This document shows, piece by piece, positions 1-64,000 of a stretch of 64,000 nt of DNA. Position 1 is the stretch's first letter, and every line of letters starts with the position of its first letter. The notes beneath the pieces are model-generated. The model saw only the letters and a program-made list of their open reading frames with translations. It made no database searches and was not told the DNA's origin. Made by a program: the position numbers and the translations under genes. Source of the DNA: Sulfurospirillum deleyianum DSM 6946. Lineage in GTDB: Bacteria; Campylobacterota; Campylobacteria; Campylobacterales; Sulfurospirillaceae. Location of the stretch: the NCBI RefSeq assembly GCF_000024885.1, contig NC_013512.1, positions 1,798,001 through 1,862,000 on the forward strand. Direction: 5' to 3'.

Positions 1-459
1 TTTTTGATGTTTAAGCTTTACTTCATCTACAATAGCGTTCAGTTTTTTCAAACCTTCTTCGTTTGATTGTGCTTCGATGACTAATTCTACTAAGTTATTC
101 GTACCTTTGATCAATAAAGCTTTTGAAAGAAAAGATGTTTCTTTGCTCCCTTTTTGATTATCTATGTAATTTAACTCTAATCGCTGTATAAGATTTGCTG
201 GTGATTCAAGAAACGTATTAGTATTAGTATTAGTATTAGTATTAGTATTAGTATTAGTATTAGTATTAGTAAAAAAACCTATTTCTAGTATAGCCTTTAC
301 TTCATAAATAGGTGTTTTTAGAACACTATACACAGCGGCAAACAGTGTCACACATACAGTTATCACAACGATAAATTTTTTATACCGTATTATCGTTCTA
401 AAAAGTTCTCTTAAATCAATTTCATCTTCATGTGGCATTTGTTGTATCGTCTCACTCAT
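1..459 (-). CDS. Wzz-type polysaccharide chain-length determinant, N-terminal part
   Basis: An open frame runs from an ATG at 459 to the left edge without a stop, so the 3' end lies outside the window. The first ~25 residues are charged and cytoplasmic. A membrane segment follows at about residues 30-48, ending in a KTPIYE-type junction typical of the Wzz domain. The periplasmic part contains nine Thr-Asn repeats encoded by a hexanucleotide array at 215-268. Wzz proteins set the length of Wzy-polymerised O-antigen, which fits the wzx, wzy-like and O-ligase genes here. The gap to the upstream dehydratase gene is 14 bases, so they are probably co-transcribed. The family call is firm for the N-terminus; the rest cannot be seen. 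Confidence 0.8.
   Translation of the reverse strand, partial: MSETIQQMPHEDEIDLRELFRTIIRYKKFIVVITVCVTLFAAVYSVLKTPIYEVKAILEIGFFTNTNTNTNTNTNTNTNTNTFLESPANLIQRLELNYIDNQKGSKETSFLSKALLIKGTNNLVELVIEAQSNEEGLKKLNAIVDEVKLKHQK
215..271. repeat. Hexanucleotide tandem array (GTATTA, 9.5 copies) inside wzz
   Basis: Nine perfect copies of GTATTA plus a partial copy are read on the minus strand as ACT AAT, giving nine Thr-Asn dipeptides. Because the unit is six bases, copy changes by slippage would keep the frame and add or remove Thr-Asn pairs just after the first membrane segment. A T7 run directly abuts it on the coding strand. Confidence 0.95.
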
Positions 460-473
460 CTTTTTTTCTTTCC

Positions 474-2207
474 TTATATGTTTTTTTGATGATTAAACTC
501 AGGCACAATATGTTTAAGCTGTGCCAAAATATCTTTACATGTAAAAAGTGTTGCTATCTCGTGTTCAAGTTTTTCAATCGGATACATACTTCGATGTGCA
601 ACCAATATAGAAGTATACTCAGTCTTCTTATCACTCTCATTAATCAAAAGCTCTTCATACAGCTTTTCACCAGGTCGCAGTCCTGTAAATTCGATAGTAA
701 TATCATTTTTTCCTGAGAGTTCTATCATTTTTTGCGCTAAATCGACGATTTTTACAGGTTCACCCATATCCAAAATAAACAGCTCCCCACTCCTCCCAAT
801 CGCTCCTGTTTGAAGTACCAACTCACACGCTTCAGGAATTAACATAAAATAGCGTGTAATGTCAGGATGCGTAACCGTAATGGGACCTCCTTTTTCAATT
901 TGCGCTTTGAATTTAGGGATAACAGAGCCACTACTACCCAAAACATTTCCAAAGCGTACTGCAACAATGTGTGTGTTACCCGCATCCACATTTTGAGCAT
1001 ACAGCTCACACACACGTTTTGTCGCACCCATCACATTGGTGGGACGTACTGCTTTATCGGTTGAGATTAAAATAAATTTACCTACTTCATATTTAATCGC
1101 CAAATCAATGCAAATTTTTGTACCCAAAATATTATTTAAAATGCCCTCTTTTGGATTTGCCTCCACCAGTGGTACATGTTTATAGGCAGCGGCATGTACC
1201 ACAATATCTAGGCGATAGCGATGAAAAACATCTTCCAACAATGACTCGTTTAAAACGCTTTGCATAATGGGTACAAGTTTATCACTGTGTAGCTCTTCTA
1301 TGATTTGATACAAATTGAACTCACTATGATCCACTAAAATCAGCTTTTTTGCATTGTATTTTAAACACTGTCGCACAATTTCACTACCAATACTTCCACC
1401 CGCACCTGTTATCAAGACCACTTTATCATGGATAAATTCCCCAATTTTGACCTTATCCAAATCTTGAGGATGCCTAGCTAATAAATCTTCAACGGTAATA
1501 TTTTTGAGTTGATTCGATAAAACTGTATCGGAGAGAATATTCTCCAATGTCGGTAAAATTTTAATTTCACTAAAAAAAGGCTTGAATTCTTCGTAAAGTG
1601 CATTGATTTTTTTTGTTGGTGCTGAGGGTATCGCAATCAACAACAAATCATATGTGCTCGATTGCATTTTTTGTTTTAATTTTTCTTTGGAAATGATTCT
1701 AATCGCATCAATACTTCGTTTTTGAAGCAGTGTGTTGTCATCGACGAAATAACGTATCTTATACTGACTATCTCTAAATTCCTCTGCAAGTTTTAACCCT
1801 GCTTTTCCAGCCCCATAGATAACAAGATTTTTCTCTTTGCTCACATGACTTCTGTTCACGAACAGATAATAAGCATACATTAAAAAATTAATCGAAAAGA
1901 GATACAAAAAGAGTTCTGAGAGCATAAATGAAAGACGCAATTTTCCATAATAAAAAGGAACATACACACAAAAAGCAACTATATACACAAAACTTTTCAT
2001 CAGAAATGTTTTTTGCGTTACCTTTGACCAAGAGAGTGAAAAATCTTTAAAAATAACAATAGAAGCCACTATACGTACAGCGATAACGATTCCGATTGTA
2101 CTCCACTGAATCGGTAGATGAAAGATCCAAAATGTCCACACAAAGCTCATACAAGAAAGCACTACAATCACTAAAATGTTTAAAATACGTTTATCAACAG
2201 TCATCAT
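474..2207 (-). CDS. Membrane-anchored nucleotide-sugar 4,6-dehydratase (WbpM/PglF/CapD family)
   Basis: This 577-residue protein has the large-family layout: about four N-terminal membrane segments (within residues 10-118), a CoA-binding-like Rossmann domain (GAGKAG near 132), then a second Rossmann catalytic domain with GAGGSIG at 268-274. The motif STDKA lies near 382 and MGATKR at 393-398, where Met replaces the usual catalytic Tyr, as is known for WbpM/PglF enzymes. These convert UDP-GlcNAc to a 4-keto-6-deoxy sugar for QuiNAc, FucNAc or bacillosamine. The WbpV-like reductase and WbpL-like transferase nearby suggest UDP-QuiNAc or UDP-FucNAc as end product. The exact product is inferred. 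Confidence 0.88.
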   Translation of the reverse strand: MMTVDKRILNILVIVVLSCMSFVWTFWIFHLPIQWSTIGIVIAVRIVASIVIFKDFSLSWSKVTQKTFLMKSFVYIVAFCVYVPFYYGKLRLSFMLSELFLYLFSINFLMYAYYLFVNRSHVSKEKNLVIYGAGKAGLKLAEEFRDSQYKIRYFVDDNTLLQKRSIDAIRIISKEKLKQKMQSSTYDLLLIAIPSAPTKKINALYEEFKPFFSEIKILPTLENILSDTVLSNQLKNITVEDLLARHPQDLDKVKIGEFIHDKVVLITGAGGSIGSEIVRQCLKYNAKKLILVDHSEFNLYQIIEELHSDKLVPIMQSVLNESLLEDVFHRYRLDIVVHAAAYKHVPLVEANPKEGILNNILGTKICIDLAIKYEVGKFILISTDKAVRPTNVMGATKRVCELYAQNVDAGNTHIVAVRFGNVLGSSGSVIPKFKAQIEKGGPITVTHPDITRYFMLIPEACELVLQTGAIGRSGELFILDMGEPVKIVDLAQKMIELSGKNDITIEFTGLRPGEKLYEELLINESDKKTEYTSILVAHRSMYPIEKLEHEIATLFTCKDILAQLKHIVPEFNHQKNI

Positions 2208-2210
2208 ATC

Positions 2211-2246
2211 TTAAACCAAATTTTTTTTAATTTTGTTGTCTATCAT
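2211..2246 (-). other. Possible 11-codon leader ORF before the dehydratase gene
   Basis: On the minus strand an AAAAGG ribosome-binding-like sequence precedes ATG at 2246 by about eight bases. It opens an 11-codon frame (MIDNKIKKNLV) that stops at 2211, three bases before the dehydratase start at 2207. It could be a coupling leader or the remnant 5' end of a lost gene. The 190-base gap (2208-2397) otherwise shows only AT-rich sequence. Confidence 0.3.
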
Positions 2247-2397
2247 TAATACATCCTTTTGTATTGTCATCATACTATTTGCTACACAATAGCCCTATTT
2301 AAAATATTCATCATACATAAATAAGTTTTATTTTTGTGTTATCAAACCTTTATTTTTTAGATCTTATTTTACTTAAAAAAACATATACATCACTTCA

Positions 2398-2970
2398 CTA
2401 GTAATATTTTTTACCATAATCAAATGGACTTACTGCATCACTAAACATTTTTAGTCCAATATCTGCTTTACCTAAAATAATATCTTGCGGTTTTATCTTC
2501 CATTCAACATTTAAATCACAATCGTTATATCTCACACCTATACTCTCACCAGATTCAAAATATCTATCTATTTTCATATTTACAATAGCTTTATTGCTTA
2601 AAACTGAAAACCCATGCAAAAATCCTTTTGGAACAAAGAGCTGTTTATTTTCAACATCATCCAGCTCTACACTCACGACTTTTGCAAAAGTTGGACTTCC
2701 AACTCTAAAATCAACTGCAACATCTAAAATCTTTCCTCGTAGTACGCTAACTAATTTTGATTGAGCAAAATTAAGAGTATTTGTATGAAGTCCTCTTATT
2801 ACACCATATTTACTATGTGAAATAATATCTTGACAAAAATCAACTTCATATCCTACAAATTTATTAAAACTTTCTTTTTTAAATGCCTCAAAAACAAATC
2901 CACGGTTATCGTTATGAAAAACTGGCTCACAAAGTATGAGTTCTGGTATTTCAAGTTTTTTGTAATTCAT
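2398..2970 (-). CDS. rfbC: dTDP-4-dehydrorhamnose 3,5-epimerase (RmlC-like)
   Basis: A 190-residue cupin of typical RmlC length. VIRGLH (His62), the VPKGFLHGF segment (His119) and the later Tyr137 correspond to the substrate-binding and catalytic positions of the family, which epimerises C3 and C5 of dTDP-4-keto-6-deoxyglucose. It overlaps the upstream initiating-transferase gene by 4 bases. No rmlD reductase is visible in the window, so dTDP-rhamnose synthesis would need an RmlD encoded elsewhere; a related 6-deoxy sugar is an alternative. Confidence 0.85.
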   Translation of the reverse strand: MNYKKLEIPELILCEPVFHNDNRGFVFEAFKKESFNKFVGYEVDFCQDIISHSKYGVIRGLHTNTLNFAQSKLVSVLRGKILDVAVDFRVGSPTFAKVVSVELDDVENKQLFVPKGFLHGFSVLSNKAIVNMKIDRYFESGESIGVRYNDCDLNVEWKIKPQDIILGKADIGLKMFSDAVSPFDYGKKYY

Positions 2971-3932
2971 GATTCAAACTTCTTCTTACTATCCACAAAC
3001 CTATAGGCAACATAAAGCAAAACTAAACTAAGAGCAAAACTAACAGCAATATTTGGTATAAAATAGACCAATAAAAATATTACTACATTGAGTCCTAGAG
3101 CATAAAGCGTAACTTTGCTGTGACTCCATCCTGCTTGTGTGAGTCGTTGATAAGCATGTTTTTTATGAGCTTGACTTAGCTTTTCACCATTTAACTTTCT
3201 ACGAACTAAAGTCATAGTAGCATCAAACCAAAATACCCCATAGAGTGTGATCCATATCCATAAATTTTGGCTTTGTATATTTGCATAGTATAGAGTAATA
3301 ATAGCTATGGTATACCCAAGAAGTGTACTTCCCACATCTCCCATAAATATCTTTGCATTATGCCAGTTCCAATATAAAAAGCCCAGTACTGATACACCGA
3401 GCACTGCAAAGTAATCAGCTCCAAATATAACTAATCCGGCGACACTTAAAAATATAAATTTCACACCAAGATAAGAATCAATCCCATCTATAAAATTAGT
3501 AAGATTTATATACCAAAGTATAAGTAGCATTGCAAATACTGATGTAATAAAAGTATTTGATATATCAAACAATCCAAAAGTTAGTACATCAAGTCCACCT
3601 ATGATATAAAGCCCAGTAGCGCCTACCAATGCAAACACTATCATTCTGATTTTTGGAGATAATTCTACTATATCATCCACAAACCCAACTACAGCTATCA
3701 CAGCACCGATAATAAATGCAAAGAAGAGTGTTGGCTCTATTTGATTGTTTATATACAGATAGATAAGCCCTGCAAACCAAGTAATAGCAACTGCAATTCC
3801 TCCACCATGAGGAATAGGTACTGTATGGCTACTTCGCTCATTCACAGTAGCTATAAGTGATTTTTTTATGGCATACTCTTTTATGAAGTATGTAAGGGCA
3901 AAAGATATTGAAAATAAAACTATATAAATCAA
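2967..3932 (-). CDS. Polyprenyl-phosphate sugar-1-phosphate transferase (WecA/WbpL family)
   Basis: A 321-residue, highly hydrophobic protein with about ten membrane segments. It carries the family signatures: an N-terminal SSHTVPIPHGGG segment, VDDIVELSP, NFIDGID, GDVGS, and a late HAYQR loop that contacts the nucleotide sugar. Such enzymes start O-antigen synthesis by moving HexNAc-1-phosphate from a UDP-sugar to undecaprenyl phosphate at the inner membrane. It overlaps both neighbours by 4 bases (epimerase upstream, rmlC downstream). Pairing with a WbpV-like epimerase and WbpM-like dehydratase points to WbpL-type specificity for UDP-QuiNAc or FucNAc, which is an inference. Confidence 0.87.
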   Translation of the reverse strand: MIYIVLFSISFALTYFIKEYAIKKSLIATVNERSSHTVPIPHGGGIAVAITWFAGLIYLYINNQIEPTLFFAFIIGAVIAVVGFVDDIVELSPKIRMIVFALVGATGLYIIGGLDVLTFGLFDISNTFITSVFAMLLILWYINLTNFIDGIDSYLGVKFIFLSVAGLVIFGADYFAVLGVSVLGFLYWNWHNAKIFMGDVGSTLLGYTIAIITLYYANIQSQNLWIWITLYGVFWFDATMTLVRRKLNGEKLSQAHKKHAYQRLTQAGWSHSKVTLYALGLNVVIFLLVYFIPNIAVSFALSLVLLYVAYRFVDSKKKFES

Positions 3933-4786
3933 ATAGACTCTCCTTGTATCATCAATCTAATACCATCTTCTATCGTATAAGGATTTTTAAGATCTAACTT
4001 CTCTTTTGTGATGCTATTGTCAACTGCCAAACTTCGATAAAGTCGCTTGTGAAATGATGGTTTAACTATTTTCAGTAATAACTCAAAAAAAGGTATTTTT
4101 ATTAGATATATTTTTTTAGAAAGATTTTTTGCTATGAGTTCTATCAATTTTGAAGTACTTAAAGGCTCATCATCACTAGCTAAAAATACACCGTTTTGTT
4201 TTTGAGTTATTATCTTATCTATCATATGACAGAGATTTCCTATATAAACCATACTTCGTTTGTTCTCAATCCCCCTAAAAGGTAATAGAGGAATTTTATT
4301 TACAAGATGTAAAAGGCTTTTTATATTTGCTTTTACTCCATATCCATATACGATAGGAGTTCTTATGATACTTACTTTAAAGTTTTCGTTTTCTAATTTT
4401 TGAAGTTCGATTTCTGCTTTTAATTTACTTTTTCCATACTCATCTTCAGGATTGCAAACACTATTTTCAGCATATTTAGATTCCGTCTCTTCTCCATATA
4501 CTTTCACTGTACTCATAAAAAGAAAGTATTTTACTCCACTCTCTTTTGCTTTTTTTGCTAATTTTAAAGTCTGAACAACATTTACTTTTTCATATTCCTC
4601 AGCACTCGCTCCAGCCATTTGATGTACTAAAGCAGAGAGATGTAAGATAATATCAATTTCTTGACAATCCAAGATATTGATATCATCTTGTAAAAAACTA
4701 AAAGTTTTTATTTCATACTTTTCTTTATATTTATTTATAAAATAGCTTCCTAGAAAGCCCCTTGAGCCTGTAATTAATAGTTTCAT
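3929..4786 (-). CDS. NAD-dependent epimerase/dehydratase, WbpV/WbpK-like 4-ketoreductase
   Basis: A 285-residue extended short-chain dehydrogenase. The N-terminus has the nucleotide-binding GSRGFLG motif, STVKVYGE follows the strand carrying the catalytic Ser/Thr, and YGKSK provides the catalytic Tyr and Lys. It resembles reductases that act on UDP-4-keto-6-deoxy-HexNAc produced by WbpM-type enzymes. It sits directly upstream of the WbpL-like initiating transferase (4-base overlap). The substrate assignment rests on context; a generic hexose epimerase cannot be excluded. Confidence 0.75.
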   Translation of the reverse strand: MKLLITGSRGFLGSYFINKYKEKYEIKTFSFLQDDINILDCQEIDIILHLSALVHQMAGASAEEYEKVNVVQTLKLAKKAKESGVKYFLFMSTVKVYGEETESKYAENSVCNPEDEYGKSKLKAEIELQKLENENFKVSIIRTPIVYGYGVKANIKSLLHLVNKIPLLPFRGIENKRSMVYIGNLCHMIDKIITQKQNGVFLASDDEPLSTSKLIELIAKNLSKKIYLIKIPFFELLLKIVKPSFHKRLYRSLAVDNSITKEKLDLKNPYTIEDGIRLMIQGESI

Positions 4787-4789
4787 AAC

Positions 4790-5608
4790 TTATAAACTTC
4801 TTATAATACTATATACAATTTTTAAAATTTTTATTGGCATTAATCTAACTGGAACTCTTATGAACATATTTTTAATAAGTTCAAGAGTTGAAATAAATCC
4901 AATATTTCTAAATTCCTTTAATAAAGTTAGCTCACTTTTCACATAAACAATGCCACTTCGTCTTTTAAGCATATCATCACCTGCTCGCATGTTCAGAAGT
5001 ACTTCTTGAATATTGTAGAACTTTGCACCTTGTACTATCATTCTCCCCCATAAATAATAGTCTTCCATTAACATCATTTTTTGATATCCACCTGAATTTT
5101 GAACTACAGCCTTTTTATACATAACAACTGGATGATTTATAGGACATCTAGTTTTTGCATATTTTATTATGTCATTATGATTTTGAGGTAGCTTTCTATA
5201 TCTTAAAATCTCATTTTCGCTACAAACAAACTCACTTATCCAAGCACTAGAAACATCAACATTGTTATTTTCGAAAACTTTTAATTGCTTTTCAAACCTA
5301 TATGGTAATGAAATATCATCTGTATCCATTCTAGCTATCAAGTCATAACAACAATGTTGTACGCCAATGTTGAGGGCATCACCCAAACCAACATTCTGTT
5401 CTAAAGGAACAGTTATAAAAACATCTTTTAATTTTTCTTTCCATTTTTTTATCTCTTCATACAATTCAAGAGTTAATTTTCCATCTTGAACTAGAACTAT
5501 CTCATTCGGTTTAATAGTCTGGTCATCCCAAATACTTTGCATAGCTCTATTAAAGTACTCAGGTTTTTCTTTGTAATAAATTGACATTAGTACTGAAAAC
5601 TGATTCAA
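4790..5608 (-). CDS. GT2 family glycosyltransferase (AmsE-like)
   Basis: A 272-residue GT-A enzyme beginning with FSVLMSIYYKE and containing an IVLVQDG strand, ARMDTDDIS (the DxD-type metal/nucleotide site near residue 95) and MMLMEDYYLWGR as the likely catalytic acid region. Proteins of this type add Gal or similar residues during O-unit assembly on the cytoplasmic face. It overlaps the upstream GT11 gene by 4 bases and lies in a row with GT11 and GT6 genes, so it could build the beta-Gal acceptor those enzymes need. The donor is not predictable from sequence alone. Confidence 0.82.
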   Translation of the reverse strand: MNQFSVLMSIYYKEKPEYFNRAMQSIWDDQTIKPNEIVLVQDGKLTLELYEEIKKWKEKLKDVFITVPLEQNVGLGDALNIGVQHCCYDLIARMDTDDISLPYRFEKQLKVFENNNVDVSSAWISEFVCSENEILRYRKLPQNHNDIIKYAKTRCPINHPVVMYKKAVVQNSGGYQKMMLMEDYYLWGRMIVQGAKFYNIQEVLLNMRAGDDMLKRRSGIVYVKSELTLLKEFRNIGFISTLELIKNMFIRVPVRLMPIKILKIVYSIIRSL

Positions 5609-6411
5609 AATAAAATCCTTCTTTCATTTGGTAAAAATATTTTTCTTAGATTATTGGGAGTCCAATATTCAGGCGAAATTACGACACTGTTTTCATTATT
5701 TGCTAATGCACTAGCCCATAGAGCAAATGTACTTGAAGACAGAATACGGTATTGATATCTACCTATTAAATAAAAATCATCATAAATATTATTCCCAATA
5801 AATTTATAATCAATATTCAGTTCATCCAAAATAGTTTTAGCATAATTTGTATCATCCGTAACTATATGAAACTTATCTCGCTGATATTCACTTTTCATAA
5901 TATCAATAGCTTTAATATAATATTCTTTCGGAGAAACAATATTCCATCCAAGTTTTACAAAATCCCCACCTCGAATATGAATAACACAATATTCTTCATT
6001 TTCATCATATTTACTTGGTATGAAAATCTCTTTTAATATTTTTATCTCACTATTAAAATCTTCTTGTAATAAACAATCTTGAAAATAACCATCTAAAATT
6101 ATGAGTTGCTTATTGGGATATTTCATTCCCCATTGAAAATTTTTATCATTAATAAATGGATAAAAAGGAAATTTAAGTGGAAATATTTTAGGAATTCTAA
6201 AATCAAGAATTTTATTTCTTATATATTGGACTTCAATATTTTTAAAATCAAAAAAATAAACTAACTCATTTTTGTGTTTTATTTCATATTTATTAAGTCC
6301 AGATATATCGATTAAAATCTTTTCTAATCCTAATCTTTTTGCCAATAACAATGCAGCAGATAATTGAAAAATTTGATTACCTAAGCCTCCTACCAATCTT
6401 ACTAAAATCAA
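5605..6411 (-). CDS. GT11 family alpha-1,2-fucosyltransferase (or colitosyltransferase)
   Basis: The 268-residue protein opens with VRLVGGLGNQIFQ, the classical GT11 start. It has HIRGGDF at 145-151, a variant of the HxRRGDY donor-binding motif with Gly for the second Arg. Near the C-terminus SSSTFALWASALA matches the third GT11 motif. Family members put L-fucose on O2 of galactose using GDP-fucose, and some use GDP-colitose. It overlaps the downstream GT2 gene and sits 1 base after the GT6 gene, an order reminiscent of blood-group-like O-antigen loci. Which donor it uses depends on whether the cell makes GDP-fucose, GDP-colitose or both. Confidence 0.85.
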   Translation of the reverse strand: MILVRLVGGLGNQIFQLSAALLLAKRLGLEKILIDISGLNKYEIKHKNELVYFFDFKNIEVQYIRNKILDFRIPKIFPLKFPFYPFINDKNFQWGMKYPNKQLIILDGYFQDCLLQEDFNSEIKILKEIFIPSKYDENEEYCVIHIRGGDFVKLGWNIVSPKEYYIKAIDIMKSEYQRDKFHIVTDDTNYAKTILDELNIDYKFIGNNIYDDFYLIGRYQYRILSSSTFALWASALANNENSVVISPEYWTPNNLRKIFLPNERRILF

Positions 6412-6412
6412 T

Positions 6413-7189
6413 TTATCTCCTATGCCTGAACATTTTTTTTAACATTTTAATAATAAGAAATCGAATATTATAAAATACTCCCTTGTGTTTTATACTTATT
6501 ATTTTCTCTTTATCTTGAACTATAATTTTTTTATTAATATCGATACTATAATGCTGAGGATAACAAAAACTAGGTGAAAGAATATTAAATTTTTCTTTAT
6601 TATTTTGTACATAATTATTTATATGGCTTTCATCATGCCAAATTGCGATTATACTTTCTGAAAAATCTTTATCTATATTATCATCTAATATCTCTGCCAT
6701 CTTAAGAAAATCATTTTTTATTCCACCATTAAATCCACCACATACATAAATGCTATCTACTTTTTTTTCAGTATAAGCTAAAGATTTTATATTTGTTTCA
6801 TAAGTAAACTTTTGAGGTTTTTTATCAAAAAAACCTGGATGCAAGGTAGCAAACAACTCTTTATTGGCAAATAAGTCATTTCTTGAAATTTTTTCGTTAA
6901 ATAATAGATTTGCATTACAAAATATTAAATAATCCATATCTTGGAATACTGTTTTATACTTTATGAATGTTTTATATCTATACAAAGTTGGATATGGCCA
7001 ATCCATCTTTTCTTGAAAAAATGAATGAATTCTTTCATTATTAATATTTAACAGTTCCCTATTATCCGTAAAAAGAAAATAGTGTTTTTCTTCATTTGTT
7101 AAGAATAATTCTTCTGAACTTTTATAAAAATTTTCCCAAAATTTCCAATAATCACCTGTACATATGTACAATATTCCAATTTTATTCAT
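6413..7189 (-). CDS. GT6 family glycosyltransferase, histo-blood-group ABO-type homologue
   Basis: The ATG at 7189 is chosen because AGGAG lies just upstream and it forms an ATGA overlap with the previous gene; a longer frame reaches 7300 but runs through that gene. The 258 residues align along their length with human ABO transferase landmarks: a YFLFTDN strand, WPYPTLYRY, LHPGFF at 116-121, FTYE, GGFNGG at 151-156 and WHDESH at 184-189, which carries the catalytic Glu187. The human DVD metal motif is replaced by NAN at 92-94, as known for metal-independent bacterial GT6 enzymes. GT6 enzymes add alpha-1,3 Gal or GalNAc, often to Fuc-alpha-1,2-Gal. The Gly at the position matching human residue 268 hints at GalNAc, an inference. 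Confidence 0.88.
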   Translation of the reverse strand: MNKIGILYICTGDYWKFWENFYKSSEELFLTNEEKHYFLFTDNRELLNINNERIHSFFQEKMDWPYPTLYRYKTFIKYKTVFQDMDYLIFCNANLLFNEKISRNDLFANKELFATLHPGFFDKKPQKFTYETNIKSLAYTEKKVDSIYVCGGFNGGIKNDFLKMAEILDDNIDKDFSESIIAIWHDESHINNYVQNNKEKFNILSPSFCYPQHYSIDINKKIIVQDKEKIISIKHKGVFYNIRFLIIKMLKKMFRHRR

Positions 7190-8523
7190 TGATATCTCCT
7201 GTTTGATTTTAAAAAAATATATGAAAATATTAAAAGGTAATCCCCGAAAATCAAATATCTTGATTGAAAAAAACCAATGGATATCGCAAATAAAAGCCAA
7301 AATATAAAAGTTAATCCCATAAACTTATAGGTTATATTATTAATATCTTTTTTCCTATAAAAATTTACTAAGAGAAGTATTATAAACATACTCCTTATAA
7401 ATCCCTCTAGTATATTAAAAACAATAGCATATGAATTTGTATTTCCATAAGGAAACCTAAATAAATAGATAATATTCACTTCACTAAAAATTGTTAATAA
7501 AAATTTCACTGGGAGTTTATACAGTAGTTCTAAAATACTCATAGGAACATAGTCCATTTTATATCCCCAAAGCTCTTCTGTATCAAAGCCAAAAGGGATA
7601 TACATTGGACTTTGAAAAAAATTTATATTGAACAATAAATCTAAGAAATATATTGACAATATAAAGATAAATAAAATAAAAATATAAGTTTTAAATAAAT
7701 TTTTAATAAATGACTTTTTAGTGTTATAGTTTAATAAATTAGAAATTTTACTAAAAATTATTATTGCCACAATATTAAATCTAGAAAGAAATGAAGCTAA
7801 AAGTGAAATGAATATTATTCTTTTTGAAATAACTTTTTTATTCTTAAATAATAAATAAAACAATATTGCCAAAAAAACATAATATAAAACTTCTTTTGAT
7901 AGTGATGCGATCCAATAGATTGGTCCAGGTAACAATAACATCAAAAAAGAAATACTATAAATTTTATTTTTACTTAAATTTGTCATTTTTAAAATATATA
8001 TAAAGAAGAAAAACATATAAGAATAAATAAATAAATTTATCATTGGTAAAATTTGTTCTTCAATTCCAAATATTAAAAACATTCCCCCATAAAGGTAAAC
8101 GATCAATGCCCAATTAGGAGACATCTGCGTACCATAATATAATGCAAAATCTGTATTTACAACAGACAATCCATTAACAAGATTTTTGGCCACATACACA
8201 TACATACCACTATCAAAATATTCATCAGGAGCGATTACACTTATTATTTCATTCTTAGGGTAATAATACGCAAAGTAAAAAATCACATATCCTATGAAAA
8301 AAACTAAATATCTACTTATGTTAAAAGAAACAAAACTCTCCGTAGGAGAATCTTCCGTTTTATGTAAAAAAAAAGAATCTAAATATGTCAATACTAATAT
8401 AAAATAACAAAAATATATAATATTTATATCTATTGATCTCTTTCTAATTGTTAATAAAACTAAACAAATAATTAATATATTTGATAAAAATTGTAAAAAT
8501 AAAATTTTTCTATTTAATATCAT
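7186..8523 (-). CDS. Polytopic membrane protein, O-antigen polymerase (Wzy) candidate
   Basis: A 445-residue very hydrophobic protein with about ten to twelve predicted membrane segments. A larger extracytoplasmic loop near residues 95-130 contains DEYFDSGMYVYVAKNL. The locus has wzx and wzz but no other obvious polymerase, and the gene sits between wzx and a glycosyltransferase with 4-base overlaps on both sides, the usual place for wzy. Wzy sequences are too divergent for a firm call. The DE-containing loop also recalls GT-C mannosyltransferases, so a lipid-linked sugar transferase is the main alternative. Confidence 0.55.
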   Translation of the reverse strand: MILNRKILFLQFLSNILIICLVLLTIRKRSIDINIIYFCYFILVLTYLDSFFLHKTEDSPTESFVSFNISRYLVFFIGYVIFYFAYYYPKNEIISVIAPDEYFDSGMYVYVAKNLVNGLSVVNTDFALYYGTQMSPNWALIVYLYGGMFLIFGIEEQILPMINLFIYSYMFFFFIYILKMTNLSKNKIYSISFLMLLLPGPIYWIASLSKEVLYYVFLAILFYLLFKNKKVISKRIIFISLLASFLSRFNIVAIIIFSKISNLLNYNTKKSFIKNLFKTYIFILFIFILSIYFLDLLFNINFFQSPMYIPFGFDTEELWGYKMDYVPMSILELLYKLPVKFLLTIFSEVNIIYLFRFPYGNTNSYAIVFNILEGFIRSMFIILLLVNFYRKKDINNITYKFMGLTFIFWLLFAISIGFFQSRYLIFGDYLLIFSYIFLKSNRRYQ

Positions 8524-9719
8524 ATTTTAAACTTATAGACTACAAAAAAAGTTAATATACTATAACTCAAGTATGAGATAATAAAAGCATATAATGCACC
8601 GTTCATTCCATAAAATTTAACTAAAAATAAAAAAGCTATCATTGAAACTATTCCTGAAATAATATTTGGCATTAATAATAGTTTTGTTTTATTGTGTGCA
8701 AATATTTCTGAAGTAATTGACATTGTTAGCGAAAACAATGAATATGTTAAAAACATAGGTACTAGCATCCAAGCTCCCCCAATGTATTTAACATCAGATA
8801 AAATAGTAACTATATATTCAGAAAAGAAATTAATAAATAATGCTCCAAATATCATTATGAAAAAACCTATAATTAATATTTTTTTATTAAATTCTCTAAT
8901 TGAACCTTTTTTTTCCTTTTCTTTTTTATATAGTATTGGCATAAAATACATTCCAAAAAAAGCTTGTAATGCTCCTGGAATTATTACCACCAAAGAATTC
9001 ATTACAGCAAAAAGAGCTACATCCTCTAAAGTGAGATAATATTCTATTATCCACCTATTAGACATATCTCTCATCCAGCCAAATATCCCCCAAATAGCCA
9101 AAGGAGAAGCAAAAATATATATCATTTTTGCCCAATAAAAAAACTGAACCCTATTTGGAAAATTGAAATCTGAATTCTTAGGTTTAGAATAGATAATAAT
9201 TACTATATTTACTATTATAAATATGGTAAATACTCCCATAGTAGAATTTGAGAGAATAGACAATAACACTAATTTCAAGAAAAATTCAACAAAAATAGAA
9301 TTAAGATATTTTTTTCTATTTCTTAAAGAATTTATAAATATATAGTTATTAATTTTTAATACTTCACTTACAATATAAGCCATAACTACAATATATTCAA
9401 CACCATCAATATTTATCAGATTAGAAAAAAATAAAATCATTGTTAAAACTATATAGATTACAAAAAATGCTATATCTAATATGAAAATTGTTTTGTAAAC
9501 ATCAATAGCTCTCTTTTGTGATAATACAGATGTATACTTTGTCAAAGCTTGTTGAATGGCTGTAAAAGGAAATGTAAAAATGATTGCACTGAAGGATAAG
9601 ATCAAAGCATAAAGCCCAAAATCTAAACCAGATAGCTTTGAGGTAAGTATCTTAAAAACCAGAAGTCCTCCACCCATTTGAATAGCCTGAGTTAATACAG
9701 TGTAATATATTTCTTTCAT
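8520..9719 (-). CDS. wzx: O-unit flippase, Wzx-like (MOP/MATE superfamily)
   Basis: A 399-residue protein with about twelve membrane segments, starting with a short EIYYTVLTQAIQMGGG segment and a LDFGLYAL element, both typical of polysaccharide exporters in the Wzx/RfbX group. These flip undecaprenyl-linked O-units to the periplasm for Wzy. It overlaps the GT2 gene upstream and the polymerase candidate downstream by 4 bases each. Length and topology fit. The gene is very AT-rich, like its neighbours, consistent with horizontal acquisition. Confidence 0.82.
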   Translation of the reverse strand: MKEIYYTVLTQAIQMGGGLLVFKILTSKLSGLDFGLYALILSFSAIIFTFPFTAIQQALTKYTSVLSQKRAIDVYKTIFILDIAFFVIYIVLTMILFFSNLINIDGVEYIVVMAYIVSEVLKINNYIFINSLRNRKKYLNSIFVEFFLKLVLLSILSNSTMGVFTIFIIVNIVIIIYSKPKNSDFNFPNRVQFFYWAKMIYIFASPLAIWGIFGWMRDMSNRWIIEYYLTLEDVALFAVMNSLVVIIPGALQAFFGMYFMPILYKKEKEKKGSIREFNKKILIIGFFIMIFGALFINFFSEYIVTILSDVKYIGGAWMLVPMFLTYSLFSLTMSITSEIFAHNKTKLLLMPNIISGIVSMIAFLFLVKFYGMNGALYAFIISYLSYSILTFFVVYKFKI

Positions 9720-10594
9720 TTAATTCTTTTAAAAATGAAACAAGGTATCAATAATTTTAATAGTGCTTTAAAAAAATTTAAATCAAAAAAATTTCTATAT
9801 GTAATATTTTTAAATAAAAAATATTTTATTGCATAAATTTTATTGCATTTTCCAAAACTTCCAAGCCATCTAATATTCCACTTTCTCAAAGCTTCATCAA
9901 AAATTGGTTCATTTGAATATTTTAAGATTATCTCTTCTTCTGCTTTTTGCATTTTTGATATATTACTAGATAAACTTAATGCATTACCAACTCTGTATAA
10001 AGCTAAATATTCATCTACATAACCTATTTGATTATCTTTTGTTATTTTCAACCACATCTGAAAATCTTCAATATATCCTTTGTCATAATTATATTTCATA
10101 AATATATCTTTATTTATAAGTGTTGTTAAACTATTAATAAAAAAATTTCCACAAAGTAAACTTTCAAATATATTTCCTTTTTCTCCACCATCTTTAATCT
10201 TACCTATAATTTGATTTTTCATATTTATAAAATACATATTAGAATAAACCATTGCATATTGAGGATTATTTTCAAGATAATTAACTAAAACTTCAATTTT
10301 GTTATCTACAAACGCATCATCAGAAGCCAAAAGTGAAATATATTTTCCTCTGGATAGACTTCTTAATTTTTCTATAGTAAAAATTAATCCTTGATTTTCT
10401 TGTTTATAATATTGAAAACTATATTTGACTAACAGTTTTTGTGCTACATCATCTGAATTATCAGTAGAACCATCATTTATTACTATTAATTCTATATTCC
10501 TGTATGTCTGTTGCATAACACTTTCAATAGCAAATTCAACAAAACTTTCATGGTTATATAATGGTATTAATACCGAAACTAATGGTTTATTCAT
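9716..10594 (-). CDS. GT2 family glycosyltransferase
   Basis: A 292-residue GT-A enzyme with a textbook N-terminus: VSVLIPLYNHESF, VMQQTYRNIELIVINDGSTD (nucleotide site), and LLASDDAF near residue 95 as the DxD-like motif. GYIEDFQMWLK carries the likely ED catalytic region. It should add one O-unit sugar at the cytoplasmic face. A 4-base overlap links it to the GT11-like gene upstream and to wzx downstream. Donor and linkage cannot be predicted. Confidence 0.85.
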   Translation of the reverse strand: MNKPLVSVLIPLYNHESFVEFAIESVMQQTYRNIELIVINDGSTDNSDDVAQKLLVKYSFQYYKQENQGLIFTIEKLRSLSRGKYISLLASDDAFVDNKIEVLVNYLENNPQYAMVYSNMYFINMKNQIIGKIKDGGEKGNIFESLLCGNFFINSLTTLINKDIFMKYNYDKGYIEDFQMWLKITKDNQIGYVDEYLALYRVGNALSLSSNISKMQKAEEEIILKYSNEPIFDEALRKWNIRWLGSFGKCNKIYAIKYFLFKNITYRNFFDLNFFKALLKLLIPCFIFKRIK

Positions 10595-11460
10595 TCTAAG
10601 TTTTCCAAAAATAAAATATTTTTATCTTTTATATTATCAATAATATACTTATTTAGTTTTTCTTCAAATACCCATTCTGATAGAGATATAATAATTTTAT
10701 TATGATTAATATTCAACCATGCAAAAAACAAACTAAAACCACTATTAGCAATAATATTATGCTTACTTAAAGTCATCAAATGAAACTCTTCGTAGTCTTG
10801 AAATCCTTCAACAAATTCAAATTCAACATTATCTAAAAAATTAAAATTGGGCTTAAGCCAATCAAGATCATCTGAAAAGATTAGTAATTTCATTTTCAAT
10901 AAATTCTTTGATATATATTGAAGTGCTTTTTTATAGTATTCCAAACTACAAGTACAATGTAATTTCGATGCATTATCATCATGCGCAAAATCACTACTTT
11001 GCTTAGCCAAAAAATGATTTGTTGAATCCATATATTCAGATTTTAAAGTCAATTCTTTCTGTAAAATTTCTTTTATATGACTAAAATATCTATCTCCACT
11101 CCATTCTCCCTCAACATAAATATTATCTGGAAGCAAATTGAAATTCTCCAAGGAAATAAAACTTTCATTACAATAATTTCTATAATTTATTTTCCAGTTA
11201 GTAAATTTCTGAAATAAATTATTAATTTTTAATAAATACTTATTGGGTTTAAACTGTTTTATTTCTTGCTCTGTTGCAATCTTTGCAACCACATTATATT
11301 TGTCTAAGTGATATTCTCTAATAGTATCAGAACCTGAAATATTATCAAACCAAAAAATATCAAGTTTTAATTCAGTATTATATTTTAGAGACAATGCTCT
11401 ACCAACTGAGTACTTATGTAATTGACTCGCCAAGCCACCCATTATTTTTATTATTATCAT
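10591..11460 (-). CDS. GT11-like fucosyltransferase paralogue lacking the HxRRGDY motif
   Basis: This 289-residue protein matches the GT11 gene at 16525-17412 from end to end ([10 protein letters not shown] start, a GEW element near 118-120, CSLEYY, FSDD, NSGFSLFFAWLN). Between LTLK (137-140) and CSL (171-173), however, it is 12 residues shorter than the paralogue. The missing piece includes most of the donor-binding HIRRGDY motif, leaving SSDFAHDDN. The frame is intact, so this looks like an in-frame deletion of 36 bases near 10993-11000. The product is probably inactive, or at best an altered enzyme. It is a recognisable family member whose function is doubtful. Confidence 0.7.
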   Translation of the reverse strand: MIIIKIMGGLASQLHKYSVGRALSLKYNTELKLDIFWFDNISGSDTIREYHLDKYNVVAKIATEQEIKQFKPNKYLLKINNLFQKFTNWKINYRNYCNESFISLENFNLLPDNIYVEGEWSGDRYFSHIKEILQKELTLKSEYMDSTNHFLAKQSSDFAHDDNASKLHCTCSLEYYKKALQYISKNLLKMKLLIFSDDLDWLKPNFNFLDNVEFEFVEGFQDYEEFHLMTLSKHNIIANSGFSLFFAWLNINHNKIIISLSEWVFEEKLNKYIIDNIKDKNILFLENLE

Positions 11461-11461
11461 A

Positions 11462-12073
11462 TTAAATATCCAATTTTCTTATCACTTTTGCAGGATATCC
11501 ACCAGCAATTACATTTTCAGGAATTAATTTTGTAACAACAGAACTATTTGCTATCACACTATTGTCTCCAATAGTTACACCTTTTAAAATCTTTACATTA
11601 GAACCAATAAATACATTTTTACCAATAACTACTTTTGCAGTTTTTGGAGTTCCCGTCATTCGTCTCTCTGGATGTAAATCGTGAAAATCACTATCTGTTA
11701 TCTCAACATTTAGTCCAATAAGAGTTTTTTCTCTTATTTCAATCCCTTCACCTTCACTTGTGATCATAAAGTTATTATTTATCCAAACATCATCACCGAT
11801 AACTATTTTTGAATGTTCATTTCTAGTGTCAATATATCCATAACCACTGTAGAGATAAGGGCTTGGCGTTACACCAAGGTTTACATTTTTACCAAACACG
11901 ATTGTCCCCCCCCCTAATAGTTGAGTTGGCTGATTATAGATTGGTTTGCCAACTATATTTTTACAGTTTGATAACATTTTGTACTTCAAAATTCTTGGGT
12001 ATTGAAAAATAAAATACTCAACGATATGCTTTAGTTTTCGCTTTACCTTAAAGATAAAATTATTTATACTCAT
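11462..12073 (-). CDS. Hexapeptide-repeat acyltransferase (WbbJ-like O-acetyltransferase), poly-G containing
   Basis: A 203-residue left-handed beta-helix protein. Repeats such as [24 protein letters not shown] and [12 protein letters not shown] lead to a [14 protein letters not shown]-terminus typical of the Maa/WbbJ/NodL group. The DFHDLHP segment supplies the catalytic His. It probably O-acetylates a sugar of the polysaccharide. Codons 54-56 are a run of nine G (positions 11906-11914); either a G8 or a G10 tract would stop translation within about eleven codons, so expression is likely phase-variable. As read here the frame is ON. It overlaps fdtB by 14 bases. Confidence 0.85.
11906..11914 (-). 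repeat. Homopolymer G9 tract (coding strand) in the acetyltransferase gene
   Basis: Nine consecutive C on the plus strand, read as GGG GGG GGG (Gly54-56). Long G tracts in low-GC Campylobacterota genomes are known contingency loci. Changing the tract by one base either way leads to early stops (TAA shortly downstream in both alternative frames). Confidence 0.9.
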
Positions 12074-13160
12074 TTAAAACCTTAACAATCTGCATAGTAT
12101 CTTCCAAACTCTGAACACCACTAATAGGCAAACTCAACACTTCATTATGTATTTGTCCACTTATTGGATAACTATCATTATTCCACTCTTTATAAGCATT
12201 TTGTTTATGTGGAGGTAGTGGATAGTGGATAAGTGTTTGAATGTCATTTTCCTGTAGATATTTTTGTAGTTCATCTCTTTTATTTGTTCTTATCGCAAAC
12301 AGATGCCACACATGATTATCTTCTGCTCTTAAAGTTGGTAAAATTAATTTATCATTTTTGATATTTTGTAGATAATAGTTTGCTATCCCTCTTCTTTTTT
12401 CTACTTCATTATCAAGGTATCTTAATTTTACTCTAAGCATTGCTGCTTGCATTTCATCAAGTCTGCTGTTTATTCCTTTATAAAGATTTTCATATTTTTT
12501 ATGGCTTCCATAGTTTCCTAGTGCTTTTATAGCACTCGCTAATTCTTCATCATTTGTTGTAACTGCTCCACCATCACCTAAGGCTCCAAGATTTTTTCCA
12601 GGGTAAAAGCTAAATCCGCTTGCATCTCCTAGATTTCCACTGCGTTTATCTTCAAAGTATGCACCATGAGATTGGGCTGAGTCTTCTATCACTTTTAAGT
12701 TATGTTTTTTTGCTATTGCGTTTATCTTGCTCATCTCACAAGTTTGTCCATATAGATGTACTGGCAAAATTGCTTTTGTTTTTGAAGTGATTTTTTCTTC
12801 TATTTTAGCTGGGTCTAAAAGAAAAGTATTTATATCTGGTTCTACTAAAATAGGTACAAGATTGTTTTGAGAAATTGCCAAGATAGATGCAATGTAAGTG
12901 TTTGAAGGAACTATCACTTCATCCCCATCGCTCATGACACCCATCTCTTTATATGCTCTTAGAACTAAGATAAGTGCATCAAGACCATTTGCAACACCAA
13001 TGGCATACTTTGTACCACAATACGCTGCAAACTCTTTTTCAAACTCTTTATGTTCATTTCCTTGTATGTACCAACCACTATCTATCACCCTTGTGCAAGC
13101 TTCTATTAACGCAGCTCTATACTGAGTGTTTATGCCTTTTAAATCTAAAAATGGAATCAT
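12060..13160 (-). CDS. fdtB: DegT/DnrJ/EryC1 aminotransferase (FdtB/QdtB-like)
   Basis: A 366-residue PLP-dependent sugar aminotransferase. [14 protein letters not shown] marks the N-terminal cofactor region, [11 protein letters not shown] holds the PLP-contacting Asp, and [15 protein letters not shown] provides the active-site Lys, typical of 3-aminosugar enzymes (FdtB, QdtB, WlaRG). With FdtA, RmlA and RmlB in the same operon it should aminate C3 of dTDP-3-keto-6-deoxy-hexose to give Fuc3N or Qui3N. It is separated by 1 base from the GNAT gene upstream and overlaps the acetyltransferase gene downstream. Confidence 0.85.
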
Positions 13161-13161
13161 C

Positions 13162-13680
13162 TTACAAATACCTCTTATATTTTTCTTTTGTTATTTCATA
13201 TTCACTTTTTTCAAAATTGAAAAAATATTCCAACTCGTTTTCAGCTACCACTTTTGCTCCAAATCTTTGATGAAATGCTGTCACTTTATCATTTCCTTTT
13301 TGAACTTCAAAATGAGATTTTTCAAACCCTAGTGTGTAAAAGGCAAACTCATATATTTGAAGTGCAGATTCTATGGCTGTAGTTTTTGGAGCATCCTCTT
13401 TTATAAGCCAACTTCCCCAGCAGAATGAGTTATTTTTAAAATCATACATTCTTACAAGTCCAAGTTTTTCTTCATCTTTTGATTCGATTACAAAGTAAAA
13501 TTCTTTTTTCTCTTCTTCTCGTTGTTTATAACTTTTTATCCACTCTTTTTGAGACGCAACTGTACCTGTTACTTTTGAAAGATATTTCGTTTTATCTTGA
13601 TTTTGTCTCATGCTATAAATAAACTCTGCATCTTCTATAGTAACTGTTCTCATATTTATATTTTTGCCATAAATGATCAT
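13162..13680 (-). CDS. GNAT family acetyltransferase (RimJ/PseH-like)
   Basis: A 172-residue GNAT protein beginning with [19 protein letters not shown] and ending with a [26 protein letters not shown]-type acetyl-CoA binding and C-terminal segment. It lies between fdtC and fdtB in the dTDP-aminosugar cassette, so a sugar amine is the likely acceptor, analogous to PseH; a protein acceptor cannot be excluded. The 25-base gap to fdtC is unusually wide for this operon and contains a G10 tract. If the tract had 11 (or 8) G, fdtC would end in an ATGA overlap with this start codon. Confidence 0.75.
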
Positions 13681-13705
13681 GCCGCCATTAGGCTAACATA
13701 ACTAT

Positions 13706-14221
13706 CTACCCCCCCCCCTCTAAGCACTCTTTACATGTAAGGCTTTCATCACACTTCTGTCCACATTTGCAAACATACCCTTTATGTTTAGCAGGATTTC
13801 CATACCAAAGTTCTTGAGTTCCTACATCTTTGGTTACAACACTTCCCGCTCCTATCATCGCATATTCTCCAATAGTGATACCACCTACAATCGTACTATT
13901 TGCACCTATTGAAGCTGATTTTTTTATAATAGTTTTTAAAAACTCTTTTGGATATTGTTTACTTCGTGGTAAAAAATCATTTGTGAAAGTTACATTTGGA
14001 CCGATAAAAACATTATCTTCTAGGGTTATTCCATCCCAAACTTGCACACCACTTTTTATGGTTACATTATCTCCTATAATTACATCATTTTCTATTAGAA
14101 CTCCAGCATTGATATTACTGTTATTACCTATCTTTGCATTTTTTAAAACAACACAAAACTGCCAAATATTTGTATTTGCACCAATATGTTTCGTTTGAAC
14201 ATCTGCTAATTTATGAATCAT
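13706..14221 (-). CDS. fdtC: Hexapeptide N-acetyltransferase of the dTDP-3-aminosugar pathway (FdtC/QdtC-like)
   Basis: A 171-residue left-handed beta-helix enzyme starting [21 protein letters not shown] and carrying repeats [24 protein letters not shown] and [13 protein letters not shown]. It matches the FdtC/WbpD group that acetylates 3-amino sugars. The C-terminus is Cys-rich ([15 protein letters not shown]) and ends in three Gly encoded by a G10 tract immediately before TAG. One palindrome copy (13731-13740) encodes LTCK here, the only copy in the AT-rich block. It overlaps fdtA by 11 bases. N-acetylation of Fuc3N or Qui3N is the most likely role. Confidence 0.83.
13709..13718 (-). repeat. 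Homopolymer G10 tract at the 3' end of fdtC
   Basis: Ten consecutive C on the plus strand. As sequenced, FdtC ends GAG GGG GGG GGG TAG. With 9 G the protein ends one residue later in another frame. With 11 (or 8) G the frame runs ten more codons and stops at TGA overlapping the ATG of the GNAT gene. The tract therefore changes the FdtC tail and probably translational coupling. Confidence 0.9.
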
Positions 14222-14615
14222 TATTTACCATCTCTAAGAATGTATCATAGTTAGTAATATAATCACTAGCATCATAATATTCATCAGCTAAAACCATAAG
14301 TACACAATCACCACTAAAATCATGCATCGTTCCCCAAATAAGTGCATCTTGAAAAAGGCCCAAATTTGGTTTGTTCAGTTCATATGTTTTTTTTTCTTTT
14401 CCATTATCTAAAGTAACTTTACAACTTCCCACAACAGATACAAGAAACTGTTTTGTTTTATAATGAGAATGATTTCCTCTAGGAATTCCTTCTTGTGTTC
14501 CGTAGATATAAAAAACTCTTTTGACATCAAAAGGTATTTGTCTATTTGCTTCAAGTGCTATAAGTTGCCCTCTATAGTCTCCTAATACTTTAAATTCTTG
14601 TAAAGTTGTAATCAT
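14211..14615 (-). CDS. fdtA: dTDP-4-oxo-6-deoxyglucose 3,4-ketoisomerase (FdtA/QdtA/WxcM-like cupin)
   Basis: A 134-residue single-domain cupin. [11 protein letters not shown] at the start, KRVFYIYGT, and RGNHSH (the paired active-site His residues), then [15 protein letters not shown] and [13 protein letters not shown], match the FdtA/QdtA family. These move the keto group from C4 to C3 of the RmlB product. Its position between rmlB and fdtC, with 4- and 11-base overlaps, supports the pathway. Sequence alone does not distinguish the galacto (FdtA) from the gluco (QdtA) product. Confidence 0.87.
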
Positions 14616-15655
14616 TTACTAATCCCATATTTATTTAAATACCACTCAATAGTTTTAACTATTCCTGTGTCGAATGTTTCGTTTGCTTTCCACTCTAGTT
14701 CATTTTTTAGTTTTGTGGCATCAATAGCATAGCGTCTATCATGTCCTGCTCTATCTTCTACAAATGTTATTAAACTTTTATATGAAAAATTTGATTTTGG
14801 AACTTGTTGGTCTAAAATAGTACAAATTCTATCTACTATCTGAAGATTTGTTCTTTCATTTCTCCCACCGATATTATAAGTATCTCCTGTTTTACCTGTA
14901 TGATAAACGATATCTATCCCTTTACAGTGGTCAAGTACATAAAGCCAATCTCGGATATTTTTCCCATCACCATAGATTGGTATTGGGTTTCCTTTAAGGG
15001 CATTTCTTATGATAGTTGGGATGAGTTTCTCATCGTGTTGTTTTGGTCCATAGTTATTTGAGCAGTTTGTGATAACAGTATTGAGTCCATAAGTCTCATA
15101 ATATGCTCGAATAATCATATCACTTGAAGCTTTTGAAGCGGAATATGGAGAGTTTGGCATATAGGGAGTGGTTTCTGTAAACAAATCATTTGGGTCAAGG
15201 GTGAGTGTTCCATAGACTTCATCTGTTGAAATATGGTGAAATCTACAGTTTTGATAAGCTTCTTTATAAGTAAAAGGCTTCTCCATCCAATAGTTTTTCG
15301 CTACATCGACAAGGGTATAAGTACCATTTACATTTGTTTGGACAAATACACCTGGGTTTTTGATAGAGTTATCTACATGACTTTCAGCCGCAAAGTGGAT
15401 AACACCTCTTATATCGTATTCATTAAAGATAAACTCTACAAGCTCACGGTTACAAATATCCCCTTTGATAAATTTATATCGTGGATTTTGTTCACACTCT
15501 TTTAGGTTTTCTAAGTTCCCTGCGTAAGTGAGCAAGTCTAGGTTTACTAAATTGTACTCTGGGTATTTTTCTAGGAAATATGGTACAAAATTTGAGCCTA
15601 TAAATCCTGCTGTTCCTGTGAGGAGTAATGATTTATTATTGTTATTGAGCATCAT
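14612..15655 (-). CDS. rfbB: dTDP-glucose 4,6-dehydratase (copy 1)
   Basis: A 347-residue extended SDR with [11 protein letters not shown] at the N-terminus, [21 protein letters not shown] (catalytic Thr-Asp-Glu) and YSASKASSD (Tyr and Lys), all diagnostic of RmlB. It makes dTDP-4-keto-6-deoxyglucose for FdtA, and for RmlC if dTDP-rhamnose is made. It overlaps rmlA by 14 bases and fdtA by 4 bases. A second, less AT-rich RmlB is at 26481-27497, so this one probably travelled with the aminosugar cassette. Confidence 0.95.
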
Positions 15656-16520
15656 CTTCCTTTACTAAATCATAAAGATATTGTCCGTAACCATTTTTAG
15701 AAAGTGGTTTTGCTATTTCTAGCACTTTATCTTTATTTATCCAACCATTTCTATATGCTATCTCTTCAAGGCAAGCTATTTTATATCCTTGTCTATGCTC
15801 TATAGTTTGTACAAATTGTCCTGCTTCTATTAAGCTATCATGAGTACCAGTATCTAGCCATGCAAATCCTCTTCCTAAAAGCTCAACTTTTAATTTTCCT
15901 CTTTTTAGGTACTCTTGATTCACTGTTGTAATTTCTAATTCACCTCTCTCACTTGGCTTAACATTTTTTGCTATTTCAATCACATCATTATCATAAAAAT
16001 ATAATCCTGTTACTGCAAAGTTTGATTTTGGCTTATTTGGTTTTTCTTCTATACTGATTACATTTTTATCTTTATCAAATTCAACTACACCAAATCTTTC
16101 TGGATCTTTTACTTGATATCCAAATATAACTGTTCCATCTTTTAAAGTTGCCACCTCTTTAAGCATAGAAGAAAATCCTTGACCATAAAATATATTATCA
16201 CCCAAGATAAGGCACACACTATCATTGCCAATAAACTCTTCACCTAAAATAAAAGCTTGAGCTAACCCATCTGGAGTTGGTTGAATTTTGTATTTTAAAT
16301 TTATTCCCCAATCACTTCCACCTCCTAAAAGTTCTTCAAACTTTACAATATCTTGCGGAGTTGAAATAATAAGTATCTCTTTAATACCTGCTAACATCAA
16401 AACTGATAAAGGATAATATATCATTGGTTTATCATAGATTGGAAGTAGTTGCTTACTTATACTTCTTGTTATTGGATAAAGTCTTGTTCCGCTACCACCT
16501 GCTAATATTATCCCTTTCAT
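15642..16520 (-). CDS. rfbA: Glucose-1-phosphate thymidylyltransferase (copy 1)
   Basis: A 292-residue nucleotidyltransferase of standard RmlA length. It begins [16 protein letters not shown], then has [23 protein letters not shown] (metal-binding Asp), [10 protein letters not shown] and a [12 protein letters not shown] segment. It forms dTDP-glucose from dTTP and glucose-1-phosphate. The next gene in the direction of transcription is rmlB. The protein is closely similar to the copy at 27494-28357 but is encoded with higher AT content. Confidence 0.95.
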
Positions 16521-16524
16521 TTTT

Positions 16525-17412
16525 TTATCTAATTATTGTAAAATTATCTTGTTCAAGGGAATTAAGAATATTTATATTTATTCTATCGTCATTAACCCAT
16601 GTCTGAGGAACTATAATCATCTTATCTTTATTTTGGTTAAGCCAACCTGCCATTAAACTGAATCCACTATTTGCTGTTATTCCATGTTTGCAATATGACA
16701 TTAATAACAAATCTTCAAAATTCTGATTTTTTTCCATAAATCTACAAGACTCGTTTATTACGAAATTTTTTTTTACCCATAATATGTCATCTGAAAAAAT
16801 ATAAAAAATTGGATTGTCTATTTTTTCTTTTACAATTTGAATTGCTTTATAATAATAATCCAAACTACACTTTGCATGAAAAGCTGCAGCATTTTTATTT
16901 GAAAGATAATCACCTCTCCTAATATGAAGAAAAACTGAATTATCACTTGATTTTAATTCTTTTATTGTATTTTGAATATTAATGCTTGATCCTCTTTTTA
17001 ACGTTAACTCATTTTTTATAGTATCTTGATAATCTTCAAAATATTTAAATCCATTCCATTCTCCATCTAAATAAATATCTGATTTTAATTTATGAAAATC
17101 AGATATTGAGATAAAACTTTTATTAATGTAACTCTTTTTATAAATTCTTATTGAAAAAAATTTTTCTATCTTTCTAGCAATTCTATTAAATAAATTATTG
17201 CCTTTCAATTTCTTTATTTCACTTACTGTTGCAATAGTAGCATTTATATTAAAATAATCCAGTTGATATTCCCAAGGCGTATCACTTTTTGGATTATCAA
17301 ACCATGTTAAATCTAATTTCAAAGGAACATTATATTTTAAAGATAAAACACGTCCTAATGCATATTTATGCATTTGACTAGTTAATCCACCCATAATTTT
17401 AATTATTATCAT
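16525..17412 (-). CDS. GT11 family alpha-1,2-fucosyltransferase (or colitosyltransferase), intact motif
   Basis: A 295-residue GT11 protein with [20 protein letters not shown] at the start, GEWNG near 118, the full donor-binding motif HIRRGDY at 163-169, CSLDYY, IFSDD and [14 protein letters not shown]. It is the intact relative of the deleted copy at 10591-11460. It lies directly after the ColD-like gene (4-base overlap), which favours GDP-colitose or GDP-fucose as donor. The acceptor is probably a galactose-type residue by family knowledge; the linkage is inferred. Confidence 0.86.
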
Positions 17413-18572
17413 TTTAATACTTTATATAAATTTTTAATCTCATCTTCTAAACTTATCTGATGATTCCCAACAAACAATCCATTTTCATGCAAATAATCAG
17501 CATTTTTGAGTTCACTATGTATCTCATAATCAAAATATTTCATAACATCATTTCTTGTGAAATTCCCAGTTACTATTGGTCTACAATCTATTTTAGCTTC
17601 CATAAGTTTTTTTACTACATCTACTCGTTTTAATTTTGAATTTGGTTTAATGATAAATGAAAATCCAAACCAAGAACTATTACAAATATCTTTTTGAATA
17701 ATAAAATCAGGATGATTTGAAAACAACTCTTGAAACAATTTTGCATTTTCTCTTCTTTTAGCTAAAAAGTTTGGAAGTTTTTTAAGTTGTTCTATTCCTA
17801 TTGCGCCACTCATCTCTACTGGTCGAACATTGTACCCTGGTAGTACAAACCTAAATGACTCTTCAAACCAATTATCACTTTTAGTACATACTTTATTTTC
17901 TTTTGGAAGATTTCTAGTCCATCCATGAGCTCTTAAAGAGAGTAATATATGATAAAGTTCTTCATCATCTGTTACCACAAATCCACCTTCCATCGTAGAC
18001 ATATGATGAGAAAAGAAAGTTGAAAATGTTCCCATGATTCCAAATGTACCGGCTTGTTTACCTTTATATTCTGCGCCCATAGATTCACAGTTATCTTCTA
18101 AAACGATAATATCTTTATCTTTTGTCATCTCGAAAATTTTATCAAAATCATTTGGATTACCTAAAAGATTTACTACCATAATCATTTTTGTATTTTCACT
18201 AATTGCTTCTTTTAAGGCATCTAAGTCATAATTCAAAGTTTCTAAATCTATATCTACAAACTTTAATTTTAATCCATATTGATGTAATGGATAGTATGTA
18301 GTTGACCATGAAACAGCAGGAACTATGACTTCATCACCTCGCTTAAGCTTTGGATTTTTTGTATAAAAAAGTGCTGCTGTTGCTATTAAGTTTGCAGTTG
18401 AACCTGAGCTTACCATAACTGCATATTTACTTCCAGTAAATTGGCAAAAATCTTTCTCAAACTGTGCAACACTTTCACCCATAGTGTACATATCTCTATT
18501 TATTACATTTTGAATTGCTTCTAACTCTTTTTCATCCCATGTTGATGTTGCTAACGGATAGCTATTTGTCAT
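17409..18572 (-). CDS. colD: GDP-4-keto-6-deoxy-D-mannose 3-dehydratase (ColD-like)
   Basis: A 387-residue member of the aspartate-aminotransferase fold. The usual Schiff-base Lys is replaced: the active-site strand reads STFFSHHMSTMEGG, with His at 189-190 where sugar aminotransferases have Lys. This is the hallmark of ColD, which uses PLP and glutamate to remove the C3 hydroxyl of GDP-4-keto-6-deoxymannose. LEDNCESMGAEY carries the PLP-contacting Asp. Upstream gmd supplies its substrate, and the ColC/Fcl-like gene between them could finish GDP-L-colitose. It overlaps that gene by 11 bases. An aminotransferase such as perosamine synthase is unlikely without the Lys. Confidence 0.85.
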   Translation of the reverse strand: MTNSYPLATSTWDEKELEAIQNVINRDMYTMGESVAQFEKDFCQFTGSKYAVMVSSGSTANLIATAALFYTKNPKLKRGDEVIVPAVSWSTTYYPLHQYGLKLKFVDIDLETLNYDLDALKEAISENTKMIMVVNLLGNPNDFDKIFEMTKDKDIIVLEDNCESMGAEYKGKQAGTFGIMGTFSTFFSHHMSTMEGGFVVTDDEELYHILLSLRAHGWTRNLPKENKVCTKSDNWFEESFRFVLPGYNVRPVEMSGAIGIEQLKKLPNFLAKRRENAKLFQELFSNHPDFIIQKDICNSSWFGFSFIIKPNSKLKRVDVVKKLMEAKIDCRPIVTGNFTRNDVMKYFDYEIHSELKNADYLHENGLFVGNHQISLEDEIKNLYKVLK

Positions 18573-19494
18573 TTAATACCTCTTTTAAGTAATATTCATA
18601 TGTTTTTTTGATTCCATCTTTTAAAGATATTTTATATTTCCAACCAAAGTTTTTAAGTTTAGTATCATCAATAAGCTTTTGTTTCATTCCAACAGGCTGT
18701 GATAAGTCATGCACAAATTCACCCTCAAAACCAATAACTTCTGCTATAACTTTATAATATTCATTTATAGTATAGTCATGTCCTAAACCTACATTTATAT
18801 TTTGTGGTATAGATTCGAAGTTTTCAAGTGCAAAGTATGTAAAATCTGCTAAATCCTCAGCATACATAAATTCTCTTCTTGCTTCTCCATCACCCCAAAT
18901 ATCTAAGGTAGCTTCATTGTTCATTTTTGCTTCATGTATTTTTTTTATTACTGCTGGAAGCATATGAGAATGTTTTGGGTCAAACTTATCATATCTTCCA
19001 TAAAGGTTACATGGTATGATCGTTTTATAGTGAAATTCTTTATTCTCTTTATTAATATATTCACAAAGTCTAGTGGATGTCACTTTTGCTATTGCATAAC
19101 CCTCATTTGTTGGTTCAAGTTCACCTTTAAGTATCAACTCTTCCCCTAATGGATTTTTGGCATATCGTGGATACATACAAGAACTACTCATATTGATGAA
19201 TTTTGTAATTCTAGCTTCATAAGAAGCCATGATGATATTTAGTCCCATTTGAGTATTTTGCACTAAAAAATCAACAGGATGAGCCATATTAGCTTGAATG
19301 CCACCAACTCTCCCAGCACAGTGAATTACAACATCTGGCTTATTTATTTTTAGATACATCTCAACTGAATTTTTATCCAAAAGATTAAGCTCTTTACTTG
19401 ATGGTGTTAAGAGAATATAGTTTTTTGACTTTTCAAACTCTACTATATTTTTCCCAACCATGCCACTTGAACCAGTTATTAATATTTTTTGCAT
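18562..19494 (-). CDS. GDP-colitose synthase (ColC-like) or GDP-L-fucose synthase (Fcl)
   Basis: A 310-residue SDR with TGSSGMVGKNI, VGGIQANMAHPVDFLVQN, SSSCMYPR, GYAIAK (catalytic Tyr and Lys) and GDGEARREFMYAEDLADF. These are shared by Fcl (3,5-epimerase/4-reductase) and ColC (5-epimerase/4-reductase). It lies between gmd and colD. Since ColD diverts the Gmd product, ColC is the more economical assignment, but Fcl or dual use cannot be excluded from sequence alone. Only one such gene is present although three GT11-like genes need a GDP-6-deoxy-L-sugar. Confidence 0.8.
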   Translation of the reverse strand: MQKILITGSSGMVGKNIVEFEKSKNYILLTPSSKELNLLDKNSVEMYLKINKPDVVIHCAGRVGGIQANMAHPVDFLVQNTQMGLNIIMASYEARITKFINMSSSCMYPRYAKNPLGEELILKGELEPTNEGYAIAKVTSTRLCEYINKENKEFHYKTIIPCNLYGRYDKFDPKHSHMLPAVIKKIHEAKMNNEATLDIWGDGEARREFMYAEDLADFTYFALENFESIPQNINVGLGHDYTINEYYKVIAEVIGFEGEFVHDLSQPVGMKQKLIDDTKLKNFGWKYKISLKDGIKKTYEYYLKEVLNDK

Positions 19495-19506
19495 ATTTAC
19501 GAAATC

Positions 19507-20625
19507 CTACTCAAAGTAACTCATGATTTTATAGCCACCCTCTTTAAGATAAACATCTTTTGTCATCAGTTTTAGGTCACTTTTCATCATATCTTCGACT
19601 AGGTTTTGAAGATTGTATTCTCTATTCCATCCTAGTTTTTGTTCTGCTTTACTTGGATCACCCAAAAGAAGATCAACTTCAGTTGGTCTAAAGTAGCGAG
19701 GATCAACCGCTACAACTTCTTTGCCTATTGCTACCTGATATTCTGGGTTCATGCAGGCTTTAACAACACCCACTTCATTCACACCCTCGCCCCTAAACTC
19801 TAACTCAATGCCACAATACCCAAATGCCATACGTACAAAATCACGCACCATTGTTGTTTGACCTGTTGCGATCACCCAGTCTTCTGGCTCATCGGCTTGA
19901 AGAATCATCCACATCATACGCACATAATCTTTCGCATGACCCCAATCACGTTTAGCATCGAGATTTCCAAGATAGAGTTTATCTTGTAAACCAAGAGCAA
20001 TCTTTGAAGCGGCTCTTGTAATTTTACGTGTAACAAATGTCTCGCCACGTACGGGACTCTCATGGTTAAAAAGTATGCCATTGCACGCAAACATCCCATA
20101 AGCTTCTCGGTAATTAACCGTGATCCAGTAGGCATACATCTTCGCAACCGCATAAGGGCTTCTTGGGTAAAAAGGCGTCGTCTCTTTTTGTGGGGTTTCT
20201 TGTACTTTACCGTACAGTTCACTGGTACTAGCTTGATAAATTTTTGTCTTTTTTTCTAACCCCAATAAACGAACCGCTTCTAAAATTCTAAGGGTTCCTG
20301 TACCATCTGCATTAGCAACATACTCAGGTGTTTCAAAGCTCACATGTACATGACTCATTGCAGCTAAGTTATAAATCTCATCAGGCTGTGTTTCTTGAAT
20401 AATGCGTGTTAGATTCATACTATCGGTCATATCACCATGATGTAAAAAGAGTTTGATATCTTTTTCATGAGGATCTTGGTAAAGATGGTCTATTCTATCC
20501 GTATTAAACAAAGAACTTCTTCTTTTTAAACCATGAACAATGTACCCTTTTTTAAGCAAAAACTCTGCTAAGTAACTTCCATCTTGTCCTGTAATGCCTG
20601 TAATTAATGCTACTTTTTGACTCAT
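19507..20625 (-). CDS. gmd: GDP-mannose 4,6-dehydratase
   Basis: A 372-residue SDR of the usual Gmd length. [19 protein letters not shown] at the N-terminus, [35 protein letters not shown] and [10 protein letters not shown] (Tyr and Lys), then [15 protein letters not shown], are all diagnostic. It makes GDP-4-keto-6-deoxymannose, the branch point to fucose or colitose. It overlaps manC by 4 bases and is 12 bases from the ColC/Fcl-like gene. GC content here is higher than in the block downstream. Confidence 0.96.
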
Positions 20626-21953
20626 ATATTTTCCCTTTTAAAATCATCTTCAATTCTAACAATATCATCTTCACCCGTGTAACTTCCCACTTGCGCTTCA
20701 ATGAGTACAATAGGAATTTTACCTTGATTTTCAAGTCGATGAATTTCACCCGCTCTAATATAGGTTGATTCATTTTCTCTTACCATATAACTTTTATCTT
20801 CTACGCTCACCGTTGCGGTACCACTGACGACTATCCAATGTTCATTGCGATGAAAATGCTTTTGAAGACTCAGTCTTTTACCAGGTTTTACTATAATTTT
20901 TTTAATTTTATAGCCTGGTTTATCTTCTAAAACGCTGTACGTCCCCCATGGTCGATGCACGGTTGCATGAGTTTTTGTAAGTTCAATATTCTCTTTTTTA
21001 AGACATCCTACAATCTCTTTGACTTTTTGAGAACTTCCCTTTTGACTAATTAAAAGCGCATCTTCCGTATCAATAACAATTAAGTCCTGCACATCAATCA
21101 AACTGACGTGTTTATGGGAAAGAATAAAATTATTCGCTTCATCATTACTCAGTTCATTGGAGAGGGCATCAAAGCTTCCGACATCACTCCAGCCAATATC
21201 ACTAGGAATCACTTTAACTTTTTGACTCTTTTCCATCACTGCATAATCAATGCTATCTTCAGGAATTACCAGCATATCCTCATGGTGTATACGAATCATC
21301 CCATCGTATTTTGCATGTTCATAAGCTTTTTTACATGTAAGAAAAATTTCTGGTGAATAGATTTCAAGCTCTTCTAAAAAAGTACCTGCTTTAAAACAAA
21401 ACATTCCACTGTTCCAGTAGTAATTCCCTGCTTTTATATAGGCTTCTGCCGTTATACTATCTGGTTTTTCATGAAAGGCTTTCACCTCTTCACCATTGGC
21501 TTCAATGTAGCCAAAGCCTATTTCAGCAAAAATTGGTTGAATGCCAAAGGTAACCAAAAAGCCCTTTTCTGCAAGAACAATCGCTCTATTCACCGCATTT
21601 TCATACGCTATTTGATCTTTAATGAGATGATCACTGGGGGTAACCAGTACAACTTCATTGGGATCTAAAGCCATGCACGCTAACGCAATTGCAGGAGCAG
21701 TATTTCTACCAATAGGCTCTAATAAATAGCGATTATGGAGGCTGTTCAGCTCTTCAAGTTGATCGAGTGCTAAAAAATATTGTTCACTGTTGGAAACAAT
21801 AAACTGTTCATTACACAGTTGACTGTTACGTTTTATAGTTAATTGAAAGAGGGATTGACCATCAAACAACTTGACAAATTGTTTTGGCATAAGAGTACGA
21901 CTTAATGGCCAAAGCCTTGTTCCACTTCCGCCACACAAGATGATATTAATCAT
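20622..21953 (-). CDS. manC: Mannose-1-phosphate guanylyltransferase / mannose-6-phosphate isomerase
   Basis: A 443-residue bifunctional enzyme. The N-terminal nucleotidyltransferase has [15 protein letters not shown] and SDHLIKD. The C-terminal cupin (from about residue 335) has [29 protein letters not shown] and [17 protein letters not shown], the isomerase metal site. It produces GDP-mannose for Gmd; mannose-1-phosphate can come from the mutase at 28360-29730. A TTACATGTAA palindrome copy lies inside (21331-21340). It overlaps the epimerase gene upstream by 8 bases. Confidence 0.94.
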
Positions 21954-23007
21954 TTTTTACTCCATAAAATTCTCTATACCACTTCACAAATCTCTCAATT
22001 CCTACTTCAAGTGAAGTATCAGGCTTATACCCAAAATCATTGATAAGATCACTCACATCTGCATAAGTAGAAACGACATCACCATCTTGCATATCCATGA
22101 AATTTTGTACTGCTTCTTTTCCTATAGCAATTTCTAGCGTTTTTATAAAATCTAGTAGCTGCACAGGAGAGTTATTTCCGATATTATAGATTCTATATGG
22201 TGCGTTAGATATAGATGAATCAGGATTGTTTGCATCGAATTTATCTGATGGTTTAGCTGGATTGTCTATCACTTTGACAATACCATCTACGATATCACCT
22301 ATATAAGTAAAGTCTCTACTCATATTTCCGTGGTTAAATACTTTTATAGGTCTGTCGTTAAATATAGCATCTGCAAAAAGCATAGGAGCCATATCGGGCC
22401 GTCCCATCTCCCCATAAACAGTAAAAAACCGCAATCCCGTACACGAGATATTATACAAATGAGCATAAGTGTGTGCCATCATCTCGTTTGATTTTTTAGT
22501 AGCAGCGTAGAGACTTATAGGATGGTCTGTGTGGTCACTTGTTTTAAAAGGTTGTGATTTATTTAATCCATATACAGAAGAACTAGAAGCATAACATAAA
22601 TTTTTAACACCATAATTTCTACACGCTTCTAAGATATTTAAAAATCCCACTACATTTGATTGGATATAGGCATGGGGATTTTCCAGTGAGTATCTCACTC
22701 CCGCTTGCGCGGCTAAGTTACATACTGCATCGAATTTTTCTGATTCAAAAAGTTTATTTATAGTTTCACTATCGTCAAGATTGACTTTAATAAATTGATG
22801 CTTAGGATAAGTTGTTGAACCAAGCAATTTATTGTCTTTTACTTCATTTTTATGGATTCCTAATTCTGCTAATCTTGCATATTTTAGATTTACATCATAG
22901 TAGTCATTGATGTTATCAACTCCTACGACTTCATCACCCCGTTCTAGAAGTTTTTTAGCTAAGTGATAGCCTATAAATCCTGCCGTTCCCGTCACTAAGA
23001 TTTTCAT
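21946..23007 (-). CDS. UDP-glucuronate 4-epimerase-like SDR
   Basis: A 353-residue extended SDR beginning [20 protein letters not shown], followed by VDNINDYYDVNLKYARL, NLAAQAGVRYS, SSSSVYGLN and YAATKKSNE (Tyr and Lys). The NDYYD and QAGVRYS elements are typical of UDP-glucuronate epimerases (LspL/WbnF type), which supply UDP-galacturonate. The ugd gene two genes upstream would provide UDP-glucuronate. Start and upstream galE stop share one base (TAATG). Confidence 0.88.
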   Translation of the reverse strand: MKILVTGTAGFIGYHLAKKLLERGDEVVGVDNINDYYDVNLKYARLAELGIHKNEVKDNKLLGSTTYPKHQFIKVNLDDSETINKLFESEKFDAVCNLAAQAGVRYSLENPHAYIQSNVVGFLNILEACRNYGVKNLCYASSSSVYGLNKSQPFKTSDHTDHPISLYAATKKSNEMMAHTYAHLYNISCTGLRFFTVYGEMGRPDMAPMLFADAIFNDRPIKVFNHGNMSRDFTYIGDIVDGIVKVIDNPAKPSDKFDANNPDSSISNAPYRIYNIGNNSPVQLLDFIKTLEIAIGKEAVQNFMDMQDGDVVSTYADVSDLINDFGYKPDTSLEVGIERFVKWYREFYGVKND

Positions 23008-24032
23008 TAAAAACCATACCCATTTGGATTATTTGACTGCCATCTCCAACTATCTTCACACATCTGTTCTAGGGTTCTTTTTGCTTCCCAGCCAAGAATT
23101 TCTTTTGCATAAGCAGGATTTGCATAGCACTTTGCGATATCCCCTATTCTTCGTCCACATAGTCTATAAGGTACTTCTTTGCCACTCGCTTTTTCAAAGG
23201 CTTTCACTACATCAAGAACACTATAGCCTTTACCTGTACCTATGTTCGTAATTAGTAGTTTGATATTATCTAATTGTTTATTTAAATAGTCTATTGCTTT
23301 TACATGAGCATTTGCTAAATCCACAACATGGATATAATCTCTCACTCCTGTGCCATCATGTGTATCATAATCACTTCCAAATACAGATAAATATTCTCTT
23401 TTCCCTACCGCAACTTGCGAAATAAATGGCATAAGATTATTTGGCATACCATTTGGATCTTCACCTATAGTACCACTTTCATGTGCACCTACAGGATTAA
23501 AATATCTGAGTATTACTATTTGAAAAGAGTTATCTGATATATATAAATCTTCTAAAATTCTTTCAATTATATATTTACTAGTTCCATATGGATTTGTAGT
23601 AGCACCCACTGGAAAATGTTCAACGATTGGAGTAGTAGTAGGATCACCATATACTGTAGCTGAGGAGCTAAATACTATCTTTTTACAATCAAACTTTTTC
23701 ATCATCTCAAGAAGATTTAAAGTTCCTACTACGTTATTATCATAATATTGAAGTGGCTTAGCAACACTTTCACCCACCGCCTTAAGCCCTGCAAAATGAA
23801 TAACAGAGTCAATAGAGTAAGTTAAAAACACTTCTTTTAATTTTTGAGTATTTCTTACATCACCTTCTATAAAAGTTACCTCTTTATCGATAATATTAGC
23901 TACTCTTTTAAGTGATTCTTTTGATGAATTTGATAAGTTATCATATACTACAAAGTCATAATTTGCATTAGCTAGTTCTATTAGGGTATGGCTTCCTATA
24001 TAACCTGCCCCGCCTGTTATAAGTATTGCCAT
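23007..24032 (-). CDS. galE: UDP-glucose 4-epimerase
   Basis: The start is set at ATG 24032, where the regulator's TAA and this ATG overlap (TAATG); a longer frame to 24047 runs into that gene. The 341 residues start [16 protein letters not shown]. They contain [41 protein letters not shown] (Tyr and Lys) and [12 protein letters not shown], all typical of GalE. It interconverts UDP-Glc and UDP-Gal; some GalE enzymes also accept UDP-GlcNAc, which would give the UDP-GalNAc that the GT6 enzyme may use. Confidence 0.94.
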
Positions 24033-24367
24033 TATCGAGCCACACACTTTTGAGCATATTCATATTGCCCTTTATACGACTCCAGTTCTTTTTGTAGTTT
24101 GTCGTATTCTACTTTTTTTCTTTCTATAAATCTTTGAGTGATATCAATCTTTTCTTTAATACCTTTTTCAGTCAGTAGGTATTTGTATTGTAACTTTTTA
24201 TCCGAATTAATAAATCTCTCTGCCTTAATAAGACCTTTTTCGATAAGCCCTCTAAGAACATAATTTATCTTTCCTACACTGTACCCAATTTCCTCCGCCA
24301 ATACTTTATGAGAAATGACTCGACCCGTATTTTTTAAAATTTCTAACGTAATCTCATCGTGATTCAA
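24032..24367 (-). CDS. MarR-family EPS-associated transcriptional regulator
   Basis: A 111-residue winged-helix protein using a TTG start at 24367 preceded by AAAGG. The N-terminal half has a winged-helix region ([29 protein letters not shown]) and a basic wing ([20 protein letters not shown]). The rest is a charged coiled coil (residues 75-105). Proteins of this size and pattern often sit next to exopolysaccharide genes, usually near galE or ugd. It is coupled to galE. No operator could be identified. Confidence 0.8.
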
Positions 24368-24368
24368 T

Positions 24369-24482
24369 TCATAACCTTTGATATAGCATTTGAAGTTTCA
24401 ATAATATTGTATTCACACTTTGAATAGGATTAAATATTTTTAATTTTTTTGCCAAAAGATACCCAACAAATCCTACTATCCC
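24369..24482 (-). pseudogene. Possible remnant of a sugar-nucleotide epimerase 5' end
   Basis: The 115-base gap between ugd and the regulator reads, in one minus frame from the end of ugd to a TGA at 24369-24371, GIVGFVGYLLAKKLKIFNP and then unrelated residues. The first 14 residues resemble the Rossmann start of NAD-dependent epimerases (compare GFIGYHLAKKL in the UDP-glucuronate epimerase nearby). No start codon is present. A decayed fragment is plausible but could be chance. Confidence 0.3.
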
Positions 24483-25652
24483 TTAACTATCACTGTTGAA
24501 AATATCACGGGTATAAACTTTCTCTTTTACATCTTCAAGTTCATGGCTCATCCGATTGGCAATTATGACATCACACGATGACTTAAAATCATCCAAATTT
24601 TTTATCACAGAAGAGTGGTAAAAGCTCTCTTCTTTAATGCTAGGTTCATACACGACCACTTCAATGCCTTTAGCTTTTATACGCTTCATAATGCCTTGAA
24701 TGGCTGAGCTTCTAAAATTATCACTGCCCTCTTTCATCACCAAACGATAAATGCCGACACGCTTTGGATTTTTTCTCAGCACGGAGTCTGCAATAAAATC
24801 TTTTCGTGTTGAGTTTGATTTCACAATCGCTTCAATGAGATTAGAAGGAACACTCGCATAATTGGCTAAAAGTTGTTTCGTATCTTTAGGCAGACAATAC
24901 CCACCATAGCCAAAGCTAGGGTTATTGTAGTGAAGCCCAATGCGTGGGTCTAGCCCAACCCCTTCAATAATCTGTTTGGTATTTAAGCCATGTATCGCCG
25001 CATACGAATCCAACTCGTTAAAGTACGCCACACGCATTGCTAAGTAGGTATTGGCAAAAAGCTTAATCGCTTCGGCTTCCGTGCTATCGGTGAAGAGTTT
25101 TGGGATATCTTTCTTAATCGCACCCTCTTCAAGCAAGGACGCAAACACCTGAGCTCGCTCACTCTTTTCACCAACAATGATACGACTCGGATGCAAATTG
25201 TCATACAACGCTTTGCCCTCACGCAAAAATTCAGGAGAGAAGATGATATTATCGGTATTAAAACGCTCACGCAAGCTTTTCGTATAGCCCACAGGAATGG
25301 TTGATTTAATCACCATGGTCGCCTGAGGATTACATGTAAGAATATCCGCCACAACACTTTCGATGGATTTGGTGTTAAAATAGTTGCTCTCAGGGTCATA
25401 ATCTGTGGGTGTTGCTATGATAATAAACGAAGCATCCCTATACGCTTCATGTTTATCTAACGTCCCTTTGAAATTTAATGATTTCGTTTTTAAATAGTCT
25501 TCTATTTCTTTATCTTCGATAGGAGAGATTTTAGCATTAATCATCTCAATTTTTTCAGGCACAATATCTAAAGCCACCACCTCATGATGTTGCGCTAACA
25601 AAATCCCATTTGAAAGTCCTACATACCCCGTTCCAACAATGGCTATTTTCAT
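24483..25652 (-). CDS. ugd: UDP-glucose 6-dehydrogenase
   Basis: A 389-residue UDP-sugar dehydrogenase. [16 protein letters not shown] is the NAD-binding start, [29 protein letters not shown] and the active-site [13 protein letters not shown] (catalytic Cys) follow, and the C-terminal UDP-binding domain is present. The short form resembles the Klebsiella/E. coli type. It makes UDP-glucuronate, which the epimerase at 21946-23007 could turn into UDP-galacturonate. A palindrome copy (25330-25339) encodes LTCN. It lies 13 bases from ligE. Confidence 0.93.
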
Positions 25653-25665
25653 ACTCTTTTACCTT

Positions 25666-26481
25666 TTACAAATCTTCTCTGATACGCACAAACACAGGAA
25701 AACGAGGTTTTCCATTTTTCGTTAACTCTTTATATTTATAGGTGATTCTTGCCCCAATGGCTGGGGGATTGTGCCTTTGTGTATCACTAAAACCAGAACC
25801 GATTTTAAAGACAACCCCTACATCATTTTTACATGTAAGTGAGCCCAAAACATCTTTGTATTTACCCTCACCTTTGTGATGAGAAAGGACACGACACTCA
25901 GCGTCATGAAAGGTCTTAACTTTCAGCGAATAGGCATCTCTAGTTGCCACATAAGGCATATTAGGATGGCGAATCACCACGCCCTCGCCTCCTGCCTTTT
26001 CAACTTCGTGTAAAAAGCGTTGAAGCTCATTTTCATCTTTACATGTAAACTGCGGAGCTATTTTTAAATAATCCACAGAATGCGAACTTAAATAATAATC
26101 CAACTTTGCTAAGCGTTTCGTTAATCCACCCCTTTCTTTAGGGACATCAAACGCATAAAAGGCAAGCTCTCTCCATCCCTCATGCGCCTCTTTTTGCATA
26201 ACAATGGACTGAATGTGCTCAAAATCATCCCGCCTACTCCACAACTCACCATCCACCGCAAAAGGCGGAAAGTCCTTCGTAAACCATAAAGGAGCGGCAA
26301 AGAAGGTTCCGCCTCTGGAGATGAGCTTCTCCCCATCCCAGTAGGCTCTCACGCCATCCATTTTTTCACTCATCAGCCACCCTGAGATAGTTTGATCTTT
26401 ATAGGTCTCTAACAGTAAAAGTTCAGGCTTGGCTCCCCAAACCAAAGATGTTAAAACGAAACAAAGCCAAACAAATCGCAT
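25666..26481 (-). CDS. ATP-dependent DNA ligase, periplasmic LigE type
   Basis: A 271-residue minimal ATP ligase with a cleavable-looking signal peptide (hydrophobic residues 3-16, ending VWGA). Motif I is KMDGVRAYWDG with the adenylated Lys at 40. DGELW (motif III), GGEGVVIRHP (motif IV) and SLKVK (motif V) follow, then a compact OB domain ending RFPVFVRIRE. LigE enzymes lack extra domains and are linked to uptake of extracellular DNA in some bacteria. It is embedded between rmlB and ugd, which is functionally unrelated company. Two palindrome copies lie inside. Confidence 0.87.
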   Translation of the reverse strand: MRFVWLCFVLTSLVWGAKPELLLLETYKDQTISGWLMSEKMDGVRAYWDGEKLISRGGTFFAAPLWFTKDFPPFAVDGELWSRRDDFEHIQSIVMQKEAHEGWRELAFYAFDVPKERGGLTKRLAKLDYYLSSHSVDYLKIAPQFTCKDENELQRFLHEVEKAGGEGVVIRHPNMPYVATRDAYSLKVKTFHDAECRVLSHHKGEGKYKDVLGSLTCKNDVGVVFKIGSGFSDTQRHNPPAIGARITYKYKELTKNGKPRFPVFVRIREDL

Positions 26482-27497
26482 TATGCCTCGTATTTATTTA
26501 GATACCACTCAATGGTTTTCACAATGCCACTCTCAAAATTCTCCTCAGCAACCCATCCCAGCTTTGTCTCGATTTTGCTCGCATCAATGGCGTAGCGTCT
26601 ATCATGCCCCGCTCTATCTTCCACAAAACTGATTTGCTCTTTATACGCATGCTCTTTTGGCTTTAACGTATCGAGGATTTCACAGATTTTATGGGCAATG
26701 TAGAGATTATCTCGTTCATTTCTGCCACCAATATTATAGGTCTCACCAGAGATTCCATCATGAAAAACCAAATCAATTCCCTTACAGTGATCTTCCACAT
26801 AGAGCCAATCACGAATGTTTTTACCATCCCCATAAATGGGAATGTTTTGATTTGAAAGTGCTTTTCGTATGATGGTGGGAATCAGTTTTTCATCGTGTTG
26901 TTTGGGGCCATAATTGTTAGAGCAGTTGGTTATCACGGTGTTCATTCCGTAGGTGTGATGGTACGCTCTCACAATCATATCCGAACTTGCTTTGGAAGCG
27001 GAGTATGGCGAATTAGGCGCATACGGGGTATTTTCAGTAAACAAACCCGTCTCACCCAATGTACCATAAACCTCATCGGTGGAAATATGATGAAACCTAC
27101 ATGTTTCATATCCCTCTTTTAACACAAAGGGTTTTTGCATCCACGCTTTGTACGCCACATCAAGCAGTGTAAAGGTACCCGTTACATTGGTTTCGACAAA
27201 CACGCCAGGGTTTTTAATGGAGTTATCCACATGCGACTCAGCAGCAAAATGAATCACCCCTTGAATATCATACTGCTCAAACAACGATTCCACCAGCGCT
27301 CTATCGCAAATATCGCCTTGCACAAAGGTATGACGAGGATGGTGCTCTACTTCGCTAAGATTTTCTACATTACCTGCGTACGTTAAAAGGTCTAAATTGA
27401 TGAGATGATACTCTGGATGCTCTGCTAAAAAGTAGGGAACAAAGTTTGAGCCAATGAAACCCGCACAGCCTGTTACTAAGATTGTTTTTTGACTCAT
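26481..27497 (-). CDS. rfbB: dTDP-glucose 4,6-dehydratase (copy 2)
   Basis: A 338-residue RmlB with [33 protein letters not shown] and YSASKASSD. It closely resembles copy 1 at 14612-15655 but has higher GC, so it appears to be the resident gene. It overlaps rmlA copy 2 by 4 bases, and its stop shares one base with the ligE start. It supplies dTDP-4-keto-6-deoxyglucose to downstream sugar pathways. Confidence 0.95.
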
Positions 27498-28357
27498 TTC
27501 ACCAAATCCTTGAGGTATTCACCATAACCATTTTTGCTCAGTGGTTTGGCAATTTCTAAGACACGCTCTTTATCAATCCAGCCGTAATTATAAGCAATCT
27601 CTTCTAAACAGGCGATTTTGTAGCCTTGACGTTTCTCAATGGTTTGCACAAACTGCCCTGCATCAAGCAAGCTATCGTGTGTGCCCGTATCGAGCCACGC
27701 AAAACCACGTCCTAAAACTTCTACATGTAAATCACCACGCTTCAAATACGCCTCATTGATGCTGGTAATTTCAAGCTCTCCTCGCTCACTTGGTTTCACA
27801 TTTTTAGCAATTTCAATCACATCGTTATCGTAAAAGTAAAGCCCTGTGACTGCAAAATTCGATTTAGGATGAATCGGTTTTTCTTCGATGCTGATGGCTT
27901 TTTGGTTCTCATCAAATTCCACCACCCCAAAACGATGTGGGTCTTTGACTTGATAGCCAAAAACGACCGCTCCTTTTTCAAGCTTGGCAGAGTGCTGAAG
28001 CAAGGGGGTAAAGCCTTGACCGTAGAAGATATTATCGCCTAAAATCAAACAAATACTATCATCACCGATAAAGTCTTCTCCCAAAAGAAACGCTTGTGCG
28101 AGTCCATCGGGGCTGGGTTGAATTTTGTAAGAGAGTTGCACGCCCCACATGCTGCCATCGCCCAAAAGCTCTTCAAATTTACCAATATCCTGAGGTGTGG
28201 AGATAATGAGTATCTCACGAATCCCCGCTAGCATCAAAACGGAGAGCGGATAATAAATCATGGGTTTATCGTAGATGGGAAGCAGTTGTTTACTGATACT
28301 TTTGGTCACAGGATAGAGCCTTGTACCAGATCCACCTGCTAAGATAATCCCTTTCAT
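27494..28357 (-). CDS. rfbA: Glucose-1-phosphate thymidylyltransferase (copy 2)
   Basis: A 287-residue RmlA with [44 protein letters not shown] and [12 protein letters not shown]. It differs from copy 1 mostly by conservative changes and in base composition. It lies 2 bases from the mutase gene upstream and overlaps rmlB copy 2 downstream. A one-mismatch palindrome (CTACATGTAA, 27721-27730) lies inside. Confidence 0.95.
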
Positions 28358-28359
28358 GA

Positions 28360-29730
28360 TTAGTGAAGCTCTGCTTTAGCTGTTGCTATAATTTCATTGA
28401 GTTTTCGCTCGTACAACTTTGCGTTTTCTTCATTGGTGGATTCAAAACGGGTGACCAGCACAGGTGTGGTGTTACTCGCCCTCACGAGTCCCCAACCATC
28501 ATTAAAGATAACCCTCACGCCATCGACATCAACGATTTCTTTGATAAGCGGAAAATCTTTTGGAGGGTTTTTCAAAAGTTCTTTGACTTTTTCAACCAAA
28601 GGAAATTTATCGTTTTCATTGGTTTCTACTTTTAATTCTTCAGTCGAATAGACCACAGGAAGTTTTGCGATTTCGCCATCCACATCCAAGCCATTTTTAA
28701 CAAGCTCTATCATACGAAGCGTGGCATAAATGGCATCATCGTAGCCAAAATAACGATCGTTAAAGAAAAGATGACCGCTCACTTCTGCCGCAAAGTCTGC
28801 ATTGGTTTTTGCTATCATCACTTTGAGGTTACTATGCCCCGTTTTGTACATAATCGCCTTGCCTCTAGCGTTAATATCATCGTACATGATTTGAGAGCAC
28901 TTCACTTCACCAATCACCGTTGGATTCTTCATCGCACGAGAAAAGAGAATCGCCATAATGTCGCCTTTGACATTGTTTTTCTTGGTTAAAAAGGCAATTC
29001 TATCCGCATCGCCATCGTAAGCGAATCCTAGCTCAAAGTCACCCTCTAGCTCGTTTTTAATGTCCCTCAGGTTTTTCTCCACCGTTGGGTCGGGATGGTG
29101 ATTGGGGAACGTACCATCTGGGTCTACAAATAAACCTTTACATGTAAAGTTCAGTGCTTTAAAAATATCTTGCACCACAACCCCTGCTACACCGTTGCCA
29201 CAGTCATACACAAACGGTTTCTCAAAGCCCTTTAAATGGTCAAACTCTTTAATCATATAAGCGATGTAACGCTCTTTGGCGTCAATAGCAATCGAGCTAA
29301 AATCATCCTCAACGTCCACGTCGTAATTTTGCATAATCTCACGACCCAAAGCATAAATATCTTCGCCAAAAAAAGGCTTTTTATCGATGGTAATTTTAAA
29401 GCCGTTGTATTCGCTGGGATTGTGTGAACCTGTAATCATAATAGAAGCATTAGGGGTGATACCATCGAAACTTTGAAAGTTACTAAAGTAGTTCACAGGC
29501 GTTGCCACTAAGCCCATATTGAGGACTTTACACCCTGCTTTATTTAAGCCACTGGTGAGGTATTCACATAAAATGGGGGAGTGAGAACGTGCGTCATAGC
29601 CAATGGAGACCACTTTGCCCACCTCCAAAATGCGCTTTCCTAAAAAATAGCCAATCAACTTGACCATCTGCTCATTAAGCTCTTTTTCGTAAATACCCCG
29701 AATGTCATACTCTCTAAAAATCGTTTTCAA
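28360..29730 (-). CDS. manB: Phosphomannomutase / phosphoglucomutase
   Basis: A 456-residue alpha-D-phosphohexomutase of the AlgC type. [15 protein letters not shown] is the N-terminus, [15 protein letters not shown] carries the catalytic Ser, [13 protein letters not shown] binds the metal, EVSGHLFF is the sugar-binding loop and [15 protein letters not shown] contacts phosphate. It interconverts hexose 6- and 1-phosphates, feeding ManC with Man-1-P and RmlA and UDP-glucose synthesis with Glc-1-P. It overlaps the exonuclease gene by 4 bases. A palindrome copy (29138-29147) encodes FTCK. Confidence 0.92.
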
Positions 29731-30515
29731 TGGTTCTCCTTGTATAATTCATCTTCGATGGCTATGCCAAACACGTCTGTGTAGGATTTGTCATGCTTCA
29801 AATTTTCCTGCATTGTAACCAAAGCTCGCTGATAATCCTCTATAATGAGGTTACCTTTGAGCAGTTCGTATTTCAAAAAAAGCCAGTAGGTATTGAGCAC
29901 ATCGCTCTCACAATACTCTTTGATTTTCTCAAGCTCACCTGCGTAAAAAAGTTCCATCACCTGATCACCATGGACATCATATTTTCCAGGAAGTCCCACC
30001 ATCGCACAGACATGGTCTAACTTTAAGCCACGCACCGCACCAAATTCACACAAATGATCCATCACATCCACATGAAAACGATCTGAATAGCGTGAGCGGT
30101 AATTTTCCCATTTATTTTTACTCAGCTCCTTGTTTTCCACTTCAAAATAGGCGTTACATGTAAGGTTGTATTGCATCGCTCGAAGCATCAAAAGTGGCAT
30201 ATCAAAACTGCGCCCGTTAAAGCTCACCAGCTTTGGGTTGTGTTTGTTGATAAAGCCTAAAAAGTTCTTCACCATCTCAAACTCATTACGTCCCTCAATG
30301 CTACTCACCTTACGAAAGATGCCAAAATCATCCGCAATGACCGCCGAAATCGCCACGACTTTATGAAAAGGCAGAGGTAAAAATCCACTTCCACTCTTCT
30401 CCTCTTGCTCCTTAATAGCAAAGCGTGAAACCTCCTCATCACTCCCCTCATGCCCCAAAATCTTACGAATCAGCTCGCAATCAGGGATGGTTTCGATGTC
30501 AAATACACAAATCAT
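29727..30515 (-). CDS. Predicted 3'-5' exonuclease, PolB-like DEDD family
   Basis: The start is placed at ATG 30515 (AAGG upstream, protein beginning MICVFDIETIPD); a longer frame to 30554 lacks support. The 262 residues carry the DEDD exonuclease motifs: FDIETIPD (Exo I), SFNGRSFDMPLL (Exo II) and YCESDVLNTYWLF (Exo III). Family members (DNA polymerase B exonuclease-like) are found in many bacteria, with poorly known roles. It appears to be the first gene of the minus-strand operon, and a divergent LPS kinase gene starts 70 bases away. Confidence 0.85.
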   Translation of the reverse strand: MICVFDIETIPDCELIRKILGHEGSDEEVSRFAIKEQEEKSGSGFLPLPFHKVVAISAVIADDFGIFRKVSSIEGRNEFEMVKNFLGFINKHNPKLVSFNGRSFDMPLLMLRAMQYNLTCNAYFEVENKELSKNKWENYRSRYSDRFHVDVMDHLCEFGAVRGLKLDHVCAMVGLPGKYDVHGDQVMELFYAGELEKIKEYCESDVLNTYWLFLKYELLKGNLIIEDYQRALVTMQENLKHDKSYTDVFGIAIEDELYKENH

Positions 30516-30585
30516 AAAGTACCTTTTTAGATTTTTTAAAGTAAAATGAAGCAATTATATAGAAATTTTACACGGAACACATTGA

Positions 30586-31344
30586 ATGCACACCCACCAC
30601 TATGCTCTCTCACCACACTTTCAAAAATGCGATGCTTTCTTACAAACCATCAAAACGCATTTTAATGCAAGCTCTGAGAGTATTCATCGTGCTAGAAATG
30701 AATTAAAAATCTTACATGTAAACGACATGGAAGAAGCATTGGTGGTCAAATCCTTTAAAGTTCCCCGTGGCATTCAAAAATACTTTTACAGTTTTCTACG
30801 CCCTAGCAAAGCCAAAACCTCTTACACCCATGCCTGCATTCTTCAAGAAAAAGGCATTGAAACGCCTTCCCCTGTGGGCTACATTGAGTTTTTTGAAAAA
30901 GGGATTTTAAAAGAGAGCTTTTATGTCAGTGTGAAATGGCCGTATGACTTTACCATTCGAGAACCCCTTTTAAACAAAACCTTTCCCCTGCGTGAAGCTA
31001 TTTTTAAGGCCTTTGCCCAGTTTGTCTATGCCTTACATGAGGCGCACATCACCCACAAAGACCTCTCCCCTGGCAATGTGTTGATTCAAAAAGAGGGATT
31101 AAAGTGCTGTGTGGTGGACATTAATCGTATGAGCTTTAAACCCCTAAGTTTCAAACAAAGAGCACACAATTTTGCCAAACTTTGGGCAAGCGATGAAGAT
31201 TTAACCTTGATGCTTAGCCACTATGCCTCACTCGCACATCTTGATGTGGATGCCTTCATCCAAGAGGGACTTAAAGCCTCACGCTCACACAAAGCCAAAA
31301 TTAACTTCAAAAAACGTCTGCGAGGGGTGAACGTTGTTGATTAA
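30586..31344 (+). CDS. LPS-core kinase-like protein (Kdo/WaaP family)
   Basis: A 252-residue small kinase-like fold. VVKSFKVPRGIQKYFY holds the probable ATP-contacting Lys, HKDLSPGNVLI (about 160-170) is the catalytic-loop equivalent of HRD, and VVDINRMSF matches DFG. Similar proteins phosphorylate heptose or Kdo in LPS inner core. It is the first gene of a plus-strand LPS operon. A palindrome copy (30712-30721) encodes LHVN. The exact acceptor is unknown. Confidence 0.8.
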   Translation: MHTHHYALSPHFQKCDAFLQTIKTHFNASSESIHRARNELKILHVNDMEEALVVKSFKVPRGIQKYFYSFLRPSKAKTSYTHACILQEKGIETPSPVGYIEFFEKGILKESFYVSVKWPYDFTIREPLLNKTFPLREAIFKAFAQFVYALHEAHITHKDLSPGNVLIQKEGLKCCVVDINRMSFKPLSFKQRAHNFAKLWASDEDLTLMLSHYASLAHLDVDAFIQEGLKASRSHKAKINFKKRLRGVNVVD

Positions 31345-32056
31345 CATTATGTACCATCACGCCAATAAAGAGGTTTTTAGCAATAGCGTAGAAATGCTTG
31401 AAGCGCATTTTGCTTACATTAAAGCGCATTTTACCTGCGTACTTCCAGGGGAGAATATCACGCAAACTTCAGTTTGTCTTACCTTTGATGATGGCTATTG
31501 TGATTTTTATTTTTTAGTCTATCCGCTCTTAAAAAAGTACCAACTCAAAGCGCTTTTAGCCTTCTCTAGTGCGTATCTCATTCCAAACAGTTCTCTTTTA
31601 GCAGAAGAGCGCATGGCATTTTCTCACCAAGAAGCCCACGCAAACTATAAAAAAGGGACATTTTGCACCATAGAAGAGATGAAAGAGATGATAGCCTCAG
31701 GGCACGTCATGGTAGCCTCTCATGCCCATTCGCATACCAATCTTTGCCTACCCAACACGGATATGGAGCTTGAAATTAAAACCTCTAAAAAACTCCTAGA
31801 AGAAGCCTTAGGCGTTGAAGTATCGAGTTTTGTTTTTCCTTTTGGTAAATACAATGCTGCCATTTTAGAGGAGACGCAAAAGCATTATCGCTTTATTTTT
31901 CGCATTGGTAACGCTTTGCAGAGCGATTTTTCAGGCATTCGAGGACTCAATTATCGCATCAACGGCGATGGCATGCAAACACCGCATGCGCTCTTTTGCC
32001 TTAAAAATCTCACGCTCTTTTGGCTCAAAGGCTTTTTCAAAAAGGTACTCGGATGA
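31334..32056 (+). CDS. Polysaccharide deacetylase (CE4 family)
   Basis: A 240-residue CE4 protein. LTFDDGYCDF holds the metal-binding and base Asp pair, SHAHSHTNL gives the two metal His residues, and FVFPFGKYNAA is a later motif. A TTG at 31334 (or 31337) allows overlap with the previous gene; ATG 31349 is possible. It could remove an acetyl group from LPS core or a lipid-linked sugar, since it is tightly placed among LPS core genes. Substrate is inferred from context only. Confidence 0.83.
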   Translation: MLINIMYHHANKEVFSNSVEMLEAHFAYIKAHFTCVLPGENITQTSVCLTFDDGYCDFYFLVYPLLKKYQLKALLAFSSAYLIPNSSLLAEERMAFSHQEAHANYKKGTFCTIEEMKEMIASGHVMVASHAHSHTNLCLPNTDMELEIKTSKKLLEEALGVEVSSFVFPFGKYNAAILEETQKHYRFIFRIGNALQSDFSGIRGLNYRINGDGMQTPHALFCLKNLTLFWLKGFFKKVLG

Positions 32057-32811
32057 ATCACATTTCCATTGTTATGATTGTTAAAAACGGTGCAAAAACG
32101 ATTGAGCGCTCCCTTCAAAGCCTGCATGCTTTTGATGATGTCATCGTGTACGATAATGGCTCAAGCGATACAAGCAAAGAGATTGCCAAACCCTTTGGCA
32201 ATGTGAGACTCATTGAGGGTGAGTTTAAAGGCTTTGGAGCTACAAAAAATCAAGCCGCTTCCTTTGCCAAACACGATTGGGTGCTGATTTTGGATGCTGA
32301 TGAAGTGATTGACGCTTCTTTGTCGCAAGCACTCTTAAGCACACCCCTCGAAGATAAAACGGTTTATTCGCTTAACTTTTTAGCCTTTTACAAAGAATTC
32401 CCCATTTATCACTGTGGCTGGAACAATCAAAAAATTAAACGCCTCTACAACAAAACCATCACCCGTTTTAACGACAACTATGTGCATGAAAATATCATCG
32501 ATGAGGGTTTACATGTAAAGAGTTTTGAGGGAGGAAACATTGAGCATTACAGCTACCTTAGCATTAGCGATTTTATCATCAAAGCCGATCGTTACTCTAG
32601 CCTTTTTGCCAATGATTTTGTGGGCAAAAAATCCTCCTCTCCCGCCAAAGCTTTTTTCAATGGCCTCTACTCCTTTTTGAGAACCTACATCCTCAAACGT
32701 GGCTTTTTAGATGGTTATCCAGGACTTATCATCTCCTTTTCGCACATGGTGACCAACTTTTACAAGTACATGAAACTCTACGAAGCCAACCGTGAAAGAG
32801 ACGCACAGTGA
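32053..32811 (+). CDS. GT2 glycosyltransferase, WaaE/LgtF-like LPS core transferase
   Basis: The start at ATG 32053 gives an ATGA overlap with the deacetylase gene; a longer frame (32020) is not needed. The 252 residues read ISIVMIVKNGAKTIERSLQS, DDVIVYDNGSSD and VLILDADEVID (the DxD site near 88), typical of the WaaE/KdtX/LgtF group that adds glucose to heptose I. A YVHENIIDEG segment lies in the C-terminal half. A palindrome copy (32509-32518) encodes LHVK. Confidence 0.87.
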   Translation: MNHISIVMIVKNGAKTIERSLQSLHAFDDVIVYDNGSSDTSKEIAKPFGNVRLIEGEFKGFGATKNQAASFAKHDWVLILDADEVIDASLSQALLSTPLEDKTVYSLNFLAFYKEFPIYHCGWNNQKIKRLYNKTITRFNDNYVHENIIDEGLHVKSFEGGNIEHYSYLSISDFIIKADRYSSLFANDFVGKKSSSPAKAFFNGLYSFLRTYILKRGFLDGYPGLIISFSHMVTNFYKYMKLYEANRERDAQ

Positions 32812-33851
32812 AACCCCCGTTTTTTTGGGATGGCTACTCTGATCAGCCTCATGTTTTAAAGGATAAAGCCTATAAAAAGCGTATGCGGGCGTTACAGTGG
32901 AAGGAGTACCTCAAAACCTTTTTCACCGCTCTTTTTATACTGCCAGTAGCGTTTTTACACATGAAATTTCGCACACAAAAAGTAGCCAAAGCGTTTGATC
33001 TTGGTCTTTGTGTCAATTTAGACAAGGGTGAAGAGCAAATCGCTCTCGTGGAGGAGTTGGGAGTCAAGCATCTGCTCTGTCGTTTTCCACTTTGGGAGAT
33101 GCAAAACATTGAAGCGTATGTGGCTTTTTTAAAGCGTTTTGGTGAGGATAAACACTGTGTGCTCTGCATCATGCAAGATAGAGAGCATATCGAAGATTTG
33201 GAACTTAGCGCTTTACATGTAAAAAGAGTTTTTGAGCTTTTTTCTCCTTTGGTGAGTGAATTTCAAATTGGCAATGCGATTAATCGTGCCAAATGGGGCT
33301 TTTTTAGCGTGGGAGAGTATTTGCGTTTTTATGCCTGCATACAAGCCCTTCGAGACAAAGAGTTTCCCAAACTATCTCTCTTAGGTCCTTCCATCATCGA
33401 CTTTGAGTACCACTACACGGCTCGTGCCCTTTTTAATGGCTTTAATGTGCGTTTTGATAAACACACTTCACTTTTGTATGTGGACAGAAGGGGTGCACCT
33501 AGCAACACCCAGCTAGGCTTTAACACTTTAGATAAAATCAACCTGCTCTCCTCTTTGTGTGCGCTGAGCTCTAAAAGTAGCGATGATATTTACATTACCG
33601 AAGTGAACTGGCCACTTTCCAACACTGCTCCGTATGCGCCAACCAGCGAAAAAGAGTGCGTGAGTGAAAGCGACTACGCCACGTTTTTAAAAGCCTACAT
33701 CCGTACCGCCAAAGAGAGTGGTAAGGTGCGTAAACTCTTTTGGCACCAACTGATTGCCCCTGGATACGGACTGGTCGATAACCGTGAGGGCATTCGAAAA
33801 AGGGAAGGCTTTTATGCCTTTAAAGAGGTCTTGCATGAAACTATTCATTGA
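32808..33851 (+). CDS. Membrane-anchored glycosidase-like (TIM-barrel) protein, function unknown
   Basis: GTG start overlapping the previous stop by 4 bases; 347 residues. One membrane segment (about 36-52) follows a basic N-terminus. The rest resembles clan-A glycosidases: FQIGNAIN (153-159) sits where these have GNE with the acid/base Glu, and IYITEVNWP (261-269) matches the nucleophile strand with Glu265. The first Glu is absent (Ala157), so it may be non-hydrolytic. It lies between an LPS GT2 and waaF, overlapping both, so a role in LPS assembly is likely. No specific family is recognised. Confidence 0.6.
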   Translation: MKPPFFWDGYSDQPHVLKDKAYKKRMRALQWKEYLKTFFTALFILPVAFLHMKFRTQKVAKAFDLGLCVNLDKGEEQIALVEELGVKHLLCRFPLWEMQNIEAYVAFLKRFGEDKHCVLCIMQDREHIEDLELSALHVKRVFELFSPLVSEFQIGNAINRAKWGFFSVGEYLRFYACIQALRDKEFPKLSLLGPSIIDFEYHYTARALFNGFNVRFDKHTSLLYVDRRGAPSNTQLGFNTLDKINLLSSLCALSSKSSDDIYITEVNWPLSNTAPYAPTSEKECVSESDYATFLKAYIRTAKESGKVRKLFWHQLIAPGYGLVDNREGIRKREGFYAFKEVLHETIH

Positions 33852-34761
33852 AACGCCTGTATGGCTAGGCGATGCCATTATGGCAAGTGTAGCGATTAAA
33901 AATATTATTGAGCATTTTAAGGGAGCGGAGATTATTCTCTTTGGCTCCTTTGCGGCAATGGAAGTCTACAAAGCTTATGAGGGTGTAAGCTATGTCATTG
34001 TGGATGAGAGTAAAAAAAGTGCTAACCGTTGGGCATGGCTCTACAAAATGAGCAAAGAGGTTGGCAAATGCGACATCGCCCTCTCTTTTCGTAGACAATG
34101 GAGCACAAAATTTTTACTGCTGTGCCTGAGTGCCACACAGAAAATGCATTACAAACGGCTCTCAAAAGAGTCCATCCATCAAGTCAAACGCTACAACGAT
34201 TTTGCCTCACATGCTTTACATGTAAACTTTCCGTTGGGCGATTTGTATCTGCCTTTTAAAGCGCATCGCTACGAAAAACAAACCCTAGGACTGAACCCTG
34301 GCGCAACCTATGGCAGTGCGAAACGCTGGTATCCTGAGGAGTTTGCCAAAGTGGCGATTGCCTTGCATGAACGCTATAACATTGTCATCTTTGGAGGGCC
34401 TAGCGAAGTTGAAATCGCCCACGAAATTGAAAATCTCATACGAGCACAGGGCATTGAAAATGTTGAAAATCTTGCAGGAAAAACCTCCATTAAAAGCTTG
34501 TGTGAGCACATCGGAGGAGTGGATCTTTTTATCACCAACGATAGCGGGCCTTTGCACATCGCAGCAGCCTACAAAGTCAAAACCATTGCCATTTTTGGAC
34601 CAACCATTTGCACCGAAACACATGGCTGGAACAACCCGTATGAAACCATTGTAAAATTAAATCTCTCTTGTCAGCCCTGCATGAAACGCACCTGCCCTTT
34701 GGGTCACCATGCGTGCATGAAGGGCATTGATGCGGGGATGGTTTTATCTCATATTATCTAA
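33835..34761 (+). CDS. waaF: ADP-heptose:LPS heptosyltransferase II
   Basis: Start at ATG 33835 (MKLFIETPVWLGDAIMA), 17 bases inside the previous gene; the longer frame from 33754 is rejected because it is unrelated to the family. The 308 residues show GLNPGATYGSAKRWYPEEFAKV, ITNDSGPLHIAAA and IFGPT, the GT9 donor-binding motifs, and a Cys-rich tail (CQPCMKRTCPLGHHAC) typical of WaaF. It adds heptose II to the LPS inner core. A palindrome copy (34216-34225) encodes LHVN. Confidence 0.9.
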   Translation: MKLFIETPVWLGDAIMASVAIKNIIEHFKGAEIILFGSFAAMEVYKAYEGVSYVIVDESKKSANRWAWLYKMSKEVGKCDIALSFRRQWSTKFLLLCLSATQKMHYKRLSKESIHQVKRYNDFASHALHVNFPLGDLYLPFKAHRYEKQTLGLNPGATYGSAKRWYPEEFAKVAIALHERYNIVIFGGPSEVEIAHEIENLIRAQGIENVENLAGKTSIKSLCEHIGGVDLFITNDSGPLHIAAAYKVKTIAIFGPTICTETHGWNNPYETIVKLNLSCQPCMKRTCPLGHHACMKGIDAGMVLSHII

Positions 34762-34781
34762 ATTTTAAAGGTAACAACACC

Positions 34782-35861
34782 ATGAATATTCTCATCCTTA
34801 CTGCGTCTAATGATTCTTTCAATAGCGTAAGACCTGAATTAGAAATTTTTGTCTCTCTCGCAAAAGCAGGGCACAATGTCACCATTATGACGCAAGAAAA
34901 TACACCTTATACTGAAAGATTAAAATCTCATGGTATTGAACTTTTTCATACAGAATATCAACGAAAAATCAGTCTAAAAACGATCTTATTGATAAGAAAA
35001 ATTATTCGCGAAAAGTCTATTTCAATCGTGTATGCTACCAATTCAAAAGCGATTTCAAATGCCATTTTTGCGACACTCGCATTACCTGTAAAATTAATTG
35101 TCTATCGAGGCACAACGGGAGGACTCTACAGACATGACATAAGTTCTTATCTCAATGCGCTCAATCCTAGGGTTGATGGCATCGTGTGTGTTTCCAAATC
35201 AGTTGAAAACCATGTAAGAAAACAGTTAAAAAGAACGAAAAAAAGAGTTGTCACCATATACAAAGGACACGATACCGCATGGTATAACGAAACGCCTGCT
35301 AATCTTGAAATCTTTGGAACACATCCAACGAATTTCAATGTAGCTTTCGTCGCAAATGTTCGAGAACACAAGGGACTCATTTATCTTTTAGAAGCGGCGC
35401 ATCACCTCGCAGATATACCAAACTTGCACATCCTCCTAATAGGAAATCATATTGATCAACCACACTATTTAGAAGTGATTGAAAAAAGTGGAATGAAAGA
35501 GAGAATTCACCTTACAGGACATCGCAAAGACGTTCCTCAGATTATTGCGTCATGCGATGTTCTTATACATGCATCTACCCGTAAAGAGGGTTTGCCTCGA
35601 GTCATTCTTGAATCTCTTGCAAGCGGTACTCCCGTCATTGCCTCAGCCAATGAAAGCTCACTTGAAATCATTCAAGACCATGTCAATGGACTTATCGTTC
35701 CCATTAAAGACGCTTTATCGATAGCCCAAAAAATTCGCTCTTTGTATGAGTCACCCACTTTGCTTAACGAACTAAAAGCTAACGTGAAAAAAACGATTGA
35801 TAACGAGTTTTCCCACACAAAAACAGTTTCTAACTATCTTCAATTTTTTGAATCACTATAA
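34782..35861 (+). CDS. GT4 family glycosyltransferase
   Basis: A 359-residue GT-B enzyme with AAAGGTAAC upstream of ATG 34782. FVANVREHKGLIYLLEAA is the donor-domain start, HASTRKEGLPRVILESLASGTPVIA carries the ExxxxxxxE-type donor-binding Glu pair, and the C-terminus ends with a helix crossing back. It is the last gene of the plus-strand LPS operon, 20 bases after waaF, and probably adds an outer-core sugar. Sugar specificity is unknown. Confidence 0.87.
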   Translation: MNILILTASNDSFNSVRPELEIFVSLAKAGHNVTIMTQENTPYTERLKSHGIELFHTEYQRKISLKTILLIRKIIREKSISIVYATNSKAISNAIFATLALPVKLIVYRGTTGGLYRHDISSYLNALNPRVDGIVCVSKSVENHVRKQLKRTKKRVVTIYKGHDTAWYNETPANLEIFGTHPTNFNVAFVANVREHKGLIYLLEAAHHLADIPNLHILLIGNHIDQPHYLEVIEKSGMKERIHLTGHRKDVPQIIASCDVLIHASTRKEGLPRVILESLASGTPVIASANESSLEIIQDHVNGLIVPIKDALSIAQKIRSLYESPTLLNELKANVKKTIDNEFSHTKTVSNYLQFFESL

Positions 35862-35879
35862 AAAAACTTCAAACATCCA

Positions 35880-35936
35880 TTACATGTAACAAGAAAAACA
35901 GATAAATACATTGTTTATCTGCTTTCTTACATGTAA
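35880..35936. terminator. Convergent-gene hairpin flanked by two TTACATGTAA copies
   Basis: Between two convergent genes, CAGATAAA (35899-35906) pairs with TTTATCTG (35914-35921) around a seven-base loop, with further imperfect pairing outward. TTACATGTAA stands at both ends (35880-35889 and 35927-35936), so the whole forms a long imperfect inverted repeat. A bidirectional terminator role is inferred from position. Confidence 0.6.
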
Positions 35937-35941
35937 GCATT

Positions 35942-36700
35942 TTAGAGCGTTTTTTTACTCCAAAAAGCAAACACTTTTTTCCAAAAAGACGTGTATTTTT
36001 CTCCAAAATAATGTCTTAAAAAAAGTTCTATTTCTTCTTCACTCACATTAAGCCTTCGAATACAATGCATATCAAAAAAAGTTTTTGTCAGAAAAGAAAT
36101 TCTACTTAAACCTGCATAATGTACTTTATCCGTATCAATCATATAGAGTTTTTGTACCCCATTGTCTTCTTGCACTAAAAAATTGTGTAACACAATATCT
36201 GTATGACGAATATTGGCATCGTGCATTTTTTTGGTATAGTGCGCCATCAAAGCAAAAAATGTTTCAAAACGACTATCCAAATCTTTATACAATACATGAA
36301 GCGCTTGCGCATCTTCTATCATTTCAAAAATGACCACACTTTTTTTCTTCCATGGCACTAATCCCATAGAAAAATACCCAATCGGTTTAGCCGTTGGGAT
36401 TCCTTTTCGATAGAGCATTACGGAGCCTTCAAAACAGCGCTTTGCTCCTGAAGAGAAAATATCTTTTAATCCAAGTTCGACTCTTCTTGCCCATCTTGTA
36501 TGATGAGATGTGTCAAAGATTTTGACAAAATAACGCTTAGAATGATGAGAAACAATAAAAAGTTGATGATCTGTTCGCCCTGTCTCAATAGTTTTTTCTG
36601 CTACGTGCGCTAAAGTATCATTGGAAACAGATTCGAAGATATAGTCCAAAAGGGTATGTTCTTCATAGCTAATATGCTCAAAAGGGATAGGTTTATTCAC
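35942..36700 (-). CDS. LPS-core kinase-like protein (second copy type)
   Basis: GTG start at 36700; 252 residues. RYFVKIFDTS carries the probable ATP-binding Lys, IRHTDIVLHNFLV corresponds to the catalytic loop with Asp and Asn, and MIDTDKVHYAG to the metal-binding Asp. This resembles the InaA/WaaP/Kdo kinase superfamily. It is distinct in sequence from the kinase at 30586-31344. It is the last gene of the minus-strand LPS run, separated from waaC by 210 bases of hairpin-rich sequence. The acceptor is unknown. Confidence 0.75.
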   Translation of the reverse strand: MNKPIPFEHISYEEHTLLDYIFESVSNDTLAHVAEKTIETGRTDHQLFIVSHHSKRYFVKIFDTSHHTRWARRVELGLKDIFSSGAKRCFEGSVMLYRKGIPTAKPIGYFSMGLVPWKKKSVVIFEMIEDAQALHVLYKDLDSRFETFFALMAHYTKKMHDANIRHTDIVLHNFLVQEDNGVQKLYMIDTDKVHYAGLSRISFLTKTFFDMHCIRRLNVSEEEIELFLRHYFGEKYTSFWKKVFAFWSKKTL

Positions 36701-36723
36701 GTTTACTCTTCTACATTTTTATT

Positions 36724-36858
36724 AGAGTTCTTGCAGAACTCTTGACACGCCTTTAAAGCAAAGCTCTAAAGGTTACGTTAACACTGAGTTTTCTTTGGCC
36801 AAAAGCCCACGCACCCTTGGTGCTTTTCTCCTTCTTGCAAAATGATTTTTGCAAGAAG
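36724..36858. repeat. Cluster of three hairpins in the waaC-kinase gap
   Basis: The 210-base gap (36701-36910) contains three inverted repeats: AGAGTTC/GAACTCT (36724-36742), GCACC/GGTGC near 36811-36823 flanked by AAAAGC and GCTTTT, and a perfect 12-base stem CTTCTTGCAAAA/TTTTGCAAGAAG with a four-base loop (36831-36858). One could terminate waaC transcription. Three together may be a structured leader of the kinase gene or a degenerate repeat element. No coding frame is supported. Confidence 0.6.
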
Positions 36859-36910
36859 TCTCATAAATTTTTTGATGATATTTATATCTTTGATAAGAAA
36901 TCCTAAACAT

Positions 36911-37894
36911 TTACGATAAAAGCAATGCTTTAGCAACCTTCACAATCTCTTCTGCTTCAATCTCTCGAATGGAAAAATCTTGCTTATTGAGTTTTAGAGG
37001 GTTGACGCTGCTTTTGGACTTCACAACCTTATTTATGGGAGTAACATAGACTCTATTAATCGGTGTTGGGCCAAAAATAGTGATGGAAGGAACATTAAGC
37101 GCCCATGCCATATGCGTAGGTCCCGTGTCATTGCCAATGAGCAAAGCACAGTGTGAAATCACATATTTTAAAGCATCGAGTGAGCCTTTTGGCAACACCT
37201 CAATGAAAGCGCTTTGCTCTTGCATCCACAAAGCTTTACGATGCTCCTCTTCACTTCCCCAAACCACCAACGCTTTCATGCCCAATGCCTCAGCAACTGC
37301 CACAAACTTCTCTTTAGGATAATTTCTGCTCTCCCATGTGGAGCCAATCACCAAAAGCAAAAATTTCTCTGGCAACGCTTCCACAACATGATTACTTACC
37401 AAAAAAGGTTTTTTGTGGATAATCTCTTGAGGGCTCACCTCAATCCCCAAAGGCTCACACAAGACTCGCACATTACGGTCAATCGTATTTGCCGTGTAGG
37501 CAATAGAGACTGTTTTGCTATAAAACAAAGAGGCAATGCCCTCTCGAATAGAAGCTTTATCAAATCCCACAATCTCTTTTGCCCCAATGATTTTTGCAAC
37601 CAAAGCTGATTTTAAAAGCCCTTGCGCATCAATAATCACATCGTAATTATTTTTAGCATAGCTTTTTAAAAGACGATACTGTGAGAAGAGAGCCGACTTC
37701 TTTTTTTTTAAAGATTTTAGATTGACGCACAAAACATTATCGATATCGGGATTATTCTCCAAAACACCTTTAAAAGCCTCTTCCACGACCCAATCAATAC
37801 GCACAGTTGGTAAGGCTTTTTTAATGAATTGTAGTGCTACCATCGCATGAATAATATCGCCCATGGCGGAGAGCTTTACGATGCAAATTCTCAC
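36911..37894 (-). CDS. waaC: ADP-heptose:LPS heptosyltransferase I
   Basis: A 327-residue GT9 protein with a GTG start at 37894. RICIVKLSAMGDIIHAM is the acceptor-domain start, VIDAQGLLKSALVA, GSTWESRNYPKEKF and LIGNDTGPTHMAWAL with IFGPT form the ADP-heptose site, all typical of WaaC. It attaches the first heptose to Kdo. Its start codon overlaps the TGA of the original frame of the broken GT4 gene upstream (GTGA), showing former coupling. Confidence 0.92.
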   Translation of the reverse strand: MRICIVKLSAMGDIIHAMVALQFIKKALPTVRIDWVVEEAFKGVLENNPDIDNVLCVNLKSLKKKKSALFSQYRLLKSYAKNNYDVIIDAQGLLKSALVAKIIGAKEIVGFDKASIREGIASLFYSKTVSIAYTANTIDRNVRVLCEPLGIEVSPQEIIHKKPFLVSNHVVEALPEKFLLLVIGSTWESRNYPKEKFVAVAEALGMKALVVWGSEEEHRKALWMQEQSAFIEVLPKGSLDALKYVISHCALLIGNDTGPTHMAWALNVPSITIFGPTPINRVYVTPINKVVKSKSSVNPLKLNKQDFSIREIEAEEIVKVAKALLLS

Positions 37895-38360
37895 CCTAGT
37901 ACCTCAGCATACAATGCCTCGTAGCGCTCAGCCATTCGCTCAGGTGAAAACGTATCCGTGTCATGAAAGGCACGCTCGGTAAGTCTCTTTCGCAAATCTT
38001 TATCAAGATTGTAAAGCTACTCTTTTTAATCGCACTATCCACCCATCTGGTAATGAGATACGGTGTTTTAAAAAAGAGATACCCTAAAAAGGCAAATTGC
38101 GCCCCTTTCGTCTCATGCGCATGTACCACATCAGCCTTTTTAAGAAGGCTAAGCGAAAGCAAATAGGGTTTTTTCACCTCAATTATCATCACATGAGGAA
38201 GCTTTAGCGCTGCGACTCGTTTTGCCAATTCCGCCTGATTTCTGGTTAAAAGTGTTTGAACATATCCTTTTTTGGACAGCTCTTGAATAAGAAGCAACGT
38301 CTGACGTTCTCCACCTCGAAATCCTTTCGCAAAGTTTACATGTAAAAACGATTTAGGCAT
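37891..38360 (-). pseudogene. GT4 glycosyltransferase, internally deleted and frameshifted
   Basis: From ATG 38360 (GGA-rich ribosome site) the first ~112 residues are a normal GT4 N-terminus: SFLHVNFAKGFRGGERQT, VVHAHETKGAQFAFL. After AIKKS (near 38025) the frame ends in unrelated residues at 37896. In another minus frame the downstream DNA encodes a typical GT4 C-terminal helix: LYNLDKDLRKRLTERAF and then SPERMAERYEALYAEVLG, stopping at 37891. About 180-200 residues of the middle, including the donor site, are missing. The most likely cause is a deletion that also shifted the frame. A core sugar transferase has therefore been lost. Confidence 0.8.
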
Positions 38361-39273
38361 CTCTTTTTTTCCTTTTTTTACGCACACCGTACACGCTTTT
38401 ATGCTCGCCTTTCCAACGTCTATGAAACCAAAACCACTCCTCAGGCTTTGCTCGAATCACGGCTTCCATCACATTAGCTTGGGCTTGAGTCGCTTCTAAA
38501 ATATCCTGCTCCATATTTTCTGTATTGGCAACTTCGATGGGTTCATGAAAACTCAGCGTATAAAGCACATGATCATTTGTGGTCATAAAAACAGGGACAA
38601 TTAAACCATTGACACGCCGTGCCATAATGCTTGCAGCTGGGGTATGTCGTACATTTTTACCAAAAAACTTAACAACAATCCCTGCCTTTTGAGAGGTGTT
38701 TTGATCGACCAATAATCCAATATTTCGTCCCTCTTTAACTGCTTTAAGCATCGGGCGCATTGCCCCTTTTTTATCAATCATCTCAATATCCAGTTGTTCT
38801 CTATTGGTACGAACAATCCGATCCATCGTCGGTGAATCCAGTGGTCTTCCAATACCACTGAGTGCGCCATAACGTGCGGCAAGTGCTAATGAAATTAACT
38901 CCCAATTCCCATAATGCCCCGTTTGAAAAATAATCGGGCGTTTACTCTTTAGTACCTTTTGCATAATATCTTCATTTTCAAAACGCACTTTCTTTAAAAC
39001 AGCCTCTTTGGTAGTAGGATAATTGCGTACAAAATCCGCCCCATTAAAGGCAAGATTACGATATGCCGCTTTCATAATCGCCTCTTTTTGCGCTAGAGAG
39101 AGGGTTTTTTCATAGGCAAGATTGAGATTTGTCATAATAATCGAGCGATGTTTAGTATCGAAAAAACGCACCACATCAGCGATAAAAATCAAACATAAAT
39201 CTAACACTTTCCGTGGTGTGTATTTCACTAAAGCACTAAAACAATAAAATAAAATAAAATAAAATCGATCCAT
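38353..39273 (-). CDS. Lipid A biosynthesis acyltransferase (LpxL/HtrB family)
   Basis: A 306-residue protein with one N-terminal membrane segment. It has IIFQTGHYGNWE, the HxxxxD/E-type catalytic motif near residues 118-123, then GRPLDSPTMDRIV, LLVDQNTSQKAGIVVKFFG and TPAASIMARR, all characteristic of late lipid A acyltransferases. It transfers a secondary acyl chain to Kdo-lipid A at the inner membrane. It overlaps the broken GT4 gene by 8 bases and shares one base with the ligase gene. LpxL versus LpxM cannot be separated by eye. Confidence 0.87.
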   Translation of the reverse strand: MDRFYFILFYCFSALVKYTPRKVLDLCLIFIADVVRFFDTKHRSIIMTNLNLAYEKTLSLAQKEAIMKAAYRNLAFNGADFVRNYPTTKEAVLKKVRFENEDIMQKVLKSKRPIIFQTGHYGNWELISLALAARYGALSGIGRPLDSPTMDRIVRTNREQLDIEMIDKKGAMRPMLKAVKEGRNIGLLVDQNTSQKAGIVVKFFGKNVRHTPAASIMARRVNGLIVPVFMTTNDHVLYTLSFHEPIEVANTENMEQDILEATQAQANVMEAVIRAKPEEWFWFHRRWKGEHKSVYGVRKKRKKRDA

Positions 39274-40526
39274 TAATGTAACACTTTCTCTTGGTCAAGT
39301 TTACTAGAAACAGCCATACTCAATCCCACAAAAAAGGCAAACAAAGTTAGAGGATTGAGTAAAATCAGTAAAGGTTCAGGGAAACACCCAATAATATAAA
39401 TGCTTAAAAGTAATAGACTGAGTCGTTTATACACAGGATTTTGAATAGGAAGACGATAGAGCGCTATTAAAAACCATACAAAAAGCACAAGCCCAATCAG
39501 ACCGCCTTGTACAACCACCATTAAATATTGACTGTGTAAATCATTTGTAATTAAAAATGCTTTCGCTTTTGCTTCTATACCAAAATCATTCTTTTGAAGT
39601 GCCTCTTCCACGGCTAATTTATAGTCCCCATAGCCAACACCCAAAAGAGGATGTTCTAAAACAATCTCTTTGGCAAGTAACCAGTAACTTAAACGTAGAC
39701 CAATAGAAGTATTCCACACGCCTTGTTTCATTTTCTGAACATCCACAAAAATGGTATCAATCCTCTTTTGAAATTGAGGCACACCATTATAAATACCATA
39801 AGCAGCAATGAAAACGGTAAAAACCAATCCCGATAATAGTTTCATATTCCCTCTAAAAAACATAACGATCATCCAACAGAGTGCCACTAAAAAAGAGAGT
39901 TGCCCTGTTCTGCCATTTGAGAGAAACAGTGTTACGATCAACAAAAGAGAGAGCGCTAAAAGTCCAAACTGTTTTACTCTATCTCGTTTTAGTGTAATCA
40001 TTATATAAAGTGTACTGATAGCACCTACTGCCATAAATACGCTGTAATGAATAGAATTCATAAAAGGTGAAGTATTCAACTGTGCTTGACCTCTAATCTG
40101 CCACCACTCCAAATAATGCCCCATAGAGAGTGCACTGCTTACGCTAAGAGAAAATAAAAATGCCACCACCAAGGGTTTAAGCCACTCTTTTTTCACCAAA
40201 AGAGCCAAAGAAGGAATCAAAGAGAGTAAAAAATAGAGCTTTAAAAGACCATTAGCCTGTACAAAACGCTCTGTCCACAACACTGTAACACTCATATAGC
40301 CGATAAAAAGAAAAAATGGAAGCATAGCAGGAATACATTTGAGTCTTTCCCATATGCCCTTGATCCCAAAGTTTAAAAAAAGTAAAAGAGGAAAATAAAA
40401 AACACAAAAACTCATAAACGCTTTTGAAAAAGGGAGCAATAGCACAAACAAAAGAAGCGAATAAAACGTAACTTTTTCTAATTTGGTTTCAAAATGATAA
40501 GAAAATAAGGGCACAGCGATGTTCAT
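39273..40526 (-). CDS. O-antigen ligase family membrane protein (WaaL-like)
   Basis: The start at ATG 40526 is favoured by AGG five bases upstream; GTG 40532 is possible. About 417 residues with roughly twelve membrane segments. NGRTGQLSFLVAL and the long periplasmic loop with HPLLGVGYGDYKLA and TNDLHSQYLMVVVQGG are the Wzy_C/WaaL signatures. In an LPS-core operon a ligase joining O-antigen to core is the best call. The polymerase alternative is less likely because the wzy candidate lies in the O-antigen locus. Confidence 0.82.
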   Translation of the reverse strand: MNIAVPLFSYHFETKLEKVTFYSLLLFVLLLPFSKAFMSFCVFYFPLLLFLNFGIKGIWERLKCIPAMLPFFLFIGYMSVTVLWTERFVQANGLLKLYFLLSLIPSLALLVKKEWLKPLVVAFLFSLSVSSALSMGHYLEWWQIRGQAQLNTSPFMNSIHYSVFMAVGAISTLYIMITLKRDRVKQFGLLALSLLLIVTLFLSNGRTGQLSFLVALCWMIVMFFRGNMKLLSGLVFTVFIAAYGIYNGVPQFQKRIDTIFVDVQKMKQGVWNTSIGLRLSYWLLAKEIVLEHPLLGVGYGDYKLAVEEALQKNDFGIEAKAKAFLITNDLHSQYLMVVVQGGLIGLVLFVWFLIALYRLPIQNPVYKRLSLLLLSIYIIGCFPEPLLILLNPLTLFAFFVGLSMAVSSKLDQEKVLH

Positions 40527-40532
40527 ACACAC

Positions 40533-41099
40533 CTACTTCCACGAATCATCAATCGCTTGACAGATAATATGCCCAATCATAATGTGCATCTCTTGAATGC
40601 GTGGGGTGTCATCACTAGGAACCACGATATTAATGTCACAAAATTCATCCATCACGCCACCATCTCGTCCACTGAGTCCTATGGTTTTACACCCCATATT
40701 ACGAGCGAGACTAAGAGCACGAATGACATTTTTACTGTGTCCACTCGTTGAAAAACCAATGAGAAGGTCTCCCTCTCGTGCGAGTGCTTCGACTTGTCGA
40801 TCAAAAATACGCTCAAAACCAAAGTCATTGCCCACAGCTGTGAGCACGGAGGTGTCTGTGGTTAAAGCAATACCCGCAAGCCCTCTGCGTTCGGTTTTAT
40901 AACGACCACTGAGCTCCGCTGCGATGTGCTGGGCATCTGCGGCACTACCACCATTGCCACAGAGTAAAATTTTATTGCCATTTTTAAGGGTTTCTGTGGC
41001 GATAATACACGCCGTATAAATATGGTTTTGAAGGCTTTGTATGGTTTTTGCAATTACGTCTTGATGCGAGAGCATCTCGTTTTGTATCATGGTCATCAT
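40533..41099 (-). CDS. gmhA: Sedoheptulose-7-phosphate isomerase
   Basis: A 188-residue SIS-domain protein of typical GmhA length. LLCGNGGSAADAQHIAAELSG, LTAVGNDFGFERIF and IGFSTSGHSKNVI are the conserved sugar-phosphate binding segments, and IQEMHIMIGHIIC carries metal or active-site His and Glu. It makes D-glycero-D-manno-heptose 7-phosphate, the first step to ADP-heptose. ATGA overlap with hldE upstream. Confidence 0.95.
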   Translation of the reverse strand: MMTMIQNEMLSHQDVIAKTIQSLQNHIYTACIIATETLKNGNKILLCGNGGSAADAQHIAAELSGRYKTERRGLAGIALTTDTSVLTAVGNDFGFERIFDRQVEALAREGDLLIGFSTSGHSKNVIRALSLARNMGCKTIGLSGRDGGVMDEFCDINIVVPSDDTPRIQEMHIMIGHIICQAIDDSWK

Positions 41100-42514
41100 T
41101 GGGTTTGAACCTTTTTAATAATATTCGTGGTGCTCTTTCCTTCAACAAAATGGACTAAGCGCACCTCTTTGGCAATGTGGCTTCCCACAACCTCTTTGCC
41201 CTCATAATCTGCCCCTTTCACAAGCACATCAGGCATAATCGCTTCGATGAGTTCCAAAGGTGTATCCTCTTCAAAAGGCACCACATAACTCACCGACTCA
41301 AGTCCTGCTAAAATGTAGGCTCTATCTTCTAAAGCATTAATGGGGCGACTTGGCCCTTTTAAGCGCTTTATCGACGCATCCGAATTGAGCCCCACAATGA
41401 GCATATCGCCAAAGCTTTTAGCCACTTCGAGGTACTTCACATGCCCTACATGTAAAATATCAAAACAGCCATTGGTAAAGACGATTTTCTGCCCTTTTTT
41501 GGCTTTAAGGAGTCTTAGCATCTGCTCTTTGGTTTTAATTTTACTCTCTGAGGTCGCTGAGCGTAGAGCATGTTCATACGCATCCACTTCATCGAGGGTG
41601 ACGGTGGCACTGCCTATTTTTCCGACCACCACCGCAGCTGCGGCATTGGCAAAGGAAGCGGCCTCTTGCATGGAAAGCCCACACGTAAGGGCATATGCCA
41701 AAGAAGCCAACACCGTATCGCCAGCCCCTGTAACATCGTAGACTTCACGAGCAACGGTGGGCATTTTATGAAAAGTATTTCCAAAAATCGCCATACCATC
41801 CTCCGAGAGCGTGATGATGGCATACGCCAAATCCAAACTCTCTTTGAGAAAGTTTCCTGCTTTTTTCAAACTCTCCTCATCCTTGATAGCAATCTTTGAA
41901 GCAATGCTTGCCTCTTTTTTATTGGGAGTAATGAGTGTTGCTCCACGGTACTTACTGTAATCATCCCCTTTAGGATCCACCAAAAGCGGTTTGTCATGTT
42001 TTTTTGCCAAAGAGATGATATTACATGTAAAGCTTGGCGTTAAAACCCCTTTGCCATAATCGGAGAGCAAAATAGCATCAACCTGAGGCAAGTAGGCTTC
42101 ACACGCACGCAAAAGTGCCAAAGAAGACGCCTCATTTATCTCATCTTTGGATTCGCTATCAAAACGAACCACCTGCTGATGCGAAGCAATGACACGGCTT
42201 TTTTTACTGGTTTTACGCCCCTCTTGACGCACAATGCCTTTGGCATCTGCGCCTAGTGCTTCAAGCATGGCTAAAAGCTCATTGCCATTTTCATCATCAC
42301 CCACGACACTGAGCACACTCACGTTTGCACCCAAACTTAAAAGGTTATTGACCACATTGCCAGCACCACCTAGCAATACACTCTCTTTTTGCACATCGAC
42401 CACTTGTACGGGTGCTTCAGGAGAGATGCGTTCACATTTTCCCCACAAATAGTGATCCAACATCACATCGCCAATCACCAAAAGGGAAGGCTTATACGCT
42501 CGTAATCTATCCAC
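41096..42514 (-). CDS. hldE: Bifunctional heptose-7-phosphate kinase / heptose-1-phosphate adenylyltransferase
   Basis: A 472-residue fusion. Residues 1-315 are a ribokinase-type kinase (LVIGDVMLDHYLWG, SPEAPVQVV, DVTGAGDTVLASLA with catalytic Asp). Residues 340-472 are a nucleotidyltransferase (IVFTNGCFDILHVGHVKYLE, HxGH motif, LKGPSRPINALEDRA). GTG start at 42514, overlapping hldD by 8 bases. It catalyses steps 2 and 4 of ADP-heptose synthesis. A palindrome copy (42021-42030) encodes FTCN. Confidence 0.95.
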   Translation of the reverse strand: MDRLRAYKPSLLVIGDVMLDHYLWGKCERISPEAPVQVVDVQKESVLLGGAGNVVNNLLSLGANVSVLSVVGDDENGNELLAMLEALGADAKGIVRQEGRKTSKKSRVIASHQQVVRFDSESKDEINEASSLALLRACEAYLPQVDAILLSDYGKGVLTPSFTCNIISLAKKHDKPLLVDPKGDDYSKYRGATLITPNKKEASIASKIAIKDEESLKKAGNFLKESLDLAYAIITLSEDGMAIFGNTFHKMPTVAREVYDVTGAGDTVLASLAYALTCGLSMQEAASFANAAAAVVVGKIGSATVTLDEVDAYEHALRSATSESKIKTKEQMLRLLKAKKGQKIVFTNGCFDILHVGHVKYLEVAKSFGDMLIVGLNSDASIKRLKGPSRPINALEDRAYILAGLESVSYVVPFEEDTPLELIEAIMPDVLVKGADYEGKEVVGSHIAKEVRLVHFVEGKSTTNIIKKVQTQ

Positions 42515-43520
42515 GTTTCACTTCACTTTCAAAAATACGTCTAATTTCTGGAACATACGCTCTAATGCCCTCTTCCAAACTCACTTCTGGCGCATACCCA
42601 AGCGCTTTACATGTAAGGTCAATATCGGCCTGCGTATGCATCTGATACGCCCCAATATAAGGATTTTCAAAATACTCTGTTTGAAAATGCGTGCCTAACT
42701 CTTTTTGCAAAATATCAGCAATATCTTGAAAACTACGAGGCAGGGCGGTTCCCACATTGTAAACCCCTGAAGTACCTGAAAGGGCTGCTTTAATATTCGC
42801 TTGAATGACATCGTCAATGTAAATAAAATCTCGTAAAATCTTATCGGAGTCGTAAAAAAGACGAGGCGCTTTGCCACTTAAAAGTTGCAAGCCTAATTGC
42901 AAAACCATCGAGGCGGTTTTATTTTTGAAGTATTCACGAGGTCCATACACATTAAAATAACGAAGTCCCACCACAGAGATGTGCGGGTGTTCTGCGCTAA
43001 ATTTGCGTGCTAAATAATCCATAGAGAGTTTACTAAAGCCATACACATTTTGAGGCTGTTCAAACCCAACACGCTGTGGGCTAGGTGCATCACCATAGGT
43101 TGCGCCACTGGAGGCATAGACCACCACTGCATTGCTCTTTAACGCCAGTTCTAAGATGCTTTTAAAGGCATTGACATTGGTTTTCACCATAATGCCCTGA
43201 TCTAAAACCGTGGTATCCGAGATGGCTGCTTCATGGAAAATATAATCAAATCGGTACGCTTCTAAGGCTTTTAGTGCCACCGCATCGTTAATGTCACCGC
43301 TGATGACTTCACCCTCAAAGCCAATGAGATTTTTAAAATGCCCAAAACTCTTTAAATTGCCATTGGAAAAGGTCTCTTCACTGCGAAAACAATCAAAAAC
43401 AACGACACGACATTTTGGGAAATTTTTTTGAAAATAAAAGGCTAAATTACTACCAATAAATCCCGCTCCACCCGTGATGAGAACGGTTTTAAGATTAAAA
43501 TCAATAAAAGGAATTTGCAT
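42507..43520 (-). CDS. hldD: ADP-L-glycero-D-manno-heptose 6-epimerase
   Basis: A 337-residue SDR. VLITGGAGFIGSNLAFYF, FDCFRSEETFSNGNLKSF, HEAAISDTTV, SSGATYGD, YGFSKLSMD (Tyr and Lys) and LRYFNVYGPREYFK are diagnostic of HldD, which makes the L,D-heptose form. It lies 8 bases after gmhB and overlaps hldE, completing the ADP-heptose set in one operon. A palindrome copy (42607-42616) encodes LTCK. Confidence 0.93.
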   Translation of the reverse strand: MQIPFIDFNLKTVLITGGAGFIGSNLAFYFQKNFPKCRVVVFDCFRSEETFSNGNLKSFGHFKNLIGFEGEVISGDINDAVALKALEAYRFDYIFHEAAISDTTVLDQGIMVKTNVNAFKSILELALKSNAVVVYASSGATYGDAPSPQRVGFEQPQNVYGFSKLSMDYLARKFSAEHPHISVVGLRYFNVYGPREYFKNKTASMVLQLGLQLLSGKAPRLFYDSDKILRDFIYIDDVIQANIKAALSGTSGVYNVGTALPRSFQDIADILQKELGTHFQTEYFENPYIGAYQMHTQADIDLTCKALGYAPEVSLEEGIRAYVPEIRRIFESEVKRG

Positions 43521-43528
43521 ACGAAACC

Positions 43529-44038
43529 TTAGTGTTGAATAAGGTTAATTGTATCCAAAATTAAATTAACGCAATATTTAACCCCACCCTCACACGTTTG
43601 GCTAAGCAAAATGGTATTGTCTATGCCCACACCTTGTGCGGCCTCCATATCACTGGGTTTATCCCCAATCATCCATGAAGCTTTCACATCAATATCAAAA
43701 GCACGTATCGCCTCTTCAAACATCCCACTTTTAGGCTTCCTGCACGCACAATTTGCCTCTGGAGCGTGCGGACAATGATACACGGCATCAATGTTTATCT
43801 TTACATGTAAAAGCGTTTCTTTCATCCACTCTGTGAGTTTTTGAAAATCCTCTTCGCTGTAATAGCCTCTGCCAATGCCAGATTGGTTAGTCACAATAAT
43901 GAGCAAATACCCCAACGATTGAAAATGACGCAGCGCCTCAAAAACACCTTCGTAAAACTCAAAATCCTCAATTTTAGAAACATAGGCTTTATCGACGTTA
44001 ATCACCCCATCTCGGTCTAAAAACACCGCTTTTTGCAC
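43529..44038 (-). CDS. gmhB: D-glycero-beta-D-manno-heptose-1,7-bisphosphate 7-phosphatase
   Basis: A HAD phosphatase. The start is set at GTG 44038, two bases past the TPR gene's stop and preceded by GGGAG, giving VQKAVFLDRDGVIN as in family members; an ATG at 44068 would give ten more residues and a 29-base overlap. FLDRDG holds the nucleophile Asp, IVTNQSGIGRGYY the Thr/Ser motif, CxHxPxxxCxCRKPKSGM binds Zn, and WMIGDKPSDMEAA ends the core. It performs step 3 of ADP-heptose synthesis. A palindrome copy (43801-43810) encodes LHVK. Confidence 0.9.
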   Translation of the reverse strand: MQKAVFLDRDGVINVDKAYVSKIEDFEFYEGVFEALRHFQSLGYLLIIVTNQSGIGRGYYSEEDFQKLTEWMKETLLHVKINIDAVYHCPHAPEANCACRKPKSGMFEEAIRAFDIDVKASWMIGDKPSDMEAAQGVGIDNTILLSQTCEGGVKYCVNLILDTINLIQH

Positions 44039-44039
44039 C

Positions 44040-44744
44040 CTACTCTCCCAATTCTTTTGTAATATCACTGAGTAAGTTGGTGTATTCTAAATAAGCAAAG
44101 GCATCTTTTTGCGCAATCAATGCGCTCCGTGCTCGTTCAAAAAACACCCTTGCTTCGACTCTATTTTTGACATCATACGCTAAAAATTTTGCCATATAAT
44201 AATTTGCAAAGACATGCGAAGGTTCTTGATTTAAAACCGTTTGTACCTCTTCAAGAGCGGTATAAACATGCGACTCTTTTTGAAGCGCAAGGGCACGTTT
44301 TAAGCGAATCATATGTTGTGTTGGGTCTGCGAAAAGGCTCTGTTTGTACATCAAAGCAGCTTCATTAAAAATACCCATCTCAAAATAGCCATCACCCAAA
44401 TCATTCCAAATGGCTTTATCGTTTGTTTTTTGTGCTTGTAGTTTTAAATTGGTGACTTTAAGAGCAAAAGGAAGAACAGAGGCGATTTTACTGTTTTGAA
44501 CATGGTGTGGGTCAAGCAAATAGGCATTGACTAAGGTGTCAAATCCTTTGGCGATTTCGCCTTGCTTCAGGTAAATATTGGCAAGTTGTAGCATACAAAT
44601 GGCATTCGTTGGCTCCTCTTTTAAGATAGACTCAACAATCTCTTTGGCTCTGCTTATTTCAATGCGTTCACTTTCACATACACTGTGCGTTGCAGAAAAA
44701 AGCGCCACTTGCATCCACATGATTAACACAAATCCTCGAAACAC
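44040..44744 (-). CDS. TPR-repeat protein, probably exported
   Basis: A 234-residue protein with a hydrophobic N-terminus (residues 4-18, signal-like) and several TPR-type helix pairs: AICMLQLANIYLKQGEIAKGF, AIWNDLGDGYFEMGIFNEAA, HVFANYYMAKFLA. It is the first gene of the minus-strand LPS core operon. TPR proteins mediate protein contacts; a specific role is not recognised. It may be periplasmic and linked to envelope assembly by context. Confidence 0.7.
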   Translation of the reverse strand: MFRGFVLIMWMQVALFSATHSVCESERIEISRAKEIVESILKEEPTNAICMLQLANIYLKQGEIAKGFDTLVNAYLLDPHHVQNSKIASVLPFALKVTNLKLQAQKTNDKAIWNDLGDGYFEMGIFNEAALMYKQSLFADPTQHMIRLKRALALQKESHVYTALEEVQTVLNQEPSHVFANYYMAKFLAYDVKNRVEARVFFERARSALIAQKDAFAYLEYTNLLSDITKELGE

Positions 44745-44855
44745 CCATGCCTCTTTACTACATTCAATATGATTAAATTATAGCTAATTTTTATAAAACG
44801 AAAATTGTATCCCAAAGGTGATAAAAAATATAAGCAGGGATAAAGTCTGCTTGGT

Positions 44856-44861
44856 TATAAT
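44856..44861 (+). promoter_or_regulatory. Probable -10 element of the cytochrome c gene
   Basis: A perfect TATAAT lies 32 bases upstream of the ATG at 44893, with no strong -35 match, as is usual for Campylobacterota sigma-70 promoters. The ribosome site AGGAAAGGG follows before the start. Confidence 0.5.
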
Positions 44862-44892
44862 TTTTCACACACAACTTAGGAAAGGGTATCAA

Positions 44893-45189
44893 ATGAAAAA
44901 AATTTGTACAGTTTTGGCAATTGCAGCAGTATCTAGCCTTATGGCAGCAGATGGCGCGGCAATCTACAAAGCGAAGTGTTTCTCCTGTCACAAAGAGAAT
45001 GCAAAAACATCTGCTTTGAATAAATCTCAAATCATTGCAGGATGGGATGCGGCAAAAACTATTGCATCTTTGCAAGGGTATAAAGCAGGTCAAGGTGGAC
45101 CAATGAAAGCGGTTATGAAACCTATCGTTTCAGGTCTAAGTGATGACGATATGAAAGCAGTTGCTGAAACTATCGCTTCATTTAAATAA
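44893..45189 (+). CDS. Small periplasmic monoheme cytochrome c (class I)
   Basis: Start ATG 44893, preceded by AGGAAAGGG; the frame upstream to 44818 is non-coding. The 98 residues have a signal peptide (MKKICTVLAIAAVSSLMAA) and one CFSCH heme site, with a MKPIVSGLSDDDM segment that supplies the distal Met ligand. It resembles cytochrome c553. It likely carries electrons to the cbb3 oxidase whose assembly genes are adjacent, or from the bc1-type complex at 60.8-63.4 kb. Confidence 0.9.
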   Translation: MKKICTVLAIAAVSSLMAADGAAIYKAKCFSCHKENAKTSALNKSQIIAGWDAAKTIASLQGYKAGQGGPMKAVMKPIVSGLSDDDMKAVAETIASFK

Positions 45190-45194
45190 ATAAC

Positions 45195-45225
45195 AGGCTA
45201 CAAGAGCAACACTCTTGTAGCTTCC
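45195..45225. terminator. Convergent terminator hairpin after the cytochrome c gene
   Basis: GCTACAAGAG (45197-45206) pairs perfectly with CTCTTGTAGC (45212-45221) around a five-base loop, followed by TTCCCT. It stands between the plus-strand cytochrome gene and the minus-strand ccoS, so it may serve both. Confidence 0.75.
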
Positions 45226-45233
45226 CTAACCTC

Positions 45234-45473
45234 TTAGTCAGGTGGAGCGTATCCTTTTTCTCGCTTCTCTTTTTCCCTTAAAATAGCTTCTCTTTTACGT
45301 TCCATTCTCACAGCATCATTTAAAGCCTCTTCACTGTCAAACTGAGCACCATCTAAAAATTTTTTATGGTCATCAAACTGACCACTTCTAATTCCCCAGA
45401 GCAATGCCCACAACCCAAACGCACCCAAAAGCGTTGAAGCAAAAAGCATCATCGCAATCACCCATCCATCCAT
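45234..45473 (-). CDS. ccoS: Cytochrome oxidase maturation protein, cbb3-type
   Basis: A 79-residue protein with one N-terminal membrane segment (about 5-27) followed by the typical GLWALLWGIRSGQFDD motif and a charged tail, matching CcoS. It is needed for cofactor insertion into cbb3 oxidase. It lies 1 base downstream of ccoI, the usual pairing. Confidence 0.92.
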   Translation of the reverse strand: MDGWVIAMMLFASTLLGAFGLWALLWGIRSGQFDDHKKFLDGAQFDSEEALNDAVRMERKREAILREKEKREKGYAPPD

Positions 45474-45474
45474 G

Positions 45475-47895
45475 TTACAGCCTTTTTAATACCATTTTAA
45501 TCCGCATCGAATTTCCCACAACTATCAAAGAACTCAGCGACATTGAAAGTGCTGCGAAAAGAGGAATAATATGCCCACTCATCGCTAAAGGAATGGTGAT
45601 AATATTATAAAGCAATGAAAAGGCTAAATTTTCCTTAATCACCTTTAAACTCATACGTGAAATCACAAACGCATCGTATAAACTCTTAACACTGTCATTG
45701 GTTAAAATAACATCGCTCACATCCAACGCAATATCAGCGCCACTCCCCATAGCAATCGCTATTTCACTCTTTGAAAGCGCTAAGGTATCATTGATACCAT
45801 CGCCTGCCATCACCACTTTTTTCCCTTTTTTATGAAGCGCTTCGATATAGTCTGCTTTTTCATCAGGAAGCAATCCTGCTTTAAAATGTGCAATCCCTAC
45901 CTCTTTGGCAATCACGTGTGTGACACTTTTATGATCCCCACTTAGCATCACTATCTCTAATCCCAACGCTTTTAACGCCTCAATAGCACTCTTTGCGTTC
46001 TCTTTTAAGCTATCCTTCAAACCAAAAATCGCTACCAATTCTCCATCGACCGCAAAGAAGTAGTGACTTAAAGCGTGAAACTGCTCCTCTAGCACGCATT
46101 CAATACCCGCTTCTTGCATCATTTTAGCATTGCCACCCATCAAGAAATGCCCTTCACAAAACGCCTGTAATCCCTTTGCTTCAATCGATTTAACCTGCTC
46201 TAAACTCTTTACATGTAAAGACGTTTCATGCTCTTTCACAAAACGCCTAACGCCTTGACTCATGGGATGATTCGAAGCACTTGCCAAAGCATAAATCAAA
46301 GAAAAATCCACCTCTTTGAGCACTTTCATCTCGACCACATCGGGTGTTCCTTTGGTAATGGTTCCTGTTTTATCCAGCACCAAAGTATCGCATTTTGCCA
46401 TACTTTCCAAAAAGCCCGCTTCCTTAAATAAAACACCCCTTTTAGCGGCTAAACCTAAGCCCACCAGCGTTGCCACAGGTGTCGCTAAAGAGAGCGCACA
46501 CGGACACGCTATGACAATCACTGAAATCGCCACAATCAACGCCTTTTCAAATGAACCCTCTTGCACATACCAAAAAACCCATGTACACAACGCTAAAAAA
46601 AGAATCGTACTGGAAAAATAGCCAGAGAGTTGATTGGCAAATTTTTCAATCAACGGTTTTTTACTCAGGGCATCTTCTAAAAGGGTTACCATTCTCGTCA
46701 GCATAGAAGAGGAAAAAGTTTGTTTGGCTTCATAGCGTATCACACTATCCAAGCACAAAGAACCACTGAGTAACTTATCTCCCTTACGAAGCAGTACAGG
46801 CACGGATTCACCGCTCAATCGAGACATATCAAAGGAGCCCTCACCATGAAGAATTACCCCATCAATGACCACTTTATCTCCCGCCTTAATCTCAATCACA
46901 TCTCCAACATCCACACTTTCAACCCGTTTTAAAATCTTCTCATCGCCTAGCACCACCATCACTTCTGTGGGAAGAGAACTTCCATACGCATCCAGTGTAT
47001 CCACCGCTTTTTTCTTACTCAAAACTTCTAAATATTTCCCCGCAAACACAAAAGTCACAATCATCGTCACCGAATCAAAATAGACCTCCGCATTTTTAGT
47101 AAACATCGCATACAACGAAAAAACATACGTCAGTGTCGCTCCCGTTGCCACTAAAAAATCCATCGTGATATAACGGTTTTTCAGTCCATAATACGCCCCT
47201 TTAAAATAGACCGAACCTGTATAAAAGAGAGTGGGTGTTGCCAGTACAAACTCCGCAAAATTGAGAATATTTTTGATGTTGCTCTGCATCCCTGTAAAGT
47301 ATCCCGCATACTGCGCAATGGCGATCCACATCACATTCATCGTCGCAAAAATACCCACTAAAAGTTTCGAATAATACTCCCTACGCTGAGCATTGGCTCG
47401 CTCCTCGCCTCCTTTGGGGTCATACGGATAGGCGTTATAACCAATGCTTCGAATCGTCTCAATAATGCGTGAGAGCTTGATAACAGAATCATCCCAGACG
47501 ATTTTAGCTTTGTGATTGGAGTAGTTAATGCTCACTTCCACGACCCCCGCTTGTCTTGAAAGTACTTTTTCGTTGAGCCACACACACGCACTGCAATGAA
47601 TCCCCTCAATAATCAAAGAAATCTCACTGAGTCCCTCGCTGGTCTTTTTGACATATTTTGAAACAAATCCTTCCAAATCAAATCTTGAACTCTCCTCTAA
47701 ATGCTCCCTAGGTGGCTCAAGAGTTGTTTCACCCATTTTTTCATAAAATGTATCTAACCCCTCTTCGTGTAAAAGATGATAAACTCCTTGACACCCTTTG
47801 CAACAGAAAAATTTTGGTGGATTAAAGTGGGTGTCACACAGCAGTAAAGAGGTATCGTACTCTAAATGACAATGGTCACAGCGTTTTGTGTTCAT
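45475..47895 (-). CDS. ccoI: Copper-translocating P-type ATPase for cbb3 oxidase assembly
   Basis: An 806-residue P1B-ATPase. The N-terminus has a Cys-rich CDHC...CCKGC segment, then a heavy-metal domain with GIHCSACVWLNE. CPCALSLATPVA is the membrane Cu site, DKTGTITKG the phosphorylated Asp, and GDGINDTLALS the hinge. Eight membrane segments are evident. FixI/CcoI pumps Cu for the cbb3 active site; the paired ccoS supports this over CopA. A palindrome copy (46209-46218) encodes LHVK. Confidence 0.93.
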   Translation of the reverse strand: MNTKRCDHCHLEYDTSLLLCDTHFNPPKFFCCKGCQGVYHLLHEEGLDTFYEKMGETTLEPPREHLEESSRFDLEGFVSKYVKKTSEGLSEISLIIEGIHCSACVWLNEKVLSRQAGVVEVSINYSNHKAKIVWDDSVIKLSRIIETIRSIGYNAYPYDPKGGEERANAQRREYYSKLLVGIFATMNVMWIAIAQYAGYFTGMQSNIKNILNFAEFVLATPTLFYTGSVYFKGAYYGLKNRYITMDFLVATGATLTYVFSLYAMFTKNAEVYFDSVTMIVTFVFAGKYLEVLSKKKAVDTLDAYGSSLPTEVMVVLGDEKILKRVESVDVGDVIEIKAGDKVVIDGVILHGEGSFDMSRLSGESVPVLLRKGDKLLSGSLCLDSVIRYEAKQTFSSSMLTRMVTLLEDALSKKPLIEKFANQLSGYFSSTILFLALCTWVFWYVQEGSFEKALIVAISVIVIACPCALSLATPVATLVGLGLAAKRGVLFKEAGFLESMAKCDTLVLDKTGTITKGTPDVVEMKVLKEVDFSLIYALASASNHPMSQGVRRFVKEHETSLHVKSLEQVKSIEAKGLQAFCEGHFLMGGNAKMMQEAGIECVLEEQFHALSHYFFAVDGELVAIFGLKDSLKENAKSAIEALKALGLEIVMLSGDHKSVTHVIAKEVGIAHFKAGLLPDEKADYIEALHKKGKKVVMAGDGINDTLALSKSEIAIAMGSGADIALDVSDVILTNDSVKSLYDAFVISRMSLKVIKENLAFSLLYNIITIPLAMSGHIIPLFAALSMSLSSLIVVGNSMRIKMVLKRL

Positions 47896-48056
47896 TCCGT
47901 ATCTTTCGTATAAATTTTACACATTAAGGCTGATTATATCGTGACTTTTTTGTGATAAAGCTGATGAGTTCTATGGCTTAATTTTTTTTTCAAAGCGTTT
48001 GTGTTAAAGTGCCACCCCTACATGTAATTGTGGGCATTTTGAACCAAAGGCAGAGG

Positions 48057-49469
48057 GTGGAGCCAATTCGAAAATACTATGCCAAAACAGGAACACTTTT
48101 TTTGCTCGTGTTTTCTCCGTTATATCTTTCCCTATGGTATCAACACTGGATCTTTTCCACATTATGGCTTACGCTTGTAGGCTCATCAGGTCTTGTCTAT
48201 GTGACCACCTTGCGTTACAGCCATAAAAAACTCAAAAGCAGACTCAAATACAATCTTTACACCGATTTTAATACCAAACTGCCCAACCGTCTTCATTTTT
48301 TAAAAGAGGCAAAAAAGCTCTCTCAAAGCCATGAATCTACCTTGATTCTTATTAACATAGACTCTTTTCAAACCACCAACACCTTTTATGGTCATGCCTT
48401 TGGCGATGCCTTTTTAAAAACAATTGCGCATTGGCTCAAAAACAACCTTCCACCCATTGAAGCAACACTCTATAAATTCGAAGCGGATATTTATGCGATT
48501 TTTATCCCCGCTCCTTTTAGCACCTATAACCTCCAAAAATATCTCAAAAAACTCTCATTGCATATCACCAAAGAGCGCATTATCTGTCGAGGAATAGAGA
48601 TAGATACCACATTAAGCATCGGCGCAACGCAAGGCACAAAAAACCTGCTCAAACTAGCATCCATCGCCTGTAAAGAAGCAAAAAACAAACGTCTTCCCTA
48701 TCTCATCTACGACAAAAATTCTCACAAAGAAAAAGAGTACCATTACAATATCACAATGAACCACACCCTCAAAGAAGCACTCGCCAAAGACCGTGTGGTT
48801 CCTTTTTTCCAACCCATTGTCAATCTGCATAACGGTGAAATTGAAAAGTTTGAAACCTTAATGCGCATTCACAAAGAAGAGAAAGAGTACTACCTTCCCT
48901 CCGATTTCCTAGAGATAGCCAAGCACTCTAAAATCTACTCAAAACTCTCTATGGCGCTGATTCAAAAAGCGTTTGAGACCTTTCAAATCTCCTCTAACAG
49001 CTTTTCTATCAACCTTTCTTATCTGGATATGACGAACATTGTCACCAAAACGTTTATCCTAGAAAAACTCAAAGAGTTCAATGTCGGACCGTGGGTCATC
49101 TTTGAAATTTTAGAGAGTGATGGCATCGAAAACTATGAAGCAATCGCAACCTTTGTTGAAGAGGTCAAAGCCTATGGAGCGCAAATTGCCATTGATGACT
49201 TTGGCTCAGGCTACTCCAATTTTGAGCGCCTCAATGAGCTACGGGTGGATTATATTAAAATTGATGGCAGTCTTATTAAGAACCTTGACCGTAACGATGA
49301 CACCAAAGTGATTGTCAAAAACATTGTTCGTTTTGCACAAGATTTAGGCATTAAAACCATTGCAGAATACGTCCACTCTGCGGATATTTTAGCCTGTGTG
49401 AAGGAGCTAGGTGTTGACTATGCGCAAGGGTATTATATTGGAAAACCTAGCGTCTATATGGCGCTTTAA
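48057..49469 (+). CDS. EAL-domain cyclic-di-GMP phosphodiesterase with degenerate GGDEF domain
   Basis: GTG 48057 is preferred because AAAGG lies six bases upstream; an upstream GTG at 48009 would give 16 more residues. Two membrane segments occur in the first 60 residues. The GGDEF half (about 85-220) lacks the motif (EADIY instead), so it is not a cyclase. The EAL half has FETLMR, NLSYLDM, EILESDG, IDDFGSGYSNF, DYIKIDGSL, EYVHS and GYYIGKP, retaining the metal and catalytic residues. It should hydrolyse cyclic di-GMP at the membrane. A sensor cyclase follows 102 bases later. Confidence 0.85.
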   Translation: MEPIRKYYAKTGTLFLLVFSPLYLSLWYQHWIFSTLWLTLVGSSGLVYVTTLRYSHKKLKSRLKYNLYTDFNTKLPNRLHFLKEAKKLSQSHESTLILINIDSFQTTNTFYGHAFGDAFLKTIAHWLKNNLPPIEATLYKFEADIYAIFIPAPFSTYNLQKYLKKLSLHITKERIICRGIEIDTTLSIGATQGTKNLLKLASIACKEAKNKRLPYLIYDKNSHKEKEYHYNITMNHTLKEALAKDRVVPFFQPIVNLHNGEIEKFETLMRIHKEEKEYYLPSDFLEIAKHSKIYSKLSMALIQKAFETFQISSNSFSINLSYLDMTNIVTKTFILEKLKEFNVGPWVIFEILESDGIENYEAIATFVEEVKAYGAQIAIDDFGSGYSNFERLNELRVDYIKIDGSLIKNLDRNDDTKVIVKNIVRFAQDLGIKTIAEYVHSADILACVKELGVDYAQGYYIGKPSVYMAL

Positions 49470-49571
49470 CAAGCTCTTTTTACCTTTTTACATGTAAAGA
49501 AGTTTTTTCGTTTTTTATAAGAGATTGTGCTACAATGTGTACATGCCTGTGACATAGGAAGGAGACTCTCC

Positions 49572-52037
49572 ATGCGTGTGCTTCTTTGGATAAGTATTCT
49601 TACCATAGCACTTTTTGCCAACACGTCTAAGGAGACTATTTCCCTTCAACTTTCATGGCTTCATCAGTTTCAGTTTGCTGGGTTTTATGTCGCAAAAGAG
49701 AAAGGCTTTTATGAAGAAGCCAACCTTGATGTCACCCTTAAAGAATACGCTTCAAATATCCATCCAACCCAAGAAGTTTTAGAAGGACGTAGCACTTATG
49801 GTGTCGTCAATGGCTCTTCCTTACTGCTAGATAGAAACGCTCAAAAACCCGTAGTAGCGCTAATGGCACTTTTTCAAAGCGACCCTTCCGTCCTTGTTAG
49901 CACCAACCCTGCCATCAAAAGTCCTAAAGATTTAAAATACAAATACCTCTTAATGTCCGATGAAGATTTCCGATCCGTAGGTATTTTGGCGATGTTTTTA
50001 AGCCATGGCATTAAACGAGAAGAACTCTTTTTAAAAAACCACTCTTTGAATCTTGAAACCCTTATCAACCAACAAGTTGATGCGATGGCATGTTATATCT
50101 CCAATGAGCCTTTTATCCTCAAAGAAAAAAATATCTCGTATACCGTTTTAAGTCCAAGAGACCATGGATTTAACTTCTATGGAGATGTACTTTTTACCTC
50201 TGAAAAAGAGCTTTTACTCCATCCCAAACGAGCCAAAGCCTTTTACGATGCGACCAAAAAAGGATGGGAATGGGCATTTGAACATATTGATGAAACAGCA
50301 CAACTCATCTATGAAAACTACAATACCCAAAAGAAAAGCCTTGAAGCCTTAACGTATGAAGGAAAAACTCTCAAGGAGTTAGCCTTTGATGAAGAAGGGC
50401 TCTTTGGTACACTCAAACCTAGCAAATTCGAAGAAATTGGCAATATTTATAGGGTGGGAGGGATTATGAAAAATGGTCTCTCGTTAAAAGGGTTTATTGA
50501 TCCCTTATTTTTCGCAAAAACAGAGGTACGTATCGGTGTGTTAAACAGTCGTGATGAGAGTAATTCTCTCTCAAAATCATGGGATGAAAACGCACAGTAC
50601 CTCTCTTCACTCTTCCCTCTGCACCATTTTGTGGTAATTCCCCTTGATTTTAAAACACTTGAAGAGCGGGTTAAAAACCATACCATTGAATTTGTCATCA
50701 CCAATCCTCTGCAAGGGCTTCAACTTGAACATCGCTATGGTCTAGGGCGTATCGCAACTTTAAGTTCCCCTTACAAAGGAAACTATTACAGCGAATTAGG
50801 TACGGTTATCTTTACCCGTGCGGATGCAAAGCAGATTCAAAGCTATGAAGATGCCCGTAGTAAAAAAATTGGAGCCGTTTCAGAGCACTCCTTTGGCGGT
50901 TATCTCCTTGGTATCAAAGAGTTAGGCATTGCATCCAATAAAAATATTACTTTTTTTCAAACCCATTTTAATGTGATTAAAGCGGTTTTAAATGGAAGTG
51001 TCGATGTGGGTATCGTTCGTACAGATATCATCGAACAAATGGTTCACGAAGGATTTATCAAGCAAAGTGACTTAAAAGTCTTAGGCGCTAAAACACATCC
51101 CAACTTTCCTTTCATCAGTAGTACAGACCTCTACCCTGGATGGATGTTAGCTAAAATGCCCAACACGCCAGAGACCCTTTCCAATGAGCTCTTAAGCACA
51201 CTGTTAAAACCACCATCTGCGTCCTCTTCGTCTAAACCTTTGTACCGTGTCAATACCACATTGGATTATTCAAAGATACATCATATTCTCAAAGAGTTTC
51301 ATCTTTTTCCCTATGAGCAAGAGGCGATTACCTTTGAGGATGTGTATGCGAAGTACAAATTTTTACTCTTAGGTCTTGGCATTGCTTTTATCTTAAGCCT
51401 TCTTTTTAGCCTCTATATTCAACTCCTCAATCGCAAATTACAACACTACAGCCATGAAGTCCAACGCTTTAATGAAACCCTTGAACAAGAGGTCAATGAA
51501 CGCACCCACGAGCTCTCCCTTTTAAATGCAAAACTCAAAGACTTAGCCAATATAGATGAACTCACAAAAATCGCCAATAGACGTTACTTTTTCCTACTTG
51601 CTACACAATACTTTCATGCAGCCAAACGCAATAACACTCCTCTTCATATCCTCTCCATCGATATTGATTGGCTTAAAAAAGTCAATGATACCTACGGACA
51701 TGCGATGGGAGATGAAGTGCTCAAAGCCTTTTGCAAACACGTACAAAGCAGCCTTCGTCAAAGTGATCTCTTTGGACGCATTGGTGGAGAAGAGTTTTGT
51801 GTATGCATCCAAAATACACCCCTACAAGGAGCAAAAATTTTAGCAGAGAAGATTCGTCATAAGGTTGAAGCCAGTCGTGAATCCATCAACAATCAAGCGC
51901 TTCCTGCTATTACGGTGAGTATTGGTCTTAGCTCACTTCATCCTGAAGATGAAGAGATTTTCGATACGCTCAAACGCTCCGATGAAGCCCTTTACAAAGC
52001 AAAACATCATGGTCGAAACCAAGTACAAATTGTTTAG
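49572..52037 (+). CDS. Sensor diguanylate cyclase with two substrate-binding-like domains
   Basis: Start ATG 49572 (AAGGAG seven bases upstream), 821 residues. A signal-like segment is followed by an NMT1/THI5-type domain (LSWLHQFQFAGFYVAKEKGFY) to about residue 255, then a second PhnD-like periplasmic domain (RIGVLNSRDES... to about 545). Next come one membrane segment (about 595-615), a coiled-coil stretch and a GGDEF domain with DELTKIANRR and FGRIGGEEF. The cyclase motif is intact. It likely senses a small ligand in the periplasm and makes cyclic di-GMP. The ligand is unknown. Confidence 0.87.
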   Translation: MRVLLWISILTIALFANTSKETISLQLSWLHQFQFAGFYVAKEKGFYEEANLDVTLKEYASNIHPTQEVLEGRSTYGVVNGSSLLLDRNAQKPVVALMALFQSDPSVLVSTNPAIKSPKDLKYKYLLMSDEDFRSVGILAMFLSHGIKREELFLKNHSLNLETLINQQVDAMACYISNEPFILKEKNISYTVLSPRDHGFNFYGDVLFTSEKELLLHPKRAKAFYDATKKGWEWAFEHIDETAQLIYENYNTQKKSLEALTYEGKTLKELAFDEEGLFGTLKPSKFEEIGNIYRVGGIMKNGLSLKGFIDPLFFAKTEVRIGVLNSRDESNSLSKSWDENAQYLSSLFPLHHFVVIPLDFKTLEERVKNHTIEFVITNPLQGLQLEHRYGLGRIATLSSPYKGNYYSELGTVIFTRADAKQIQSYEDARSKKIGAVSEHSFGGYLLGIKELGIASNKNITFFQTHFNVIKAVLNGSVDVGIVRTDIIEQMVHEGFIKQSDLKVLGAKTHPNFPFISSTDLYPGWMLAKMPNTPETLSNELLSTLLKPPSASSSSKPLYRVNTTLDYSKIHHILKEFHLFPYEQEAITFEDVYAKYKFLLLGLGIAFILSLLFSLYIQLLNRKLQHYSHEVQRFNETLEQEVNERTHELSLLNAKLKDLANIDELTKIANRRYFFLLATQYFHAAKRNNTPLHILSIDIDWLKKVNDTYGHAMGDEVLKAFCKHVQSSLRQSDLFGRIGGEEFCVCIQNTPLQGAKILAEKIRHKVEASRESINNQALPAITVSIGLSSLHPEDEEIFDTLKRSDEALYKAKHHGRNQVQIV

Positions 52038-52072
52038 TTTGTACAGTTAAGAGTTTGTTTATTCAACTAAGT

Positions 52073-52078
52073 TATAAT
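52073..52078 (+). promoter_or_regulatory. Probable -10 element of tpx
   Basis: TATAAT at 52073-52078, 35 bases before the tpx ATG, with an AAAAGGA ribosome site in between. No clear -35 element. The position suits a housekeeping promoter. Confidence 0.5.
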
Positions 52079-52113
52079 GCTTTAAACCTATATTTTTCTT
52101 AAAAGGACACACA

Positions 52114-52653
52114 ATGGCAACAACCAAGCTCCAAGGAACACCTGTTAAACTCACAGGCGAAGAGATTAAAGTAGGAGACAGCGCTCCCACCATTAAAGTC
52201 GTCGCAAAAGATTTGAGTGAAATCAAAGTCGGTGGTAAAAGTGACAAAGCACAACTCATTGTGGTCGTTCCTTCCCTCGATACAGCCGTATGTGCGCAAG
52301 AAACACACACCTTCAATAAAAAAGCTGCTTCCATAACCGATGCAAGTGTGGTCGTGGTTTCTATGGACTTGCCTTTTGCTATGGGTCGTTTTTGCACCAC
52401 GGAGGGCATTGATAATCTAAGCGTTGGCAGTGACTTTAGAGAAAAAGCGTTTGCACAAGCTTATGGCGTTTTAATTAAAGATGGTCCGCTTAAAGGCTTA
52501 AGCGCTCGTGCAATTTTTATCGTCAATAAAAGCGGAAAAGTGGTTTATAAAGAGATTTGCCCTGAAATCACCGAAGAGCCAAACTACGAAGCAGCACTTT
52601 GCGCCCTTGAAGAAGCAACGAGCAAAAAACGCTGTGGGTGTAGCAGTAAATAA
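52114..52653 (+). CDS. tpx: Thiol peroxidase with Cys-rich C-terminal extension
   Basis: A 179-residue atypical 2-Cys peroxiredoxin. VVPSLDTAVCAQET holds the peroxidatic Cys60, and LPFAMGRFCTTEG the resolving Cys94, the standard Tpx spacing. The enzyme reduces peroxides using thioredoxin. It is about ten residues longer than usual and ends KKRCGCSSK, adding Cys174 and Cys176, which could bind metal or act in thiol exchange. The stop lies 1 base from a convergent gene. Confidence 0.93.
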   Translation: MATTKLQGTPVKLTGEEIKVGDSAPTIKVVAKDLSEIKVGGKSDKAQLIVVVPSLDTAVCAQETHTFNKKAASITDASVVVVSMDLPFAMGRFCTTEGIDNLSVGSDFREKAFAQAYGVLIKDGPLKGLSARAIFIVNKSGKVVYKEICPEITEEPNYEAALCALEEATSKKRCGCSSK

Positions 52654-52654
52654 C

Positions 52655-52903
52655 CTAACTCAACTCCACACTCTCTTGTGTCTTTATAAGCCATAAGAGA
52701 GTCTCTCGTATACGTTGTACATCTTTTGCTTCTATCAACCCTTCACACGTTTGCATCATGCCTTGAAGCAACGTTGCATTCTGCCAATAATCAACCCCAT
52801 GCCGTTTGGCATTCGCCTCAATCATCTCTAGCAAGCGTTCTTCTTCACTCTGCGCAAGTCGTTTTTGCTCCGCTTGATAAAGGGCGAGTCCTTTAGGTTT
52901 CAT
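52655..52903 (-). CDS. Small conserved-looking protein of unknown function
   Basis: Start ATG 52903 gives an ATGA overlap with pgeF; the frame allows two more residues upstream. The 82 residues are charged and mainly helical (EERLLEMIEANAKRHGVDYWQNATLLQGMM), with no membrane segment or recognised motif. Coupling to pgeF suggests it is real. Function is not recognised. Confidence 0.65.
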   Translation of the reverse strand: MKPKGLALYQAEQKRLAQSEEERLLEMIEANAKRHGVDYWQNATLLQGMMQTCEGLIEAKDVQRIRETLLWLIKTQESVELS

Positions 52904-53574
52904 AAACAAATCACTCCTGCAAAACGCCCTGTTATTTTCTCTCTTCGATACGAAAAATAGTCTGAATCACAACAGGTACAAATCGAAGAGGCATCTATAT
53001 GTTCCACTAAAACACCTCTTTCTAAAAAGGCTTTGTAATTGTAGGTTTGAAGGTCTAAAAAAAGACGTTTATTCTTTACATGTAAAAAGCCATCAAAGCC
53101 TTCACTCACCTCTTTTCCTATCTCGTAACAACACGCCCCAATACTAGGTCCCATAAAAATCTGCACTTCAGAAGCACGTGTTCCAAACGCTTCTTCCATC
53201 GCGTCCAAACACTTCACCCCAATGCCCAGCCTGCTTCCCTCTCGCCCCGCATGTGCCACACCAATGGCTTCATGCCTCGCATCGTAAAACAAAATGGGGA
53301 TACAATCTGCCACCATGACAGAGAGTGCAATTTCTTTTTGGTTCGTGATCATCGCATCGCACGTAGGCGTTTGCCCCGCTTCTTCAATACGCACAATCTT
53401 ATCGCCATGCACCTGCTCCATAAAAACAACCGCATCCACGTCCATTTTCTCACGCAAAATCTCTCGATTGGCGTTTACATGTAAAGAATTATCATTAACG
53501 TGTAACGCTAAATTAAGGCTAAAAAACGCCCCTTCACTCACTCCGCCAAAACGATTGGTAAAAAGATAACGCAT
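52900..53574 (-). CDS. pgeF: Laccase-domain protein, peptidoglycan editing factor / purine nucleoside phosphorylase (YfiH family)
   Basis: Start ATG 53574 in a TGATG overlap with ribE. The 224 residues read MRYLFTNRFGGVSEGAFFSLNLALHV, VHGDKIVRI, VMVADCIPILFYD, GVAHAGREGS and CCYEIG, the Zn-binding Cys/His pattern of the YfiH family. Members have been described as purine nucleoside phosphorylases and as peptidoglycan editing factors. The C-terminal SICTCCDSDYFSYRR is typical. Two palindrome copies lie inside. Confidence 0.87.
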   Translation of the reverse strand: MRYLFTNRFGGVSEGAFFSLNLALHVNDNSLHVNANREILREKMDVDAVVFMEQVHGDKIVRIEEAGQTPTCDAMITNQKEIALSVMVADCIPILFYDARHEAIGVAHAGREGSRLGIGVKCLDAMEEAFGTRASEVQIFMGPSIGACCYEIGKEVSEGFDGFLHVKNKRLFLDLQTYNYKAFLERGVLVEHIDASSICTCCDSDYFSYRREKITGRFAGVICL

Positions 53575-54182
53575 CAATACGTCGCCATAATGCGATCCAC
53601 CCCATTCCAATCCAACGCCTCTTTTTTGTGAAACATATGGTAGAGGTAGCGTGCGAACATATCGGTTTCCACATTGACCCTACGTCCTACTTTATAGGAA
53701 GCAATCAATGTTTTTTCAAGCGTATGCGGAATAATGGTCAAACGAAAGCCCTCTTTCATCACCTCATTGACGGTTAAGCTCACCCCATCAATGCTCACAC
53801 TTCCTTTAGGAATCACAAAAAGAAGCGAAGCTTTGGGAATAGAAACTTCTATATCCAAACCATTTTCTCTTTGATTAAGCTTTTCTATCACTCCCACACA
53901 ATCCACATGCCCTTGCACCATATGCCCATCCAGTCTATCACCTAACGCCAACGCTGGTTCCATATGCACTTTGCCTTTGAGGTTTTCCAATGCCAAAAGT
54001 GAGCGACTCTCCAAAGAGAGCTCCACGCTAAAGCCACCCTCAAAGAGTTCAATCACCGTTAAACACGCCCCATTAATCGCAATGCTATCGCCAATGGCTG
54101 GTTTGTACGTTGCACGAAGGGTTAAAATATTATTGGTATAACTGAGCACGTCTGCAAATTCTCGAATCAGTCCTGTAAACAT
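53574..54182 (-). CDS. ribE: Riboflavin synthase, alpha chain
   Basis: A 202-residue protein with two lumazine-binding halves: MFTGLIREFADV at the start, GDSIAINGACLTV in the first, and GSVSIDGVSLTVN in the second, with GHMVQGHVDCVGVI between. It converts two 6,7-dimethyl-8-ribityllumazines to riboflavin. It overlaps pgeF downstream. No FMN riboswitch is evident in the 148 bases before the next gene on the other strand. Confidence 0.94.
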   Translation of the reverse strand: MFTGLIREFADVLSYTNNILTLRATYKPAIGDSIAINGACLTVIELFEGGFSVELSLESRSLLALENLKGKVHMEPALALGDRLDGHMVQGHVDCVGVIEKLNQRENGLDIEVSIPKASLLFVIPKGSVSIDGVSLTVNEVMKEGFRLTIIPHTLEKTLIASYKVGRRVNVETDMFARYLYHMFHKKEALDWNGVDRIMATY

Positions 54183-54330
54183 AAGTAACCTTTATAATTT
54201 AGAAGGCATTATATCGTGTTTCAAATTGAGAATTCCTAAGAGAGAAAATAGCCTAAAAAAGGCGATTTAAAAAGCTTTACTTAACCTTATTAGTGTATAA
54301 TTTTTGCATATTCCAAACAAGGAGTCCATC

Positions 54331-56283
54331 ATGCAACAGTGGTCTATCTCCCAAAAAATCTACATCCCACTTTTTGGCAGTATTTTTATCGGTTTTATTT
54401 TGGTTCTTCTCTTTTCTTATCTAAGTATTCGCTCGATTGAAAAAGATGTGTATGAAAATGAAAAAGAGTCTCTGAGTATTTACCTTGACAATCAACTCGA
54501 AAGCCAATACGACATTGCCCTCACCAGTGCGATTAACATTGCATCGAACTACTATGTGTTGGAAGCCCTAAGCCATCAAGACCGCACCATCGCCGCCAAA
54601 GGGCTTAAAGAGCTGATGCAAACCTACCAGTCCAAAACGGACTATAAAGAAGCACAAATCCACATTCACACCCACGATGTAAAAAGTTTTTTAAGAGAAT
54701 GGATGCCTAAAAAATTTGGCGATGACCTCTCTGGTTTTAGACATACCATCCTTAAAGTTAAAGAGACAAAACAACCCCTTAAAGCGATTGAAATGGGTGT
54801 GGCGGGTATGTCTTTAAGAGGATTGGCACCTGTGCTTAAGGATGGAGAATATCTAGGTTCGGTTGAGTTTATCAACGCTTTTGATACCGTCGTTGAAAAC
54901 GCAAAAAAAGACTTAGGAGCGAGTGTCATTTTCTTAACCGATAAAAAGCACCTAAACCTCAGTGCTACCGCTAAAGATGCACTCCTTGCCAAAGATACAG
55001 CACTCTCACAACAAAAAGAGATCACCAACCTTACCCTCTTTGATGACATCAAATCTCTCTCCCTTACCACTCTCTCTTCGCCCTTTATCACAGATTCTTA
55101 TTTTGTTGTCCGTAAAGAGCTACTTGCCTTTAATGGAGAGCGCATTGGAGAAGTGCTGATTGCCAAAGATTTAAAAGCCGTTCAAGCGATGGTGAAAGAA
55201 GCACAGTACGTTCTTGTAAAACAGCTTATTATCATGGGTATTATCACAGGACTTATCATGGCAATGCTCATTGTAGCGCTGAAAAAAACCGTTATTACGC
55301 CTGTGAAAGAGCTTAAAACCCGTGCGGAAAATCTCTCCAGTGGAGATGGTGATTTGACGAAAAAAATGGAAATTAAAAGTGGTGATGAGATTGGACAAGC
55401 CTCTGAATCTTTTAATCGTTTTATAGACAAAGTACGTGCCACCGTGAGCCTTGCAAAAATTTCCAGCAGTGAAAATGCTTCGGTAGCCAATGAACTGAGC
55501 TCAACCGCCCTTGAAGTAGGGAAACGAGCAGAAGAGACCTCATCAATCGTCAATGAAACCCATCAAATGTCACAAAATATGAAAGAAGAACTCAACGTCT
55601 CCTTACAAAAAGCACGAGAATCTGAAAGTGAAATCGCTATGGCACATGAAAAATTGCTCAATGCCAAAACGCATATTTTAAAAATGGCAGAACAAGTTCA
55701 ATCCGCTGCCCATACCGAAATTGAACTCGCACACCAGATTTCACAACTTAGCCAAGACGCCGACCAAGTGAAAAGCGTTCTGACTGTTATTTCAGATATT
55801 GCCGACCAAACCAATCTTCTAGCCCTCAACGCAGCGATTGAAGCCGCACGTGCTGGAGAACATGGACGTGGCTTTGCCGTGGTTGCGGATGAAGTGAGAA
55901 AACTCGCTGAACGTACGCAAAAAAGTCTGGTTGAGATTAATGCGACCATCAATGTCATTATTCAGTCCATCAACGATGCGAGCGAGCATATGAATGAAAA
56001 CTCTAAGAGCATGGAGAGCCTCACACTCATCGCCTCTGATGTGGAAAAAAACATTAATGAAACCACACTCATTATGGACAACGCAACCTTATCAAGCGAA
56101 CATACGGTACAAGATTATATAAAAACAGGCAAAAATGTCGATACCATCGTTCACAAAATCGAAGATATCAACACCATTACCCTAAGTAATACACGCAGCA
56201 TGGAAGAGGTCAGTGGAGCGACGGATCATCTCAATGACCTCACTGAAAAACTCAACAATGTTCTAGGAACATTTCGAACCTGA
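54331..56283 (+). CDS. Methyl-accepting chemotaxis protein
   Basis: Start ATG 54331 with AAGGAG upstream. The 650 residues have a membrane segment (about 10-35), a periplasmic sensor of Cache-like size (to about 295), a second membrane segment (about 300-320), a HAMP domain ([20 protein letters not shown]) and a signalling domain with the hairpin tip [20 protein letters not shown]. It is a transducer for CheA/CheW. The ligand is unknown. It ends 5 bases before a convergent hairpin. Confidence 0.92.
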
Positions 56284-56288
56284 AAAAG

Positions 56289-56326
56289 CGTTACATGTAG
56301 GCATTACACTTCGCCTACATGTAACG
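56289..56326. terminator. Bidirectional terminator hairpin built from two palindrome copies
   Basis: A perfect 14-base stem, 56289-56302 with 56313-56326, ten-base loop. Each arm contains the palindrome core (TTACATGTAG and CTACATGTAA). It lies between the chemoreceptor gene and the convergent pxpC, covering the last codons of pxpC. Confidence 0.75.
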
Positions 56327-57236
56327 TAAAGCGATAAAATGATGCTGTTATTTTATGGGCTTCTTCGAGTGAAATTTCACAAAAACGCACCCTTCCTCCT
56401 GCTTTTAATTGCGCTAATTTAAAACAATCCACCGCAATAACTGAGCCAATTTTAGGATACCCCCCAATCGTTTGACGCTCTTTTAACAAAACGATCGGTT
56501 CACCATGACTCGGCACTTGCACCGCACCATAACAGATAGGCTCCGAGAGAATCCCATTCACATCCGCTACCACCTTCTCACCACGGAAGCGATATCCCAT
56601 GCGATCTCCCTCTCCTTTAAAGGTATACGGTGTAGCGAAAAAAGTTTTTTGCGCATCTTCATTAAACTGCGCCTCTTGATACCCTTTAAGGACACGCACA
56701 CAAATCTCTTCTGGATAGGTAGGAATAAACGCTGATTGCAATCGTCGCACCTCTTTACGAGACAACATCTCTTTTACATGTAAAAAATCTCCTGCTTTTA
56801 GTTTGCGTCCCTCGATGCCCCCTAATCCCTCTTTAAGACTGGTTGAAAAACTGCCATACGCAAAAGGCGTTTGAAAACCACCCTCCACAGCGAGGTAGGC
56901 AAATTGCCCATCGCTTGCAAAATCAAAACGTAGCACATCCCCTTTTTGAAGCAGATGTGTCTGCCATAACGCCAATCGTTTTCCTCCGCACATAGGTTCC
57001 ATCGAAGCCCCACAAATGGCGATACGCATCGTCGCTTGAGCCTTCACAACCAAACCGCCTAGAGCTATTTCAATGGCTGGTGTGTTGAAGGGATTGCCCA
57101 CAAGCATATTGGCATAGGCAAAAGCGAGTTCATCCATCGCACCGCTTTGCGTGAGTCCAATGTCCCCAAAGCCTTTACGTCCCGCATCTTGAATCGAGCT
57201 TTGAACGCCTCCATTTTCAACCAACAAACCCTTCAC
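56304..57236 (-). CDS. pxpC: 5-oxoprolinase subunit C (biotin-dependent carboxyltransferase-like, KipA)
   Basis: A 310-residue protein with SSIQDAGRKGFGDIGLTQSGAMD, NPAIEIALGG-like and GGYPKIGSVIAVDCFKLAQLKAGG segments that define the allophanate-hydrolase-subunit-2/PxpC family. With PxpA and PxpB it forms the ATP-dependent 5-oxoprolinase that opens pyroglutamate to glutamate. It overlaps pxpB by 4 bases. A palindrome copy (56774-56783) encodes LHVK. Confidence 0.9.
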   Translation of the reverse strand: MKGLLVENGGVQSSIQDAGRKGFGDIGLTQSGAMDELAFAYANMLVGNPFNTPAIEIALGGLVVKAQATMRIAICGASMEPMCGGKRLALWQTHLLQKGDVLRFDFASDGQFAYLAVEGGFQTPFAYGSFSTSLKEGLGGIEGRKLKAGDFLHVKEMLSRKEVRRLQSAFIPTYPEEICVRVLKGYQEAQFNEDAQKTFFATPYTFKGEGDRMGYRFRGEKVVADVNGILSEPICYGAVQVPSHGEPIVLLKERQTIGGYPKIGSVIAVDCFKLAQLKAGGRVRFCEISLEEAHKITASFYRFTLHVGEV

Positions 57237-57916
57237 AGCACACCACCCAAACGTAAAAATTCCTCTTTGCTGATACGCTCATAACGTACACGATCGCCTA
57301 CATGTAAAAGCGATAAACCTTCATAAGAAGCATCGAACATCGCCATGGGTGTGCGACCCAAAATCTTCCATCCACCAGGGCTTTGCGACGGATAAACGGC
57401 ACACTGCCTATCCGCAATGGCAACACTGCCTTTTGGAACTACTTTGCGTGGACTCGCTAAGCGTGAAGTTGCCAAACGTACGTCCAATTCTCCCAAATAA
57501 GCAAATCCAGGCGCAAAACCAATGGCATACACACGGTACGTCTCTTTTACATGTAACGCAATAATCTCCTCCACACTCAACCCTTTTTCCTCCGCCAAAA
57601 GCGCCAAATCCAACCCAACCTCTTCCCCATAATAAACAGGAATCGTAATGGTTTTAGATGCCTGTACAGCTCTATCCAAAGCTCCCAAAAGGATTCTTTC
57701 TATCGTCTCAGACGCCCCTTTAAAATCAAAGCGTAAAACATCATAGCAGACCATCAAAGAGGCATACGAAGGGATAATTTCATCAAAGCCCTCAATTCTT
57801 GCCTCTTTGAGCGCACCATAAGCACGCTGAACCCACGAAGAGACGCTAGGGTCAATAGTCGAACCAAAAGAGAGTATCAGCGCTGACTCAGAAGCAACAT
57901 GATACGTTGGTTTCAC
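57233..57916 (-). CDS. pxpB: 5-oxoprolinase subunit B (KipI family)
   Basis: A 227-residue protein with IPSYASLMVCYD, IPVYYGEEVGLDL, YAIGFAPGFAYLGEL, ASPRKVVPKGSVAIADRQ and SPGGWKILGRTP, all hallmarks of the PxpB/KipI (allophanate hydrolase subunit 1) family. It acts with PxpA and PxpC on pyroglutamate. 4-base overlaps on both sides. A palindrome copy (57547-57556) encodes LHVK. Confidence 0.92.
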   Translation of the reverse strand: MKPTYHVASESALILSFGSTIDPSVSSWVQRAYGALKEARIEGFDEIIPSYASLMVCYDVLRFDFKGASETIERILLGALDRAVQASKTITIPVYYGEEVGLDLALLAEEKGLSVEEIIALHVKETYRVYAIGFAPGFAYLGELDVRLATSRLASPRKVVPKGSVAIADRQCAVYPSQSPGGWKILGRTPMAMFDASYEGLSLLHVGDRVRYERISKEEFLRLGGVL

Positions 57917-58641
57917 ATGCTTTTCCTCAGTGTTTCTACCAAAGCTACCGCTTCTTCATTGTCACCATGCACACACATCGTATCTGCTCTAAGCGCAATT
58001 TTTTTGCCTGAAATCGTCTCTAAAACACCCTCTTTTTGCAGTAGTTTCAACCGTGCAATGACCGCTTGAACATCGTGGATGACCGCTCCTTTTTGGCTGC
58101 GAGGCACCAAAAATCCCTCATCATCGTATGCCCTATCCGCAAAAACTTCATACAAAAGTTCAAGTCCAAAACTCTTAGCAATGGCTTCTTCTTTATGGGT
58201 ATCCCTTTTGGAGAGAATCATCAGTTTTAAATTCGAATTAAACCGAGCTACCGCTTTAGCCACCGCTTCAAAAATGCGTATATCTTTCATCATATCATTG
58301 TAAAGACCCCCGTGAGGTTTCACATAGGAGAGTGTCGCTTGATTGGCGGTAATAAAACCTTGCAGTGCGCCAAGCTGATAAATCACCATTGCCTCCACCT
58401 CTTCTAAAGAACATGCCATACTGCGTCTTCCAAATCCCACCAAATCAGGATAGGCAGGGTGTGCGCCAATGATCACACCGTGTTTGAGAGCAAGTTGAAT
58501 GGATTTTTCCATAATCACAGGGTCTCCCGCATGAAAACCACACGCAAAATTTGCCATATCAACATAAGGCATTATGGCTTCATCCAGTCCCATTTTCCAT
58601 GAACCAAAACTCTCTCCAGCGTCACAATTTAATAAAATCAT
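57913..58641 (-). CDS. pxpA: 5-oxoprolinase subunit A (LamB/YcsF family)
   Basis: A 242-residue protein: LLNCDAGESFGSWKMG, ANFACGFHAGDP, GAHPAYPDLVGFGRR and VKPHGGLYND are the characteristic motifs. It is the first gene of the pxpA-pxpB-pxpC operon. The protein probably acts on the phosphorylated oxoproline intermediate. Start ATG at 58641 with AAGGAAGGA upstream. Confidence 0.93.
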   Translation of the reverse strand: MILLNCDAGESFGSWKMGLDEAIMPYVDMANFACGFHAGDPVIMEKSIQLALKHGVIIGAHPAYPDLVGFGRRSMACSLEEVEAMVIYQLGALQGFITANQATLSYVKPHGGLYNDMMKDIRIFEAVAKAVARFNSNLKLMILSKRDTHKEEAIAKSFGLELLYEVFADRAYDDEGFLVPRSQKGAVIHDVQAVIARLKLLQKEGVLETISGKKIALRADTMCVHGDNEEAVALVETLRKSM

Positions 58642-58734
58642 CGTGCTATCCTTCCTTCAATAGTTATGCGTTTGAATAAAGAATCTTACCACAAAACAAA
58701 ACGCTCTCTAGGCTTAATACTTCACCATTACTCT

Positions 58735-58744
58735 TTACATGTAA
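58735..58744. repeat. Palindrome TTACATGTAA in the divergent pxpA-mnmG region
   Basis: One exact copy, extended to TTTACATGTAAA (58734-58745), lies between the divergently transcribed pxpA and mnmG. It is not part of a hairpin pair. The 170-base gap otherwise shows only AT-rich promoter-like sequence. Confidence 0.85.
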
Positions 58745-58811
58745 AGATTTAAAAACGTTAATCATTGTATAATGAGCTAAATTTATGTTAATAACGAAGG
58801 TAATAATAATT

Positions 58812-60686
58812 ATGAAGTATGACGTGATTGTAATTGGGGGTGGACACGCAGGCATCGAAGCCTCTTTAGCTGCGGCAAGACTGGGAAACAAAACCTTGCT
58901 GATCTCTATTTTAGCAGAGCAAATTGGAGCAGCCAGCTGTAATCCTGCCATTGGTGGACTGGCTAAAGGACATTTGGTCAAAGAAATTGACGCACTCGGT
59001 GGTCAAATGGCGCTTGCCACGGACAACGCAGGTATTCAATTTCGAACCCTCAATCTTTCCAAAGGTCCAGCGGTACGTGGAAGCCGTGCACAAATCGACA
59101 TGGACAGATACCGCATTTATATGCGCACCATTATTTTAAACACTGAAAATCTTTATGTCGCACAAGAGATGGCAGAAACACTTGTCGCACAAGAGGGTAA
59201 AGTCACAGGCGTTATCACCCAATTTGGCAACCACTATCACGCACCTAAAGTTATTTTAACCACAGGAACCTTCTTAAATGGATTGATTCACATTGGTGAA
59301 TTCCAGCAAGAAGCCGGACGTGTAGGTGAGTTTCCCTCACGCACCCTCTCTGAGTCCATCAAATCCTTAGGCATTACGATGGGGCGCTTAAAAACAGGAA
59401 CGTGTGCAAGAATTGACGCAAAAAGTATTGATTTCTCAAAAATGGAACTCCAACCAGGCGATGAAAATCCTCTGCCTTTTAGTTTTAGAACCACACGTGA
59501 AACGTTTAAGCCTTTTCAACTACCGTGTTACATCACCTATACCAACGAAGATACGCATACGCTCATTGAAAGTAACTTTCACAGAGCACCCCTTTTTACA
59601 GGACAAATCAGCGGCATAGGACCTCGTTATTGTCCCAGTATCGAAGATAAAATTAACCGCTTTCGAGATAAAGAACGTCACCATCTTTTCATTGAACCTC
59701 AAACGAGGGAAGCAACCGAATACTACATCAATGGTTTTGCAACTTCCCTTCCTACTGATACCCAGTTAAATATGATTCACTCCGTAGAAGGGATGGAAAA
59801 TGCGCGCATTGTTCGATACGGTTATGCGATTGAGTACGATTATGTAGACCCAACGGAGCTTAAACACTCATTGGAAACGAAAAAAATCGAAGGACTCTAC
59901 TGCGCAGGACAGATCAATGGTACCACAGGCTATGAAGAAGCTGCCGCACAAGGCTTAATGGCAGGCATTAACGCCTCTTTGGCGCTTAGAGATGAAGAAC
60001 CCCTAATCTTTAGACGAGACGAAGCGTACATTGGCGTTTTGATTGATGATTTGGTCACCAAAGGAACTAAAGAACCTTACCGTATGTTCACCTCTCGAGC
60101 AGAATACCGTTTGCTGTTGCGTGAGGACAATGCGGATTTAAGATTGATGCCATACGGATACAAACTAGGTCTCATCGACGAACAAACTCACCAAAAAATG
60201 GTCAAAAAACGCAAAGAGCTTAACGAAGGCGTCGCATATCTGGAAGCCACAACCTTAACCCCTTCCAATGAAAATAATGCCTTTTTAGCGAGCATTGGAG
60301 AAGATAAAATTACCGATAAAGTGACCCTACAAAAAATTGTCGCTCGTTCAGAGTTTAGTATCGAAAAGCTCGAAAAAATAGCACCGTGTGTCCAAAATTT
60401 TACAGAAGAAGCGAAAGAACAAATCCTAATCGAAGCCAAATACAAAAATTACATTGAAAAACAAAAAGAACAAATTGATATTATGAAAGAGATGATGGAT
60501 GTAAAAATTCCCCCCATGATGGATTTTAGCTCCATCTCAGGACTAAGCAACGAAGTGGTGGAAAAGCTGCAACGCTTTAACCCACCAACCCTTTTTGCCG
60601 CCAGCGAAATCAGTGGTATTACCCCTGCGGCATTAGATATTTTACATGTATATATCAAATTTTTTAATAAAAAAAATAACTTTTGA
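58812..60686 (+). CDS. mnmG: tRNA uridine-5-carboxymethylaminomethyl modification enzyme MnmG
   Basis: ATG 58812 gives the family start [23 protein letters not shown] (FAD-binding GxGxxG). An in-frame ATG at 58785 is less likely. The 624 residues include [45 protein letters not shown] and the C-terminal helical tRNA-binding domain with [14 protein letters not shown]. With MnmE it modifies U34 of several tRNAs. Confidence 0.95.
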
Positions 60687-60718
60687 CGCAAAATTGACGC
60701 AAATTTCATACAATTGAC
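60683..60718 (+). promoter_or_regulatory. TTGACGCAAA direct repeats upstream of petA
   Basis: TTGACGCAAA occurs at 60683-60692 (covering the mnmG stop) and again at 60694-60703, eleven bases apart, about one helical turn. A third TTGAC follows at 60714-60718 within TGACATACGTCA. This could be a regulator binding region or -35 elements for the pet operon (GATAAAAT lies near 60748). Function is inferred. Confidence 0.4.
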
Positions 60719-60789
60719 ATACGTCATAGATTCTTAATAATTTATGCGATAAAATTGTCACAAATTAATCTAAACGAAAGGAATAAGGG

Positions 60790-61296
60790 ATGGCTGTTGA
60801 ACAAAACAGACGCGATTTTATTGGCATGGCATTGGGCGGTGTCACGGCTGTCGGCGGGGTCATGGCGCTAGGAGCCATGAAGAAGACATGGGATCCACTT
60901 CCCAGCGTACAATCTGCTGGATTTATTACAGTGGACCTCTCACCGATGCAAGAGGGAGAGTTAAAAACACTTCAATGGAGAGGGAAACCCATCTTCGTTT
61001 TGAAGAAGACCGCAGAGATGAAAAAAAATGAAAATCGTGATGTAGTGGCTGGGAATAAAAACTATACGGTCATTATAGGTCTTTGTACGCACTTAGGATG
61101 TATTCCAACATGGGTTCCTGCAAAAAAAGAGTTTCTCTGTGCCTGTCACGGCGGCGTCTTTGATGCCAGTGGTGTTAACACATTTGGACCACCACCACGT
61201 CCTATGGATATTCCTCCTTTTAAAATCGATGGCGAGAAACTCGTTCTCGGTGAAGAAGGACCAGAATATAAAAAACTAACCGCTAAAAAAGCATAA
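60790..61296 (+). CDS. petA: Ubiquinol/menaquinol-cytochrome c reductase, Rieske iron-sulfur subunit
   Basis: A 168-residue Rieske protein. The N-terminus (RRDFIGMALGGVTAVGGVMALG) is a twin-Arg-type membrane anchor, and CTHLGC (99-104) and CACHGG (117-122) bind the 2Fe-2S cluster. Two further short segments fit the small bacterial form. It is the first gene of the petABC operon, preceded by GAAAGGAATAAGGG. Confidence 0.95.
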   Translation: MAVEQNRRDFIGMALGGVTAVGGVMALGAMKKTWDPLPSVQSAGFITVDLSPMQEGELKTLQWRGKPIFVLKKTAEMKKNENRDVVAGNKNYTVIIGLCTHLGCIPTWVPAKKEFLCACHGGVFDASGVNTFGPPPRPMDIPPFKIDGEKLVLGEEGPEYKKLTAKKA

Positions 61297-61307
61297 AGGA
61301 GGCAATC

Positions 61308-62564
61308 ATGGCAGAGATTAGAAAAGCAGATGGGTTTGTTGATTGGCTCGATCAGCGTTTGGCGGTTAAAGCGTTTATGCGTGTAATGATGACAGAGTAT
61401 TGGATTCCCAAAAATATCAACTTCCTCTGGGCGATGGGTGTTGTTTTGGTTGTTCTCTTTTCCATTCTTATCGTCACAGGTATTTTTCTTTTAATGTACT
61501 ACAAACCTGACATTAACCTAGCATTTGATAGTGTCAACTACACGATTATGCAAGAAGTTGAGTATGGTTGGCTTTGGAGACATATGCACGGTGTAGCAGC
61601 CTCTGCTATTTTCCTTGTCATTTATATTCATATGTTTACAGGTATCTATTATGGCTCTTATAAAAAAGGGCGTGAGATGATTTGGCTGACTGGTATGGCA
61701 CTTTTTGGTCTCTTCTCCGCAGAAGCCTTTAGTGGGTATATGCTTCCATGGGGACAGATGAGTTACTGGGCAGCACAGGTTATTACCAATCTGTTTGGTG
61801 GTATTCCAGTCATTGGTGAAGCACTGGTTATTTGGATTAGAGGTGACTTTTTAGTTGCTGATGCGACCTTGACACGTTTCTTTATGTTGCACGTGCTTTT
61901 ATTGCCATTAGCCATTATTTTAGTCATTGCGATTCACTTCTACTCTTTACGTTTTCCTCACGTTAACAATCAAGAATCAGAAGAGCTTAATTTTGATGTG
62001 GAAGCTAAAAAATACTTAGACGGTAAAAAAGCTGAATCTAAAGTGGTTCCTTTTTGGCCAGTATTCCTCTCCAAAGATTTCTTTGTTGTGGGTGTTGCCC
62101 TTACTATTTTCTTCTATTTAGTCTGTTACCACTTTGATTTTGCGATGGATCCCATTAACTTTGAACCAGCCAATACCATGAAAACACCTGCACATATCTA
62201 TCCTGAGTGGTACTTCTTGTGGAGTTATGAAGTGTTACGTGGCTTCTTCTTTGATATTGGTGGTATTGCGGCTATGGATATTGGTTTAGCAGCATTTGGA
62301 TTTGCGAATGTTATTTTTATGCTTCTTCCATTCCTTGATAGAAATACAGACCATGTTGCACCTGCACACAAACGTCCCATGTTTTTTGTTTGGTTCTGGT
62401 TGTTACTCATTGATATGATTGTGCTTACCGTTTATGGAAAATTACCTCCAACAGGAGCTAATGCATGGGTAGGTTTCTTTGCGGCATTAAGCTTTATTTT
62501 ACTCTTTGTTGCCCTACCAATTATTACCAAAATGGAAGCAAAATGTCAGGGAGGTTGTAAATGA
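61308..62564 (+). CDS. petB: Cytochrome b subunit of the bc1-type complex
   Basis: A 418-residue membrane protein with paired His in WRHMHGVAASAIFLVIYIHMF and FMLHVLLLPLAIILVIAIHFY, the heme b ligands, and PEWYFLW as the conserved Qo-site motif. The N- and C-terminal halves are fused as one protein. AAAGGAGG upstream. It passes electrons from quinol to cytochrome c. It overlaps petC by 4 bases. Confidence 0.95.
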   Translation: MAEIRKADGFVDWLDQRLAVKAFMRVMMTEYWIPKNINFLWAMGVVLVVLFSILIVTGIFLLMYYKPDINLAFDSVNYTIMQEVEYGWLWRHMHGVAASAIFLVIYIHMFTGIYYGSYKKGREMIWLTGMALFGLFSAEAFSGYMLPWGQMSYWAAQVITNLFGGIPVIGEALVIWIRGDFLVADATLTRFFMLHVLLLPLAIILVIAIHFYSLRFPHVNNQESEELNFDVEAKKYLDGKKAESKVVPFWPVFLSKDFFVVGVALTIFFYLVCYHFDFAMDPINFEPANTMKTPAHIYPEWYFLWSYEVLRGFFFDIGGIAAMDIGLAAFGFANVIFMLLPFLDRNTDHVAPAHKRPMFFVWFWLLLIDMIVLTVYGKLPPTGANAWVGFFAALSFILLFVALPIITKMEAKCQGGCK

Positions 62565-63427
62565 GAGAATTAAAAATCTTAGCGGTTGTCGTATTCTTTA
62601 CCGCTGTTGTTTATTGGGGTGTTGAGCCCTTTGCTCACTCACAAATGCATCCTCATGTTGCCCCCGCGGATTATACTTTTAAAGAGTTAGGCGCTTCAGG
62701 TAAAATAGGCGATGCGACCAAAGGTGCAGAGACGTTTTTAAGTGCAGGCTGTACGGGATGTCACTCACTCAATGTTGCAGGTATGCCAGCACCCATGGAT
62801 GATGCCTCAGCTTCTGCTTCCTTTGGAGTGGTACCACCTGATTTAAGTACAGCGGGTGCTATTTATGATAAAAACTATTTAGCGGAATTGATTAAAAATC
62901 CAACGAACGCACTTAAAGTAGAGCATAAATTTGATGAAACACGTCCTCATCCAATGATTGCGTTTTATGGTACAGGTGGAGATTTGGATCAAGAAGTCGC
63001 AGACATTGTGGCGTATCTTCAAAGTATTGCGCCTAAAGAGATTAACGATAAACAAGTCTATGTTGATGCGTGTCAGAGATGTCACGATATGAAATATGAC
63101 AAACTCCTAAGCCCAAGTGATAAAACAGCACTGAGCGCTTATATGGGAACCTTACCTCCTGATTTGTCTATTATGATTCGTGCCAAAAGTAAAGAGTATC
63201 TTCATACCTTTATTAACGATCCACAAAAACAACTTCCAGGTACGTCTATGCCTCGTGTAGGACTGACCCAAAAGGCTGAAGCACAAGTGATTGCTTACAT
63301 GGAAAAAGTAGGAGATCGTAAAAAAGCAGAACGTGAAGACTTAGGCTATAGCTTAATTGGCTTTATGATTATCTTTACACTCTTAGCGTATCTATGGAAA
63401 GTTAAAATCTGGAGAGAAGTTCACTAG
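62561..63427 (+). CDS. petC: Diheme cytochrome c subunit of the bc1-type complex
   Basis: A 288-residue protein with an N-terminal membrane segment (5-22), CTGCH and CQRCH heme-binding sites and a C-terminal membrane anchor (LIGFMIIFTLLAYLWKVKIW). Two hemes are typical for epsilonproteobacterial bc1 complexes, unlike the single heme of cytochrome c1. It overlaps petB by 4 bases and ends before a strong hairpin. Confidence 0.93.
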   Translation: MRELKILAVVVFFTAVVYWGVEPFAHSQMHPHVAPADYTFKELGASGKIGDATKGAETFLSAGCTGCHSLNVAGMPAPMDDASASASFGVVPPDLSTAGAIYDKNYLAELIKNPTNALKVEHKFDETRPHPMIAFYGTGGDLDQEVADIVAYLQSIAPKEINDKQVYVDACQRCHDMKYDKLLSPSDKTALSAYMGTLPPDLSIMIRAKSKEYLHTFINDPQKQLPGTSMPRVGLTQKAEAQVIAYMEKVGDRKKAEREDLGYSLIGFMIIFTLLAYLWKVKIWREVH

Positions 63428-63444
63428 GAACTTCTTTACATGTA

Positions 63445-63481
63445 AAGCCATTTTACTTCTCTTATGGAAGTAAAATGGCTT
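63445..63481 (+). terminator. Rho-independent-like terminator of the pet operon
   Basis: A perfect 15-base stem, AAGCCATTTTACTTC (63445-63459) with GAAGTAAAATGGCTT (63467-63481), seven-base loop, followed by a pyrimidine-rich stretch. A palindrome copy (63436-63445) directly precedes it, and another (63551-63560) lies in the following 200-base gap before accA, which shows nothing else. Confidence 0.8.
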
Positions 63482-63629
63482 CTTCTCTCATCTACTCTTA
63501 TCTCTTACATTTTTTCTACAAAACTTTTGATTCAAGACAAATAAAAACATTTACATGTAAAGATGAATAAGAATTGATTTGTTAGAAAAAAAGAAGGGAA
63601 GAAAAGAGGTAAAAAACGCTAAAGTTCAT

Positions 63630-64000
63630 TTAGCGCTCTTCATACGCTCCGATAGAAGTAATACGCTCATAACGTTTATCCATACGTTCTTGCGCTGTTA
63701 ATGCATCGAGTTCTTCTAAAGATTTTAAAAAATAATCTCCTAAAGCTTTAGCCGCACTCTCCTTATCACGATGCGCTCCTACTAAAGGCTCATCAATAAT
63801 CGCATCAATTAGTTTAAGTTGATAGAGGTCTTCTGCGGTAATTTTCATCGCTTTGGTTGCATTTTCTTGCTTACTTGGGTCATTCCATAAAATAGCCGCA
63901 CACCCTTCTGGAGAGATAACAGAAAAAACAGAGTAACGCATCATGGCCACTCTATCACTCACACCAATAGCAAGTGCGCCTCCACTTCCACCTTCTCCAA
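63630..64000 (-). CDS. accA: Acetyl-CoA carboxylase carboxyltransferase subunit alpha, C-terminal part
   Basis: The minus-strand frame is open to the right edge, so the start is outside. The visible residues read [17 protein letters not shown], then [40 protein letters not shown] and a C-terminal helix, which match AccA. AccA with AccD transfers carboxyl to acetyl-CoA in fatty acid synthesis. The convergent pet operon ends about 200 bases away. Confidence 0.92.

Follow-up and report, generated by a model that had tools for sequence, protein, structure and literature searches.

Bacterial mimicry of blood-group glycans is usually framed around hosts. In Bacteroides ovatus, BoGT6a (PDB 4ayj/4cj8), a family GT6 glycosyltransferase with a GT-A fold and a NAN motif, is a characterized GalNAc transferase that acts on fucosylated Gal (PMC3961637). 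In the host-associated Helicobacter mustelae, the GT6 enzyme BgtA makes a blood-group A product. Escherichia coli O86 combines WbnI (GT6), WbwK (GT11), and a GT2, and its product is the blood-group B epitope. The E. coli O55 locus (WbgO, WbgN, ColC, and ColD) has a beta-Gal GT2, a GT11 colitosyltransferase, and a colitose pathway for a Col alpha1-2Gal type of structure; the O55 stretch that we read contains no GT6 and hence no A/B-like extension by GT6. Colitose is 3-deoxy-fucose. It is also found on a Gal-GlcNAc unit in the polysaccharides of Vibrio cholerae O139 and Aeromonas trota (PMC3210612). Any alpha-GalNAc at Gal in these two polymers would, in our view, stem from chain polymerization. 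We know of no GT6 involvement in either of them.

In this work, we analyzed a window of 64,000 nucleotides (NC_013512.1, positions 1,798,001 to 1,862,000) from Sulfurospirillum deleyianum DSM 6946, which belongs to the same phylum and order as H. mustelae. S. deleyianum 5175T is a free-living bacterium obtained from anoxic mud (PMC3035281). One O-antigen locus, at about 474-25652 of the window, holds GT6, GT11, and GT2 genes. As predicted from its genes, this locus unites the A/B-type step of O86 with the colitose of O55. It has the same GT2-GT11-GT6 logic as O86, and by prediction it shares with O55 the beta-Gal GT2, the GT11 colitosyltransferase, and the colitose pathway; unlike O55, it has a GT6. 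E. coli O86 makes fucose, unlike what is predicted for the window, and the likeness to O86 is one of gene logic; a search for E. coli GT6 by DNA similarity gave no match. The unit predicted for the window also resembles that of V. cholerae O139 and A. trota in having colitose on Gal-GlcNAc.

Gene content of the O-antigen locus

The features of the locus are as follows, with percent identities to homologs in E. coli, in G010 (a Sulfurospirillum congener), in G352 (a complete genome from another family of the order), and in the contig L003.

474..4786, minus strand: PglF/WbpM-like dehydratase, RmlC-like protein, WecA/WbpL-like initiating transferase, and NAD-dependent reductase, as read from the sequence
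4790..5608, minus strand: GT2, AmsE/WbgO-like, predicted beta-1,3-galactosyltransferase building the acceptor (PF00535, 67 bits)
5605..6411, minus strand: GT11a, predicted L-fucosyl/L-colitosyl-type transferase (PF01531, 58.5 bits; HIRGGD kept)
6413..7189, minus strand: GT6 glycosyltransferase of the metal-independent NAN type, predicted alpha-1,3-Gal/GalNAc transferase
7186..8523, minus strand: predicted Wzy O-unit polymerase, a multi-spanning membrane protein, from position and composition (no Pfam match)
8520..9719, minus strand: predicted Wzx O-unit flippase (73% to the L003 homolog; no Pfam match at 0.001)
9716..10594, minus strand: GT2b, second inverting GT2 (PF00535, 83.6 bits; 79-80% in G352 and L003)
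10591..11460, minus strand: GT11b, probably inactive GT11 (HxRRGD changed to AKQSSD)
11462..16520, minus strand: rmlA, rmlB, fdtA-like, fdtC-like, GNAT-like, fdtB-like, and acetyltransferase genes (most 75-89% to G352)
16525..17412, minus strand: GT11c, WbgN-like, predicted colD-linked colitosyltransferase (HIRRGD intact; 32.5% to WbgN)
17409..18572, minus strand: ColD, GDP-4-keto-6-deoxymannose 3-dehydratase (E. coli ColD structures, E = 2.6e-173)
18562..19494, minus strand: ColC, GDP-L-colitose synthase (59% to O55 ColC, 57% to O111 ColC)
19507..20625, minus strand: Gmd, GDP-mannose 4,6-dehydratase (66% to O55 Gmd)
20622..21953, minus strand: ManC-type mannose-1-phosphate guanylyltransferase (77.7% to G010 and 67.7% to G352 homologs, in the same operon position)

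GT6, GT11a, and GT2 are adjacent on the minus strand, and the profile matches of all three are not due to chance. Across 242 aa, the GT2 is 33% identical to an E. coli O55 gene (L083, 7788-8585) that we take to be wbgO. WbgO is a beta-1,3-galactosyltransferase (PMC4202792). GT11a belongs to a divergent clade common only to L003 and G352, and is 75% identical in both; GT11a and GT11c each have the GT11 profile match together with the HxRxGD motif. Three of the four genes in 474-4786 are syntenic in L003 and G352. The genes in 11462-16520 are predicted to make a dTDP-Fuc3NAc-type sugar, and the GNAT gene among them has no counterpart in the G352 locus. GT6, GT11a, GT2, and wzx all have open frames, with dN/dS of about 0.13-0.26.

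Within the sugar gene region, the gene at 25666-26481 resembles those for ATP-dependent DNA ligases, and the start of its product is signal-peptide-like; such a gene also adjoins the O-antigen locus in G010. A second rmlB-rmlA pair is found at 26481-28357, apart from the pair at 14612-16520.

The GT6 protein and its donor site

The GT6 open reading frame spans 6413-7300 on the minus strand, and its natural ATG at 7189 overlaps the stop codon of the upstream wzy frame (7186-8523). The initial annotation had described this gene as a GT6 with ABO-type motifs and NAN, placed beside a GT11 and a WbgO-like GT2 in an O-antigen locus, and this description was borne out by the GT11 and GT2 profiles listed above and by the following evidence. 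The catalytic domain matches PF03414 (E = 5.8e-27; 94.7 bits against a cut-off of 25), the NCBIfam NF041524 score is 248, just under the cut-off of 250, and the closest solved relative is BoGT6a (E = 2e-47). The quoted motifs NAN (residues 92-94), LHPGFF, GGFNGG, and WHDESH were all found, and the catalytic/donor residues of CAZy family GT6 are present (N92-A-N94, W184-H-D-E187, and K227). Among the BoGT6a donor-site residues given in PMC3961637, T10, Y13, W66, T70, R73, N95, A96, N97, H122, T134, W189, H190, D191, E192, and K231 are conserved in the window protein, the exception being N69, which is replaced by Pro. The AF2 model (pLDDT 93.7) has BoGT6a as its top PDB match (4ayj_B; Z = 34.0, rmsd 1.6 over 229 residues, 39% identity), and human GTA/GTB match at Z of about 29, which confirms the BoGT6a/ABO fold at the level of structure prediction. 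The protein is a genuine new member of family GT6, modeled with this fold. Comparison with the L003 copy, which is 75% identical, gave a dN/dS of about 0.14 (0.146/1.06), indicating that purifying selection acts on the gene.

The window GT6 is known from sequence and model, whereas for BoGT6a an A-type GalNAc activity has been measured. The two proteins are 38-39% identical, and the window GT6 differs in having Cys for Ala at the 266 position and Pro for Asn69. The GDP-colitose genes of the window locus are a further difference from BoGT6a.

At human positions 235/266/268, the window GT6 has Gly/Cys/Gly. The suggestion of GalNAc transfer that the initial annotation drew from Gly268 is weak because Gly268 is too common among bacterial GT6 (57 of about 80, whichever residue is at 266), and donor choice is not set by residue 268 according to a review (PMC4202792). 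Among about 80 bacterial GT6, residue 266 is Met in 28, Ala in 23, Cys in 10, and Gln in 10; elsewhere, it is Leu in GTA, Met in GTB, and Ala in BoGT6a. The small residue at 266 (Cys) is compatible with GalNAc without proving it, and Gal may also be the donor sugar.

Colitose genes and the probable mosaic nature of the locus

The ColD step is the first committed step of colitose. The window ColD is 66-67% identical to O55/O111 ColD, scores 580 bits to true ColD versus 195 for the next family, and carries His where the PLP lysine would be expected (SHH motif in the sequence). Among the 399 genomes of the order, ColD was found in about 19 (>450 bits). The 59% identity of the window ColC to its O55 counterpart compares with 39.5% to Fcl of the congener G010. 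ColC is the sole strong Fcl-type match in the genome, where no separate GDP-fucose synthase (Fcl), fucose salvage gene, or fucose pyrophosphorylase was found. The choice between fucose and colitose had been left open in the initial annotation; the deoxysugar is most likely colitose because ColD and ColC are encoded and neither Fcl nor a salvage enzyme is detectable. The replacement of fucose by colitose is chemically plausible because GDP-Col and GDP-Fuc are both donors for WbgN and also for human FUT2 (PMC11987014). A side activity of ColC yielding GDP-fucose might count against colitose. Beyond the GT11 at 5605-6411, the locus has two more GT11 genes and complete colC/colD.

The locus is syntenic with that of G352, in which the order is manC, nudix, gmd, Fcl, rmlA, rmlB, fdtA, fdtC, fdtB, acetyltransferase, GT11b (HVRRGD), GT2b, different wzx and wzy, GT6, GT11a, GT2, and wecA-like. 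The Fcl of G352 is 75% identical to that of G010, and a search for ColD in G352 found none. In G235, which belongs to the genus of G352, the order is manC, nudix, gmd, ColC (87%), ColD (94%), GT11, an ABC gene, rmlA, and rmlB; the ten genomes for which the order-wide search gave a GT6 match do not include G235. In the tree, GT11c is sister to the colD-linked GT11 of G235 (100/97). The window joins G235-like and G352-like halves at rmlA-rmlB, and it has the appearance of a mosaic, with fcl replaced by a colC-colD-GT11 cassette. We infer both the direction of this exchange and the order of events.

GT11b has AKQSSD where its orthologs in G352 and L003 keep HxRRGD, and its Pfam match is confined to the C-terminal part, which suggests a homolog of GT11 that is probably inactive. 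The GT11b frame itself is open, and a sequencing frameshift was rejected as the cause of the motif loss, as the other frames hold stops and no HIRRGD. Neutral drift was also rejected, as the branch dN is no higher than in the orthologs; the case for inactivation thus comes from the motif, and such a loss would need to be recent.

L003 is an 11 kb contig binned as Gracilibacteria with a Campylobacterota-like O-antigen locus and a GT6 that is 75% identical to that of the window. Compared with the window, it has another wzy and an extra acyltransferase-like gene. A true Gracilibacteria origin was rejected, as translation with table 11 leaves its genes open and their synteny is with Campylobacterota, and we think that the contig is probably misbinned.

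GT6-GT11 pairing and the predicted O-unit

One scan of genome contigs gave 77 named GT6 loci, with taxa that include Patescibacteria, Methylomonas, Paenibacillus, Mucilaginibacter, Psychromonas, Bacteroidota, Lachnospiraceae, and Helicobacter, and 71 phage records, cyanophages for the most part, have GT6; an earlier count was 36 bacterial species and two cyanophages (PMC3961637). Given so many environmental taxa and cyanophages, the occurrence in a free-living bacterium, which the initial annotation called unexpected, is not surprising; NAN-type GT6 enzymes are ordinary in such bacteria. Within the order, GT6 is rare (a match in 10 of 399 genomes), and 2 of 24 genomes of the genus have it. In the GT6 phylogeny, the window, G352, and L003 form one group (100/100) that is distant from the other Sulfurospirillum GT6 (L031/G010), and therefore simple inheritance within the genus does not account for the gene. 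The Helicobacter GT6, which were recovered in both the contig scan and the order-wide search, form a separate clade. An origin as a plasmid or phage gene was rejected, as only distant relatives (<60% identity) were found there. Unusual gene structures include two tandem GT6 genes in a Synergistaceae MAG (L039:9177-10843), a GT6 fused to a Wzx-like polysaccharide transporter in Prevotella (L057:10001-12013), and a GT6 fused to GT2 and GT4 domains in a Dysgonamonadaceae MAG (L004:9998-12859).

Among 75 non-redundant GT6 loci, a set that takes in the window and G010, GT11 is present in 55 and directly adjoins GT6 in 39 (10.4 expected from random GT11 placement within the same loci), and the two are fused in two further loci; these counts depend on an iterated GT11 profile whose seeds were the GT11s of the window. 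The fusions (L022:1226-2806, Magasanikbacteria MAG, 526 aa; L053:9647-11590, Hoeflea MAG, 647 aa) have NAN, WHDE, and HxRRGD within a single open frame. In cyanophage P-SSM2, GT11 is three genes from GT6, and the pair is kept in three Campylobacterota-type loci. The pairing is not obligatory because 20 of the 75 loci show no GT11 (some of the contigs are short). Free-living and host-associated bacteria, as well as phages, carry GT6 and GT11 mainly as a module. This family-wide pairing supports a two-step order, in which an alpha-1,2-deoxysugar would be added first and an alpha-1,3-Gal/GalNAc second.

The proposal of the initial annotation that the O-unit could carry an A/B-like determinant gains support from the enzyme set and the pairing, with colitose now favored over fucose and the product itself as a prediction. 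The WbgO-like GT2 would add beta-Gal. To this Gal, a GT11 would attach the L-deoxysugar, most likely colitose, in alpha-1,2 linkage, and the metal-independent GT6 would then attach Gal or GalNAc to it in alpha-1,3 linkage. The outcome would be one ABO-type branched trisaccharide per O-unit, (GalNAc/Gal)alpha1-3(Col alpha1-2)Gal, in which the linkages and the GT6 donor are putative. The GT11 serving GT6 may be GT11a, which is adjacent and co-conserved, or the colitose-linked GT11c. For its origin, a gmd-colC-colD-GT11c cassette, as in G235, would have replaced the fcl of a G352-like fucose/GT6 locus; the older GT11b would then have become dispensable and lost its GDP-sugar binding motif. We regard the proposal as a whole, an ABO-type branched O-unit with colitose that arose by cassette exchange, as fairly probable. 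The chances are about even that a single exchange of fcl for colC-colD-GT11c changed an A/B-like determinant into its 3-deoxy-fucose analog, set GT6 to work beside colitose, and left the superseded fucosyltransferase to be inactivated. Our literature search found no report of GT6 activity on colitosylated Gal and no paper linking Sulfurospirillum with GT6, or colitose with a fucosyltransferase and GT6.

It is unlikely that the GT6 acts on another acceptor, such as unbranched beta-Gal/GalNAc or an amino sugar, with a product that is not ABO-like. The GT6 loci without GT11, the wide variation at active-site position 266, and the vertebrate GT6 enzymes that use Gal or GalNAc acceptors (PMC3961637) would fit such a reaction, but the strong adjacency and the fusions, together with the pair conserved in three Campylobacterota-type loci, argue against it. 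A fucose product appears quite unlikely. Here, ColC would also yield GDP-fucose, GT11a and GT6 would make true A/B, and GT11c would place colitose elsewhere. The homology of ColC to Fcl (39%), the three GT11 genes, and the 75% identity between GT11a and the corresponding GT11 of the G352 fucose locus agree with this; however, neither a separate Fcl nor a salvage enzyme was found, fcl is replaced at the syntenic place, and ColD would compete for the intermediate. We consider it very improbable that the locus or its GT6 is silent or decaying, as GT11b seems to be, with no such O-unit made: the HxRRGD loss in GT11b is set against the open frames and low dN/dS of GT6, GT11a, GT2, and wzx and the retention of every catalytic GT6 residue.

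In the colitose-containing O-unit that we favor, the module of S. deleyianum was apparently rebuilt with a sugar that is absent from animals. If true, the locus would offer a compact experiment of nature on whether GT6 and GT11 enzymes follow the available sugar, and it would supply a new glycan (colitose-A/B) with which anti-A/B antibodies, lectins, and phage receptors could be probed. A Riflebacteria MAG (L014:1527-10637) has GT6, GT11, gmd, Fcl-like, and ColD-like (55%) genes on one contig; this second GT6 locus with ColD suggests that the switch from fucose to colitose may have occurred more than once.
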